Source: Priapulus caudatus
Lineage: Eukaryota; Priapulida; Priapulimorpha; Priapulimorphida; Priapulidae
Assembly (NCBI RefSeq): GCF_000485595.1
Contig: NW_014577619.1
Span: 4,926 to 68,925 of the forward strand
Reading direction: 5' to 3'
DNA: 64,000 nucleotides
The notes beneath the pieces are model-generated. The model was given only the letters and a program-made list of their open reading frames with translations. It did no database searches and was not told where the DNA came from. How positions within the stretch are numbered: position 1 is the first letter of the stretch; each line of letters starts with the position of its first letter. Positions 1 to 64,000 of the stretch are shown one piece after another. The position numbers and the translations under genes are program-made.

Positions 1-657
1 GGCGTGTTTCGTAGCTGAAAAAAACTGTCAAACCGTCAACTCCCGAAAAATTCGATGAAAACCCTCAATTCGTGAATCTTCACACAATGTCATGCACAGC
101 TGATGATATTCATTCTTTCTTGCCCTCACCTCATGATCTCATCAGCTGCTGGTATTGTGAAAGCCGAACCGAATCGAACTAAAACAGAGCATAACCACGG
201 ACCAGTTCAGAGGGTATACTCACTCTTCAGTCAGAGTTTCGGTTCAGATGCTACGAATCTGGAGAATGCATTGTACCATTCCAAGCTATGATTTTCTGAT
301 TCAATACAAAAATTTCTTTATTTCAATGTGCATGGTTGCACGCAGCATTCACTAGGACAATATCAGTAGACACAGACCCCACTCGCTGGCCTGTCTCTAT
401 CTATACTTATATCGAATCTTATTTTATCGGCGTACCGATCTCACAATGGATAGCTGTACGTGGGGAGCTTAACATGGATACGCACGAATCTCTACATATT
501 TCACCAGAGAATAACACGAAAACATTGTTTATCAAGAGTATTGAAACGAAAAGTCCAACCCATTCGCTAATGCTGTTATATAACAATAGCTTTTTCATTT
601 ACTCCATATTTACTGCTGAGAGGCGTCTGTGCCCCCCCCCCCCCGGATACTGCCGGC
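1..657. other. No recognisable gene
   Basis: Short reading frames occur (103-291 and 336-863) but none shows a known motif, splice context or repetition elsewhere in the window. A poly-C run lies at about 632-643. I see nothing further here. Confidence 0.5.
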
Positions 658-851
658 GAACGTACCCTGGGTACGGTGGGGTATACCGCGAACGTACCCT
701 GGTACTATCTAATATTGCCGAGACCGATACCTCGCCTACATCACTAACGAGTCTAGGGGAGTCGCCTACGCCTACTCCCTACCCCACCCGACCTAACCCT
801 ATCCTAACCCTAACCATATCAAATAGTCACCAGGGTACGTTCCGGTATACC
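658..851. repeat. Inverted repeat plus telomere-like tract
   Basis: A GGTATACC-plus-GAACGTACCCTGG arm at about 681-703 is matched in reverse complement at about 830-851, giving ~22-bp arms around ~125 bp. A further direct copy of GAACGTACCCTGG precedes it at 658-671. Between the arms at 791-815 lies a CCTAACCC-type tract (three imperfect units). It could be a decayed MITE or a fold-back. Confidence 0.5.
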
Positions 852-1049
852 TGGGGGACATAGACCCTATGAGCCATATTACTATTATGTCCCAGGTGTT
901 CTAAGTTTTATTATCTTATTAGACCGATTTCTAAATATTGATATTGTGTGCAATGTTATTGTCGATTTTTACTCAATGTTCCTACTGTGTCCCATTATTA
1001 GTAGAATGAATTAGTAGCACGATTTTACCCAGCGCAGCGGGTACCCGCA

Positions 1050-1320
1050 GCTAGTATATATATATATATATTCGGTCTGTTGGTCTATATATAGCTGCAT
1101 GTACCCGTCTATAGGGATCCCTATAGGTCTATAAGCCAATACTGGGCTATAGGAATTTATTGGTCTATAAGCCTATAGGTGTATAGGTTGTCAAAACCTA
1201 TAGAGCACCTATAGGTCTCTATAGGTCTATAAGCCTATAGGTGTATAGGTTGTCAAAACCTATAGAGCACCTATAGAAGCTCTATAGGTTTATATAGACT
1301 CCTATAGGAACCTATAGATT
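1050..1320. repeat. (TA)n and CTATAGG-rich minisatellite
   Basis: A short (TA)n run at about 1053-1070 is followed by sequence built of CCTATAGG/TCTATAAG words. A ~60-bp unit (GGTCTATAAGCCTATAGG... GAGCACCTATAG) occurs twice in a row, at about 1161-1216 and 1221-1277. The words are themselves palindromic (CCTATAGG), so the stretch is self-complementary. Confidence 0.65.
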
Positions 1321-2236
1321 ATTTTCGTAATGTGTATTTTTTGGTCTTTAATGAAAAGTTGACAAAATTACATGCTGCGTTTCGTCAGTCAGAAGTGCAC
1401 TTCTCAGCCATCCAAATTTCTATTTTTGTACTGGGAACGATCAGGAAAGGCATATTTTCAACACTGCCTTACAAAAGTCAACTAGTGATAGGCGTTGGAC
1501 GGATCCAGAGTGCAATTGGCAGTCCAAGTTGGCAAATTAAGTGCCCTCTCTATATCATAATTTTCCCTTCTTACTGGTGGTCTGCATGCTTTGCTGTTAT
1601 CAAGATGCCAGGGACCCTGTATCGCCATCATTCAGATTCTATTTTTATTTTTCCAATGAAGGCTTTTACCGTTGTGTAAACACATTCTCTGGTGGGCAGT
1701 CTACGTTAAATATTTGAGTTGAGTTAATGATTATTTTTCTTTTCATCCAGGGTTTCCAGTTCAGTTTTTAAAAAAAAGGAAGAAAAATGCCGTACACTGC
1801 CATCCACCAGCAGGTAACTTTTAAAGATGTTATATAGAGACAAATAATTATCAATGAAATTTCACAATTTGTTTGAAATTAATCACCTTGCAGCATAGCA
1901 ATGACGGTGTCTAATTTAATTGTTATAAATCTGTTCTTTTAATGCAAATATATAATGCATCTAACAAAAAATGTTTGTTTCTTACAGTCTAGATAGCATA
2001 TTTTTATGGATTTCTTTCTAATAAATTTGTGCTCATATGTTTATAGACATTACCATTTTTGAAAAGAAGAGATATATTCTAGATTCTAGTTTTGATGGTA
2101 CCATATTTGTTTTTCCAGGAACGCTGACATATCATCATATGTTAAACGCAGCAGTATGCATGAAGTCCAGTTGTATGACGCCATTAAGTCTATATGAAAA
2201 CCACCAGCGAATTATCCATTCCCAAAGTCATCTATG
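1321..2236. other. No recognisable gene
   Basis: An open stretch at 1332-1679 (+) encodes no motif I recognise. The rest is AT-rich with no repeat shared elsewhere in the window. Confidence 0.4.
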
Positions 2237-3993
2237 TTCAATTATCAGAGGTCTTTCCAACATAAATGGCTAGACACATATAAGTGGTTGGCATACTCAA
2301 AACATGAAGATGGTGCCTACTGTAGACCTTTCATCTTCTTCGGTGCACACGATCAGCAAAAATCTGGTAAGAATCTTGAAAGAATACTTTCCGAACCATT
2401 GAAGGTTTAGGGTTATGGTTAGGGTTAGGGTTAGGGTTAGGGTTAGGGTTAGGTAACGAACTGGAATGTAGCTGGAAACAAATTCATTGAACATGAAAGT
2501 AAGTCTGTGTTTCATAAAAATGCTGTTATAGGTGAAATGATGTTCATGAAATACATGGAAAACAAGACTGTAGCCGTTGACATTCAGTTAGATGCTGCCA
2601 AAAAAGCCGTATCGAAAACAATCGGGCTATATTAGTCTCCATCATAGAATGTGCAATATCATGCGGCAAGCAAAATATATCTTTCAGAGGTCATAGAGAT
2701 GACTCCAGTAATTATTCCCAGGGATTTAACTGTGGTAATTTTTAGAAATTATTGGAATTTCGTTGTAAACAGGAGATGCTGTACTAACAAAGCACTTTCA
2801 GGAATGTCGAAAAAACGCAACCTACCGTTCGAAGACAATAAAGAACGAAATCATTAACTGTATAGGTAATCATCTGTCAGAAAAAATCATTGCCAACATC
2901 AAATAAAGCCGGTTTTTTTCAGTGCTGGCAGATGAGGCGCAAGATGCCAGCAATAAAGAACAGATGGCTTTGATAATACGGTATGTCAATGTGAATGGAG
3001 TGATACAGGAGGATTTCCTTCGATTTGTTCACTGTGCTGATGGTACAACTAGTGAGAACATTGCCGATCATATCAAGAAAACTGTAAGTGATCATGGTAT
3101 TGACATGTCTGATTGCCGTGGACAATGTTATAATGGGGCAGATAATGTGACTGGCAAGAACAAGGGAGCAGTTGCCCTGATCCAGAAAGATTTTCCGAAA
3201 GCAGTTTATGTTCACTGTGCGTCTTCAGATTGCATCTTTGTTTGATGGCTTCATGTTCAATTTAGAACATCAGAAACATGCTAGATAACCTAGGAGATCT
3301 CAGCAGAACGTTTTCCAATTCTCCGAAGAAACAAGACCTCCTAACTGCAACAATTCATGAAGTCTGTCACGGTGAGAACAAAACCAAACTCCTTGATGTA
3401 TGCAAGACACGTTGGATGCAAAGACTGGCAGTTGAGTGAAACCTTCTCTGATCTCTATCTCTCTGCTGTCCTAACGTTGAAAAAAATGAAAGACAATCAA
3501 GGTGGACACTGGAATGCAGATTCAGTTAAGCAAGCCAATGGACATTTCCAGCTGTTGACAAACTCCAATTTCATCATCGCCTATGTTACTGCTAGGGAAG
3601 TATTTGCTGTCACGCTTAACAAAGTGCGATTACCGCTAAATTGCAGTATGTGGAGCAAGATCTATCAAATGCCATGAAATATATAAGGACAACAAGGGAT
3701 ACAGTTCAGAAATACAGGGACAACATTGAAGCACAACATGCTGTCTGGTTTCAACAGGCTGTTTCCTTTGCTCAAAGTATGGATGTAGAAGTGAAAAAAA
3801 CCAAGAACCTGTGGCAGGCAAACCATGAGATCAAATGTGCCCGCGGAATCAGCAGAAGAATTCTATTTTAAATCACTCACCAGCCCGTGTCTGGATCACT
3901 TTCTTGAAGAAATCACAACCAGATTTTACCAGGGTCACGAATATATCCTTTCTGGCTTTCATATCCTGCCACATATGATCAGCACCAACACTG
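2237..3993 (+). pseudogene. hAT transposase pseudogene 1 (TTF finger, DUF4371)
   Basis: This is a decayed hAT-superfamily transposase of the ZMYM1/THAP12-like type. In order: a TTF-type zinc-finger segment at 2240-2410 (WLDTYKWLAYS, then DGAYCRPF with one Cys lost); a run of telomeric repeats; a segment ending in VAVDIQLDAAKKAVSK (about 2560-2620); the DUF4371 hallmark CAISCGKQNISFRGHRDD (2650-2705); VLADEAQDASNKEQMALIIR and CRGQCYNGADN of the RNase-H-like core (2922-3145); and a C-terminal piece with FYFKSLTSPCLDHFLEEI (3860-3915). At least five frame changes and stops break it. The hAT dimerisation tail is not seen after ~3990. Family assignment is from remembered DUF4371/hAT motifs; the decay is seen directly. 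Confidence 0.85.
2407..2453 (+). repeat. (TTAGGG)n tract inside hAT pseudogene
   Basis: About seven TTAGGG-type units (one TTATGG) interrupt the hAT coding segment between the zinc finger and the next conserved block. The hexamer is the common metazoan telomere repeat. It reads as an interstitial telomeric insertion, for example from break repair. Confidence 0.85.
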
Positions 3994-4148
3994 ACTAGGA
4001 ATCTAATAATCCGTGCTCACTAGCACAAGTTGGGGAGCCAGTGTCTCCGCCCTATGCTTATCTGCCCTGGCACCCGTCTAAGCCCCTGCTGAGTACTGTG
4101 CATATGTATGGTCCAGGAGCGGCCATGCGTAATAATGCATGGCTAAAT

Positions 4149-4288
4149 TATACCGTGTGTAAGCCTATTAGAATGCTACGCAGGGAAGATAATCAGTAGG
4201 TCTATTCACGGGGCCCGTGAATAGGCCTACTAGTACTATCTGATTACCTTACCTCTATAGCATTCTAATAAGCTTACACACGGGTATA
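4149..4288. mobile_element. 140-bp palindromic foldback element
   Basis: The stretch from TATACCGTGTGTAAGC to GCTTACACACGGGTATA is an almost complete palindrome. The outer arms (TATACCGTGTGTAAGCCTAT and its reverse complement) and the centre (TATTCACGGGGCCCGTGAATA, centre near 4212) pair, with a slightly unequal middle. It sits between the two hAT pseudogenes. Size and structure fit a foldback MITE; a flanking TA on both sides is compatible with a TA target but not proof. Confidence 0.7.
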
Positions 4289-4297
4289 CATATATTT

Positions 4298-6240
4298 CAG
4301 GAAACATGAAAAAGAGAAAAGCTTCACATACAGATATTATGAGTTTTTCACCAAGAGACCAAGAGCCACTGAAGATCATGCTTCAACGTCCGATGATCCT
4401 CTTCATTTACAGCCGACGCCGAGTACGTCACAATTAACAGCCGATGTTCCCATCCCTAGGATGTAGGAAAGTTTCAGATGTCACAACTATGTGACGATGA
4501 CAAACTAATAAGAATGAAAAGTCATTTCCGACCTGGTAACAAGTTCGACTTCCCTGTGAGGCAACATAAGTGTAAAAACATGAAGTTCAAATTATGTTGG
4601 CTTGATGATTTTTCATGGCTTGTTTATTCCAAAGTCAAGAATGGTGGATACTGTCTACCACGTGTAGTCTTTGCAAGCAAGCCAAGGGGTAGAGGCTGTG
4701 AGTTTGGTGTTCTCATCCAAAAGCCATTTATTGATTTCCGCAAGGCTCTCGGCAAAAATGACGGAATTTTGCCCAATCACGAAACCAACGCTTTCCACAA
4801 ACTGGCAGTTGCAGCCTTTGCTGAAAGGAAGCACGTTGAAGAGAACCCTGCCGCTCGAATTGATATCCAACTAGAAAAACTTGCACAAAATAGGTATAGC
4901 AGTAATAAAGCCGCACTTGGTAGTATTATAGAATGCATTATATACTTGGAACGATAAGGATTAGCCTTTCGTGGTCACCGTGATACTTCCACCGCTGATC
5001 CCGATACCAACAAGGGGAACCTTCAAGAACTTATCAAATTTCGTGCCAAAACAGATGATATCCTAAGAAGTTTCATTAAGTCCTGCCCGAAAAATGCCAC
5101 ATCATATTGTTTCTAATACGACTCAGAACGAGGTGTTGGAGATATTGGGTGAAGATGTCATTCGGGAATCGCTCACAGCTAATATAACTGAGGAACGTTG
5201 CCAATTTTTCAGCAATATTGCAGATAAACTTTATGATGACATTTCCAACAATCATATTCTGTCTCTTTGCATACGGTTTCTAGAATACGTTGATGGGAAG
5301 GTTTCAGACATTCAGGAAGGACTATTAGATTTTTCCTATACCGAACGGGGAACAGCAGCACACCTAGTAAAAATGCTTTGTTCAAAACTTGTTGACTGTT
5401 GACTTAACCCTTTAAATGTGCGCGGACAGTCATATAATACCACATCTTGCATGTCTTCGGACAATCAGGGAGTTCAGGGCATATTCTGCAGGGAAGTCCC
5501 AAGAGCAGTTTATACGCCATGCAACAGTCATAAGTTGAACTTGGTTAATGCGTCAGCTACAAAATTTCCCCAGATTCGCAACTGCGTAACAGCTGTTAAC
5601 GATGCGTTCTTGTTTTTTAGTTTGACCCACAAACGCTAGGGATTTTTCGAGAAAGTCATGATTCTTCATACCAGGAAAGGTCAGAATCCTCAACGACAGA
5701 AAAAAACTTAAAGGTCTGTGTAAGACAAGATGGGTGGAAAGGTTTGAGGCTTTTGGCAATTTCATTGACATGGCCCCATTGTTCATGACCACGTGCTACA
5801 TTATTGTCAACCCTCATCTTTACGGAAACGATGCAGAGATAGTGCCCTAATCTTAGAGAAATGGAGCTGGAATGGAGAAACGAAGACAAAGGCTCAAGGC
5901 ATACTTGCAAACTTCAGGGAATTCGAGACCATTGTATCACTCATTGTTTTGAGGAACGTTTTGTCACCACTAAGGGAAATTACCATCAAGTTGCAGCAGC
6001 GAGATCTTGACGTCCGGACCGCGTATTCGTTGCTATCATCCGTAAAGAAAGATGTGGGTAGAATGAAAGCAGAAGTTGATGACAGAGTCGATGGGTGGTA
6101 TGTACAGATAAAGAAAATCGCTGGACAACTTGAGACAGAGGACCGAACGCGTCGCTGGGCGATATCAAATGTCTTCAGAGCAACACACCCAGCTGATGAT
6201 CCGAAATCACGGTACATACCGTTAGTTTGTTTTCCCATTT
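4298..6240 (+). pseudogene. hAT transposase pseudogene 2 (TTF finger, DUF4371)
   Basis: A second, different hAT transposase of the same group. A possible start lies at 4306 (MKKRKASHTDIMSF). The TTF-type region at 4478-4960 shows HFRPGNKFDFP, WLVYSKVKNGGYCLPRVVF and PFIDFRKALG. The DUF4371 part follows with YLER-stop-GLAFRGHRD (4950-4985), GNLQELIKFRAK, DKLYDDISNNHILSLCIRF (5220-5280), LNPLNVRGQSYN (5403-5440) and RAVYTPCNSHKLNLV (5500-5550). The C-terminal part (5793-6240) has DLDVRTAYSLLSSVKKD, a linker typical of this family. Stops or shifts occur at about 4957, 5114, 5403 and 5640-5790. No dimerisation tail is seen. The element ends where a short tandem repeat starts. It differs enough from pseudogene 1 to be a separate lineage. 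Confidence 0.87.
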
Positions 6241-6470
6241 GACGTTGCAAACAGGAAATGGAATTCTGACCTATTTCCTATTTTTAAAATGAAAATATAA
6301 AATAGGAAATGGGTTTCTGATCCCTTAGTTTGTTTTCCCATTTCATGTTGCAAATAGGAAATGGGTTTCTGACCTATTTCCGATTTTTAAGCTGAAAATC
6401 GAAAATGAGAAATGGGAAATAGGAAATGGGTTTCGGAACCCGTTTCCTATTTGCGATTTCGCGCAAATTC
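6219..6470. repeat. Tandem repeat of ~105-bp AGGAAATGGG unit
   Basis: The phrase GTTAGTTTGTTTTCCCATTT...GCAAACAGGAAATGG...TCTGACCTATTTCC is repeated about twice (6221-6320 and 6325-6440) with AGGAAATGGGTTTC words internally and in the opposite orientation. It abuts the 3' end of the second hAT pseudogene. Confidence 0.6.
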
Positions 6471-6589
6471 GCAATGTAATCGACAAACTCGACGACAGAT
6501 GGCGCTATGTACGCTGTTTACGAATCTCCACTGCGTTGCCAGCGGCAACGCTACGCAGGCTATAGTTCCTAGAGGCTAGAGCTAGTTCG

Positions 6590-6720
6590 CGCGGGAATCT
6601 AATACGAGACGAGATATAAGGCGAGATATAAGACGAGATATTGGATCTTTATTGGATCTAATTGGATCTTTATTGGATAATTGGATCTTTATTGGATCGT
6701 CTATTGTATCTATAAGACGA
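6590..6720. repeat. GAGATATAAG / ATTGGATCTTT simple repeat
   Basis: Three GAGATATAAG words are followed by about five ATTGGATCTTT words in tandem. Low complexity, no coding evidence. Confidence 0.6.
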
Positions 6721-6769
6721 AATATTGGAGATATTGGATATTGGAGACATTTCTAAGAGAGAATCAGTG

Positions 6770-6919
6770 CCTTGTGAAATACAATTGAGAGGGACCCCAA
6801 GGTACAACTTACAAGATACAAGAGATATGGCGTTCCACGCTATTTTGTATACAGACACAACCCGCATAGGAATGGATCTAGATGACGTGACATGCAGAAA
6901 CCTGGCGAACGTCTTTAAG
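6770..6919 (+). CDS. Possible exon, unknown protein
   Basis: An open stretch ending in the donor AAG|GTATGA at 6919 encodes YNLQDTRDMAFHAILYTD and MDLDDVTCRNLANVF. It has balanced composition unlike the repeats around it. I do not recognise a domain. It could be an exon of the same gene as the stretch at 7739-7945, which would put the purine-rich repeat in the intron; this is inference only. Confidence 0.3.
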
Positions 6920-7026
6920 GTATGAATATACATTAACTGTGTTTACCTTCTATCGACAACCTATCGTCTGCTAGTCAAGAACTGACAGCTTCTAACGGCC
7001 CGTACCGTGCATATATGTTTAATCGG

Positions 7027-7640
7027 TATAAGGACAAATACCCCCCGGACAATTACCCCCCCCCTGGACATTTAGAGGAGGAGTTAGAGGACGACGGAAA
7101 ATGTAGTGGAGGATAAGGAATAGGAGTGGAAGAAGAAGAAGTAGAGGAGGTGCAGGTGGTGGTTGAGGGAAGAGGGAGAGAAGCAGGGGAAAATGTGATG
7201 GAGGAGGAGAGTAGGAGGTAGAGGCGCCCTCCTCTACCTCCTCCACCTCCTCTCCTCCTCCCCTCTCCTCCTCCCCACCTTTTCTCCCTCTACCACCTTC
7301 TCCTCCTCCTCCTCCTCCACCTCCTCTCCTCTTCTCCTCCTCCTTCACATTCTCTCCCTCATCCTCCACCTTTTCCCCACCATCGCCCCCCGCCTCCTCT
7401 ACCACCTTCTCTCCTCCTCGACCTCTTCCCTGTATCACTGTTCAACAATGAATAATAAGCACCAAGTGAGTATTTGTCCGGGGGAGGGGTAAATGTCCAG
7501 GGGGTATTTGTCCGGGAGGAGGGTGATTTGCCGGGTGGTAAATGTCCAGGGGTGGTTGTCCGGAGGGTGAATGGCATGGGGGTAATTGTCTTGGGGTAAT
7601 TGTCAGGGGGGTGATTGTCCGGGGGTATTTGTCCTATAAC
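7027..7640. repeat. Purine/pyrimidine mirror tract and GTCCGGGGG minisatellite
   Basis: From about 7075 to 7218 the + strand is GGA/GAA-rich; from 7219 to 7430 it is CTCC-rich, so the halves can pair around a GGCGCC centre near 7225 (GGAGGTAGAGGCGCCCTCC). On both flanks lies a minisatellite of TATTTGTCCGGGGG / GGACAATTACCCCC words, in inverted orientation left (7027-7072) and right (7475-7640). Long coded stretches on the minus strand (Gly/Glu-rich) are artefacts of this composition. Confidence 0.8.
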
Positions 7641-7738
7641 CGTTTAATGAAACACTTATAAGTTATAGTATCGAGTAGACATCAATGGTGATATACAAAT
7701 TACAATTACAACTAAAGCGCACAAACATTATTTTTCAG

Positions 7739-7945
7739 TTGGTACCAGATCAGCCGATCTTCTTAACCAACGACAACAATAGAGCGGTGTTGCCCGATAC
7801 AGATGGTGGATTTGGCGTGAGGCTGTCTCCTACCAATCACTACAAGGTGACGGAAACGCCACGTCCCGAGAAAGCCATCACGCTCCAGGCCACCCCACAT
7901 GTAGGCCTACCAACAGCAGCACCAGCCCGAGCCCCAGCACATGTG
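7739..7945 (+). CDS. Possible exon, unknown protein
   Basis: After a TTTTTCAG acceptor at about 7731-7738 an open frame encodes LVPDQPIFLTNDNNRAVLPD, then GGFGVRLSPTNHYKV and a Pro/Ala-rich tail. The composition looks like protein, not repeat, but no domain is recognised. The 3' side merges with a 55-bp repeat motif shared with 26.9 kb, so the exon may be truncated by it. Confidence 0.35.
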
Positions 7946-7998
7946 CGCGGCTACGCGCAGGGAATTGTCTGTGTGATCACCCCTAGGGTCACTACAAT
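7945..7998. repeat. 55-bp dyad motif, copy 1
   Basis: GCGCGGCTACGCGCAGGG followed by AATTGTCTGTGTGATCACCCCTAGGGTCACTACA (split here for length) matches 26,895-26,948 almost exactly. It contains two dyads: GCGCG-GCTA-CGCGC and GTGATCACCCCTAGGGTCAC. It is probably one end of a short mobile element. Confidence 0.6.
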
Positions 7999-8100
7999 AT
8001 AATATATAAAGGTATTTACCTGTCGAACTATGTTTAATATGTAGCTATTTATTTAACTGCACAAATTGAACTTTAATTAGTATTCCTTTTTCTTTTTCAG

Positions 8101-8195
8101 ATTTTGAAGTAAAGAGAAAAATTAACAACCTTCGCACATATTTCGTCCGAGAATATGCTAAAGTTAATAAAAGGAAATCTGGAGCTAGCACCGCA
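8101..8195 (+). CDS. MADF-domain exon fragment
   Basis: A TTCTTTTTCAG acceptor ends at 8100 and the frame then reads FEVKRKINNLRTYFVREYAK and KRKSGASTA. The spacing V-x-K-x-x-NLR-x-x-(Y/F)-x-x-E-x-x-K then KSGAST is the centre of a MADF (Myb/SANT-related) DNA-binding domain, which is common in Harbinger accessory proteins and in MADF transcription factors. A weak GTAACC follows. Only the middle of the domain is present. It lies just upstream of a Harbinger transposase on the opposite strand, so it may be its partner gene. Confidence 0.55.
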
Positions 8196-8251
8196 GTAAC
8201 CCGACCATGCTGTGTGACTAACGTCAATATACACACTAGGGTCCCCTAACC

Positions 8252-8608
8252 TTAGCAAAGACCGTTTCTTGGAGCTAAGCTTCTGTTAGGGCTGAGTTGA
8301 GTCACAGAACTTATTATGCCTACTGATTCCCTCCATGATCCATAACGTACTTCATGGGTTATTGGGTCTTCCTGGTCATACATCATATCAGGAGTATCAC
8401 CCAGTAGAAAGTTATGAAGCACACATGTTGCCAGGACTAACAGTTCAGTTTCTTTTTCTGGGGAAAGTGCAATAGCCGTGTGTAATACTCTGAACCGGTT
8501 AGCTAAAATTCCGAAATCATTTTCCACAACTCTACGTGCCCGTGTGTCACGGTCAGCCGGTTCCCGTCGGCGAAATTTTTTTTCCCACGAGAGTTCCGGA
8601 CCCACCAC
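8252..8608 (-). pseudogene. PIF/Harbinger transposase C-terminal fragment
   Basis: The minus-strand frame encodes RARRVVENDFGILANRFRVL and TELLVLATCVLHNFL, the last conserved block of the DDE_Tnp_4/HARBI1 transposase with the catalytic Glu in VVEN. Upstream the normal NYRLS context is replaced by unrelated sequence that is itself inverted at 8773-8822. Only the C-terminal ~110 residues are present, so it is a truncated copy. A longer Harbinger copy of the same family lies at 16.4-17.1 kb. Confidence 0.85.
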
Positions 8609-8822
8609 AGATAGTGTTTTGTAATATATGGAGCGTATATAAGACAGACCTGGTTGTATTATAGTTAGTGTTAAGGTTAGGTTTAGGGTTAAGGTTAGGT
8701 TTAGGGTTAGGTTGTATAAATTTTACATTGTTGCTTCGAGGTAGTCGAGTGAATGGAGTGCGCTGATTGGCTGGGGTCCGGAACTCTCGTGGGAAAAAAA
8801 ATTTCGCTTCCCGTCGACCGGC
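8552..8822. repeat. Inverted duplication flanking telomere-like tract
   Basis: The stretch GGCGAAATTTTTTTTCCCAC..GAGAGTTCCGGACCC at 8572-8611 recurs in reverse complement at about 8773-8805. Between the arms lies an unrelated ~150 bp including a telomere-like tract. This is the remnant of a fold-back event at the broken end of the Harbinger copy. Confidence 0.6.
8663..8712 (+). repeat. Degenerate (TTAGGG)n tract
   Basis: Alternating TTAAGG, TTAGGTTTAGGG and TTAGG words over 50 bp. Telomere-like, interstitial. Confidence 0.75.
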
Positions 8823-8929
8823 ATCGAAGCCACACAGCTAGGCTGTGCACCTGGCCAGCTGGCGGCACGCGCGCGAGGCGGGCAGTACGGTGCGAGAGGG
8901 CAAGTGGGAAGGATAGTAGAGCCGCGTAG

Positions 8930-9200
8930 CAAAGCGTGAACGAAGCGGGCAGTACAGTAGAGCCACGCAGCAGAGCCGTGCGTGAGAGAGGACGTGTGTC
9001 GTCCCAGCCGTGCGTGAGAGAGGACGTGTGTCGTCCCAGCCGTGCGTGAGAGAGGACGTGGTATCGCCCAGCCGGAGGCCGGCGTGAGAGGACGTGTGTC
9101 GTCCCCAGCCGTGCGTGGAGAAAGGACGTGTTCGTCCCCAGCCGTGCGCTGAAGAGACTGTGTCGTCCAGCGCCGTGCGTGAAGAGGACGGTACGTGCGG
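8930..9200. repeat. 33-bp minisatellite (CAGCCGTGCGTGAGAGAGGA)
   Basis: Six to seven imperfect copies of a ~33-bp unit, CAGCCGTGCGTGAGAGAGGA followed by CGTGTGTCGTCC. Long minus-strand reading frames across it are repeat artefacts. The copies have scattered indels. Confidence 0.8.
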
Positions 9201-9216
9201 GTAGAGAGACTGGTCG

Positions 9217-9372
9217 CTCCCAGAGAAGAAGAAGAAGACAAGCAGAAAAGGAAGACGGAGTAGGAGAAGAAGTAGACGAAGCAGCAGAGAGGAAGAAGAA
9301 GAAAAGAAGAAGAACGAAGAAAAGAAGAGGAAGAAGAAAGAAGGGAAGGAGACGAGAGGAGCGCCGTGGCAC
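9217..9372 (+). repeat. GAAGAAG polypurine tract
   Basis: About 150 bp of almost pure A/G on the + strand (GAAGAAGAAG, AAGGAAGACGGAG and similar), directly after the 33-bp minisatellite. No coding evidence. Confidence 0.75.
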
Positions 9373-9555
9373 ATATATGTTAAGTTGAAATTGTTATTCG
9401 TGTGTAAGTTGTACCCGACTTGTCATTACATATAGGTAAGTTGATTGTTACCGGGTTAATAGTTGTACCACCGACTTGTTCATTACGTATATGTTAAGTT
9501 TGATTGTTATCGTGTGTAATAAAGTTGTACCCGACTGTCATTGCGTACTATATGT
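9373..9555. repeat. Tandem ~65-bp repeat (GTTGTACCCGACTTGTCATT)
   Basis: Three imperfect tandem copies of a unit containing ATATGTTAAGTTTGATTGTT, ATCGTGTGTAA and GTTGTACCCGACTTGTCATT. Small indels separate the copies. Confidence 0.75.
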
Positions 9556-9775
9556 ATTCGCGCGAGTATTGAGTTCGTTTTATCATTAAGATTTTTGTAA
9601 CAGTACGTGTAGTAGGGGGCGCGACGCTGAGGTATAAAATTTTGTGACAATACATGCTAGCGCCTTGAAACTCACCCCCCATCGTTCCGTCGGTTTCGCT
9701 TTGCGCGGTGGCCAGGCGCGCGCGGCGGATGCACACAAAAACGTTGCATACACAACATACACACGTTGACAGGAA

Positions 9776-10293
9776 AGTTGCAATAGCCGTGGGAAGTACT
9801 CCGAACCGGTCAGCTAAAAATTCGCGCAAATCATTTCCACAAGCTCACGTGCCCGTGATAGTCGTAATTAAATATTCGCCTGTATTCCAATCAACCCCTC
9901 GCCGGGATGCTGCTTCACCATGAATCGTAACGTGTAAGAGGGAAAGCATCAATCCCTGCCACTATGTCATAGACGGAGTATGTCATTACAAGACTTTTCG
10001 GCCATGTGTATGTTTACGTGTGGTTCCTTCCATAGCAGCTCAGAGAAGTTTCGATAACACACCCCATCACCAGCGTCTACCATTTGACTTCCAAACACTC
10101 GATGTAAATCTACACTATAATTTGCGTCCGACTAATCCAAGGAAAACTAAAATAACCTTGATAATTATAGAAACAATGATCCGAATTTCTGAGTCTCATT
10201 CTAAACATGCTTTCCATCAAGTGCACCGATGCAATTTGGGAATTCCATTCCGATCAATTCGTTGCAATGCTCTCCCATTCTTTCGTTGAGAAT
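9776..10293 (-). pseudogene. PIF/Harbinger transposase, copy A
   Basis: Minus-strand equivalent of the transposase exon at 16,434-17,067, with the same Harbinger blocks recognisable only in pieces because of frequent 1-base indels. The same GAATTTTTTTCTAATTTGA acceptor region bounds it at about 10,293. Many of the indels are probably sequence errors. Confidence 0.65.
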
Positions 10294-10841
10294 CTGAATT
10301 TTTTTCTAATTTGATAGGCTCAGTCCACTAAAAATTGAGAACAATTTATGAGATACAGCGCCTGAGGCAAAACAGTTATACGAAGAATGGAGGATACTCA
10401 GGATGATTATGAAAGGAGACCTGAGGAATCCACAGTCATCGTTGATGGACAGCTCCGTCACCAAACCCTATCCACGCGCATCTGGGTTATACGCCAGCAT
10501 CCCGCCCATGTTCGACCGCCAACAATGAAGAACACATCCAAGACGCAACACGCAAGACGTTCCCTAGTGCCCTAATACACAACCTAAAAGCCAATTGGGT
10601 ATTTAAACAACAAGCCACATCAAGATTAAGCAGAAAACGCTGTACAACTGGGCAATGCAATGTAATCCACAAGCTAATAAACCTATGTTACATTACCTCG
10701 TGATGTCACACAACACGGCACAATCCCAGCGAGCACATCTGACCCAGCCTAGCACAGCCCCATCTTCAAATTGCATACATCTTCTACAGATATACAGACG
10801 TTCGTGTCATTATCGTCTTCTTAATACAGAACCACAACTAT

Positions 10842-11148
10842 CATGCCTATCCAAGCCAAAAAAGAAAGACGAATCTATAAGGCGATGACGAGATAAGCAT
10901 GATAATGTGAAGAAATAGGGATAGCACAAATATGTAATTTTGCAACCCTTTTTCATGGAAATGACTCTCAACAAAGAAGAGAAATGCATGGAAGCGGTGC
11001 GGCAGCAGTGAAGCCGTTCAACAGAAGGTGTAGCGTATTGAGGTAACCCAGCCGGCCAAATTCGACACGGTGCCGTATCCAACAACGCGTTGGGAAACTA
11101 TGCGGAAAAACACGGCCCGCGCCCCGCGCGTTTATGCGTAGAGTTCTA
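10842..11148 (+). pseudogene. Myb/SANT-like protein, copy A
   Basis: Matches the 17,592-17,879 gene base for base apart from about fifteen indels, so no long frame survives. Start codon context CTATCATGCCTA is kept. See copy B for the protein. Confidence 0.6.
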
Positions 11149-11878
11149 AACACGTATTTCAATACTGCCGTCTTACAAAATATCGACGACGTTACACAAG
11201 CAGTTCAAAGACACTAGCTCGGGCTGTGGCGGACTCTCACGTATTAAATCTTCTAAATTATGGCATGCCTAATAAGACAATGAGAAGTAGCACATATAGC
11301 ACTAAACATGATTAATCCTTTACTGGACTAAACACCCCAAAATTATTATAAAAAGAAAAATCATTACGCTCAGCAAAAACAGGACCAAAATCTCAAGCGA
11401 ATTGTTTAATAATTCGCGTCATGAGTGAATGATGCGCAAGTCGTACGTTATAAAAACGGCGAAACAATCGATCGGTAAACCTATTCGCGTTTTACGGGAA
11501 ATCAGTATTGGCATATATGTTATAATTTGTTTCTATGGACTATATAATAAAAAGTGTTAAAACATAATATATTAACTGATATAAGATCGCGAAAGGTGGC
11601 GCGGCCATTGCGTACTACTGTTAGTACTGAATGTACTGGAATCTTATCTCTGATCTGAGTCGGCCATCTCTCTCTTCTTTTTTCTGCTGCTGCTGCTTAT
11701 TTTCGAGTAGGTTGCATGGTGCTCTCGCCTTAAAATAGGCCTAATTATGTAACGTTGCTGCATCATTTAATGCGAAGACTGATCAGTGATGTGGTAATCT
11801 AAAATCTTAATAAGAAATATTCACATCGCAGGCCGAGAACTGAAATCATGGTGTCAGCTTTCCCACGCGGCGCAGGTA

Positions 11879-12461
11879 TTTTTTTCCTAAGGTCAATCAA
11901 GACATAGGCCTAGCGAGCGCTGCAAATTGTTGATACAAATCAGCGTGCCTCAAACTCCTGTTTTATGTGCATTTCACATCATTGTGACCCTAGCCTAACC
12001 CTAACCCTAATCCTAACGCCTACATCCTAACCCTAACTCCTAACCCTAAACCCTAATTCTAACCGCTAACAGCTATACTCTAACCCTAACCAAATACTAT
12101 TTAAAAATATATATAAAAAAAATTTTTTAATTTTTAATGTGTAAAAATTATGTTGTAATTAAAATGTTGTAATTAAATCATGTAAATAATTTGCGTTAAT
12201 GGAAAAGAATGTTCAACGAATAAAGTAGGAAAATACAAAAACAGGAAAATAATTAGAAAACTGATGGTTCGATCCCCGTCCTTTCATAACTTGACGCTGC
12301 CGAGCTCTAACGAACTACACTATGAATCATATATAAACTTCAGAATTTGAATGTGCTATGTATATGGCAATACGTGACGTCATTGAGTGACGAAACAAGC
12401 TCAACAATAGCAGCGGCTCATCTACAGCCCTATGTTTTCTTGATTGACCCTAAGAAAAAAA
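11879..12461. mobile_element. ~580-bp MITE with inverted ends, copy A
   Basis: The ends are imperfect inverted repeats of ~50 bp: TTTTTTTCCTAAGGTCAATC..AAGACATAGG on the left against the reverse complement of CCTATGTTTTCTTGATTGACC..CTAAGAAAAAAA on the right, continuing to GCTGC..ATTGTTGA on both sides. Inside lie CCTAACCC-type repeats (11,991-12,091). No coding capacity. The target duplication is not clear. Confidence 0.65.
11991..12091 (-). repeat. Degenerate CCCTAA tract, copy A
   Basis: About fourteen CCTAAC / CTAACC / CCTAAA words, including CCTAACGCCTACATCCTAACC. Telomere-like on the minus strand, inside the MITE; repeated at 18,675-18,777. Confidence 0.8.
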
Positions 12462-13085
12462 TCACGGCCCCCCGGCGTTGATGCAGAAGATGCGTCTATG
12501 GCGTAGATCATACTAAATCTTCAAAGTTCAAATCTTCCACAGAAAGATTCCACAGTCGATACTCGTGCTAGACATGCCCGGTTGAGTGTTCTTGATCTAT
12601 CTTGCTATAATAGTTGACACTTTGTGTAAATTTTCTAACTTTTTAGGTGAAAAATATTTTACATTACGCAGGATTGTCATTGATATAGCCCTATAAGTTG
12701 GTCATGACAGTGGATAAAAATCGAAAGAAATAAGAATTTAGGGCTTGGGGTAATTATTCTGATCGAACATAATTATTATCCTGGATACTCCAAGGAATTA
12801 GCTTGCTAGCAATCCACTGTTACTGCACTTAAATTGTCAATTTTATAATTTGTGATATGTTGTATGTATATGGCTTAAAGAAAACTAAGGTCACTACGTC
12901 GAAAATCTCGGCAATGCTGCCGCACGATTTGTGTAAATCTTGTGAGCTCGATATCATTGTGAAGATTTCAACTGGCGACGGGGTGGCAGGCGTTCGTGCT
13001 TGTAATATGCCAATCATACAAGTAATGTATGTCATGCATTTTTCATTAGGCCTAAATCAATGTAAGATTGTATTTTATTTTTTAG

Positions 13086-16000
13086 TTGTCTGCTGAGGAA
13101 TCATTTTCATTTTGCTAATGTGGTAATAGCAAGGATGACTAACAAGGAAAAACCGAGTTCAGCATCCCGATAAACTGGATGAAAGCAGTGAAATCTTATA
13201 TTGGGCCTCCAGCATCAAACAAAAAATCCGTATGCTTTGTTGAGAAAGTGTGCAGAGCCAGATGCATCTGTGGATGCAATACAATTTAAAAGTAAAGGTT
13301 TTTTCCGTAAGTACCATTCCATGTTGATATCTGTCCTTTATTACATTTATTCTATCTATTAACGACATGGATCGGTCCCTTAAAACACGGTTCACAATGT
13401 TATAACATAATAAACACGTTATGGTGGAAGATGTTGATGGAATAGATTGTAATTCATAATTGCTCTATAATTTGTTTCAAGTGAGTATTGTTTAAAAATT
13501 ATTTTATGGGCATTAATTTAATAAATTTTGTTGGCTTTCAAGGTACAATCGTAAGGAAGCTGAGAACGTGGAGGACTCGCGACGGCCACTGAGCTTGGAG
13601 TTGGAAATGAACCATTCCATGCCAAGCGGACGCAGGAAATTAAACGCACCATCAGATCCACAATATGAATAGCAATTTTGACGTATCTTTTTTTTTTTTC
13701 AAAATGTTAAATGAAAGGAGGTAACTGGCATCTGTAATGTCAAAGATATGGTATTTTTTTCTAGCTAATGACACCATTAAAAGCTTGGCGCATTGCGTTT
13801 TTCGTAGTTGTTCAGAACCACTTTTTGGATGTCATATCAGATCTCTTTCTCAAATTAATAGGCCTCCTCTCGCCGCTTCAACAAGAGAATATGTTAACAT
13901 AAAATGTATTTCAGGAGGCAGACCTAGGCTATGTCATGTTTCTCTGCATTTAAACTTTGCATTAATTAAATCGCAATATCGCCATTTCGAGAAAATGAAA
14001 GGAAATAGTTTCAGTTGAAAGAGATGACGCGAGGAGAATCGCAAATTATCCTGAATCCCCGTCAGCCACCTAGAACACTACCGGTAACGAAGTAATCAAG
14101 ACACTATCTACCATACGACGGAGTCAGTTTATTAAATAACTCAGAATTTTATTGTATACATATAGTATTGGGCTCCTGCTGACTTTCAGATTGACAGCGC
14201 TATTTACTAATGGTGCGCTCGTGGAAAGTGACGTGTATAAAGCTTGTTCAGTATAAAAATAAGGAGGTGAATTGGTACTACAAATGTCTGTTATTGGCCA
14301 TAAAAAACCTCATATGGCAATTCACACAGTCTCTAATACGGGATCTTGGCATTCGCTGCCGGAGGGCATGGTGTTATAAGTTATTTTTCTGGGTGCTGTA
14401 TTGAAATTTGACAGTACATCGTGAATCATTTAAACCTTTGAATCTCTTCTCACATTATAGGCTATGGACGGCCAATCTCGCCTCTTCAACAAGAATAATA
14501 CATAAATTGTGATTTCAGGAGGCGACCTACTGCAATATTTCTGGCCATTAAACTTCTCATTAGATGAATCTGATATGCGATATTTTCAGAAATGGACAAA
14601 AACAGTGTCAAGTTGTAAAAATGACGCATGAAAGAATCCAAATTATCGCGAATTCCCGTCACCAACCTGAGAACACTACGTAACGAAGACTCAAGATCAT
14701 CTAATATCAGCGGTGGGCTTAGTAAACAAAAATTAATTGAATTAGTTGGGGGATTTGGCCTACGCCCCCCCCTCATCGCAGCCCTGAATATCGATGTACC
14801 CTGCAGAGTGGGTAGTGTGAAATTTACGAAGAGAAAGTGTTGGTCCGCATTCGCCAAAGAATATTAGTCATCATATTTATTGTTGAATGTATAAGACCGC
14901 TTAAAGTGGACTGAGAGCTTTCATTAAGGATGTGGAACAAAAAATTCGCGGGCTATATTAGTGTTTTAAACGAGATTGTCGTTATTATCATTTTTCGAAT
15001 TTTTAATTTCAGGAATCAGAGAATCACACAATGAACAGTATGGTATATAAGCGATACACCAGTGGCCAAGTGTAGTATAGTAATAAAAAATAAATTGCTA
15101 AATGAATGAATTGACAGCAAAGTTAGCAGCAAAAAATCTAGCGAAAAAAGCGAGACTAAACTATATCTATACAACATAATTCCATTAGATCTAGTAATTT
15201 GTCTCGTGTAGACTATGAGAATTCTCTGGTAAGATAGGGGCTTGAAAGTTTAGAACAGAAAGTCGCAAGCCTTGATTCTAACCCTAACCATTGACATCAA
15301 TTTGACTCCAGCATGAAGCTCTATAACACTCCATTTCGTTTCAGAAAACAGCAGTAGGCGCTACGTGTCCAACCTCTTTGTTTGTTCAACTCTGCGTGGG
15401 AAAAAGTAAGTATATCTGAATGACTCGTCGCCTGGACCCCTGAGTGTGGTCTGGCCTGGCATTCGTACAACCTTTCCTGAAATAAAGGAAACAAGTTACT
15501 GATCAAATTAATCAGTTTGGGGGGTCAGATTTGTAGACTAATTCGGCAAAAACGATGTTTCAATGGTTGGTAGAGATAATTTAATCATTATTTCCTTAAA
15601 TTCCTTGTATCTTAGCTTGACAGACTCTAGTTAAAGTGTAGTAGTCTGCCTAGAGGTTATTAACTTTAAGATTGCTCCCTTTTAGCGTACTGCAAGAAGC
15701 GCACAAGGTGGACGACCAACGAAAAAAAGTAGAAAAACTGCAGTAATGCAACACAAAACACGTCAACACACACACCACACAGCACCCCAGCACGCAAGCA
15801 GCTTATGCAGGACAACATTTGCTGGAGTGTGCTTACGAAAGTCGCTTATACACAAGTAATTAACCATTAAAGATATAGCAAATAGTTATAATCGATAACA
15901 CAAAGAGTCTTCTGCTGTTTGTATGTCAGACTTCTGATGGGTCCATGCAATTATTTAATGATTAGCTGGAATATCTGGTGGCCATTGGTGAGGACACAGA

Positions 16001-16170
16001 ACCGGAAGGATGATGACAAGGCCTTTGATTCCGAAATCATGGCCAGAAAGTACAACTGAAGGTCAATTTGATGTACGGTAATCGTGGTGCCTGGGGAAGA
16101 AGACCGCGTGATGCGGCTATCAACTGAGATGACGACCTCCCGAAGCCTAACAATGAAAGGTTGTTAGTAA
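13086..16170 (+). pseudogene. Probable BEN-domain gene, copy A exons
   Basis: Exon series parallel to copy B: 13,086-13,306, 13,543-13,682, about 13,990-14,120, about 14,592-14,720, about 15,014-15,078, about 15,344-15,408, about 15,688-15,750 and about 15,966-16,170. Acceptors and donors are mostly conserved but every exon carries indels that break the frame. The terminal BEN exon is cut off by the N gap. Given the indel pattern this is probably an unpolished second reading of the copy-B locus and not a separate pseudogene. Confidence 0.6.
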
Positions 16171-16408
16171 GTATTGTCAATTTAGTTGGCTTCCGTTTTA
16201 AAATCCACTGGGATGTCATCCATTTATGAGAAACAGAGTGGTTAGAAACCAACTGGCTTGAATACGAATCTCCAGTGTTCGAAGGCCGCCAGTCGGCAAT
16301 TTCGGCATGGAAATGTATTACATAATGGCCCAGGCAGTGATTTTTGTTAATTAACTTGCTGATACTTGCCTTCTATAAATATAACTTACGCTTTGATTAA
16401 CAACGTAC

Positions 16409-16433
16409 NNNNNNNNNNNNNNNNNNNNNNNNN
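16409..16433. other. Assembly gap of 25 N
   Basis: Exactly 25 N. It separates block copy A (to its left) from block copy B (to its right). The sequences on the two sides are not adjacent parts of one unit: the left side matches ~22,990 and the right side matches 8353. Confidence 1.
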
Positions 16434-17067
16434 TTCATGGGTTATTGGGTCTTCCTGGTCATACATCATATCAGGAGTATCACCAGGTAGAAAGTTATGA
16501 AGCACACATGTTGCCAGGACTAACAGTTCAGTCTTTTTCTGGGGAAAGTGCAATAGCCGTGTGGAATACTCTGAACCGGTTAACTAAAATTCCGAAATCA
16601 TTTTCCACAACTCTACGTGCCCGTGATAGTCGGTAATTAAATATTCGCCTGTTTCCATCAAACCCTCGTCCCGGGTATGGCTTCACCATGTAACGTTAAC
16701 GGTGTAAGAGGGAAAGCATCATCTGCCACTATAGTCATAGACGGAGTATTGTCATTACCAAGACTTTTCCCATGTGGTATGTTTACGGTGTTTCCTTCCA
16801 TATGCATGCTCAGAGAAGTTTCGATAAACACCCCCATCACCAGCTCTACCATTACTTCCAACATCGATGTAAATCTACCTATAATTTGCGTCGACTAATC
16901 CAAGCAAAACTAAAATAACCTTTATAATTATAAAACAATGATCCGGAATTTCTTGGAGGTCTCATTCTAACATGCTTCCCATCAAGTGCACCGATGCAAT
17001 TTGGGAAATTCCATTTCGATTCAAATTCGTTTGCAATCTTCTCCCATTCCTCGTTGGTCTTAGGAAT
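16434..17067 (-). pseudogene. PIF/Harbinger transposase, copy B
   Basis: Leftward DDE transposase exon of the DDE_Tnp_4/HARBI1 family, which cuts and pastes Harbinger elements together with a Myb-like partner protein. From the start: acceptor TTTTTTTCAG|ATTCC at 17,068; EEWEKIANEFESKWNFPNC; IGALDGKH with the first catalytic Asp (about 17,000); FYNYKGYFSF; VADDAFPL (about 16,760); NYRLSRARRVVENDFGIL with the catalytic Glu (about 16,610). Several 1-base indels break the frame and the C-terminus runs into the N gap. The N-terminal exon was not found. It is divergent with the Myb-like gene at 17,592, the usual Harbinger arrangement. Confidence 0.85.
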
Positions 17068-17104
17068 CTGAATTTTTTTCTAATTTAAGGATCAGTCACA
17101 AGAA

Positions 17105-17431
17105 TTGGAAACAATTTATGTAGATACAGCGCCTGAGGTGCAAACAGTTTATACGAATGATGAGGATACTCAGGATGATTATGAAGAGGAGACTGAGGAA
17201 TCACAGTCATCGTTGATGGAAGCTCCGTCACCAACCCTATCCACCGCATCTGGGTTATCGACAGCATCCCGCCCATGTTCGACCCCAACAATGAAGAACA
17301 CATCCAAGAGCGCAACACGCAAACGTTCAGGCCTAATACCACCAAAAGCCAATGTGGGTATGTTAAACACAGCCACATCAAGATTAGCAGAAACGCGTAC
17401 AACTGGGCAGATGCATGTAATCACAAGCTAA
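17105..17431 (+). CDS. Acidic/Ser-Thr-rich frame of Harbinger element
   Basis: A 108-codon open frame with an acidic N-terminal half (DEDTQDDYEEETEESQSS) and a Ser/Thr/Pro-rich remainder. It lies between the transposase and the Myb-like gene, all within the Harbinger element. It may be an exon of the element's second protein or untranslated leader. No domain is recognised. Copy A at 10,387 ff. has the same text with indels. Confidence 0.35.
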   Translation: METIYVDTAPEVQTVYTNDEDTQDDYEEETEESQSSLMEAPSPTLSTASGLSTASRPCSTPTMKNTSKSATRKRSGLIPPKANVGMLNTATSRLAETRTTGQMHVITS

Positions 17432-17591
17432 TAATACCTATGTTACATTACCTCGTGATGTCAACAACACGGCACAGCCCAGCAGCAATCTGACCCAGCC
17501 TAGCACAGCCCCATCTTTCAATTGCATACATCTTCTACGAGTATAAAGACGTTCGTTTCATTATCGCTTCTTAATATCAGAACCAACTATC

Positions 17592-17879
17592 ATGCCTAGT
17601 CCAAGCAAAAAAAGAAAGACGAACTATAGCGATGACGAGATAAGCATGATAATTGAAGAAATAGGAGAGCACAAATATGTACTATTTGCACCCTTTTCCA
17701 TGGAAATTACTCTCACAAAGAAGAGAAAAGCATGGGAAGCGGTGCCGGCAGCAGTGAATGCCGTGTCAACAGCAAGGTGTAGCGTCATTGAGGTAACCCA
17801 GCCGGCCAATTCGACACGTGCCGTATCCAACACGCGTTGGAAACGATGGAAAAACACGCGTTTTATCGTAGAGTTCTAA
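17592..17879 (+). CDS. Harbinger Myb/SANT-like DNA-binding protein
   Basis: The frame starts MPSPSKKRKTNYSDDEISMI and continues IEEIGEHKYVLFAPFS...LTKKRKAWEAV..AVNAVS. This is the Myb/SANT-like domain of Harbinger accessory proteins and NAIF1-type proteins (Ser/Asp-rich start, Tyr/Phe and Trp at helix positions, KKRKAWE before helix 3). In Harbinger transposons such a protein escorts the transposase to the element ends and the nucleus. The frame runs to RWKRWKNTRF, which fits the recognition helix but is disturbed, so an indel near 17,800 is likely. The ATG in CATGCCTAGT is chosen because the domain begins directly after it. Divergent to the transposase. Confidence 0.7.
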   Translation: MPSPSKKRKTNYSDDEISMIIEEIGEHKYVLFAPFSMEITLTKKRKAWEAVPAAVNAVSTARCSVIEVTQPANSTRAVSNTRWKRWKNTRFIVEF

Positions 17880-18563
17880 ACACGTATTTTCAACGTGCCG
17901 TTCTTCAAATAATCGCGACGTATACACAAGCAGTTCAAGACACGCGTATTAATCTTCTAAATTATGCATGTCCTAATAAGACAACGAGAGTACACATGTA
18001 GCAATAAACATGATTAATCCTTTACTGACTAAACACAAAAAAATTATTAAAAAATCATTACCCAGCAAATACAGACCAAAATCTCAACGAATTGTTTAAT
18101 TAATTCCGTCATGATGTGAATGATCGCAAGTCGACGTTTATAAAACGCGAAACAATCGATCGGTAAGCCTATTCGGCGTTTTACGGAATCATATTGCATA
18201 TATGTTTATATTTGTTTCTATGGACTTATATAATAAAAAGTGTTAAAATATAATATATTAACTGATATAAGATCCGAAAGGTGGCGCGGCCATTGCGTAC
18301 TACTGGTTAGTACTGGATGGTACTGGAATCTTCATGCTCTGATCTGATGTCGCCATCTTCTCTCTGCTTTTTTCTGCTGCTGCTGCTTATTTCGAGGTAG
18401 GTGCATGGTCTCTCGCCTTATAGGCCTAATTATGTAACGTTGCTGCATCATTTAATCGAAGGACTGATCAGTGATGTGGTAATCTAAAATCTTAATAAGA
18501 AATATTCACATCGCAGGCCGAGAACTGAAATCATGGTGTCAGCTTTCCCACGCGGCGCAGGTA

Positions 18564-19145
18564 TTTTTTTCCTAAGGTCAATCAAGACATAGGCCTAGCG
18601 AGCGCTGCAAATTGTTGATACAAATCAGCGTGCCTCAAACTCCTGTTTTATGTGCATTTCACATCATTGTGACCCTAGCCTAACCCTAACCCTAATCCTA
18701 ACGCCTACATCCTAACCCTAACTCCTAACCCTAAACCCTAATTCTAACCGCTAACAGCTATACTCTAACCCTAACCAAATACTATTTAAAAATATATATA
18801 AAAAAAATTTTTTAATTTTTAATGTGTAAAAATTATGTTGTAATTAAAATGTTGTAATTAAATCATGTAAATAATTTGCGTTAATGGAAAAGAATGTTCA
18901 ACGAATAAAGTAGGAAAATACAAAAACAGGAAAATAATTAGAAAACTGATGGTTCGATCCCCGTCCTTTCATAACTTGACGCTGCCGAGCTCTAACGAAC
19001 TACACTATGAATCATATATAAACTTCAGAATTTGAATGTGCTATGTATATGGCAATACGTGACGTCATTGAGTGACGAAACAAGCTCAACAATAGCAGCG
19101 GCTCATCTACAGCCCTATGTTTTCTTGATTGACCTAGGAAAAAAA
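18564..19145. mobile_element. ~580-bp MITE with inverted ends, copy B
   Basis: Same element as 11,879-12,461; by eye the sequences are identical from 18,462 to 19,134 (673 bp) while flanks differ by many indels. Confidence 0.65.
18675..18777 (-). repeat. Degenerate CCCTAA tract, copy B
   Basis: Copy of the telomere-like tract at 11,991-12,091 inside the second MITE copy. Confidence 0.8.
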
Positions 19146-19785
19146 GTCACGCCCCCCGGGCGTAGCATGGCAGAAGATCGGTCTATGGCGTAGATCATAC
19201 TAAATCTCAAAGTTCAAAATCTTCCACAGAAAGATTCCACCAGTCATACTCGTGCTTAGACATGCCGCGCGTTGAGTTGGTTCTTAGATCCCTATCCTTG
19301 CTATAATAGTTGGACACTTTGTGTAAAATTTTCTAACTTTTAGCGTGAAAAATATTTTACATTTACGCATGGGATTGTCATTGATATCTAGCCCTATAAG
19401 ATTGGTCATACAGTGGATAAAAAGTCGAAAGAAATAATGAATTAGGGCTTGGGTAATTATCCTGATCCGAACTAATTATTATCCGCGATACTCCAAAGGA
19501 AATTAGCTTGCTAGCAATCCACTGCTTACTGCACTTAAATTGTCATATTTATAATTTGTCGGAGATGCTTGTATGTATATGGCTTAAAGAAAACTAGGTC
19601 ACTACGTCAAAATCTCGGCAATGGCTGCCGCACGATTTGTGTAAATCTTGTGAGCTCGATATCTTGTGAAATTCACTGGCGACGGGGTGCAGGCGTTCTG
19701 CTTGTATATGCTCAATCATACAAGTAATGTATGTACATGCATTTTTCATTAGGCCTAAATCAGTAAATTGTATTTTATTTTTTAG

Positions 19786-22700
19786 TTGTCTGCTGAGGAA
19801 TCATTTCATTTTGCTAATGTGGTATACAAGGATGACTACAAGGAAACCAGTTCAGCTATCCCGATAAACTGGATGAAAGCAGGAATCTTATATTGGCCTC
19901 CAGCATCAACAAAAAATCCGTATCTTTGTTGAGAAATGTGCAGAGCCAGATGCATCGGGATGCATATACAATTTAAAAGTAAAAGGTTTTTTCCGTAAGT
20001 ACCATTACCATGTTATATACTGTCCTTTATTACATTTATTGCTATCTATTAACACATTGGATCGTCCCTTAAAACACGGTTTCACATGTTAAACATAATA
20101 AACACGTTATGGTGGAAGATGTTGATGAATAGATTGTAATTCATAATGCTTATAATTTTGTTTTCAGTGATGTATTTTAAAATTATTTTATGCATTAATT
20201 TAATAAATTTTGTTGGCTTTCAGGTACACGTAAGGAAGCTGAGAACGTGGAGGACTCGCACGGCCACTGAGCTGGAGTTGGAAGATGAACCATCCTCCAA
20301 GCGACGCAAAATTAAACCACCATCAGATCCACAATATGAATACAATTTTGACGGTATCTTTTTTTTTTTCAATTGTTAAATGAAAGGAGGTAACGCCATT
20401 CTGTAATGTCAAGATATGGTATTTTTCTTTCTAGCTAATGAATCCATTAAAAGGCTGGCGCATTGGCGTTTTTCTAGTTTGTTCAGAACCACTTTGATGT
20501 CATATCAGATCTCTTTCTCAAATTATAGGCCTCCTCTCCCGCTTCAACAGAGAATAGTACATAAAATGTGATTTCAGGAGGCAACCTAGCTATGTCATGT
20601 TTCTGCATTTAAACTTGTGCATTAATTAAATCCAATATCGCCATTTCAGAAAATGAAGGAAATAGTTCAGTTGAAGAAGATGACCAGGAGAATCCAAATT
20701 ATCCTGAATTCCCGTCACCACCTAGAACACTACCGGTAACGAAGAAATCAAGACTATCTAATACCGGAGGCAGGTTTATTAAATAACTCATGAATTTTTT
20801 ATTGTATACATATATATTGCTCCTGCTACTTTCAGAATTGACCGCATATTACAATGGTGCCTCGTGGAAAGTGACGTGTATAAAGCTTGTTCAGTATAAA
20901 TAATAAGGAAGTGAATTGTTACTACAAATGTCTGTTATTGCATAAAAAAACCTCAGTATTGGCAATTCACCTCTAATACGGGATCTTGCATTCGCTCCCA
21001 GCAATGGTGTTAAAGTTATTTTCTGCTGTATGAATTGACAGTACATCGTGAATTCATTTAAACTTTGATCTCTTACTCAACATTATAGGCTCATGGCCCA
21101 ATTCTCCCTCTTCAACAGAGAATAATACATAAATTGTGATTTCAGGAGGCGACCTATGCAATATTTCTGCATTTAAACTTCTGCATTAATGAATCTGATA
21201 TCGATATTTCAGAAAATGGACAAAACAGTTCAGTTGAAAATGACCATGAGAATCCAAATTATCCTGAATTCCCGTCACCACCTAGAACACTACCGGTAAC
21301 GAAGACATCAAGATCATCTAATATCAGCGGTGGGCTTAGTAACAAAATTAATTGAATTATGTTGGGGGATTTGGCCTAGCCCCCCCCCATCCAGCCCTGA
21401 ATATCGATGTACCCTTGTCAGAGTGGGTAGTGTGAAATTTACGAAGAGGAAGTGTTGGTCCCATTCCCAAAGAAATTATTAGTCATATATTTATTGTTGG
21501 AATGTATAAGACCCTTAAAGTGGACTGAGAAGCTTCATTAAGGATGTGTGACAAAATTCGCGGCTATATAGTGTTTTAAACGAGATTGTCGTTATTATCA
21601 TTTTTTTCAATTTTTAATTTTTTCAGGAATCAGAGAATCACCATGAACAGTATGGTATATAACGATAACACCAGTGCCAGTGGTAGGTATAGTAATTAAA
21701 ATAAATTGCTAAAAATGAATGAATTGACAGGCAAAGTTAGCAGCAAAAAATCTAGCGAAAAAGCGAGACTAAATCTAATCTATACAACATATTCCATTGA
21801 TCAGTATTTTGTCTCGTGTAGACTTGAGAATTTCTCTGGTATAGATAGGGGCTTGAAGTTTAGACAGAAAGTCCAAGCCTTGATTCTAACCCTAACCATA
21901 TGACATCATTTGGACTCCAGCATGAACTCTTATAACACTCCATTTCCTTTTCAGAAAACAGCAGTAGGCCTACGTGTCAACCTTCTTTTGTTTGTTCAAC
22001 TCCTGTGGGAAAAAGTAAGTATATCGAATGGACTCGGTCCCTGGACCCCTAGTTGTGGTCTGGCCTGGGCATTCGTCACCTTTCCTAAATAAAAGGAACA
22101 GTTACTGATCAAATTAATCAGTTTTGGGGGGGTCAGATTTGTAGACTATATTCCAAAAACGATGTTTCAATGGTTGTAGAGATAATTTAATCATTATTCC
22201 TTAATTCCTGTATCTTAGCTGACAGACTTCTAGTTAAAGTGTAGTGTCTGCCTAGAGGTTATTAATTAAGATTGCTCCCTTTTAGCTGTACTGGAAGAAC
22301 GCAACAAGGGTGGACGACCAAAAAAAGTAGAAAACTTGCAGTATGCAACAACACACGCAACACACACACACACACAGCACGCACGCACGCACGCACTTAT
22401 GCAGGACAACATTTGCTGGATGTGCTTACAAAGTCTGCTTATACGACAAGTATTAACCATTACAGAGTATAGCATAGTTTATATCGATAACACAAGAGTC
22501 TTCTGCCTGTTTGTATGTCAGACTTCTGATGGAGTCCATGCAATTTATTATATTTTAGCTGGAATATCTGGTGGCCATTGGTGAGGACACAGAAACCGGA
22601 AGGATGATGACAAGGGCCTTGATTTCCGAAATCATGGTGCCAGAAGTACAACTGAAGGTCAATTTGATGTACGGTAATCGTGTGCCTGGCCAAGAATACC

Positions 22701-23604
22701 GTGATCGGCTATCACTGAAAGACGACCTCCCGAACCTACATGAAAGGTTGTTAAGTAAGTATTGTCAAATTTAGTTTTGCTCCGTTTTTAAATCCACTTG
22801 GGATGTCATCCATTTATGAGAAACAGAGTGGTTAGAACCCTGGGCTTTGGATCACGATCTCCAGTGTTCGAGCCCCAGTCGCAAATTCGCATGGAAATGT
22901 AGTACATAATCCCAGGCATTGGATTTTTGTTAATTTTAACTGCTGGATACTTGCATTCTATAAATATTAACTTACCTTGATTACAACGTACGTAATTGTA
23001 TCATTTTAATAAGGGTGTAATGTCTTGGGCTTCTTCTTGTCCATTATTCCTTGTCGGCATGTAGGGCAGCAACAAATTAACGAACTCCATCCCTGTCTGT
23101 CATTAGCCAGCCTGTCAATAGTGCCCCAGCTATGTTTAAGGGTCTTCATCTCTGCCTCCACAGTTTCCCACCATGTATTTTTGGGCCTGCCGCGCCTGCG
23201 CCGGCCTTCAGGTGTCCAGTGAAGGGCTGTCTTGCGGATAGTCATTCTCCCTTCTGACGACATGACCGAGCCACCTCCAGTGTCTTTGAATGATGATGGT
23301 GCTCATGCTCTCCTGGCCAGACTGCGCAAGCAGGTCGTTAGATCTGGTCCGGGGTCAGAAGATGCGAATGATTATCCGCAGGCTTTTGGTGTAAAAGATA
23401 GACAGATTTGCCATGCCATGCCATGCCATGCCATATGGACAGCTTTGCCAGGGTGTAATATAGCGTATAATAATTGTAATACATGTAAACATCTTTCTTC
23501 TTATTTCAGAAGCTGTAAAACGAGTTCATCCAAATCAAGTGGATAAAGTAATTAATCACGATCTTTCGGACTACTTGCGCTCAGCAGCGAAGCGGGTTAA
23601 ATGA
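19786..23604 (+). CDS. Spliced gene with probable C-terminal BEN domain, copy B
   Basis: Exons with consistent acceptors/donors: 19,786-19,994 (LSAEESFHFANVVYKDDYK, INWMKAGILYWPP: the pattern of an N-terminal domain seen with DUF4806/BEN proteins); 20,224-20,353 (SSKRRKIKPPSDPQYEYNFD); 20,650-20,773 and 21,213-21,329, two duplicated exons sharing ENPNYPEFPSPPRTLPVTK; 21,627-21,682; 21,955-22,014; 22,286-22,340 (ERNKGGRPKKVENL); 22,559-22,754 (LVAIGEDTETGRMMTRALIS, PEVQLKVNLMYGNR, LSLKDDLPNLHERLL); 23,510-23,604 (AVKRVHPNQVDKVINHDLSD, stop TGA). The last two exons join in phase and resemble a BEN domain, a DNA/protein-binding module of nuclear regulators. Small frame breaks in exons 1-2 may be sequence errors. 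The coiled-coil exon present in the 43-kb paralogue is missing here, replaced by (CA)n. BEN is a pattern call, not searched. Confidence 0.55.
22341..22395. repeat. (CA)n/(CGCA)n microsatellite
   Basis: ACACACGCAACACACACACA followed by CGCACGCACGCA. It occupies the place of ~450 bp (one intron-exon segment) present in the 43-kb paralogue. Confidence 0.85.
22818..22895 (+). repeat. tRNA-like (SINE) segment
   Basis: GAGTGGTTAGAACCCTGGGC resembles a box A region, and GTGTTCGAGCCCC at about 22,865 is a good box B; spacing and the CTTTGGA loop resemble a Gln-type tRNA. The acceptor stem is not formed, so it is a tRNA-derived SINE relic. It recurs in the paralogous intron at 44,225-44,300 and in copy A near 16,226-16,290. 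Confidence 0.45.
23006..23263 (-). pseudogene. LINE ORF2 C-terminal fragment (RTE-like)
   Basis: The minus strand encodes ALHWTPEGRRRRGRPKNTWW, then SWGTIDRLANDRQGWSSL, the typical C-terminal tail of endonuclease/reverse-transcriptase LINE polyproteins in invertebrates. Only the last ~85 codons remain, with the AT-rich 3' end to the left and a (GCCAT)n run to the right. It sits in the last intron of the BEN gene. The same fragment is in the paralogous intron at 44,413-44,670, so it entered before the gene duplicated. Confidence 0.75.
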
Positions 23605-23654
23605 TGTTGGGCTGATTGCTCATTGTGCAGAGAGATATGAGAACTCACTATTAA

Positions 23655-24136
23655 AGCCTCACAATGCGCATCCAAACGCTGAAATTTCTCTAGTACTAGA
23701 CTAGCAACTACTTTGTGGCATGCATAATCACACTACCTTTCATGACAAAAAAAACTCTATTCCTCCCATTTGACTGCACGTTCCAACAAGAAAGAGGTGC
23801 GAAATCAGGTAATCAGGCGCCAACGCTAACTTGTTTCAAACAACATCACATCGACTTGGTTTGGTGACGTCACATGTTTCTATCTTTGCTGCGCCCTACC
23901 GCTGTACCGCGCCACCGCTGCCACGTTGCTTGAGATTGGGGAAACTGTCAACAACATCGGAGAATTTCAACAACATGGAGGTATTTTCAAAATACCTTTT
24001 ATAAGACAACGCGCAGTGAAATTGGAGGAGCTAGAGTTGTATGTTTGCTCATTTAGGTAGTGTGATTATTCATGCCACGAAGTATTTGCTAGTCTAGTAC
24101 TGTAGAAATTGGCGTTTGGATGCACATTGTGAGCCT
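23655..24136. mobile_element. 482-bp TTAA-target MITE
   Basis: Flanked by TTAA on both sides (23,651-23,654 and 24,137-24,140). The ends are inverted repeats (AGCCTCACAATGCGCATCC left; right end in reverse complement AGGCTCACAATGTGCATCC), and further inward TCTAGTACTAGACTAGCAA..GGCATG pairs with its counterpart on the right. The paralogue at 52,424 has a single TTAA at this place, an empty site. No coding capacity. TTAA targets are used by piggyBac and Kolobok superfamilies; the parent is not determined. Confidence 0.9.
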
Positions 24137-24675
24137 TTAAACTAGTACTACATGTATAATTAGCCATTGAATTACTACTTGGTTTAAACTTTGACAATAG
24201 AAGATTTGCATAATTTGAATAATTTAATCATTGTGACATGGATCATGACAATCATTTGTAAATTGTTTATAATGTATGTTTTTTGAATTAATGACTGAAT
24301 ATTTGGTAATAAAATGTAAAAAATGTTAATAAGATTGTGTATTATAACATTTTGTTTTTTGTTGTGGTGCCGGATTCTCATTCAAAACACGAGTTTTAAA
24401 CTTCTGAAAACCTGCCTTTAAAACCCATGAAAAGTTCAGCTATGAAACCTAGTATAATTGCATGTTAAGAACTAAAATGGACGCGGGTTTGGAACCATGT
24501 TCAGACACGACTTAGAAACTACAGGAAAATCTGCGTTATATACTAAATAAAACGCGTGTTTTCTGCGGGGGGTTCCTGACGTTTCGGACACGCGTTTGGA
24601 TATTTCATTCAACCTCTAAAATACGCGTGTTAGTTTCGGTTTTTAACACGTGTTGGGAACTCAATTTTGCCGGCT
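24137..24675. other. Post-gene segment shared with 52.4-52.9 kb
   Basis: No gene seen. AT-rich sequence followed by repeated ACGCGTGTTTT / CGTGTTAGTTTCGG words. It parallels 52,424-52,925 and ends near GCCGGCTGGGAAG, the right limit of the paralogous segment. Confidence 0.7.
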
Positions 24676-24912
24676 GGGAAGCGTACGTTTTGGCATAGTC
24701 GTTGATTCAGTTAGATTTTTATTATTTGCAGCCAGTACAGTCTGTAGTAGTAGAGAGTGGGAAAATGAAATTAAAAACTAAAAAATATTCGTTGAAAAAA
24801 CAACATTTTATAATTAATTTGAAAGCGTTTGTAATAGTAGTAGCTGCAGTATGGATAGTTTTGTATAATTTCTGAAATGTTAATTTTATCAATTGATATC
24901 CTTCACAAATAG

Positions 24913-25107
24913 ATTTTAAAACGTGGTCTGACCAGAAGACTGTTGTTAAGAAAGCAGGAGCGGAGTACAAAAGAAGCTCAGTTCAGACTGGCGGCGGCCC
25001 ACCTCCCCCACCTCTGGATGCAATGACTGAAAGCATCCTCGCAATAATTGGGCAGGAAGCTGTGGAAGGGATAGCAGGATATGTCGATACCAGCGAAGAA
25101 CCCGAAG
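24913..25107 (+). CDS. Myb/SANT-like (NAIF1-type) exon
   Basis: Between an acceptor CACAAATAG and a donor GAAG|GTGAGT the frame encodes KTWSDQKTVVKKAGAEYKRS, then TGGGPPPPPLDAMTESILAI and EAVEGIAGYVDT. This is the second half of the Myb/SANT-like domain plus the Pro-rich TGGGPPP linker and IIG-x-EAVEGI motif found in Harbinger-derived and NAIF1-like proteins. The first half was not located. The exon directly abuts a truncated LTR retrotransposon, which probably removed the rest of the gene. Confidence 0.75.
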
Positions 25108-25132
25108 GTGAGTCATTAGAATGAATTCATGA

Positions 25133-25654
25133 CATAAATACTGTCGCTCCCACCAAGAAGAGCGAACCCGACAAAGAAGGGAACGGGCGCAGAACCAAGC
25201 CAATAATCAGTCAGAGCTGGAACAACTCCTTACTACCTGCAATGGGGAGCCACTTCTATTCGGACCGCCCATAAAAATCACCGACAAACAGATAATCGGA
25301 TGGAAAGTTCACCCTCTGGATTCACCGGCGCCATCTACCATCCACGCTGAGATTACCAGAAGCACCCTCAGATTGAGTCGAATGAGAGGACGAATCCGGA
25401 ACATCTTGGGAGAAATCGAAGAAGAGGAGAACACGCGGGAAGAACTATACAAGCAACTCCGGAACCACCGTCTCAACTACGAACCAGAGAAATCCCTTAA
25501 ACCGAATGCAGATCCTCGCACCAGGAAGGCAATATCACTGGAACAAGAAACGCAACAAGCACTTGATGAATTCCGACTGGAGCCCCTCATCTCACCCATA
25601 AAGGAAGAAGGAAACCGGCGATCCAAGCTGCACCAGCGACGTCGTCACCGGTGA
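25133..25654 (+). CDS. 3'-terminal ORF of an LTR retrotransposon (fragment)
   Basis: The frame runs from about 25,150 through PLLFGPPIKITDKQIIGWKV, MRGRIRNILGEIEEEENTRE (coiled-coil-like, acidic) and ends in a basic KLHQRRRHR. No domain is recognised. Its place, ~380 bp before a polypurine tract and an LTR on the same strand, makes it the last ORF of a 5'-truncated element. It could be a C-terminal extension of pol or a separate third ORF. Confidence 0.45.
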   Translation, partial: HKYCRSHQEERTRQRRERAQNQANNQSELEQLLTTCNGEPLLFGPPIKITDKQIIGWKVHPLDSPAPSTIHAEITRSTLRLSRMRGRIRNILGEIEEEENTREELYKQLRNHRLNYEPEKSLKPNADPRTRKAISLEQETQQALDEFRLEPLISPIKEEGNRRSKLHQRRRHR

Positions 25655-25708
25655 GACCAACTAGGAGGAGACGACAACCAGCCCAACCTCATCAGAAGAC
25701 CGGTGTAC

Positions 25709-25752
25709 ATAGATAGATAGATTTTATATAGATAGATAGATTTTATATATAT
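25709..25752. repeat. (GATA)n microsatellite
   Basis: ATAGATAGATAGATTTTATA repeated twice. Confidence 0.85.
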
Positions 25753-26021
25753 TGTAGTTTGTTGTTATTCTCATTTTGTAAGAATTACCAGCTCAAACCG
25801 TTCATATAGCATTTTCCCGTTTGTTCATTGTTCATTTGCACGTGTGATATTTTCGTATGTTTTACATTTTTATGCAATATTGTTCAATTCGGGTTTTCAG
25901 AATTTGTGATAAGCGTTAAGCGGGAAGTTTGTGTCAAGCGTTAACCAAAGAGGGGGGTTTGGAAAAATTGTTAAAAGGGCATGTCACCTCCGAATTCCAT
26001 CTGAGGGCAGATGATTTGAGA

Positions 26022-26808
26022 AGGGGGGTGTGTAGGCATTTCGGATATCAGACTTGTGCCTAGCTAATAAACTGGCTAGGTAATGTGTACAAATCAAAGT
26101 AACGAAATGATGTATATTTACAACTACCGCCATGGGCGCGGCCATCTTATATCTGCGGGACTAGGCAGAGATTTTAACCGAGGGAAAATTATAGAGGGCA
26201 ATAGATGCTACGAATCATTTAGTTTCATATCTATAAAATTCTAACGCAATTATAAAGCAATAGCGGTTTCAATAAAATAAGATACACATCAATGCAGGAA
26301 TGCGAAGGCTGACTACAGGGTCAGCCTATTTACTGTACGGTTGAGCGCACCGGGCGCATGAATATGCTGTGTACCTATAAAGTAGTACCATCAGTATAAA
26401 TACGGGTCCGCTGACCACAGCAAGGCACTTCATCTGCGAAGAGGCACCGGTAACGGAGCCACTAGCTGATAAGAGCCGTCGGAGCGGCGTCCACGACAGA
26501 ACTTAGCTGAGACGGTGAGTCACGACACCTGGCCCAGACGCCTCGCATGTCGAAGCAACCTCTCTTACCGGACATAGTCTAGTCATTACAGTCAGTATGA
26601 GTTCTATGCACGCTCCCGAAGTGCTGTGGGATTAATTGTATATATTCACCAGTCTACGTCTATATGTACATGCACCTGCAGGTTGATTGTGAAATAAATG
26701 TTTGGCGCTCGTCAGACACGTTAAGCGTCCATACTGTGGAGTGTTTCCTTGCTTGATCATGTCGCATATATAACGGACCACGCCGACGTACACACCGGAG
26801 CCACGACA
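26022..26808 (+). mobile_element. Polypurine tract and 3' LTR
   Basis: GAGAAGGGGGG at 26,027-26,037 is a polypurine tract directly followed by TGTGTAGGCA; the LTR ends at about 26,808 in CCACGACA (TG...CA). Inside are a TATAAATA box (26,394), a plausible start region, and AATAAA at 26,691, giving a 771-bp LTR with U3-R-U5 order. No 5' LTR or pol was found, so this is the 3' part of a truncated element. Right boundary is inferred from the TG/CA rule. Confidence 0.7.
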
Positions 26809-26894
26809 CTCTCTCTCTCTGTAGTCAACACCAGTACGTTCTTCAGCCCCTTCCCAGGGGTTGGCGGAGCATATCCAGGAAACAAATAAATACC

Positions 26895-26948
26895 CTGCGC
26901 GGCTACGCGCAGGGAAATGTCTGTGTGATCACCCCTAGGGTCACTACA
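26895..26948. repeat. 55-bp dyad motif, copy 2
   Basis: CCCTGCGCGGCTACGCGCAGGG is a perfect hairpin (9-bp stem, GCTA loop), followed by TGTCTGTGTGATCACCCCTAG and GGTCACTACA (shortened here). Matches 7945-7998. Here the hairpin is complete. Confidence 0.65.
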
Positions 26949-27082
26949 CTACTTACATTACCAATATATCTCATACTAATACAACTAATAATAGTACTAA
27001 TAAACGATTATTTTTATTGTTGCATGTAATAATACTATTATCAGTATTACTAATAGTACATAGAATTACCTGAATTACCATA

Positions 27083-30000
27083 TAGTCCATCAGCCAGGGG
27101 GGTTGGTCGGTATCAAATCGGGGGGAGAATGCTAATAGTGATTTTTGGAAAGGTCTGGACCCCTAGAGTTAGAAAATATGTGATAGCATTGTGGGGGTGG
27201 CAGCTTTATGTGAGTTATCTCCCCTTTTCCAAAATGGCTGCCAAAATGCTTATTTAGCTATATATCATGTTCTAGAGCAGCTAGCTTGGACAGTGATGTT
27301 GGTGTCTATGACCAGGTATTATGAGTCGTAGATTTCATTATTGTCTTTACCTAAAACATTGAACACACATTTGATGAAAATAAATCCAAGATGGCCGCCA
27401 AAATGCAAGATTGCTGTATGCTCGTTATAGCAGTTTAGACAGTAATGTTGTCTAATTATTTCAACTATTCAAAGATTCTTTATTTGACACCTAAATATAG
27501 TTATCTGCGCTTGAGTTAAGACTTTTGAAGGATTCAACAAGAAGAATATCACACAGAAGACTAGCAATCCGAGCTAGGAGGTTCCATGGAAAATATTTCT
27601 GCCGCGATGACAAGGAAGTTGTTGTTGGTTCCCGCTACTGTGTATCATTAAAAGGATGTTGTTTGGAAAATCAAATACTACACAGGGAGCTTAGCTTTGG
27701 AAGGCCAAAGTCTAGCAAGATTGTCACCAAGATCATAGATCAGACTTCATCATCCTTCCGAACGGCCAGCCAAAAAGGACATGATTATCCCACACCATGG
27801 CCCATAGCCTCCGTTCTGAATGTAGCTACTCATATCGCCATAGCCAAATATCCAACTAGAGGATTTGCTTGTCGGCTCGCTCAATGGAGATTCTAGTACT
27901 TAGCGTAATACATCCCACAGAACTGCTATTCTAGTTGAGTCATTTTTAGCCAGGACATCGATATATGCTTGTGACACTGTGGGCCAAGTATAAACACACC
28001 CGAGCAGGAAAAAAACAAAATTTCCTGCTTCCTATGCAGGTTGAAAGCACTTCACTGGAAAACATTGAGGTCATTGCGTACACTAACAAGTTTGGACAGG
28101 AGTGTCTTTGACAGCTTAGAAGAGAATATACTGCCTCATCTGTCTCCAGAAGTTGAGGCAATGGCTTCAACTCAGAGAGCCTGTTCTAACCAGTCTCCAT
28201 CAATACCCTATTGCCTTCACAAATCTTGCATGGGGACATATATGACAGCTGGACGGAGACACTTACTGAAAAGGGTACATCACATGTAGTCAACGAATGT
28301 AGCGCGTCAGCCTAAGGTCTTATGGGACATTCATCCACCTACGACAGAACTTCCTAGCATTGATAGAACTGAAACAAAGATCAGTCTACATTAACACAGA
28401 AGATCTGGAAAGTCTTGTAAGCTAGGTGCACGTGTAGGTCCCACAGCCTCTAGCCGAACCACAATAGAGCAACCACATGCCAAGGAAGCATGCAAGGAGT
28501 CTGCCTCAAGATCGCCTGCTAACAAGAACGCTGCGTATGGATCCTAGCAGACAAACAACATCAGAGAAGTCAGACAACTGCCCAAGTTGGACTGGGTTTA
28601 ATATCAAAACCCAGGGACGCAAGAATCATCTCAGAAGATGTTGTTGACTACCAATGCCCACTCGAATCGCGAGCCGCAGTCTAGCAGAGTTGACTAGTCA
28701 TTGGAATTCTTAAACAGTCAGCATCTAATCAGAAAGGAACTGTGTCTGGACAGCACTTGTGGTAATCATGGATGCAAGCACTACTAATGGCAATAAGCGC
28801 GTTGAAATGCCTGGAAGCACAAAGAGCGTTGTTTTTCCCATGTTGCTCTTGAGAATGGGAAATTCCCACACTATCATGAATGCCTGAAGTAATCATAGGA
28901 AAGCGATCTGGTGATGGTGTTGAAGGACAATATGCATAAAAAGCTGGGATAGTCGCGGAGGTCCATAAATGAGGATCAATTGATGGTAAACAGGTACAAT
29001 CGTACTATCAGGGGGGCACAAGGTGCATCTATGAAGCTTTTGATGAGACGGGCATGAGCAGCAGTTTCAAACTATGGGTAGACAGCAATGAGGAGAAGAG
29101 CGCTGTGATCAAAACATGCGTTGACAAAGCGTGAAAGCAGCATAGCTATGAAGGCTCAACCAACAGACTTCAGTAATCTCCTCTATCAGTCCAGAATTGT
29201 TAGAGTTGATGATCCTGTGGGAGGAGACTTCTTGAGCAGCCTCCGTCCACAACTAATGGGAGCTATCGGATACCTGGATTTTCATAGCATTAGACATAGG
29301 TAGAGCATGCTGATACTTGGCCTTTCTGCGTGCATCTCGTGAGGGAAACTTGGGATATTGCACATCACATGCCATGTCTCGATACTCGATGTCCGGATGG
29401 TGGTTTGCCTACGATAAGCCGTCAACGTATGCCAGGGTAGCCTGGCTCCATACTCTTGCTCAGATAAAACAATCTTCCAGAGACTAAATCCTGATGTATC
29501 ACAGAGGCCTTTCAGGCAAGGCTCATTTTTCGGGTGCCAGATGTCCAGCAATAATCCCTTTGGTGGATACGCTATAGATCAGACAACTGATGGTGACAGT
29601 GAACAAAGCACACTAGACTCTGGAGGCACGGCACGGTTCAGCTAAATAGCAGGAGCCGATCAGAAGGTACTAACATAACCAGCAGAGTACCGCAGGCGCA
29701 TTTCTTAGACACTTAAGAAACATGGTAGCATGGGAACCAATCGGAACTCAAGCCATGGCTTGATCTACAGCAGCGCGCAGATCCAAAAAGATGCAGGAAC
29801 AGTTATCGGCAGTCGTTGCGGCCTACATTCAAGGCCTGGCATTGCAATACATTCCAGAAAAGCAAGACATCATAAGCATTTCTACCTGCAAAATGCGGCA
29901 CCCGCATTGCCTCTGACCCTACCGATGAAGGCGTTGCCGGGATATTGGAGAGCCAGAGTTATCGGCCACTTTCAAAAACCGACGAGACGTGGAGAACGTG

Positions 30001-32034
30001 CCACCAGCAAAAGCCATTTCACGATCATGAAAAACTAACTAGGCTGAAAACATTCACTAATATGTGAATAAGCAAGGTAGTAAAAAACAAGTGGGAAGGG
30101 AGATCATCTTGAAAGCTTATCGAGTCTCTGTTTGGTCGCATCATAGTGATGGCTACCAAGAGCGGCAATCTCAAGATGAGAGGACATCTCTCTGCATGGC
30201 CCATGGACGCACTTACCCTGGTCTCTCTCCCCCCAGACGGCAATACTCAGGATAAACAATCAAAGGTGCCATAGGCATTATCTTGCTGCAGAAGAATGTG
30301 AAGTAGGCAACCAAGTTCCGCACTACAAATTCTCCTCTGCTGTCGATGGAATGACACCTAGTTCAAGAATAAAGGGTGATCAAGCTACGTTAGGAGAACC
30401 ATTGCATCTACCATTCTGTCTAGCATTACATGTGAGGGAAGTAAAAAGTACGCAGCATAGATGTTTGTGGTTGGACACGTATCCGAAGAATTCTATCAAG
30501 AACGTGAGAGAGATCGGCACGACGGAAGAAACTGGGCACGACTGCAGGGTATCACAAGCACCACAGATCGTGCGGGCAATGGAGCAAGTTTCCCTGACAG
30601 GAGCAAATACAAAACCAGTCTATTATCTTCATTGTTCAGCAATGGAGGAAGGCCAGTGTATAGAGAGAACTAGCATGAGAAGATTCTGTATGCAAGTGAG
30701 ATGGCAATGCAAGGATTAATGCAGAAGGTAGTGAAAGAGGTTCAGATCTACAGTGCCAGCAGGAAGAAGCAGATTGGGACGCCTTGCTTTTTCATGTGTC
30801 CCTGCTGCTGGAGAGGGCTACCGGAGGTTTGTAGTGATATGCTCAGATGGATACGATGTCCTTATCATGTGTTTGGCATTCCCATGACCAGATAGGAGCC
30901 CCGTTTATTCCAGAAGATGTGGAACAAGAACGCAAACTAGTTTATTTACATAGGGAAAGTCGCTTGCACTTGAGCGCATAGATGTCTGGCAGAGCTCTTA
31001 TTGGGAATGGATTCATACACGATGTGATACTAGCCAGTGCTTTGCGCAAGGTAAAAGGAAGGCAAGTGCCTAAAATTATTGACCTATCAATAGGGAAATA
31101 GGAATAGCTTTGCGCGAGTTGGGCCAGGATGGGACTCTCTCAGAACTGATTGATCCAAATCTAGAGTGTTTCAGCATGTCTCGCTCTATGGTCGCCAACA
31201 AGGGCAGAATTCAAGGTCAATGATATCAGGGTACCACTTGTTCTGTGTCAAGAACAGGTGAGATAGAGAGTTCATCAGGCTTCCACCCTGGGCAGCAGGG
31301 ACTGCTTAGTCAACACGGTCGTTGAGCAGCCCGCGGCAGCGAAAGGGCAAACTAACCAGGCTGGAATATGGAGAAGATGTCTTTGAAGCAAGATCGCAGG
31401 TGTAGCCAAGTCCCCGAATTAATGCGTTACGGCAGATGACTGGGGAACGCAGGCGCATAGAACGACCGATGTGGATGAGCGATGAACTGGAAGTAATGAT
31501 GAGTATTAGAGCTGCATCATGTACATTTTCAATGTAGTTGCATGGACACTTGTTACAGCCGCCATTGTGTCTTGGATTGTATTATTATATGAAGGCTTCA
31601 TTGGATTAGGTGAATAAAGAATCTTTGACTAGTTGAAATAATAGACACAAATTACTGTTCTAACTGCTATACGAGCTTAAAAACAGCAATTTTGGTGGTC
31701 ATCTTGCATTTTGGCGGCCATCTTGGATTTATTTTCATCAAATGTGTGCTCAATGTTTTACGTAAAGACAGAAATGAAATCTACGACTTATAATACCTGG
31801 TCATAGACACCAAAATCACTATCCTAGCTGCTCTAGAACATGATGTGTAGCTTAATTAGCATTTTGGCGGCCATTTTGGAAAAGAAGAGATAACTCACAT
31901 AAAGCTGCCACCCCCACAATGCTATCACACGTTTTCTAACTCTAGGGGTGTGTACCTTCCTAAAAATCACTATAAGCATTCTCCCCCTGATTTGATACCG
32001 GTGACCAAAATTTTGGACCGGGGCTGATGGACTA
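27083..32034. mobile_element. 4.95-kb TIR element, probably Academ-like
   Basis: Terminal inverted repeats of about 400 bp begin TAGTCCATCAGCC at 27,083 and end GGCTGATGGACTA at 32,034; the arms reach to ~27,485 and from ~31,611. ATA flanks both sides (27,080-27,082 and 32,035-32,037), a 3-bp target duplication. The arms have diverged visibly, so it is old. The interior holds a decayed rightward gene with PIN/XPG-type nuclease signatures. XPG-type nuclease, long TIRs and 3-4 bp target sites are features of the Academ superfamily; the assignment is inference. Confidence 0.75.
28770..31510 (+). pseudogene. Decayed PIN/XPG-like nuclease gene of the TIR element
   Basis: No long frame remains, but conserved pieces of one large protein appear in order in shifting frames: IGKRSGDG plus a KQVQSYYQGG-like stretch (28,890-29,015), DETGMSSSFKLWVD (29,040-29,085), VVICSDGYDVLIM (30,828-30,868), LLGMDSYTRCDT with GKRKASA (30,995-31,060), ELGQDGTLSELIDPNLECFS (31,118-31,178) and VNDIRYHLFCVKN (31,220-31,258). 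In invertebrate proteins of this kind the SDTDV and TGCDTTSAF-GKGK motifs form a PIN/XPG-like nuclease site; here Thr and Gly positions are substituted (SDGYD, TRCDT). The C-terminal Cys-rich tail is missing. Dozens of indels make it inactive. Motif recall, not a search. Confidence 0.6.
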
Positions 32035-32194
32035 ATAGAATTACCCTCAAATTTGACAAAAACAAATCAATTTTAATCAATTTTAATTAATCCAAAAATG
32101 AAACATATTGCATCAACATTCAAGACTATATTTGAAAAGCGTGAAAATAATTAACAAAAAATAAAAATTCTAGCAAATACTAGCAAAATTTTAA

Positions 32195-32279
32195 TGCGTT
32201 TTGGAGGACCCCCGCCGAACCCCTGAGACTGGCTCACCGAACCACTGGGGTTCGGTCGTACCCCGGTTAAGAACCACTG
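32195..32279 (-). mobile_element. hAT-type element end
   Basis: In reverse complement the stretch begins CAGTGGTTCTTAACC, a terminal motif typical of hAT elements and their MITEs, followed by GGGGTACGACCGAACCCCAG with an internal short dyad (CCGAACCACTGGGGTTCGG). The other end was not found, so only one terminus is reported. Confidence 0.55.
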
Positions 32280-32502
32280 CCCTAGACCGTACACTGCACA
32301 ATCGGCATTTCTGACGACGACTTACAGATGGGAAATTACTGTTGTTGTATTCCGTCGACCTGTACATAGGCCTGTGATATTTAGTGTACAACTGTGTATT
32401 CTCACGTTTCCCCGATAGGGGTCATTAAAGTGGTTCTTGTTCGCAGCAACCATTAGTGTGATGCGTTGTTTGTCTCCCTGAGATAATATTGAACATTACA
32501 TG

Positions 32503-34705
32503 GGCGACAAGCAGGGAGCCTGCCTGAAAAGAGTGTAAGTTATCCATCGATGATTCCTAGTCGTCATTTCTGACGATGACATAGTCGTATCCGGCGTAGG
32601 CAGAGTGCAATGGCTAAACAAAGTTACAAGACAACAACAACGGTCAGGCCGGCACAACAGCTCCTGTTAACAGGGTACAGCGGAGAAACCTACAGGCATA
32701 CAAGTCAAGCTACCGCAAGGCGCAATCAATCTCAGGACAACCTGCATCTGATAACATTTGTTTGAACTGCAGTAATACATGGCCCTATCAAGGGGGTCAA
32801 CAGAACTGTCCTGCACGGAACAAAATTTGTGCTAAGTGTAAAAAGCCCAACCACTTTGCGAGAATGTGTAAGTCATCCAGCCAACCACAACCAGAGTGCA
32901 TTCAGAAGAAGAAAAGGGCATTTTTGAAACACCGATCCGCTCAGGTTAGTCATGTGACAACGTCCGGTGATCAGCACCCTGATGGCAATAGGGACTCAGA
33001 CGTCGAATACGTATACTCAGTTAACCATCATGACCGTCTTCCTCACACAGTTGTCGGTGTCAATGGCGTACCTATCAACATGATGATTGACACTGGATCA
33101 TCAGTAGATATAGTCGACGAATCAACATGGCAGATGTTACAGCTGTCCCCCAATCTCGAAGACGCACACACAACTCTCATACGATATGGCTCAACTGGGA
33201 AGCTTCCATGCACTTCTTGGTAAATTCCATGCTACGATCGGCCAGAATAATGTCAAAGTTCATGGTGAGATGTTCGTAGTGAAAGGGAAATTTGTCTCCT
33301 TAGTTGCAACACAACCAGCTCCCTGAATATTATAGGTATCAATAGTGTCACTGATCAATATCGTGATGACATTATCAGTCAGTATCCAGGACCCAGTGAG
33401 GGCGTTGGCAACTTCTCTGTAAAATTTCACATTGATGACTCCGTACAGCCAATAGCCTTATCACAGAGACTTCCACTTGAGACAGAAAGTGGAAGACAAC
33501 GTGTGTGAACTCGAGGATTTGGATATCATAGAGGAGGTCGAAGGCCCGACCCCTTGGGTTTCTCCAATAGTAACACCCCCTAAACCTGAGAACCCGGATG
33601 CCATAATACTTTGCGTGGACATGCGTGGACCAAATCAAGCAATAAAAAGGGAACGCCACATCACGCCAACGATCGAAGACGTACTGAGTGATCTCAATGG
33701 CAGTCGGGTGTTCTCAAAAATTCACCTAAACCAAGGTTATCACCAACTTGAGTTAGACGAGCAGTCTCGTTTCATAACCAGGTTCTCGACACATGTGGGC
33801 CTAAGGCGTTACAAGAGACTGACTTTTGGAATCTCGTGCGCATCTGAGATTTTCCAGAATGCCATCAGAGATACACTCAAGGGAGTGGACGGTGTCTTGA
33901 ATGTTAGCGATCACATTCTAGTGTACAGTAGAAGCAACGAGGAGCACGACAAACGTCTGCACGCCACACTTCAGAGACTGCACACCTGTGGACTCACTAT
34001 CAATAAAGGCAAGTGTCGATTTGGTCAGTCATCACTGACATACCTTGGCTACCCCTTCAGCGGAAAAGGGGTCTCACCTGACCCACAAAAGGTCTCAGAC
34101 ATTCAGAATGCTCCTAAACCGGAGAACGCGACAGAAGTCCGATCTCTTTTGGACCTCGCTAATTACTGCGCAAGGTTCATACCAAGCTTTGCGTTAATTA
34201 CTGCGCCACTCCGAGAACTTACTAGAAAAGACACTAAATGGGCATGGAACCAGAGGCACCAAGATGCCCTAGAGTACTCAAATCAGCTCTCACGTCAGAC
34301 GATGTGATGGGCTATGTTGACCCTACAAAACAATCTGAGGTGCTAGTAGATGCCAGCCCGGTAGGTGTTGCTGCAGTTCTGACTCAAAAGTCGGGAGACG
34401 AGATGACTGTTATAAGCTATGCCAGTCGTGCGTTGACTGCAGTTGAACAACGATATACCCAGACAGAAAGGGAGGCACTTATAGTCGTGTTTGGCTGCGA
34501 AAAATTCCACCTGTACCTTTATGGAAGTCATTTTATCATCCTTAGCGATCGCCGACCTCTCTTAGGGATTATCAACAACCCTAGGTCTACACCACCAGCT
34601 CGAATAGAACGCTGGGTGTTGCGGCTTCAACAGTATGATATGATGCTACAGTACTGTCAAAATGTATATGTCATGAAAAAGTCGCAAGTCTGCGCTAGGC
34701 TTTAG
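32503..34705 (+). pseudogene. Ty3/Gypsy retrotransposon fragment 1 (gag NC - protease - RT - RNase H)
   Basis: A 3'-truncated Gypsy polyprotein. A possible primer site TGGGCGACAAGCAGGGA lies at 32,504. Nucleocapsid with two knuckles, the second CAKCKKPNHFARMC (32,830-32,875); aspartic protease MIDTGSS (33,083); RT at 33,477-34,290 with HITPTIEDVLSDL, KRLTFGISCASEIFQNAI and the thumb-like LGYPFSGKGV; RNase H at 34,300-34,690 with LVDASPVG, TEREAL and SDRRPL. No integrase follows. Frame breaks lie near 33,222 and 34,300. Two RT catalytic aspartates are His: the FSKID position reads SKIH and the (I/V)SDD position reads VSDH. The element is therefore dead by point mutation as well as truncation. 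Confidence 0.9.
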
Positions 34706-35915
34706 GCGAATTAACGAGTTAGACGATGACGACTTATGCGAGCTTTACTGTACCTATCAATTACGTACTTGCTGCCTTTCTATGTTACTGTAACATGAGC
34801 ATGTGTATACCTGTCAATAGGCTACTTTCTACCTGCCTATGTTAATGTAAAAAGAGCTTGTGTAATTGTATATTTCTTGGGCATTATAAGTAACTATACA
34901 TACTAGAAATTTTAGTGCTTCTAGTGTTCCTGTTCTAATTTTCTACGAGAGTTTTCCTGTGTTTTCACCACTTTCATGATACCTACCGTTATTGCTTGAG
35001 TGACTGCAATTGTCTTGAGTAACGATAAAACGTCTTACAACTTTCGTATTCACCAAAACATGCAATTTTCGATCTAATAGTTTAGTAAACAATCGTTTGC
35101 TGTAATCTTGAAACCAGATATGAGACGGGATACCAGAGAAGTGTTGCCGAAAGGAGGTGTTGATCCTAACCGCTGAGCGTGGATCTTTCGCGCAGTTCCG
35201 CGACAAGGCACACGCGACCGCGGGAACGTCCTACGACAGTATGCAGCACTGGCAGCTATGCATTCGTGCGCCGAATGCATAGTCCGGCGCACGGATCCAT
35301 AGCTGCCAGCACAGTCCGGAATTTTAGCGGGGGACACAGAGGGCAAAGATTTGGGACGTGGGAGAAACTTGCGACTTAGAAGGGGGGTCGTACAGATGGG
35401 GGGGGTGCAACAGCAAAGCTTTTGATTTCGCGGTGGTTCCATTTTCGTGTGGTTTTAAGCGTTTTCACTATAAGTTGTACAGCGCCCCATGACGTCCTAT
35501 GTAACACTTGATATGTGAACATAAGAGATTGTACCATGATTGCATGAAGAAATGGATGGGGATGTTGTACGAGAGAGTATGCGCATTATGTGGCTATTCG
35601 TAACATCGAACTCATTCCTCAGCGTATTGCTCTGTACATGTTTGAATACACCCACAGGGTGGAGGGGGCAACTGCCAACAGAAGGTCAGCCTGCTGTTCC
35701 GGTAAAATGTTGCAAAAATAGCATTCCGGTAAGAATCTTTGTCTAAAAATCCCGGATCATGGTTTAAAAAATGAGTCAATCCCCAGCTTCCAGTAAAAAT
35801 GTTGCCCCCTCAGGGCGGATTGGTGGGTCAAAATACCAAGGACGGTGCCAATATTTTTATGGGGCTGAATTGAGAATGACTGCAATTATAATATATCACT
35901 ATTTGATGTTTTCAG
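34706..35915. other. No gene seen; one strong hairpin
   Basis: AT-rich sequence to 35,060, then GC-rich sequence with a hairpin at 35,249-35,309 (separate entry). Reading frames here show no known motif. No LTR matching the upstream Gypsy fragment was seen. Confidence 0.5.
35249..35309. repeat. Imperfect ~60-bp palindrome
   Basis: TGGCAGCTATGCATTCGTGC..GCC on the left pairs with GGCGCACGGATCCATAGCTGCCA on the right, around GAATGCATAGTCC. Outer 11 and inner 7 bases are fully complementary. Confidence 0.7.
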
Positions 35916-36018
35916 CATCAAGGCAAGAGCTAGAAGATGAGCAGGTCAAACTGTTGGATACAGTCAATGACTATTTAAGGTCCATAATGGAAACAGATAA
36001 GAATGAAACACTGTCCTG
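35916..36018 (+). CDS. Possible exon, coiled-coil-like
   Basis: After the acceptor GATGTTTTCAG the frame encodes SRQELEDEQVKLLDTVNDYL and RSIMETDKNETLS. Heptad-like Leu/Val spacing suggests a short coiled coil. No clear donor before the TGA. It may be the first recognisable exon of the gene continued at 36,260-40,763. Confidence 0.4.
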
Positions 36019-36259
36019 AAACATGTCAAATGTATGTCAGTGTGCCAATGATTCAGAAATAAATGAATTGGGAAGGAGCAGCGGGTGGGGTTCTGCAAAA
36101 AATCAGTCTAGTCAGTGGTTAATGTCTCTTTGCAAGCTTTTGTGTGTTGGGGTCAAAACTTAGTGCTAAATTTTATCGTCCTAAATACTGTATACAACAC
36201 AACTATACAATGTGCTTATAAATTGTTTAATTTTATTTTTTTTTAATTTATGTTTTCAG

Positions 36260-36598
36260 ACTGCTGCCACTACTAAAACCAAGCAGAGGAAATCCCCAGA
36301 TCCACAAAGAATAACACAGCCTGAAGAAACAAAATCAAAAAAGAAAGCTAATACTACAAGTAAGCCTACCGGCAGCAAAAAAAAGGATGCGATGATACAG
36401 CCTGGCCACAGTACCAGTAGCAACAGGATACAACCTGGAAAAACAAAATAAAAAAAGTCTGATGTGAAAACTACCAGTACCGGTAATGGCAAAGGAAAGA
36501 AAAAAACGAAAAATCCTAAAATTAAAGCAGAAAAAGCCATCGCCCTGGAGATTGCAAAATCATGTAATCTCAATTCTGCCTCAACAAATAAGTTGCCA
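36260..36598 (+). CDS. Lys/Thr/Ser-rich exon with internal stop
   Basis: Bounded by acceptor TATGTTTTCAG and donor CCAG|TAAG-type GT at 36,599. Encodes a basic, low-complexity segment (KKKANTTSKPTGSKKKD, GNGKGKKKTKNPKIKAEKA), then IALEIAKSCNLNSASTNKL. One in-frame TAA sits at about 36,449, within AAATAAAAAAAG, which could be a real nonsense change or a homopolymer error. No domain recognised; likely nuclear by charge only. Confidence 0.45.
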
Positions 36599-37154
36599 GT
36601 AAGTTTCATTGACTTTTAAAATATAACTTCAGGCCACAGTCTCACACAAAGCTACACAAGCATAACCTTCGCCTGTTGAGTGCTGGTCCCAAAAAAATTT
36701 CAGGCTTCCAACTCTGAAGCAACTTGGAGGATTTATTACGGCTTATTGTCTAGTACACTATAACCTGAAATTGGTCATTCACTCATGCAAATATGGCTGC
36801 CTTGGCAGCCATCTTAAAAATCATATTTATTGCGATATCTCCAGAATACTTTCACCAATCAGCTGCAAACTGAGGAGGTTACCTGGAATTGGGTCAGTTG
36901 GTCATCCAATATGGCCACCATGATGGTGGCTACCTTTAAATTCATGGTCATTGTGATACATCAAGAATGCTTCAACCATTAGGCCCCTATGCTTCAAAAT
37001 TATCTCAGATGAAGTACAGAATTGGTCATCCAACTTAAGTAGCAATCTTGAAATCAACCTCGTGAACAGGATGGTAGTATCCGAGAATCGAGTGGAGACT
37101 GAGTTTGTATCAAACTACAATTTGCCTATTTCTTTGTTTTTCCTGATTACATAG

Positions 37155-38148
37155 GTGGTAACCGAAAACACACCAGCTATTGATGCCCATACAAGTGATC
37201 ATCCAATAGATAAAGTTAAAGAATGAAGGTCAGCCCCCTCTACAGACCATGGCTGGAGGTCAGCCCACTCTACAGACCATGGCTGGAGGTCAGCCCACTC
37301 TACAGACCATGGCTGGAGGTCAGCCCACTCTACAGACCATGACTGCAGCTGTCAGCCCACTTCTACAGACCATTGGTGCGAGGTCAGCCCTCTCTACAAG
37401 GACACCATGGCGCTGTGAGGTCAGCCCACTTACAGACCATGGCTGGAGTGTCCGAACCACTTCTGACAGAACCATGGCTGGAGGGTCAGCCCCTTCTACA
37501 GACCGCATGGCTGAGGTCAGGACCCCTTGCTACAGACATTGGCTGGAGGTCAACCTGCCTCTACAGACCATGCTGGAGGTCAGGCTCCACCTACAAGCCA
37601 TGGCTGGAGGTCAACCCACTCTACAGACCATGGGCTGGAGGGCTCAGGCCCAGCTCTACAGGACCATGGCTGTTGAGTCACGCCTTCACTTACAGGACCC
37701 GGATGGCTGGAGCGTCAGCTCCCCTCCTCACAGACCATGGCTCTCAATGGTCGTCGAGCCTCCTCTTGACAACCACCCAATGAGCTGGATGTCAGCCCCC
37801 TCTACCAGAGCCATGGGCTGGAGGTCAGCCCCCTCTACAGACCATGGCTGGAGGTCAACCCACTCAACAGATCATGGCTGGAGGTCAGCCCCCTCTACAG
37901 ACCATGGCTGGAGGTCAACCCACTCAACAGACCATGGCTGGAGGTCAACGCCCTCTACAGACCATGGCTGGAGGTCAACCCACTCAACACACTATGACTG
38001 GAAATTCTGGAGGTCAACCCCCTCAACAGACCATAACTGAATGGCACCATTATCAGACCACGACTGGAGGTCAACCACCACAGACCATGACTGAATGTCT
38101 CACAATCAATGAGTATGGTATTGGTGTGGCAATTATTGGACATGGCTG
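37155..38148 (+). CDS. Exon carrying a 30-bp coding minisatellite (MAGGQPTLQT)
   Basis: After acceptor TTACATAG the frame reads VVTENTPAIDAHTSDHPIDK, then a minisatellite whose 30-bp unit (GGTCAGCCCACTCTACAGAC plus CATGGCTGGA) is divisible by three and encodes MAGGQPTLQT / MAGGQPPLQT decapeptides, about 28 units to ~38,095. Units at 37,340-37,800 contain many small indels and break the frame; those at 37,220-37,340 and 37,800-38,000 are clean. The unique tail ECLTINEYGIGVAIIGH follows and is cut by a LINE. The Gln-rich repeat has no known function. The frame between the unique start and the first repeat also shifts once. Confidence 0.55.
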
Positions 38149-40048
38149 TAATCTCTGACCAGATAACGGTGTGTGACATTTTCAATGATCACTTCTCCAA
38201 AGTGGCCGAGGACATTGGAATCGAACTGAGTGAGGATGATGTGAAGAATCACCCCAGTGTTAAAAAGATTAAGGACAATCTACCTGTATGTGAAACCTTT
38301 AACTTTGAGAAGATCTCTGCAAATCAGGTAGATAAATACCTCACCAAAATTAGCAACAAAAAGGCCACCGGGCTTGACAACATTTCTGCCAAGATCCTGA
38401 AAATAATCAAGCCAGCCTATATTGTACATCTGACGAATATTGTTAATCGTATGTTTTCCGAGGGTACTTTTCCAATCGCAATGAAACATGCAAGGGTCTC
38501 TCCTATTTTTAAGAAGGAGGATCCGCTGCAGAAAAGGTATTATCGACCAGTCAGTGTTTTACCCATTCGATCGAAGATCTTCGAGGGGGCCATGGTGGAC
38601 CAGCTGGGTGATCACTTTCGAGGGATCTTTCATCCTTTCCTATCAGCGTACCGTAAAGGCTATAGCTGTCAGTCAGCGCTTCTTGCAATGACTGAGGATT
38701 GGAGGAGGGCTCTCGATCGTGGTCACTACGTGGGTGCCATCCTGATGGACCTTTCGAAGGCCTTCGATTGTCTTCCGCACCGCCTACTCTTAGAGAAACT
38801 GCGGGCCTACAATCTATCTGAGCCTGCCGTCAACCTAGTAAGCAGCTACCTCTCAGACCGTAGCCAGTGTGTGAAAATTGGTAGTGCTCAGAGCTCAGAC
38901 CTCCCAATTACTAAGGGCGTACCGCAGGGGTCCGTAGCAGGACCAATTTTATTCAATGTTTTTATCAACGATATCTTCTATTTTATAGGTAATTCAAATC
39001 TGTATAATTATGCTGACGACAACACTATCTCTTTTGCAAATAGCAACTTTGATGTAATGAAACAGACCTTGGAGGCTGAGGGTGGTGTCCTGGTTGACTG
39101 GTTCACAACCAATCAGATGGAGGCCAACCCAGGGAAGTTTCAGGGCCTAGCCGTGGGTAACAAGACCCATGACCGGGACCCCACCTTCAGCATCCAAGGT
39201 ACCGAAATCAAATGTACAGATGATGTAAAGATGTTAGGAGTCACTTTAGACTACAAGTTAAACTTTGATTTGCATGTCTCAAACCTGTGCAAAAAGGCAG
39301 CCAGACAGATAAATGTCCTAAAACGTATAGGCAAACATTTGCCACTCAACTGCCGAAAAGTAATTTACCAGTCGTTTGTTAAATCAAACTTCAGTTTTTG
39401 CCCAGTTATTTGGCATTTTTGCAGTGAAAACAACTGCAAAAAACTGGAAAAACTGAATTATCGTGCGTTGCATCATGCGTACCAGGACTATGACAGTTCG
39501 TATGAGAAATTGCTCCTCAGAGATGGCGCGACCTCCCTCCAACTTAGTAGGCAGAAGCTTATCGCTGAGGAAGTGTATAAAATTGCAAACAAAAACTGTC
39601 CTTCGTATATGCACAATTTAATTCCACCTACCAAAGATACGGGACATAACCTAAGAAATGACCATGTTAGCCTCCCGTCCTTTAGAACCATACGATATGA
39701 AAAGAAGAGTTTTAGCTATTATGGAGCCAGTCTATGGAATCAGCTACCTGGCTGTTGTAAAATAGCAGTAAACTTTGGCGAGTTCAAGAAACTCTTGTCC
39801 ACTTGGACAGGAGAACAATGTAAATGCTCCATGTGTAGATACTAGACTGTCTCCATCTGATCAAACTTATTTTACTTTTCTTGTATATATCACATAATGT
39901 ATCAAATCATGTATTTTTACACCGGTTTTTTAAACTCATGTTAGATATCGGTCTAAGAGCTGTCAGAGCTCATGTTCACATGTTATACACTATACCGATG
40001 AAAATAAAGCTTTATCTTATCTTATGTTATCTTATCTTATCTTATCTT
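38149..40048 (+). mobile_element. CR1-group LINE, 5'-truncated, with intact RT frame
   Basis: A single frame to 39,845 encodes ~560 residues of a non-LTR reverse transcriptase: FNFEKISANQVDKYLTKI, KKATGLDNISAKIL, PVSVLPIRSKIFE, LSAYRKGYSC, MDLSKAFDCLPH, KGVPQGSVAGPILFN, NYADDNTIS (catalytic YADD), KMLGVTLD, and the C-terminal SLWNQLPGCCK. The APE endonuclease half is missing. The 3' end is a (TCTTA)n tail (about 40,010-40,048) after AATAAA. Direct repeats ACATGGCTG (38,140-38,148) and ACATGCTG (40,049-40,056) flank it and look like a target duplication with one base changed. The open frame suggests recent insertion. CR1/Rex1/Crack type is the best guess; it was not searched. Confidence 0.85.
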
Positions 40049-40149
40049 ACATGCTGAAGAACTCTTTGTTTCAACACCACCCTCACTGACATTCGTGGAG
40101 GATAGGCCTAACTTTATCAGTGGCCAGACATACATGGATTTGACACTGG
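40049..40149 (+). CDS. Continuation of the exon interrupted by the LINE
   Basis: Directly after the LINE the frame AEELFVSTPPSLTFVEDRPN..FISGQTYMDLTL ends at a donor CTG|GTAAGT (40,150). With the LINE and one target copy ignored, it continues the reading frame left at 38,140. The host exon is thus 37,155-40,149 with a 1.9-kb LINE inside. Confidence 0.6.
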
Positions 40150-40333
40150 TAAGTATCAGAGAGAATACCATACTTTGAATGTTCACAAGCAAGTTTCTGA
40201 TAAACGAACACAGTATTGGTCAAAATTCACAATATATTTTTTAATTCTCTCAACACAGCAACCTAAAATAAATAAATGTGTAAACGATACCTATATACTA
40301 GTTACTATTTTGGATCAAAATTATTGCAATTGC

Positions 40334-40468
40334 CAGTAGCGATACATCGTCATATCAGGCTACGCTTGATATGTCAGGAGATGAGGCAGACAAATTCTTC
40401 AGAACAGTCACAGAGAACTGCCGAGCCTGAGGAGCATAATGAGTTGTTTGCTAAGCTAAAGCAGAGTA
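40334..40468 (+). CDS. Possible exon of the same gene
   Basis: Acceptor AATTGCCAG near 40,333; one frame gives SSDTSSYQATLDMSGDEADK..FFRTVTENC, another gives TAEPEEHNELFAKLKQSR and ends at a GT donor AGTAG|GTATT (40,469). One indel between them is likely. No domain recognised. Confidence 0.4.
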
Positions 40469-40639
40469 GGTATTTTTACCACCCAATTCAATAGATATGT
40501 AGTTGAGATTCCTGTTGCCATATAAGTGTATCACATGACAAATAATTAATGGAATCTGCTCCTCTCTACAACAATGATTCATTGGAAGTCTTTTGAAACA
40601 ATTGTAAATTTCCATCACATCATACCCATTCTTTTTTAG

Positions 40640-40735
40640 TTATGACTCCTGGCAAAATCAAATTCTTAGGAGAACTGACACCATTCCTTACAAATCCATC
40701 ACTTGCTGCATCAAGACAAAAGACATCAAGAAAAC
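40640..40735 (+). CDS. Possible exon of the same gene
   Basis: TTTTTTAG acceptor at 40,632-40,639, then VMTPGKIKFLGELTPFLTNP..SLAASRQKTSRK up to a donor near 40,738 (CAA|GTAAAT). Followed within ~60 bp by BEL/Pao sequence. Probably the exon before the RPKHVEN exon at 43,281. Confidence 0.45.
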
Positions 40736-40789
40736 AAGTAAATGTACAATATATCATAGAATGGAAATGCTCTCCTTGGTCCCCATTAG

Positions 40790-42892
40790 GGCTGCAGTTT
40801 ATGGCAATACCTAGCATTCAACCTGGATGGCAACCATAAGCTCGGATTTCTCCTTGGCAATAGCAAGGTCGCACCAAAGCATGGTCACACTATACCAAGA
40901 CTTGAACTGTGCGCCGCCGTACTTGCGGTCGAAATCGCCGACCTAATATCAGAACACTTGGACATCACACCCGATGCAGTCAGATTCTACTCAGACAGCA
41001 AGGTAGTCTTGGGGTACCTGAATAACCGCACAAAACGGTTCTACACTTACGTCTCCAACAGAGTTCAACGTATATTGAGGTCGACCTCGTCTAACCAATG
41101 GTCGTACATCCTCACTCACATGAACCCAGCTGATCACGCAACAAGACCTGTCGCTGCAGAAACCCTTTCAAGAACCACATGGTCCAGACATCCCGAAATC
41201 ACCAGAAGGTTTGGAGAAAATCTTGCAGGCAGAGAATGATGCAGAAGTTCGGGCTGAGGTTAAGGTATTTGATACCATGGTAGCCATCGATGTGCACCTT
41301 ACAGATTCGAGATTTTCTCGTTTTTCGAGATGGAACGTCCTTGTAACGGCTGTCGCGCGCCTGACCCGCATTGCAAGATGCTTAAAGAACAAAACCTGCA
41401 CAGTGCGCGGTATCTGGCATCTTTGTCCTCTCAAACCCGAAGATTTAGAAAATGCGAAGAAGACTATACTCCGCAGTGTACAGAAAGAAGTCTTCAGCCA
41501 GGAGGCATGTGCTCTACAGCAGAAGCACAGTTTACACAACGCCAGTCTACTGTTAAACCTCAACCCATACTTGGACGAACGTGGGATTATGAGAGTTGGA
41601 GGCAGATTGAAATTTGCGCAGCTAGACTTCGAAGAGCGTCACCCGGTTGTGCTGTGTGTAACCTCCCATATATCTACACTGTTGGTTAGACACTACCACG
41701 AACAAGTACAACGTCCGGGTCGTCAGCTCACAGCTGGCGCCATAAGATATAATGGATTTTGGATCCTAGGATATAAGCGCCTGGTGTAAAGTGTGATTCA
41801 GAAGTGTATTCCATGCCGCAAACAACGGGGTAAGCAAGCAGAGCAAAAGATGGCAGATTTGCCTGTTGAGCGCCTCATGCCAGAGCCGCCCTTCTCCTGC
41901 GTCGGTGTAGATGTATTCGGGCACTGGTTTGTAACAAAGTGCCGCACACGTGGAAACAGCTCTGTAGCGAAACGTTGGGCAGTTCTATTCACATGTTTTT
42001 CTACTCGTGCTGTCCACATCGAGTTGGTAGAATCCATGGATACCTCCTCATTCATTAACGCTGTCAGTAGATTTCCAGCCATTCGCGGACCGACTAGAAA
42101 ATTCTTCTCTGATCGCAGAACTAACATTGTTGCTGGCTCCAAGGAATTGGATGATGAGAAGATGAAGGATCATCTTCTAGAAAAGGGGTGTGAATGGTCT
42201 TTCAACCCACCTCATGCATCTCATATGGGAGGAGTCTGGGAGCGTATGATCGGTATTGTACGGAAGATTCTCGATGCTATGTTCGCTAACCTCGGCCCCA
42301 CGCATCTCACCCACGATGTGCTTCTCACCCTCCTAGCTGAAGTCTGTGCCATTGCCGATGCAAGACCATTGGTTCCAATATCTGATGACCCAGATATGCC
42401 AAAGTTCTAACACCTACCTGCAGTTTTCTGTCTGCACCTCCCGGTTCCTTTGTAAAGGCAGACATATTTGGCAAACAGTGGAGGAGAATGAATGGAGTGG
42501 TGGTGCAATACCTCACAGACGTCTTCTGGTCGCATTGGAAGCGAGAGTATTTGCCGACTCTCCAACCACGCGTCAAGTGGCAGGACCGGAGAGGAGTGAA
42601 AGAGGGAGATCTCGTATTTATACGTGATAAGACTGTACATAGGAATGACTGGCCAGTAGAGAGGATCGATGCTGTAACTCCCAGCAGGGATGGAAAAGTA
42701 CGAAGAGTGGAGGTAGCAGTACGCAAAGGCGGAGTACGAAAAAACTATGTTCGACCAATTCAGGAAGTTTATTGGGCAAAGATAAAATGTAGAGTGATAT
42801 TGAAAATAACAGACGGGGAGTGTGATGGAGCACGACGATACGGCCTCGATACAATTGTTTTTCAGTTGGAATTTGCATACAATTCTAAATAG
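40790..42892 (+). pseudogene. BEL/Pao retrotransposon fragment 1 (RNase H - integrase)
   Basis: Pol C-terminal half of a BEL/Pao element. 40,830-41,239 has LGFLLGNSKVAPKHG, IPRLELCAAVLAVEIA and FYSDSKVVLGYLNNR (Pao-type RNase H). 41,240-41,789 carries the linker and MRVGGRLKFAQLDFEERHP, of the integrase zinc-binding region. 41,793-42,410 is the integrase core: CIPCRKQRG, GVDVFGHW, FTCFSTRAVHIELV, FFSDRRTN, and PHASHMGGVWERMIG with the catalytic Glu. 42,488-42,780 is the C-terminal [14 protein letters not shown] and [20 protein letters not shown]. Breaks at about 41,237, 41,789 and 42,410. No protease, RT or LTR. Inserted between an exon of the Lys-rich gene and the paralogous BEN segment. Confidence 0.9.
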
Positions 42893-43204
42893 TAAATAAC
42901 TCAGACACCAGGTGACGCCACATTACAGTTCATCATTGAATCACGACACTTGATTGGTTGAACAAGAGCTAATCACCAACACGCTCTCTCAGTGCTGCAA
43001 TCTGACCACGCTACACGCATTTTCTAAGAAAGATGTTCGAAGGATGTTATTTCTCCACTTAACGCTGAAAAGACATCGGTAGCTGAACCAGACCTGCTTG
43101 TACACTATCGCACGAATAGCCGGTGACACCACTCCCTTTTACCGTGTATACTCAAGGCAATGAGTTATTGGTTATGCTTTATTATGGCATATCGTCAACG
43201 ATCA

Positions 43205-44165
43205 GAATAGGAGCTATCTTAGCTGACAGACTTCTAGTTAAAGTGTAGTGTCTGCCTAGATTAAGATTGCTCCCTTTCAGCTGTACAGCAAGAACGCAAC
43301 AAGGGTGGACGACCAAAACACGTAGAAAACTTGCATTATCCTGTTGAGACTGCTGGTAAGGACAATTTATCACACTATGACACGGGGGACATTTTAGACT
43401 ATTTTCATAATTGATTCCAGTTGCTCCAAGACCAGAATTAATGTTTGGTCAATATACCACTAGCTAATAGGAAATTATCACAGAAAAATTGCAGTCCATA
43501 TTGCAAATCACATTTCATTCATTGCACCAATATGTTATCATTTTATAAATGTATGCTTTTGTTTATTTATTTTGTTAGCTTTTCAACAGATGGTATTGAT
43601 GAAATTAGCAGACATATCGCACTGTGTAAAAAAAGCTGGAACGGAAGTGTGTTGCTGCTAACAGCAGTACTCTGGAAGAGTTCCAGAGAGTAGTATCTGT
43701 ACAAGAGTCTAAAAGACTTAGAGGCGCAGCTCGATGATAATGAGAGGAGGAAGACATTTGTAAGTTTTTAATGTCATGCACATTGGCCAAATTTCCGAAC
43801 TTATGCAGGACAACATTTACTGGATGTGCTTACAAAGTCTGCTTATACGACATGTATTAACCATTACAGAGTATAGCATAGTTTATATCGATAACCCAAG
43901 AGGATTCTGCCTGTTTGTATGTCAGACATCTGATGGAGCCCATGCAATTTATTATATTTTATCTGGAATATCTGGTGGCCATTGGTGAGGACACAGCACA
44001 GAAACCGGAAGGATGATGACAAGGGCCTTGATTTCCTAAATCATGGTGCCAGAAGTACAACTGAAGGTCAATTTGATGTACGGTAATCGTGTGCATGGCC
44101 AAGAATACCGTGATCGGCTATCACTGAAAGACGACCTCACGAACCTACATGAAGGGTTGTTAAGT
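43205..44165 (+). pseudogene. BEN gene paralogue, copy C (upstream exons)
   Basis: Paralogous to 22,210-22,760. Exons: 43,281-43,335 (ERNKGGRPKHVENLH); 43,590-43,759 (MVLMKLADISHCVKKAGTEV, then KSLKDLEAQLDDNERRKTF, a coiled-coil stretch with one frame break), an exon copy B has lost; and 43,970-44,165, the first BEN exon. Two lesions in the BEN exon: the acceptor TTTTAG|CTGG of copy B is TTTTATCTGG here, and a 4-base CACA duplication in GAGGACACAGCACAGAAACC shifts the frame. The intron to the last exon carries the same SINE and LINE relics as copy B plus the 7.36-kb transposon. Confidence 0.6.
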
Positions 44166-44412
44166 AAGTATTGTCAAACTTAGTTTTGCTCCGTTTTTAA
44201 ATCCACTTGGGATGTCATCCATTTATGAGAAACAGAGTGGTTATAGAGCCATGGGCTTTGGATCACGATCTCCAGTGTTCGAGCCCCGGTCGCAATTTCG
44301 CATGGAAATGCACTACATAATCCCAGGCCGTGGATTTGTGTTAATTTTAACCACAGGTTACTTGCATTCTATACATATTAACTTACCTTGATTACAACGT
44401 ACTTGTATCATT

Positions 44413-44670
44413 TTAATAAGGGTGTAATATATTCGTCTTCTTCTTGTCCATTATTCCTTGTTGGCATGTAGGGCAGCAACAAATTAACGAACTCCATCCC
44501 TGTCTGTCATTAGCCAGCCTGCCAATAGTGCCCCAGCTATGTTTAAGGGTCTTCATCTCTGACTCCACAGTTCCCCACCATGTATTTTTGGGCCTGCCGC
44601 ACCTGGGCCTGCCTTCAGGTGTCCAGTGAAGGGCTGTCTTGCTGATGGTCATTCTCCCTTCTGACGACAT
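44413..44670 (-). pseudogene. LINE ORF2 C-terminal fragment, paralogous copy
   Basis: Same fragment as at 23,006-23,263 (ALHWTPEGRPRCGRPKNTWW, SWGTIGRLANDRQGWSSL), in the same intron position of copy C. Confidence 0.75.
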
Positions 44671-45670
44671 GACCGAGCCACCTCTAGTGTCTTTGAATGA
44701 TGATGGTGCTCATGCTCTCCTGGCCAGACTGCGCAAGCAGGTCGTGAGATATCGTCCGGGGCCAGAAGATGCGAATGATTATCCGCAAGCTTTTGGTGTA
44801 AAAGATGGACAGATTTGCCATGCCATGCCATGCCATATAGACAGCTTTGTCAGGACACAGGCCCTTGGAGGCTCAAGTTTCGAAAAAGTATAAGTCTATA
44901 TTAAGAGCGAAGCGGAAGGTACTTAACGCACAGCCACTGTTTTGAAGCCATAAATATGCCACTTCGTCTTGGCCCCGTATGTTAAAAATACGCACATAAT
45001 TACCTTTAAACCTGTATCAAATACTTCTTTGTGCAATCGTCTTTCACTAGAACCATAATTTACCGATTGTAACCATTTGGATTCAGCACAAAATCAGAAA
45101 AATATAGCAACGTCGAACGCGCCAAAAATCGAAAAGTTCACATTAACCATCTCGGCATGGTCCGCACCGAATATCAGCGCGGCCGCTCATTTGTAATTAT
45201 CGCGGATAATTGTGTGTTGTGCAATACTTGACACATGAATTCGACATTATTAATTTTATTAAATGACAAATGTTTAATCCATATCACTAATAAACTTATT
45301 ACATACATTTAAATATCTATTCAGTCTTTATTTTTTTGTTAAATGTTATGTTTATTTTGAGTCGTTACCTCCGTGGTGTGATCATGGTTACAACAACAGC
45401 CGCGAAATTCAAACAGCTCATTTCTGTGTGCGGTTAACCATCTTCCACAAGTTACAGTAGTTTTCCCCGTTTTGAAGCATCTATACAAGATGGCATCTAA
45501 GAATACAGATGTAGCTACCTGGTAAGTATTGTATAACATTATATCATTTTATTATTTTGTATTATCATTTGTATAAAATTGATAAAACATGGCATACGTC
45601 CGATAACTGTCAATATTTGACACTAATCTGGATGCAATTCCAGACTAGAATAGTTATGACTGACTGAGCA

Positions 45671-47041
45671 CTATTTGGACCGCTTCCCTTTCCCTTTCCC
45701 TTTTCCTTTCCCAGCACAAAAGGTACAAAACCATTTTGCGCGCTTGCGGCTGAGGAATGGTTCGTTCCAAGAAATGTTCTCACATGGATAGTGAAACCAC
45801 TTCCCACAATCATCACAGGCAACACTTTCCTCCTCGACTTTGGAAGGGTTTGCCACACACGTCTCACCACATTTACCACATGGATATGCACTGTCCTCTT
45901 CTTGAACTACTTCAATTTGTTTTTCACTTTTCTGCTTTGCCTTTTCCCCCAATGAAGCCAATTTTGGCCTCAGCGCAAGTTTCTTCTTCCTTGGAAGTGC
46001 TTCCTTGAAGACAGACAGATTATCACTGAATACTACTTTAGCATAGTAGTATGTTAGCTTCTCAAATAAGTCTAATGCACATGCACATGCAATGTCCTCA
46101 TCCACATTGTCTGGCATCCTGAACAAATCGAACCATGATTGTATGAGGTTCCCATGGGTCACAATAGTATTGCGACCCATTTGCAATACGGCTTCACCAT
46201 AAAGATGAAAAATTGACGTGGTAATGATACCACGAAGCTTACTAAATATCTCCACAAAGAATGAAAATGTCTCATCGGTTATATTTGTCAGGCCACGTGT
46301 CATGCCCTGGCGAAGTGCAGTTTCCACAAGGCTCTCTTGGAACTGGCTTGTTTCCTGCACTACGGCTTCAGGTGTCATTAACTGTGACAACAGCACTTTT
46401 TCAGTGAATCCGATGTTCCTAGCTATTGATGTACCCCCCTCTTTAATCCTTCTCCCACTCTCCACGATAGTTTCGCCACAGCAGCACCTCCAAGATATCT
46501 TATCTTGGACTGCATGGCACCATCAAATTGATCAAGAACACGCCAACTGGCTGAAGGAGCTGGAGAATTTCTTTGACTCTACCACAGCTGCACTTCTTTC
46601 TCGAACAATTCGACTCATGATGCTTTGCACAATCATGGTGCAGCACTTCGAACGCAGATTTACTAGACCAAATAGGTCAACACAGTTCGTCAAGTACTCA
46701 GGTGATACAAGAAATCCATACATTCCTTCCATACTGTAGGCTTTGGCCCAATCTGCACATGTTGAACCTTCCTTACACTCCTTTTGGAAAGAAAGACACT
46801 TGGTGTATGCATATAAAAGGAAAGAATGCAAGGCATCCTTCCTTTCTTTTAAAAAGTACATCAAGGTCCTGACCAATTCAGTTTGCTGAGGTTCTCCCTG
46901 TGATGGCAGCACTTCCTCCATGAAGTTTTCCATATCCCATGGAAACTCTCTCGTGGTCACATTTGACGTTACAACATCTTGTAGTTCCGTAGTTGCAATA
47001 TCAAGGTCAGAAGTCGTTGCAGGATCAGCAGTGCCACCAGG
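45671..47041 (-). pseudogene. PHD-finger protein of the P-type transposon
   Basis: Minus-strand gene from an acceptor CTCTTTTTAG at about 47,042 to a stop at 45,671. The N-terminal ~170 residues (EFPWDMENFMEEVLPSQGEP, FLKERKDALHSFLLYAYTK) match no domain I know. The C-terminal part has a PHD finger: YPCGKCGETC, VACDDCGKWFHYPC, then W-F-C-x-x-C (WFCTFC), the Cys4-His-Cys3 zinc pattern that reads histone H3 tails in known proteins. A basic GKGKGKGKRSK tail, encoded by a (GGGAAA)n tract, ends it. Two single-base shifts near 46,530 and 46,455 split the frame. The gene follows the helicase on the same strand; 161 bp separate the helicase stop from the acceptor, so they could share a transcript. 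Confidence 0.75.
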
Positions 47042-47202
47042 AACTAAAAAGAGTAATTAAAATTTTTTTTTCAATATTGAGACCACAACACCGACACAAT
47101 GAACATAAATAATTTTGAATGCTTTACTGGGCAAAAATGTGGCGTGTAGGTAGAATTCATATTGAGGTACCTCCCCCCAACTACACACACCAAATGATGA
47201 AA

Positions 47203-48469
47203 CTATATTTTTCTGATGTGACTTGATGGGGATGCAAGTCCGAGGATGTAGCCGTTTATTTTGATAGCCTCACCTTCATCAATTTCCACGTGAAACTGAC
47301 AACAGGACAGATCCTCGGGTGGTGCAACAGCAGGATCCGTTGCATTTCTGTAGAATGCGTATACCTCCTCTGGATGCTTTAATGATGCTCCGTCGATGTT
47401 TAGGTTGCGAATTTCAATTCCTTCCAGGGTTGTCGCTCTTCCAAGAGCAACCCCCATCTGACCTGCCTGGAAAAAGTCATGGCAGTCGATGACAAGGTGC
47501 GGAATAGTCTTTCCCTGCGCACGATGAACGGTAATGGCATACGCCAGTTTCAGTGGGAATTGTGTACGACAAGCCTTTGTTGTCTTCGTTTTCGGGTCGA
47601 AGACGCTGAAGCTGCACTTTTCAATAGTGAAAATTTTCCCGTTGAAATCGACTTGTATATCGTCCTTAACAGACACCACAGTTCCGCTGAAACCATTTGG
47701 TAGCATCTTGTTAATTGTTTTGATTAATATGACAGGACTACCACGTTTCAAAGACAACACTTTCGGCGCAGCACACGTCTTAAGATACTTTGTCTGTCCA
47801 GTATCGACGGCTCTGTAGCTTTTCTCCGGTCCCTGCAGCCGTTTCAGTCCATCTAAATTGTAATACAGCACATCCAAATTCGTGCTGCAAATCAGTACTG
47901 GATTTGGACCGTGTATCGGTCTCTGCAATGATTTCAGTAAATCAATAGTTTCCAGAGAGGGAGATCCACAACAGACCTCTTGATCAGCTAGAACCAGTGC
48001 AGGTTCATCCTGTCGAACAACTTCATTCAAATTCACATGGTGTGGGAAACACTTCTCAAAGTTTTTCGATGAAAAAGAGTACTCCCCAAAGTCAATATAA
48101 ATTCTCGATGGCACAGGCGGCAACTGCATGTAGTCACCACCCCCTATCAACTGGAGTCCCCCAAAGAATTTGTTTTCATCCCTTATATTCCTACAGATAT
48201 ACTCAGTCTGTTTGAAGATCCGCCTGGATATCATCGAGATTTCGTCTAGAATGAGGACATCTGTGTTTTTAATGCGATCGGCACATCCAGACCAATGCCG
48301 GTCATGCTGAATGAGATCCAGCAATTCCTCGTTTTCGTAACGTCCATCTTGTAATCCCACCCAGTGTTGCAGTGTTGTTGCATCGTTGAGTAACAGGCTC
48401 GCCATTCCAGTACTACTCGTAACCGCCACTCTTCTCCCCCCAGCACTCTTCAATCCTTCGGCTATCTTC
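47203..48469 (-). CDS. PIF1-type SF1 helicase, exon 2
   Basis: Main exon of a ~455-residue helicase of the PIF1/RecD-like SF1 family, which unwinds DNA 5'-3' using ATP. It starts after GAGTTTTTTTTTAATTACAG at 48,470. Motifs in order: KSAGGRRVAVTSSTGMAS (Ia), VLILDEISMIS (Walker B/II), LQLIGGGDYMQLPPVPS (III), LNEVVRQDE (IV), PLKLAYAITVHRAQGKT (V) and GVALGRATTLEGI (VI). All the catalytic motifs look intact and no stop interrupts 420 codons. Exon 1 with Walker A lies 3.2 kb upstream, across the transposase gene. Helitrons also carry PIF1-type helicases, but no Rep/HUH motif is present here. The role in the transposon is unknown; helping copy or repair the element is conjecture. Confidence 0.88.
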
Positions 48470-48593
48470 CTGTAATTAAAAAAAAACTCAAATATTATTA
48501 GAAAGTAATCAATGCGACTATTGATGCGCTGTGATCCATGGTGGGAAAGTTGTTTAACTGGTCATCTGACAAGATTTATGTTTTATTTTTCAG

Positions 48594-50960
48594 GCTCATG
48601 TGCCATATCCGTGAGGCCACAGACCAAACAACCAGTGTCAAGTTCAGTCATATGTATGAAAAATACTCAATATACTACGAGATACACAAAATATTGGTAC
48701 CAGCTACAGAGACCTGCTTCAGCGAGAACCTATCGAAACTGTTCCCAGCTGTCACGAGGGACCAAGGCCATAGATCCAAGTTGTATGGAATAGAGTGTAT
48801 GGAGGAGAAAGAGACCTTTCAGCCCGGTGAGGTGGAGTACCCGTATTACTGCGATGTTGTCGTTTTGCAAGGATCTGGTACTGGTACTGCCACCAGTATA
48901 AACGTCCGAACTGATCATGTTATTGATGGCAAAACATTGTGTGTCAATGTCAAAATTGAGGAGACAATATTGACATTGTTTGTGGATGGTGTGAAGGTAG
49001 CAGCGCCGGACTTGGGGATGAGTGAAAAATTTGTCCTCAATCAAAGCAACGTAAATGGACTACTCAATGCAATACAAAACATGGTTTTCTGTAAGGGAAT
49101 CGACTACCAGGAAGAAATTTCTGGGAAGACTTTGATTCAGCAAGTGTGGAGTACAACGTTTGGTGAATCCAGTTCGAAAAGAATATAAAATCTCGCAAAT
49201 GTGAGCTGGTGTTGCCATTCACAAGTAGGAGTATCGGACTATGCAGGAAATGTAGGGACAGCATCAATCGCTATAAAATGTTGTCAACAAACAAAGAAAA
49301 CAATTATTTGGTTAATGATGATACATAATTAAAACCATCTTTAGACTTGAGCAAGAAAAGCCACGAGGACCTCTTTGAAATCCTAAAGGAAGTGGTGCCA
49401 AACTGCACAGATGGATTTAAGACACTTTTGCAAAGTCAGTTGAACAATTTCAATACTGAAAATGTCTGTCAACGCAAGTGGGACCCAGCTGTTATTAGTA
49501 TTTGCTTGTCTATGTGGGTACGGTCCCCACAGGCATACCGAGACTTAAGGGGAGTCAGGGTTTTAAGTCAGGGTTTAAAGTCAGGGTTTAAAGTCAGGGT
49601 TTAAAGTAAGGGTTTAAAGTCAGGGTTTTTGGTGTTACCCAGTGACAGTACACTGCGCCTGTACAAGAACAACGTCAAACAAACCCCTGGCTTCAAAACG
49701 CAAAACCTTCAATGGATGGTGAAGGAGGCCGATCGAAGGAATGTGCCATGCAGGAGGGGTGGTCTCATCCTGGATGAAATGAGCATCCAGGATGATTTGC
49801 AGGTTGTGAAGAAGGGGGACGAATGGACACTTGTTGGTGCGTGTGACTTAGGAGAGTTGTGTAACAACATCAGGACTCTGAGACAGAGAAAAAAGGAATG
49901 TAGTTTGGCTAGTGAATGCCTACAATTCATTTTTCTCGGATTTCAAGGGTTTCGTTGGCCAGTGGCATATTTTCCAACATCAACTGCTAAAGCATATGAG
50001 CTTCATATTTTATTCTGGCAAGCAGTTGATATGTTGGGTCGATATGGCTTCACTGTAGATTACGTTAGTGTTGATGGGGCGTCAACAAATCGGTCATTAA
50101 TGAAAATGCACTTCAGTGGTGATCCGAGGGCGCAGCTGTACACCATCAAGGACATGTATGATCCAACACACGAGATCACTTTCGTGCAGGACATAAAGCA
50201 CACGCTCAAAAAAATTCGTAATGGACTTTCGTCTAGAAAGATGGAAATTGGAGGATCCCCAGTAGTCTGGGACAACTGGGTAAAGGCATACGAATTCAAT
50301 AAGAGTAACGGCTTGAGGATCCACAGAAAGTTGACAAGTGAGCATGTTTACTTGACACCAACTTCAAAGATGAGAAATCATCTAGCAATGGACGTATTAG
50401 ATACCAATATGCTGTACCTAATGCGAGTGTACGCCAATCATGTCGAGCACCCAGAAACGCTTGCGCAAACAATCGCTCTGTTAGAGAACACTAGTTTGCT
50501 AGTGACCATCTTCCATGACAGAAACCGGGCAATCGTGACAATGGAAGATGTGAGAGTGAAGCAGCTCAGGGATGCACTCAACTTCTTCAACCAGTGGGAG
50601 GCAAATGCAGCAGATAAGTCTCTCGTGTTAACTCAGCAAACACGAGATGACCTGAATTCGTCAGTGTTGGGATTCCTTGCCATGACAGAAAGAGCCATCA
50701 AGAACACAATTACGATAACTCCAGGATATATCAACTCTGATATCGTGGAAAACTTTTTCTGCCAGCAGAGAGGTCTGTGCAATGGCATGGCTACAAACCC
50801 CACGATATCCCAGTACGGACCAGCAGTCAATGCCGTAATTTTAGGGCAATCTACAATTTCGAAAAAAGGAAACACCAGCGGGCAAAATGCTGAACCTATG
50901 TGTGCCAAGCGAGCGTTTCCACTACTTCCTGCAAGGACCAATAAATGCAAGAAGTTATGA
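48594..50960 (+). pseudogene. P-superfamily (THAP9-like) transposase
   Basis: Rightward transposase inside the helicase intron. Starts after a TTTATTTTTCAG acceptor (48,593); N-terminal part to 49,188 includes KSRKCELVLPF and CRKCRDSIN after one frame shift; then 49,347 ff. (PNCTDGFKTLLQSQLNNFNT). The catalytic region 49,629-50,960 is one frame: LPSDSTLRLYKNN, LILDEMSIQDDL (Asp, 49,773), YVSVDGASTNRSL (Asp, 50,073), FVQDIKHTLKKIRNGL, and PGYINSDIVENFFCQQRG (Asp/Glu, 50,739-50,750). These are the RNase-H-fold blocks of the P/THAP9 family with all acidic residues present. A 13-bp tandem repeat at 49,554-49,630 splits the ORF just before LPSDSTL. No THAP zinc finger is visible. Confidence 0.88.
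49554..49630 (+). repeat. 13-bp tandem repeat (GTCAGGGTTTAAA)x6
   Basis: Six units of GTCAGGGTTTAAA (one GTAAGGG, first with TTTTAA, last running into TTTTTGG) interrupt the transposase frame. The unit is not a multiple of three, so the expansion shifts the frame. Confidence 0.9.
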
Positions 50961-51076
50961 GTGTAATGTAAGTAGTCTTCATTCAATACAGAATGTGATT
51001 ATTTGGTTTAGGCCTATCTATTAACGCACGATGAGACAATGATCTGGCTTTGAGCCAACAAAATCATCAAATTCTG

Positions 51077-51439
51077 TGTAATGCCACGTGGTCAGCAAAA
51101 AGTAAACAAACATTTGTTAAGAGGAAGCACAACGCAAGATACAGCACGAAGCAATCCAGCGATCTCTGCAAGGACTTGGCCGCTCTCTACAGAGGATCGT
51201 TTTGGTAAGGCCTTGCGCCTAGTTGTATCTTGTTCGCTATACTCGGGCCTTACGCTGCGAGGAATATTGTACCGTTTTATGCCCACTCTGGTCGGTTGAC
51301 CAGAGCGGAATAAAAGCCCCGGACCTATTCCCGGCGTAAACACTTTCATTTTTGAGTTGTGTTGTTTGTTCTTGTGCGACGTGTACAATCCAGTGGTCGA
51401 ACAGTGGGAGAGTCCCACGTAACGGGGAAAAACGTTACA
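51077..51439 (+). mobile_element. Solo-LTR-like segment
   Basis: Begins TGTAATGCCACG and ends AAAAACGTTACA (TGTAA..TTACA inverted ends). Contains the hairpin CTCTGGTCGGTTGACCAGAG followed by an AATAAAAG signal, like the R/U5 side of a retrotransposon LTR. A clean 5-bp target duplication is not seen (TTCTG left, TATAT right). It lies in the helicase intron downstream of the transposase. Confidence 0.4.
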
Positions 51440-51537
51440 TATATATATATATATATATGTATTCGCACGCGCGTACACGCATGCGCGCACACACGCGTGC
51501 GCGCGCATACATACACACACACTCACACACACGTGTG
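51440..51537. repeat. (TA)n then (CACACG)n microsatellite
   Basis: TATATATATATATATATATG followed by alternating CACGCG/CACACA words, a purine-pyrimidine alternating tract of nearly 100 bp. Confidence 0.9.
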
Positions 51538-51643
51538 AAACTATGCAGCAACACAAGCAGTAACACGCGTAAGCTAATCGTTGCTAGGCAACAATTGAAA
51601 TAATTATAACATTGAATTCTTGATCATACTACCATTAATGTAC

Positions 51644-51741
51644 CTCAATAGATATGTCTTGCCAGTCCCACACTGCCCTGTTATAAGGACACTATGCCCT
51701 TTAAGGGCGAAATCGTATGCTTGGGCCTGCTTTCCATTCAT
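51644..51741 (-). CDS. PIF1-type helicase, exon 1 (Walker A)
   Basis: A 98-nt exon on the minus strand. The ATG at 51,741 starts MNGKQAQAYDFALKGHSVLI and continues TGQCGTGKTYLLR; GQCGTGKT is the Walker A ATP-binding loop missing from the 47.2-48.5 kb exon. An in-frame TAA lies 12 codons upstream. The donor is GAG|GTACATT at 51,643. It ends after two bases of an Arg codon and exon 2 begins with the third base (G|AAG ATA GCC), so phase and motif order both fit (LLR then KIAEGLKSAGG). The exon lies just inside the right TIR. The 3174-bp intron contains the transposase gene in the opposite direction. Confidence 0.85.
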
Positions 51742-52218
51742 TTCGAAGCGATAATTCTTATCTTTAGTGTTATCTTATCTTAGTAATTCTTATCTGTACA
51801 ACTCTCCTACTATCGAGTATCGAGGTTGAAAGGCACGATACGTTTACGATACGCAACGATACCTAGTTTCACAAACTGGGCCAATGAGCGGTAGCGCTGA
51901 TATTCGGTGCGGACCATGCCGAGATGGTTAATGTGAACTTTTCGATTTTTGGTGCGTTCGACGTTGCTATATTTTTCTGATTTTGTGCGGAATCCAAATG
52001 GTTACAATCGATAAATTATGGTTCTAGTGAAAGACGATTGCACAAAGAAGTATTTGATACAGGTTTAAAGGTAATTATGTGCGTATTTTTAACATACGGG
52101 GCTAAGACGAAGTGGCATATTTACGGCTTCAAAACAGTGGCTGTGCGTTAAGTACCTTCCGCTTCGCTCTTAATATAGACTTATACTTTTTCGAAACTTG
52201 AGCCTCCAAGGGCCTGTG

Positions 52219-52925
52219 GTCAGGATGTAATATAGCGTATAATAATTTTAATACATGTTAACATCTTTCTTCTTATTTCAGAAGCTGTAAAACGAGTTCA
52301 TCCGAATCAAGTCGATAAAGCAATTAATCATGATCTTTCTGACTACTTGCGCTCAGCAGCGAAGCGGGTATAATGATGTTGAGCTGATTACTCAACGTGC
52401 AGAGAGATGAGAACTCACTATTAAACTAGTACTACATGTAATTAGCCATTGAACTACTTGGTTTGAACAATTTCATCATTGGGACATGGATCATGACAAT
52501 CATTTGTAAATTGTTTATGTATGTTTTTTTGAATTAATAACTTTGAATATTTGCTAATAAAATGTAAAAAATGTTAATAAGATTGTGTATTATAACATTT
52601 TGTTTTTTGTTGTGGTGACGGATTCTCATTCAAAACACGAGTTTTAAACTTCTGAAAACCTGCATTTTACCCCCATGAAAAGTTCAGGTATGAAACCTAG
52701 TATAGTTGCATGTTAAGAACTAAAATGGACGCGACGAGTAATGTTCAGACACAACTTGGAAACTACAGGAAAATCTGCGTTATATACTAAAAAAACGCGT
52801 GTTTTCTGCGGGGGGTTCCTGACGTTTCGGACACGCGTTTGGATATTTGATTCAACCTGTAAAATACGCGTGTTAGTTTCGGTTTTTAACACGTGTTGGA
52901 AACTCGATTTTGCGGGCTTGGAGCA
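52219..52925 (+). pseudogene. BEN gene paralogue, copy C (last exon and 3' segment)
   Basis: After the transposon, sequence paralogous to 23,450-24,675 resumes. The last exon 52,282-52,373 (AVKRVHPNQVDKAINHDLSD, AAKRV, TAA) differs from copy B by a few residues and stops one codon earlier. It lacks the 482-bp TTAA element that copy B has. Ends near GCGGGCTTGG. Confidence 0.6.
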
Positions 52926-52929
52926 CATG

Positions 52930-53660
52930 TTTTGAAACCCGAGCAAACTTGAAAATTCCTGAGCCAAAAGCTATAGCTGATCCTGAGCAAGCTTATGATT
53001 TTACGTGCCAGCTCAGGTTTTGTTCATATCCTGTGCCCAAAATCTGAGCCTGCTTATGTTTGAACCAATGCAAAATATGTGTGGTACATAAAAAAGTCTA
53101 ATTCAATTAAGCCTGTGCCGTCTAAATTACGCATGTTTTGAAACCTGTGCCACAAACCTGAGCCACAAACGTGTGTTGCACAGAAAATATTTCGAGCTGG
53201 GCACCATGCGAATTTATTCGCACGACTGCAGCAATTGTTAAAATCGCAGCGAAATTCGCATGGTGTGTCCGCTCAAGTGCCGGAAGATTTCATCTGCACC
53301 AAAATTCGCAGCGATCAAACATGTTTGATATTTTCAGTGCGGATTTTAAACGCTGCGTACAGATTCGCATTGTGTGTTCATGGGAGCCAAAATCGAGCCG
53401 GCCGATGTTATAATGCAACAAATCATTGATCAGTATGCTAATCACGTAAGTGACAAATGGCGGCAATCCACATGACTGTTGGAGCCGTGTCGCGGCAGTA
53501 GATCGCGTGTAGTGTGTCCGCTCAATTTATCGCATGCGGATGCAAATATTTTAATGTATTTTTTTTATGCTAATTTCGCTGCGGTTCTGTTTGCAACGAA
53601 ATTCGCAGTGTGTCCCCCGCTTTACTTCTTCTGAAGAGCAGTAATCCTAAAATGTGCTGT
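52930..53660. repeat. Dispersed GCGAATTCGCATGG-type repeats, possible MITE
   Basis: Up to ~53,190 the words CCTGAGCC / CCTGTGCC / GTTTTGAAACC recur. From 53,196 to 53,620 there are related blocks in both orientations: CACCATGCGAATTTATTCGC, GCGAAATTCGCATGGTGTGTCCGCTC, and CGAAATTCGCAGTGTGTCCCCC at the right end. This fits a short element with weak inverted ends, but boundaries are unclear. No gene. Confidence 0.4.
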
Positions 53661-53717
53661 GCACGCATCCATAAATCTGAAGACAATTTATAAGAAGCTC
53701 AACCAAATTTAGCAAGT

Positions 53718-53775
53718 GTGTGTGTGTGCGTGTGTGTGCGTGTGTGTACATGGTTGTGTGTTCCTGTGTGTGTAT
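53718..53775. repeat. (GT)n microsatellite
   Basis: GTGTGTGTGTGCGTGTGTGT repeated with minor variants. Confidence 0.9.
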
Positions 53776-53805
53776 GGGGCGCCAAGTGTAGCATGACTGT
53801 TTATG

Positions 53806-53985
53806 TTACGAAATCAATAATTTTGTCACAAAATCAGTCCAAGTTTTTGATTTTGTAACGAAATCAAGTTTACAAAATGATTTCGTTACGAAATTTAACT
53901 ACTGTGAGTGATTTCGTTACGAAACCAGCTACTGCGAGCGTTACTAAATCATCTACTGCGAGTGATTTCGTTACGAAATCAGCTC
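53806..53985. repeat. Palindromic 30-bp repeat, left part of array
   Basis: Five to six degenerate copies of the GATTTCGTTACGAAATC palindrome unit (see 54,399-54,670), more diverged than on the right. Confidence 0.8.
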
Positions 53986-53990
53986 TAAAG

Positions 53991-54390
53991 TGTGGTTTAC
54001 AAATGGTAGAAATAATAGTTGTGTTTAGAAATGTCACGACAATAGTTGCATACTGGGTTAGTCGGCGGCAGCTTGTTTGATGTAGTATGGATGATGGAGA
54101 TGCGAAACGGTTGAGGGAGTTGTTGTGAATGTGGGCAGCAGGTGTGGTTGTACGGGCGCGAGCGACTTTCTTTGTTAGCTAGAAATGGATAAAAGGAAAA
54201 GGTTCTTGGTTGTGAGGAGGTCGGACGTGAGTGTGCGAGGCACGCGGCTGCGTGCCTATGTGCGCGCGCATGTGGGTTGAGAAACAATAATACTATTTGC
54301 TGAACACAACTGCTTGGACTTTGGAGTTTTCCTTATTCATCGCTTCAACAAATCTACTTTGTACCGGGTAACATCATCATCGTCGTTACA
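53991..54390 (+). mobile_element. Insertion in the repeat array, LTR-like ends
   Basis: Unrelated 400-bp sequence from TGTGGTTTACAAATGG to CATCATCGTCGTTACA splits the 30-bp repeat array. TG...CA ends, an ATAAAAGGAAAAGG motif near 54,190 and a CTTTGTACCGGG-type 3' region fit a solo LTR. CAGCT occurs close to both sides (53,979-53,983 and 54,391-54,395), but with a few extra bases on the left, so the target duplication is uncertain. Confidence 0.4.
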
Positions 54391-54398
54391 CAGCTACT

Positions 54399-54670
54399 GT
54401 GAGTGATTTCGTTACGAAATCAGCTACTGCGAGTGATTTCGTTACGAAATCAGCTACTGCAAGTGATTTCGTTACGAAATCAGCTACTGCAAGTGATTTC
54501 GTTACGAAATCAGCTACTGCGAGTGATTTCGTTACGAAATCAGCTACTGCAAGTGATTTCGTTACGAAATCAGCTACTGTAAGTGATTTCGTTACGAAAT
54601 CAGCTACTGCAAGTAGTTTCATTACAAAATCAGCTACTGCAATTGATTTCGTTACGAAATCAACTACTGC
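54399..54670. repeat. Palindromic 30-bp coding-like minisatellite (DFVTKSATAS)
   Basis: Nine tandem copies of a 30-bp unit GTGATTTCGTTACGAAATCA plus GCTACTGCGA. The core GATTTCGTTACGAAATC is a palindrome except for its centre base, so both strands read DFVTKS and both are open throughout. Units are highly uniform. A single extra copy lies at 59,886-59,912. I see no gene around it; the open frames follow from unit length. Confidence 0.9.
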
Positions 54671-54689
54671 ATTTAATAATTATTATGCA

Positions 54690-55019
54690 ATACATTGGAT
54701 AACGGTTAACGTGTCTAGATACGCCAATATTGTTGTGCAGGAGTAATACTTTTACCGGCATAGTATGTAATGGGGCGTAGATTGATCACAGTGGTAAAAT
54801 TGTATCAGCATCTTATGTGTATTATGGTGTATGTTGGTTGCCAATGTATTATTGCTACATCACACTGTATGTGAACACTGGGGTGTGACGCACCATATTT
54901 ATTTTGTTTGTTATAGGATTTTCGGAGTAGCCGTCTGTTACCGGCTATAATTCACGAATAAACCGCTTCTTCTATGGCACGAGGTGTTTTCCTGGTTTTC
55001 ATGGCGCAGTCGACAGGAT
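54690..55019 (+). mobile_element. Probable 5' LTR end and primer-binding site of Gypsy element 2
   Basis: AATAAA at 54,957 is followed by CCTGGTTTTCA (LTR end at 55,001) and TGGCGCAGTCGACAGGAT (55,002-55,019), a primer-binding-site-like sequence of the type seen in Gypsy elements. The LTR start is not fixed; GTGTGACGCACC near 54,884 is one candidate. No second LTR was found to confirm it. Confidence 0.5.
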
Positions 55020-55428
55020 AGCAGAAGCTTCATCCCCCATCTGCAGATGGTCTACGATACTCGAGCTGATCGACCGTTCGACCGGAGAGATGCCCGACAG
55101 CCAGACGCTATCCGGGAGCGGAAGTTGTAATGACAGGGCAAATGTTGTTGACTGTCGTTAATTGTGGTACACATGTATTCGCTAGAAACTGACATTATCT
55201 AGCCCGGACTGCGAGCAGCTGTGTACTGGCCTGTAGCATTACCCTATACTGTATGCAGCAGCGTCTGATAAACAGTCACTGCTAGTGGTTGTATGTATTG
55301 TTGATTTTCACCGTTAACTTTGGGGTGGGATTGTTATTCAGTATGCTCTAGTTAGGGCATGGGTTACTTCGTGTGCGATAGTGGTGATGTCATGGACAGT
55401 GGGCTCTTTCTGTAAGTTGTAAACAATT

Positions 55429-58205
55429 ATGGATACTACAGAGGAACAGTTAGCGGGATTAGCCGCTGAGCTAGAAGCTTTGCGTCTGGTAACGAAAGAA
55501 CAGGATGCAAAAATAAAACTGCAAGAAACACAACTGCTACAACAACATGCTGCAATTTCTTCGAGTTCGGACGTCGATACACGTCCCTTGGTCATGATGA
55601 CAAGTCGGCGGCTGGAGCGATTCCGGGATCGACCCGCTAAGTCTACCGATCCGACCGTTTACGAGTGGGTAGCCGATTTGAAAAGCCAGGCCGAGACTCG
55701 GAAATTGTCCAAGTCAGAGTTTGCAGCCTTATTGATGGATCATCTTGCTGGCAAGGCTCGCCAAGAAGTGCAGGGCAGAGGAGAGTCCACTAACAAAGAC
55801 CCTGACCTGATTATCAAGATTTTAGTCACGGTGTTTGGGGACGGTGATACCCTCCCTGCCCATGCTATCAGCAAGGACCAGATGAAGACTTTCTGACGTG
55901 TTCGCTTCGCCTAGTGGAGATCTACAACCGCATCGAGGAACTGGATCCCACATTTGCCGCTTGCAAGGATGCGTCACTCAAGGGCCGTCTAGCCGAGTGT
56001 GTGAAAGACGAGGGTCTGCAGCGGGAGCTGCGCAGGTTGCGCAGCAACATCGAGTTAGCTTCTTTAACATACGTGATCGTGCCATCCGTTGGCTGGGCAA
56101 GACCAAGCCGGTTGCACCGAGGGTCACCGCCAACGAAACACAGGCAGAATGTCTTCCCCCTGCTCTTGAGTCTGCTCTGAAGCGCCAGGAGGCAGTAATA
56201 GCCCAGCAGCAGAAGCAGATCGAATCCCTCCTGAGTGGCATGCCGAAACCAGCATACAAGCCACTCGCCCCATACGCATACAAGCCTCGTTATGACCAAT
56301 CCGGGCCACGTAAATGCTGGATATGTGGGTCGACCGCTCACTTAAAGCGCGATTGCCCCCGGAATAACGACCAGCTTCAGCAAAGAGCAGTAGGTAATCC
56401 AGATTTAAACGAATAACACCTGCTGTGGAGAGCCACACAGTAGGTCAGGTGGGCGAGGGCTTGTTCTTCAGGAAAGCAGTGGGTACCTGTCCGGAAGCCA
56501 CCGTGAGGATGGGGAGCAGAGAGGTTAGATGTTTGTTGGACACGGGCGCACAGGTGTCAACAGTCACGGAATCGTTTTTCAGAAACAACCTGACTGATGA
56601 GGTAGACCTGCTAGATGTTGCTAACCTCATTCGTATTTCTGCTGCCAACGGTGAGGACATACCCTTTGTGGGCTACCTCGAGCTCGACCTAACGGTATTT
56701 GGACAAACCTTCCAGAATATGGGGTTTTTGGTGGTCAAGGACACCAAGGAGCATACTTGTCGGGAGCGTACGAAAGTGGTGCCCGGTGTGTTAGGTTCAA
56801 ATATTTTTCGAGCCATGCAACAGGCTGTGAGTGAAGGGAGTGAAGGGAGCACCATTCCAAAGGAATGGAAGACCATGTTAGCACTGTATGAGGAGATACA
56901 GGTCGACGCAGACTCTACCAAGGTTTGCAAGGTCAGGGTGGCAGGACACCAACCAGTACTGATACCGGCTAATTCTATCACGGTTGTAGAGGGTAGTGTC
57001 AAGCCCATTAAACGGGGACAGTAATATTTTGCCATGATGGAAGAGCATGACGTCTCTTTTCAGCCGCTACCAACTGGGTTGGGTCTTGGACGGTCATACG
57101 TACATGTGACCCAAAGTGGCCGTGTGCCAGTGCAGCTCGCAAACTTCAGTGATAGCGACATCTATATCAAGCCACGAGTGCCTATCGGAACTTTACAATC
57201 AGTTGCAGTGGAATCTAGGTTCGATATGGTTCAAGTGAGCTGCAGAGAGGTGCACGTATGCGAAGTAAGGCAGGATGCTGTACTAACCGACGATGTTACG
57301 CAGTTAGTGGATCGCATGAGTGTGAATGAGACGTTGGATGATCAGCAGCGGACCAAACTAGGCAGAATTTTGTCAAAGCATCTGAACACTTTCAGTAACT
57401 CTGATGACGACATTGGTTTTTGCGATGCGGTAGAGCATCGGATCATTACAACTGACGACGTACCCGTAAAGGTGCCGCACCGACGCATTCCGCCGCATCA
57501 GTGGGGGGAGGGACTATATTCAGAAATCATTAGATATGGGGGTTATTAGGGAATCCACCAGTCCCTATGCAGCACCAGTAGTGCTGGTTCGGAAACGGGA
57601 TGGAACACTACGACTGTGTTGTGATTATCGGGCGCTTAATGCCAAAACGCGGAAAGACGCCTATCCGCTCCCACGGATCGAAGAAGCGTTAGATGTACTA
57701 AAGGGCGCCAAGTACTTCTGTAGTCTCGACTTGGCTCATGGGTACTACCAGATCCCGGTTGCAGAAGGTGATAGAGAGAAGACTGCTTTCCGAGTTGGTA
57801 CTGGAGGTCTGTACGAATACATCAGAATGAGTTTCGGATTAACCGGGGCCCCCGGCACCTTCATGCGACTTATGGACAAGATATTCGGCGATCAAAATTT
57901 TCAGACCCTGTTAATCTACTTAGACGATATATTGGTGTTTGGTACTACATTCGAAGAAACCCTGGATCGGTTGGATATGGTGCTGTCGAGGCTTGCCCGT
58001 TTCAACTTAAAAGTAAAAGCGGAAAAGTGTCACTTATTTAAGGAGAAACTTCGCTACTTGGGACATGTGGTTTCGCAGGAAGGCGTTTTGCCAGACCCAG
58101 GGAAAACTAACGCTGTGGGAGAGTGGCCCAAGCCCACCACGGAAACAGAATTGAGAGGTTTATTGGGCCTCGCGGGGTATTATCGTCGCTTTGTACCCCA
58201 TTTTG
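55429..58205 (+). pseudogene. Ty3/Gypsy retrotransposon 2 (gag - protease - RT)
   Basis: Gag starts at 55,429 (MDTTEEQLAGLAAELEALRL, coiled-coil-like), with MTSRRLERFRDRP and FAALLMDHLAGKA of the capsid-like region, and a frame break at ~55,890. The nucleocapsid knuckle CWICGSTAHLKRDC is at 56,314-56,357. Protease: CLLDTGAQVS (about 56,530). Further breaks or stops are at 56,414, 57,023 and 57,548. RT from 57,536: DYRALNAKTRKDAYPLPRIE, FCSLDLAHGYYQIPV, MSFGLTGAPGTFMRLMD and YLDDILVFG with intact catalytic residues (57,917), then GLAGYYRRFVPHF. It stops abruptly at ~58,205, where a different Gypsy RT begins; RNase H and integrase are missing. Confidence 0.9.
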
Positions 58206-59194
58206 CCATTAAAACCAAATGCTATGCCAGTTGTATACCCACCACGCAGAATACCATACGCTATTCGCAATAGAGTCAAAGTTGAACTCGACCGCATGGA
58301 ACAAATGGGGTCATCGTCAAACAGCGAGAGCCTACACCATGGGTTAACTCGATGGTTACTGTACAGAAAGGAGACAAGTTACAAATTTGCATTGATCCAA
58401 CTGACTTAAATAAAGTCATAATGCGTGAACATCATCCGACAGTAACTGTAGAAGAAGTTGCTGCACAAATTGGCAACGCAACAAAGTTCACGAAATTGGA
58501 CGCGCGTCACAGTTATTGGCACATCGAGCTAGATGACGAGAGTTCTAAGATGTGTTCCATATTCGGGAGATAAAGATTTCTCCGATTCCCATTCGGTTTG
58601 TGTAGCTCAGGAGATATCATGCAACGCGCCATGGAAAACATCCTAGAGGGGATTGATGGTGGGAAAGTGATCGTCAATAATACATTAATTTGGGGAAACT
58701 CCGATCAGCAACACGACGAACGAGTAAAGCGAGTTCTCAACCAAGTAAACAAGGCTGGACTAAAACTCAACCCCGATAAAGCTGAAGTCGGTAAAGAGGA
58801 AGTCAGCTATGTAGGTCACACGCTCACTCGTCATGGTTTGAAGCCGAATCCAGAACGCGTGAGAGCAGTCGTAAACATGCCGCGACCAACAAACAAACAG
58901 GAAGTGCGCAGATTCTTAGGTATGGTTACCTATGTAGCCAAGTTCATTCCTGATCTGTCAAACATATCTGCACCACTACGCGAACTGATCAAAGATGATG
59001 TCGACTTCACATGGAATAACGAACACACTACAAGGTTCGAGGAACTGAAAAAGCTGATAACAAGCGCACCGGTTCTGAAGTACTACGATGTCACAAAGCC
59101 GATCACACTATCGGTTGACAGTTCAAAAGATGGTCTAGGTGGATGTATCTTACAAGAGGATCATTCGATCGCATATGCGTCACACGCAGCCTAA
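58206..59194 (+). pseudogene. Ty3/Gypsy retrotransposon 3 (RT - RNase H fragment)
   Basis: A separate Gypsy lineage: YPPRRIPYAIRNRVKVELDR, then WVNSMVTVQK, LQICIDPTDLNKVIMREHHP, FTKLDARHSYWHIELD, FPFGLCSSGDIMQRAMENIL, LGMVTYVAKFIPDLSNISAP and the RNase H start LSVDSSKDGLGGCILQ. It ends at 59,194 within RNase H. Breaks near 58,310 and 58,573. The RT motif that should read V-(I/V)-DD-I-L-I-W reads VNNTLIW: both catalytic Asp codons (GAT) are AAT. It is inactive. Confidence 0.88.
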
Positions 59195-59208
59195 AAATTA
59201 CTTTTTTT

Positions 59209-59251
59209 ACGAGAGCTCATTTTTGATTTTGTATGAAAAAGGAGCTCTCGT
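59209..59251. repeat. Short inverted repeat ACGAGAGCTC
   Basis: ACGAGAGCTC (59,209-59,218) and GAGCTCTCGT (59,242-59,251) enclose 23 bp, followed by a T-run. A third GGAGCT lies just right. It lies directly at the broken end of the Gypsy fragment. Confidence 0.7.
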
Positions 59252-60171
59252 ATTTTTTTTACAGGAGCTTCTTTTTCATAGCATGATTTTGTTAAAATTT
59301 TCATAATTTTGATGCACTGACTAATAATGTCTCATAAGCCAGAAATTGTGTCGAATTATCGTGAAGGTGTTTCCCAAACGAAAGTCAAGATTATGCTTTG
59401 GCGAAATCGACAAGGTCAACAATCATTCATAATGGTGACAAAATCACGGAGGCCGGGTTTACATGTTGCTGTATTCATGTTGTGTACAAAGTATGACTGC
59501 ATGCACTGATCGACTCATTCGCATTATATCGTCGCAGCAAGGCAGCTTATATGTTTGTGCAAAACAATACAAGGGACGGGTGGAAACAGAAAAATCTCAT
59601 TTTGTCTTTAGTGTCTAGCTGTTCAATAAAAAAAACTTGCTTGCCCAAACAGGCAAGTACAATTTCAAGCTACTTGCCCGGGGGCCAATTTTGGTTGCCC
59701 CGGGCCATCGAGCAAGCAGGTTTGTCGAGCCCGGCACCGCAGGGTCCAAATCTCGGCTGAAAATCTAGTGGGCAGCAGGACCACCAATTTCAGAAAGTTG
59801 GTGGATCTGCACAAAAATTTGGTGGTCCGCTTATTTACTAGCAGTGAGTAACAAAATAGTATAAAAAGATAACCATTGGCATAATGCGAGTGATTTCGTT
59901 ACGAAATCAGCTAGTGCGATGCCAGGCCAAAACAGGACATCTCTGGCTCTTTGCTTGCTTCTCATCATGATATATACGCATTGAACAACTGCTTAATCTA
60001 ATAACATACACATTATAAACCTGCTACAGATCTATGCATGGGGGTACCGTAGACTGGAGAGGAGAACAACAAAAGTAAAACCTTACCCAGAAGCTCCCCC
60101 GACATTTCTAGAGATTGAAACATTATTTGACCAACTCTAATTAAGTTACATGTATGCTGTATTAATTATGT
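59252..60171. other. No firm gene; short dyads and one DFVTKS unit
   Basis: The frame 59,327-59,509 (MSHKPEIVSNYREGVSQTKV) has a faint helix-turn-helix look but is not assigned. ACTTGCCC/GGGCAAG words recur at 59,637-59,712 and a near-perfect dyad GGACCACCAATTT..AAATTTGGTGGTCC is at 59,778-59,828. One palindromic GATTTCGTTACGAAATC unit is at 59,889-59,905. Confidence 0.5.
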
Positions 60172-60362
60172 TGGCGCACAAGCAGAACTCCGTAGGGCCA
60201 TACAGCAATGGAACCAAGATCAGATACATGAGTATCTTCTGAAGCATGAAATTAGCTGGATCTACAATCCCCTGGAGCCTACCATATGGGAGGAGTCTGG
60301 GAAAGGCTCATTCGCACTGTACGCTCCGTGTTGACCGGAGTCATAAAACAACAAATTCTTAA

Positions 60363-61327
60363 AGGGACAGTAGCCTCTAGGATTTTACTGCATACAACTG
60401 TACTTACTGTATAACAAATCGTCTATACCCACACGTATTTGTTACCAGATACCTAATTTAATTGTTATAATTATTTACACAACGCTACGGAATTTTCACG
60501 GCGCCATGACACCCGCGACCGTGCTGCCACCCCGAAAAAGTTGCGTATTTGACAATTTATTTTGCACGTTACAGACCGAGGGCTAATCACAAAAGTGCAA
60601 TTATATTTATATCTAAATGCTATTTAAAGGGACAGTAGCCTCTAGGATTTTACTGCATACAACTGTACTTACTGTATAACAAATCGTCTATACCCACACG
60701 TATTTGTTACCAGATACCTAATTTAATTGTTATAATTATTTACATAACGCTACGGAATTTTTACGGCGCCATGACACCCGCGACCGTGCTGCCACCCCGA
60801 AAAAGTTGCGTATTTGACAATTTATTTTGCACGTTACAGACCGAGGGCTAATCACAAAAGTGCAATTATATTAAANNNNNNNNNNAATTACACATCAACG
60901 CACGAAATTTTTGCGTATTTGACAATTTATTTTGCACGTTACAGACCGAGGGCTAATCACAAAAGTGCAATTATATTTATATCTAAATGCTATTTAAACG
61001 AACGATATTCATTTTAGGGCAAATTTATCCATATTATAACTGAAACTATATGTCGTTTATAAGATATTACAATCCTTTTGCTTTTAAATGAATAAATAAG
61101 AAACACCCTCGGTCTGTAGCCCTGGGCTGGAAAGTGGTTTTGCGCAACTTATCAGATCGTGCGCTTTGAGTGGCGCCACCGTCGTTGTAATCAAACTGTA
61201 GTCGTTAGTTTTAAAACATTAAAAAAAAAATTTTCTAATGGTGATTGAACCATGAAACTTTTTATGTAGCGTAATTATAACCTAAATTAACCGAAAATAA
61301 CCCTAGAACCTAGAGTAAACTCTCCCT
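60363..61327. mobile_element. TTAA-target element with internal tandem copies and gap
   Basis: Flanked by TTAA (60,359-60,362; 61,328-61,331). Left end AGGGACAGTAGCCTCTAGG, right end in reverse complement AGGGAGAGTTTACTCTAGG: short inverted ends. The left 265 bp (60,363-60,627) are repeated directly from 60,628, then interrupted by 10 N, then part of the same text follows from 60,903. A TTTAAA within the unit is where the copies meet. No coding capacity is visible. The tandem structure may be partly an assembly effect. Confidence 0.85.
60876..60885. other. Assembly gap of 10 N
   Basis: Ten N within the tandem copies of the TTAA element. Confidence 1.
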
Positions 61328-62037
61328 TTAATGATGAAGGTCTTGTAACCCTACTGACTGTAGTGGAAGGCATCGTAAACCATCATAACAGACCCATCAC
61401 TAAGCTATCAGATGATCCTAGAGATGACAAACCCCTCACACCAAGTCACCTGTTGATGCTCCGCTCAGGACCTTCTTTACCTCCTGGACAGTTTGAAAGT
61501 AAAGATCTATATCGTCGGCGTTGGAGATAGGACAGGTGCAGTACCTGGCAAATGTATTTTGCAGGCGCTGGAATCAGGAGTACTTACCTGCCTTGCAAGT
61601 GCGCAAGGTGATTTGGTGATTGTGAGCCAGGACAACACCCCTCGCAACCAGTGGCCATTGGGCCTGATTATCGATACTCACCTTGGAGCTGACAGACTAG
61701 TGCGCGCAGTTGAAGTGAAGACTGCCTCTGGCACCTATGAAAGACCAATGACCAAGATTTGTTTGTTGGAAGGCTCTGCTACAGAGCAGCAGTAATCAGC
61801 AGTGAGCAGCTGCGGTGCAGCAACGATGCTACAAGTGTTAGTCAGTGATATTCCATTCGCATCCTTCTAATCTATATGTTTGCAAATAATTGTTGAAAGA
61901 CTTCTTTACTAATCATAAATTATTAGGCTTAAGAAAATCACTGTGCTACTATTTGTGTACTTAACTTGGACGTTACTACAGTTATAAAATCCAGATCGCT
62001 ACAATTTTATTTTCACTTCATGTTTTTTTATCACCAG

Positions 62038-64000
62038 CTGTATAGACAACCAGTCATGCCACCACAAAGGGTGCAATACCACTCTTTGTTCGAACTGAAA
62101 AAAGAAGCAAATGGCTTGATCATGCCCTGGGTGTTGTTGCGGCCAGAAGATACCGAGTGCAGCGACTTGAAAATAGGTAGACTAGACAGTGGGGAGCTTG
62201 GTCTTACTATAGACATCGACAAAAAGATGGTAGCATCAGTCTGTCTGCGGGGTATAGTATACCCTCCCCCCCCCCAATTAATTTTTTATTCTTTTGACCG
62301 AAACTCTAAAAACAAAAAACAACATTTAAAAAACGTTTTCTCAGGGTGTATCTACTTGATGTTATGTTAGTGAAACTGAACTAAAAACCTTTTCAGACAA
62401 GCTGGTCCTAACAGAACAGGCTGATGTGGTAGGACTGACATCGCTACTTAGAAACGCAAACACGCTCATAGTGTGTCCTGGAGTTACGGACAGCGACCTT
62501 CAGGAGCAGGCTGTGGCAGATATGCAAGGAGAGGATAGAACCTACTACACGGAGATATTCTATTCTGGTAAGCAAATACCCTAATCAAAAAACAAAAAGC
62601 TGGTGTCACCACTCTCTCGCAATGTGCGCCACTGTCAAGAGTCAAGTCAAAACAAGCTCTTTGTGCTGAAATTTCAGAACTTCGAAAAAAAGGAAAGCAA
62701 CTAGAAAGTGAAATTGTTAAAATTCAAACCAAAATTCATGATGAGAGTGTAGAAGTCAGCTGGGACATCAACAGTGAGCTCCAGCAGTTTTTTTCTTCTG
62801 CCCACAGTGAGATCGATCCATTTGTACAGCTATTTTGGCAGGAACAGCAAAAAGCCTTTAGCTGTGCAAACAGAGGGATGCGATGGCACCCAATGCTCAT
62901 AAAACTCGCTATCTTTGTGAAGCAGCAGAGCCCTGCACTATACCGCACACTGAGAGACATGGGCGTGGTCAAGCTGCCTGGCGAGTCCACTCTCAAGGAC
63001 TACACCTCTGTGTTCAGTTGTGGACCAGGGTTTCAAGAGCACGTCATCCGTGACCTACAAAAACAAACAGCCAACTTTGATGAAAGCCATCGCTTCGTCT
63101 GTTTATTACACGATGAGATGCTCATCAAAAGCGATCTGGTTCGGGACAAGAAAACGGGAAACAAGAAAACTAATTGGATACGTTGCGAACGAGGAATTTA
63201 ATCCACAGAAGGTAAATGGTAAACTTATTTTAAATTCTTAATTTGTTTGTTAAATTTGTTTAGTTTAAGATATTATGTATTCTCTCTAATTTTTGCAGGA
63301 TGTCGACAACAACATCGCCAGCCATGTTCTTCTCTTCCTCGTGGTTGGGATTAATTCATCCGTTCACGCAAGTATTGGTTATTTCGGCACGCGGACTGCA
63401 ACATCAGAAGCGCTGTATGTCCACTTCTGGGACGCAGTGGCCTACTTGGAGACGACTTGTCAACTGAAAGTAAAGAAATTTATCAGTTACAAGTTTATTT
63501 GTTTATTAGTTATTAATCCACAAAGGGTACTAAATTATTGAGAATTATTGATTTTTCATTATTTTATGGTGATTATTGAGTTACTAAATAACTGATTTGA
63601 ATTATTTGCCTGCGTATCAATATCATTGGTTGATTTTTCAGGTAATGGTCTCTACATCCGACAAGGCTTCAACTAACATGCGACTTTACGGCATGCATGC
63701 CATAGGTGGAGAGCCCCTGGGTGTGGTCCACAAAACTGTAAATGTTTATGCCCCCGACCGAAACATTTACTTTATGTCTGATGCACCCCACCTGCTGAAG
63801 ACGTTCAGAAACAACATCCACGCCTCTAGATCCTAAGGTGGCAAATGGCTGTTAAAAGTATATCACTGGTAAAATAAATCGGCTATAAAACAATCAGTTT
63901 TAGCCTATTGTATAAAATTTGGCATTTTATATAGAAATGTTTACATTTTAGGTGAATGGGTCTTTCATCACATGGGACCACATAAAGCAGCTGTGGGAGA
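62038..64000 (+). pseudogene. Second P-superfamily transposase, spliced, runs off the edge
   Basis: Exons: 62,038-62,251 (LFELKKEANGLIMPWVLL); 62,397-62,567; about 62,610-63,211; 63,299-63,469; 63,642-63,857; 63,952 to beyond the window. Exon 3 begins with a coiled coil (SELRKKGKQLESEIVKIQTK) and has MRWHPMLIKLAIFVKQQSPA, GVVKLPGESTLKDYTS and LLHDEMLIKSDLV (first Asp). Exon 4: SIGYFGTRTATSEALYVHFW. Exon 5: STSDKASTNMRLYG (second Asp) and MSDAPHLLKTFRNNIH. Exon 6: VNGSFITWDHIKQLWE. These are the P/THAP9 RNase-H blocks. A frame change near 63,165 and an in-frame TAA at 63,834 in exon 5 suggest a dead copy. The lineage differs from the 49-51 kb transposase. The TIRs are not in view. Confidence 0.82.

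Follow-up and report, generated by a model that had tools for sequence, protein, structure and literature searches.

A P-superfamily transposon copy in Priapulus caudatus with PIF1-type helicase and PHD-finger genes between its inverted repeats

Ends of the element and its insertion site

The window analysed here is a 64,000-nucleotide stretch of the Priapulus caudatus genome (contig NW_014577619.1). It contains one copy of a 7,363-bp unit (44856-52218), bounded by terminal inverted repeats (TIRs) that enclose the coding regions of a P-type transposase, a PIF1-type helicase and a PHD-finger protein. The ends and the insertion site consist of the following features:

23447..23453, + strand: empty target site in the paralogue, reading GCCAGGG
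44849..44855, no strand: left target-site duplication GTCAGGA, directly outside the left TIR
44856..45191, + strand: left TIR, 336 nt, beginning CACAGGCCC
51883..52218, - strand: right TIR
52219..52225, no strand: right target-site duplication GTCAGGA, directly outside the right TIR

The two TIR arms differ at 7 of 336 positions. With up to 3 mismatches allowed, the outermost 22 TIR bases occur at 2 sites only in the window, both of them element ends, and 100 shuffles gave a mean of 0.00 matches. The GTCAGGA copies at the two outer edges are identical at 7/7 bases. The flanks of the element align with the paralogue at 93.9% (22392-23452) and 92.3% (23449-23655); these alignments join at the empty site, where the insert is absent. 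The duplication at both edges and the empty paralogous site show that exactly the 44856-52218 unit was inserted. A first-pass annotation had described this unit, the GTCAGGA direct repeat and an empty site near 23,450, all of which we recovered; its near-identical TIRs of 335 bp proved to be 336 nt long, with the 7 mismatches given above.

Coding regions between the inverted repeats

Based on a six-frame Pfam scan of positions 45192-51882, the families above their cut-offs inside the TIRs were TNP-like_RNaseH_N; PIF1, together with AAA_30 and AAA_19; and PHD. The features of this interval are:

45490..45521, + strand: favoured transposase exon 1 (prediction), MASKNTDVAT and a split W codon, then a GTAAGT donor
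45671..47056, - strand: PHD protein gene, start codon unsettled
47203..48469, - strand: PIF1 helicase exon 2, motifs Ia-VI
48470..51643, - strand: helicase intron (GT...AG), predicted from the frame and splice sites, with the main transposase exon inside it on the opposite strand
48594..50960, + strand: main transposase exon, with an RFX-like winged helix, a middle region and an RNase H with a candidate GTP-binding insertion
49553..49628, + strand: 13-bp minisatellite, 5.8 copies, inside the transposase frame
51580..51592, + strand: weak X-box-like palindrome GTTGCTAGGCAAC in the helicase intron
51644..51741, - strand: PIF1 helicase exon 1, encoding the Walker A motif GQCGTGKT

The P-type RNase H of the transposase matched TNP-like_RNaseH_N (PF21787) with an E-value of 1e-16 (61.9 bits, cut-off 24.6). 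The candidate GTP-binding domain matched TNP-like_GBD (PF21788) with an E-value of 1.6e-4, its 22.5 bits lying below the cut-off of 24.8, and is absent from the six-frame scan at E <=1. The catalytic residues of the main exon are D 49773, D 50073 and E 50748, a triad chosen by eye from the motif, without an alignment, and the D(2)H candidates are at 50160 (DPTH) or 50190 (DIKH). This arrangement carries the D, D, [C/D](2)H, E signature given for the P superfamily in the available text of PMC8230255. The second D and the E are 225 residues apart, compared with 228 in Drosophila P and 227 in Galileo (from residue numbers in the available text of PMC8230255 and PMC4168063), and the two D residues are 100 apart, compared with 73 in Drosophila P (PMC8230255). 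On sequence grounds, membership of the transposase in the P superfamily is confirmed. The TIRs and the 7-bp duplication also agree with the superfamily, whose target-site duplications are 7-8 bp long. Its frame is broken near 49186, at 49326 and at 49602.

The six-frame scan (45192-51882, E <=1) returned no THAP domain. The N-terminus resembles an RFX winged helix and is termed RFX-like only, since its match to RFX_DNA_binding (E-value of 2.9e-4, 21.8 bits) does not reach the curated Pfam cut-off of 27, and RFX was not reported by the six-frame scan at the same threshold. A sequence search of solved structures with this N-terminus returned a single chance-level match and zero RFX chains, and NCBIfam gave no match to it. 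Single-sequence structure prediction of the RFX-like region had a mean pLDDT of 38.4, too low to use.

The helicase exon with Walker A sits 3.2 kb from the remaining helicase coding sequence. The helicase frame is open, and the spliced product matched PIF1 (PF05970) with an E-value of 2.2e-29. All seven helicase motifs, SF1B motifs I-VI, are present; the search patterns for Ia and IV were built from the helicase sequence itself. The closest solved chains are PIF1 (E-value of 2e-47), with Helraiser as a distant match (4.3e-15), and the NCBIfam matches were limited to distant RecD and TraA families, none reaching its cut-off. A phage search gave 335 matching records, and because 335/335 are under 60% identity, there is no close phage source for the helicase among them. 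The identity of the predicted protein as a PIF1 helicase is confirmed.

The PHD domain matched with an E-value of 1.4e-6. A C4HC3 finger with all eight zinc ligands lies at 45716-45880, and the predicted product is confirmed as a PHD-finger protein. Its best solved chains were TAF3 and Pygopus, followed by KAT6A and Spp1; of these, TAF3, Pygopus and Spp1 are readers of methylated H3K4. The main frame has stops within 46523-46534, with an apparent frame shift at about 46440-46540. NCBIfam gave no match to the PHD piece, and the single-sequence structure prediction of the N-terminal segment of the protein had a mean pLDDT of 40.9, again too low to use. With both the transposase frame and the PHD frame broken, this copy of the element is probably dead.

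The transposase exon 1 at 45490..45521 was first spotted by eye; it has the top donor score among 41 candidates and the top RFX score among the 9 of these 41 that were scored. Lying beyond the PHD gene, this favoured but unproven exon would interlock the genes. A closer alternative, 48512-48540, has an RFX score of 19.6 bits, and if it were exon 1, the transposase half of the interlock would be lost. Both the splicing and exon 1 are predictions.

Taken against the first-pass annotation, the Pfam domains agree with its three gene-sized coding regions inside the TIRs, but two of the three frames, those of the transposase and the PHD protein, are interrupted and the helicase is divided by the 3.2-kb gap. 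Its PIF1-type helicase with all motifs and its PHD protein stand as proposed. The transposase that it called P/THAP9-type, with the acidic residues, keeps its catalytic part with D, D and E, but not the THAP assignment, the N-terminus being RFX-like.

The X-box-like palindrome at 51580 is a weak hint only: the chance of at least one such site in the element is 0.04-0.08, depending on the pattern (500 Markov shuffles, with patterns devised once the site was known), three strict matches occur in the whole window, and a laxer second match is at 49634. No X-box pair was found at the two element ends, the other end having no match to this palindrome. The subterminal regions had three common 10-mers, two of them overlapping each other, which is unconvincing. 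Rfam gave 0 matches at gathering scores in 44000-53000. In viral contigs, there was no pattern match for helicase exon 2 or the transposase and 0 matches to the exact TIR end, and of 10 pattern stretches for the C-terminal part of the PHD protein, 0 were confirmed; in GTDB genome contigs, pattern stretches for the helicase (20) and the transposase (4) likewise gave 0 confirmed. These two collections hold viruses and prokaryotes, so their nulls say little.

A single transposon or an assembly of parts

The locus is probably one decayed copy of a lineage of P-superfamily cut-and-paste transposons with accessory helicase and chromatin-reader genes; we infer membership of such a multi-gene lineage from this one copy. 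It is less likely that an ordinary P-superfamily element made a one-off capture, so that pieces of host PIF1-like and PHD genes ride as passengers in a single copy. DNA transposons are known for cargo capture, one copy was examined, and two of the three frames are broken; the helicase core is nevertheless compact, open and motif-complete, and the enclosure of the main transposase exon by the helicase intron, with the favoured exon 1 beyond the PHD gene, suggests a long association.

The enclosure would also fit a P element merged by insertion with a second element bearing the helicase and PHD genes, since the main transposase exon lies wholly within the helicase intron and, with exon 1 at 48512-48540, the entire transposase gene would do so. 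We consider such nesting improbable. The longest inverted pair inside the TIRs is 23 nt at a 74% match (25 of the 39 shorter pairs were listed), the two Helitron-like 3' motifs (45626 and 48498) are weak, the six-frame Pfam scan gave no Rep or second transposase domain, and the helicase matches PIF1 far better than Helraiser. If the exon at 45490 is real, the transposase flanks the PHD and helicase block on both sides; this layout, resting partly on a predicted exon, argues for one unit. That a host locus merely happened to fall between inverted repeats, by domestication or chance, would fit an intact helicase frame beside two that are not, but it is very improbable given the edge duplications and the empty paralogous site.

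For a single transposon of the P superfamily, the RFX-like winged helix, in place of THAP, would probably hold the transposase on the long TIRs. The transposase would cut and insert the element through GTP-assisted RNase H chemistry, as in P elements, and insertion would leave the 7-bp duplication. By analogy with its family, the probable task of the PIF1 helicase is to open the duplex where the ends are cut or in the donor gap, and so to aid either the processing of ends or the copying of the element by gap repair. For the PHD protein, again judged from its family, the probable role is to anchor the complex on the H3 tails of active chromatin or else to shield the element from silencing.

A bolder proposal, which we put at slightly short of an even chance, is that a whole P-superfamily lineage is a three-gene machine of RFX-domain transposase, PIF1 helicase and H3-reading PHD protein, its genes interlocked across the two strands, which would make any one of them hard to lose. 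In such a machine, the helicase would link excision with templated gap repair, and hence copying, while active chromatin would be chosen for insertion through the PHD protein; the system would parallel RAG1L-RAG2L among P elements.

P elements are the classical eukaryotic transposon. Their transposase is described, in the sources available, as starting with a THAP domain. A P relative that binds DNA through another domain and brings two accessory proteins would, if true, show the superfamily to be modular. The contribution of helicases and chromatin readers to cut-and-paste transposition could then be tested directly, a question that also touches the origin of RAG1-RAG2. A helicase and a chromatin reader are an unusual set for a P-type element and could show how such transposons enlist helpers.

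Comparison with known systems

Among the matches listed for the open-access literature (titles and beginnings of abstracts), none reported PIF1, PHD or RFX in a P-superfamily element. The "new composition" proposed at first pass holds in its details only, as accessory helicases and PHD proteins are published for other cut-and-paste superfamilies.

Helitrons share a PIF1-family helicase with the Priapulus element. Their helicase is fused to a Rep nuclease, and they are not known to have long TIRs or duplications. The six-frame Pfam scan reported no Rep/HUH nuclease domain in the Priapulus element, which differs from Helitrons in lacking this fusion.

Classical P and THAP9 elements are transposase-only, whereas the Priapulus TIRs also contain PIF1 and PHD genes. 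The four P-element ORFs are spliced into one transposase. Drosophila P and THAP9/Pdre2 share with our element an RNase H that carries D, D, D(2)H, E; the GTP-binding insertion of their transposases has a candidate counterpart in ours. According to the available text of PMC7776569 and PMC10983969, Drosophila P is a 2.9-kb element with 31-bp TIRs, 8-bp duplications, a THAP domain and four ORFs, and Pdre2 has 13-bp TIRs, which start with CA as in Priapulus (PMC10983969). The "helicase" in the available part of PMC7776569 is the host Bloom helicase homologue, acting in donor-site repair. Galileo, a P-superfamily element of Drosophila, is similar in its P-type transposase, long TIRs and 7-bp duplication, although 8 bp occur in three copies (PMC4168063). 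Galileo differs in its longer TIRs of 0.5-1.2 kb (PMC3688188) and in its THAP domain (PMC4168063), where the Priapulus transposase is RFX-like.

Outside the P superfamily, the Kolobok elements KolobokH and Kolobok-1_CCri also carry an accessory helicase in a cut-and-paste element, which in Kolobok-1_CCri is on the complementary strand (PMC9587614). In contrast to our element, this helicase is RecQ, the transposase belongs to another superfamily, and "PHD" has 0 occurrences in the available text of PMC9587614. AcademH is likewise a DNA transposon lineage defined by its encoded helicase, as cited in PMC10045372, but of another superfamily and with 9-10-bp duplications. RAG-like transposons (RAG1L and RAG2L) combine a transposase gene with a convergent second gene, and RAG2L, except in amphioxus, has a C-terminal PHD finger (PMC7204232). 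They differ in the kelch propeller of RAG2L, which was not found in the Priapulus element, and in their RAG1L/Transib-type transposase and 5-bp duplications; the available part of PMC7204232 names no helicase counterpart. In our best reading, the Priapulus element would be analogous to the helicase-bearing Kolobok and Academ elements and to the RAG-like transposons.

Ends and insertion site of the element

The 7,363-bp unit (44856-52218) is delimited by terminal inverted repeats (TIRs) of 336 nt each, at 44856-45191 and 51883-52218, with 7 mismatches between the arms; no other inverted repeats reaching 30 nt were found in 44000-53000. With up to 3 mismatches allowed, the terminal 22 bases occur in the 64-kb window solely at the two TIR ends (mean of 0.00 occurrences in shuffled sequence). 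An exact GTCAGGA lies directly outside each edge, and at the paralogous site, which reads GCCAGGG at 23447-23453, the two flanks of the element run together without an insert (93.9% and 92.3% identity). The TIRs, direct repeat and empty site described in the first-pass annotation were thus recovered, the TIR length being 336 rather than 335 nt. Based on these three features, we infer that the element arrived by transposition, producing a 7-bp duplication.

Relatives of the left flank are located at 15802-16408 and 22392-23452, and a tandem duplication of ~6.5 kb (9772-16408 and 16543-22991) is 89% identical. On the minus strand of the left flank, at 44413-44709, inspection by eye suggests the 3′ terminus of a reverse-transcriptase frame from a LINE (WTPEGRPRCGRPKNTW). 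Three retroelement reverse transcriptase frames match RVT_1, at 33456-34304 (1.3e-18), 38091-39842 (7e-29) and 57470-58270 (3.2e-32). Two tandem arrays, 37224-38093 and 54391-54671, have offsets that are multiples of 30 bp, the former falling within an open frame whose product repeats GQPTLQTMAG.

Coding content

Coding features of the element
45490-45521, plus strand: transposase exon 1 (predicted)
48594-50960, plus strand: transposase exon 2, the main exon
51741-51644, minus strand: helicase exon with Walker A, predicted from frame and splice sites
48469-47203, minus strand: helicase exon with the remaining motifs, predicted from frame and splice sites
47056-45671, minus strand: PHD protein with a C-terminal C4HC3 finger and basic tail

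The 451-aa transposase frame at 49605-50960 matches the Pfam family TNP-like_RNaseH_N (1e-16), while its match to the GTP-binding insertion domain lies slightly under the Pfam cut-off and is absent from the whole-frame scan output. The P signature residues are D 49773, D 50073, D(2)H at 50160 or 50190, and E 50748. By the positions given in PMC8230255 and PMC4168063, D2 and E are 228 residues apart in Drosophila P (303 to 531) and 227 apart in Galileo (415 to 642), as against 225 in the element; the D1-D2 spacings of those two, 73 and 88, are shorter than the 100 residues of the element. In the main exon the frame is broken near 49186 and again at 49326 and 49602, the last position lying within a 13-bp minisatellite. 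Although the RNase H match and the acidic residues agree with the P/THAP9-type transposase initially proposed, a search of all six frames at E up to 1 gave no THAP domain. Another, distinct transposase of the P superfamily (TNP-like_RNaseH_N, 9.9e-7) occupies two frames at 61933-64000 and runs off the window end; 25 of 78 residues are identical between it and that of the element, and a search of the three plus-strand frames there at E up to 1 likewise gave no THAP.

The region upstream of the catalytic frame resembles an RFX DNA-binding domain, with exon 2 alone scoring 13.3-15.5 bits depending on length. Joined to the 32-nt candidate exon 45490-45521, spotted first by eye ~300 bp inside the left TIR, it reaches 21.8 bits (E 2.9e-4), under the Pfam cut-off of 27. 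Of 41 phase-compatible candidates, this one ranks first by donor score, and among the nine for which RFX scores were computed it also comes out on top, the remaining eight reaching 15.2-19.6 bits; yet the runner-up, 48512-48540, gives 19.6 bits with an implied intron of 53 bp. The long transposase intron is therefore favoured, not proven.

The predicted helicase exons have GT and AG borders with compatible phases, and their spliced frame is open over 454 residues. It matches Pfam PIF1 (2.2e-29) and contains motifs I, Ia, II, III, IV, V and VI, as judged with motif patterns of which those of Ia and IV were derived from this very sequence. Among solved chains, PIF1 helicases match best (2e-47) and the Helitron protein Helraiser far more weakly (4.3e-15); all 335 matching phage helicase records are under 60% identity. 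The PHD finger (Pfam PHD, 1.4e-6) retains all eight zinc ligands, and both accessory genes thus bear out the first reading. The best solved chains for the finger are TAF3 (1e-4) and Pygopus, followed by KAT6A and Spp1; methylated H3K4 is the ligand of TAF3, Pygopus and Spp1. The N-terminal piece of the PHD protein has no Pfam family above cut-off. Two stops fall within 46523-46534 of the main PHD frame, and two frame shifts around 46440-46540 were judged by eye.

Gene layout and origin

The main transposase exon is contained in full, in opposite orientation, within the 3,174-bp helicase intron, so that helicase exons flank the transposase body on both sides, and the favoured, predicted transposase exon 1 is placed on the far side of both helicase exon 2 and the PHD gene. 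Since such interlocked genes are not easily made by recent nesting, the layout suggests a long common history, partly via the predicted exon. If that exon is set aside, the transposase gene would lie wholly within the helicase intron, an arrangement that a nested insertion would share. Between the TIRs, inverted pairs reach at most 23 nt (74%), and the helicase intron has 39 shorter pairs (25 of the 39 listed). The six-frame scan between the TIRs reported no second transposase or Rep domain, and the two Helitron-like 3′ motifs in the element are weak. At 51100-51420, the helicase intron resembles by eye a retrotransposon LTR or promoter piece (AATAAAAGCCCCGG); runs of AT and CA/CG dinucleotides come next.

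Probable mechanism and known systems

The transposase would bring the TIR ends together, cut and insert them, with a stagger yielding the 7-bp duplication. For P elements, PMC7776569 describes repair of the donor break through end joining or homologous recombination; a Bloom helicase homologue is among the host factors taking part. The PIF1 helicase of the element could play a similar role, promoting gap-repair copying. The PHD finger may anchor the complex at the tails of histone H3, in the manner of RAG2.

Among the matches listed from literature titles and abstract beginnings, a coverage that stops short of Repbase, none showed a P transposase together with an RFX-like domain, PIF1 and PHD. 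The long TIRs and 7-bp duplications reported for Galileo, of the P superfamily, are matched by the element (PMC3688188, PMC4168063). Accessory helicases are described for Kolobok, where they are RecQ, in one case on the complementary strand (PMC9587614), and for Academ (as cited in PMC10045372), and a PHD-bearing partner gene for RAG-like transposons (PMC7204232). The principle of an accessory helicase or PHD partner in transposons is already known.
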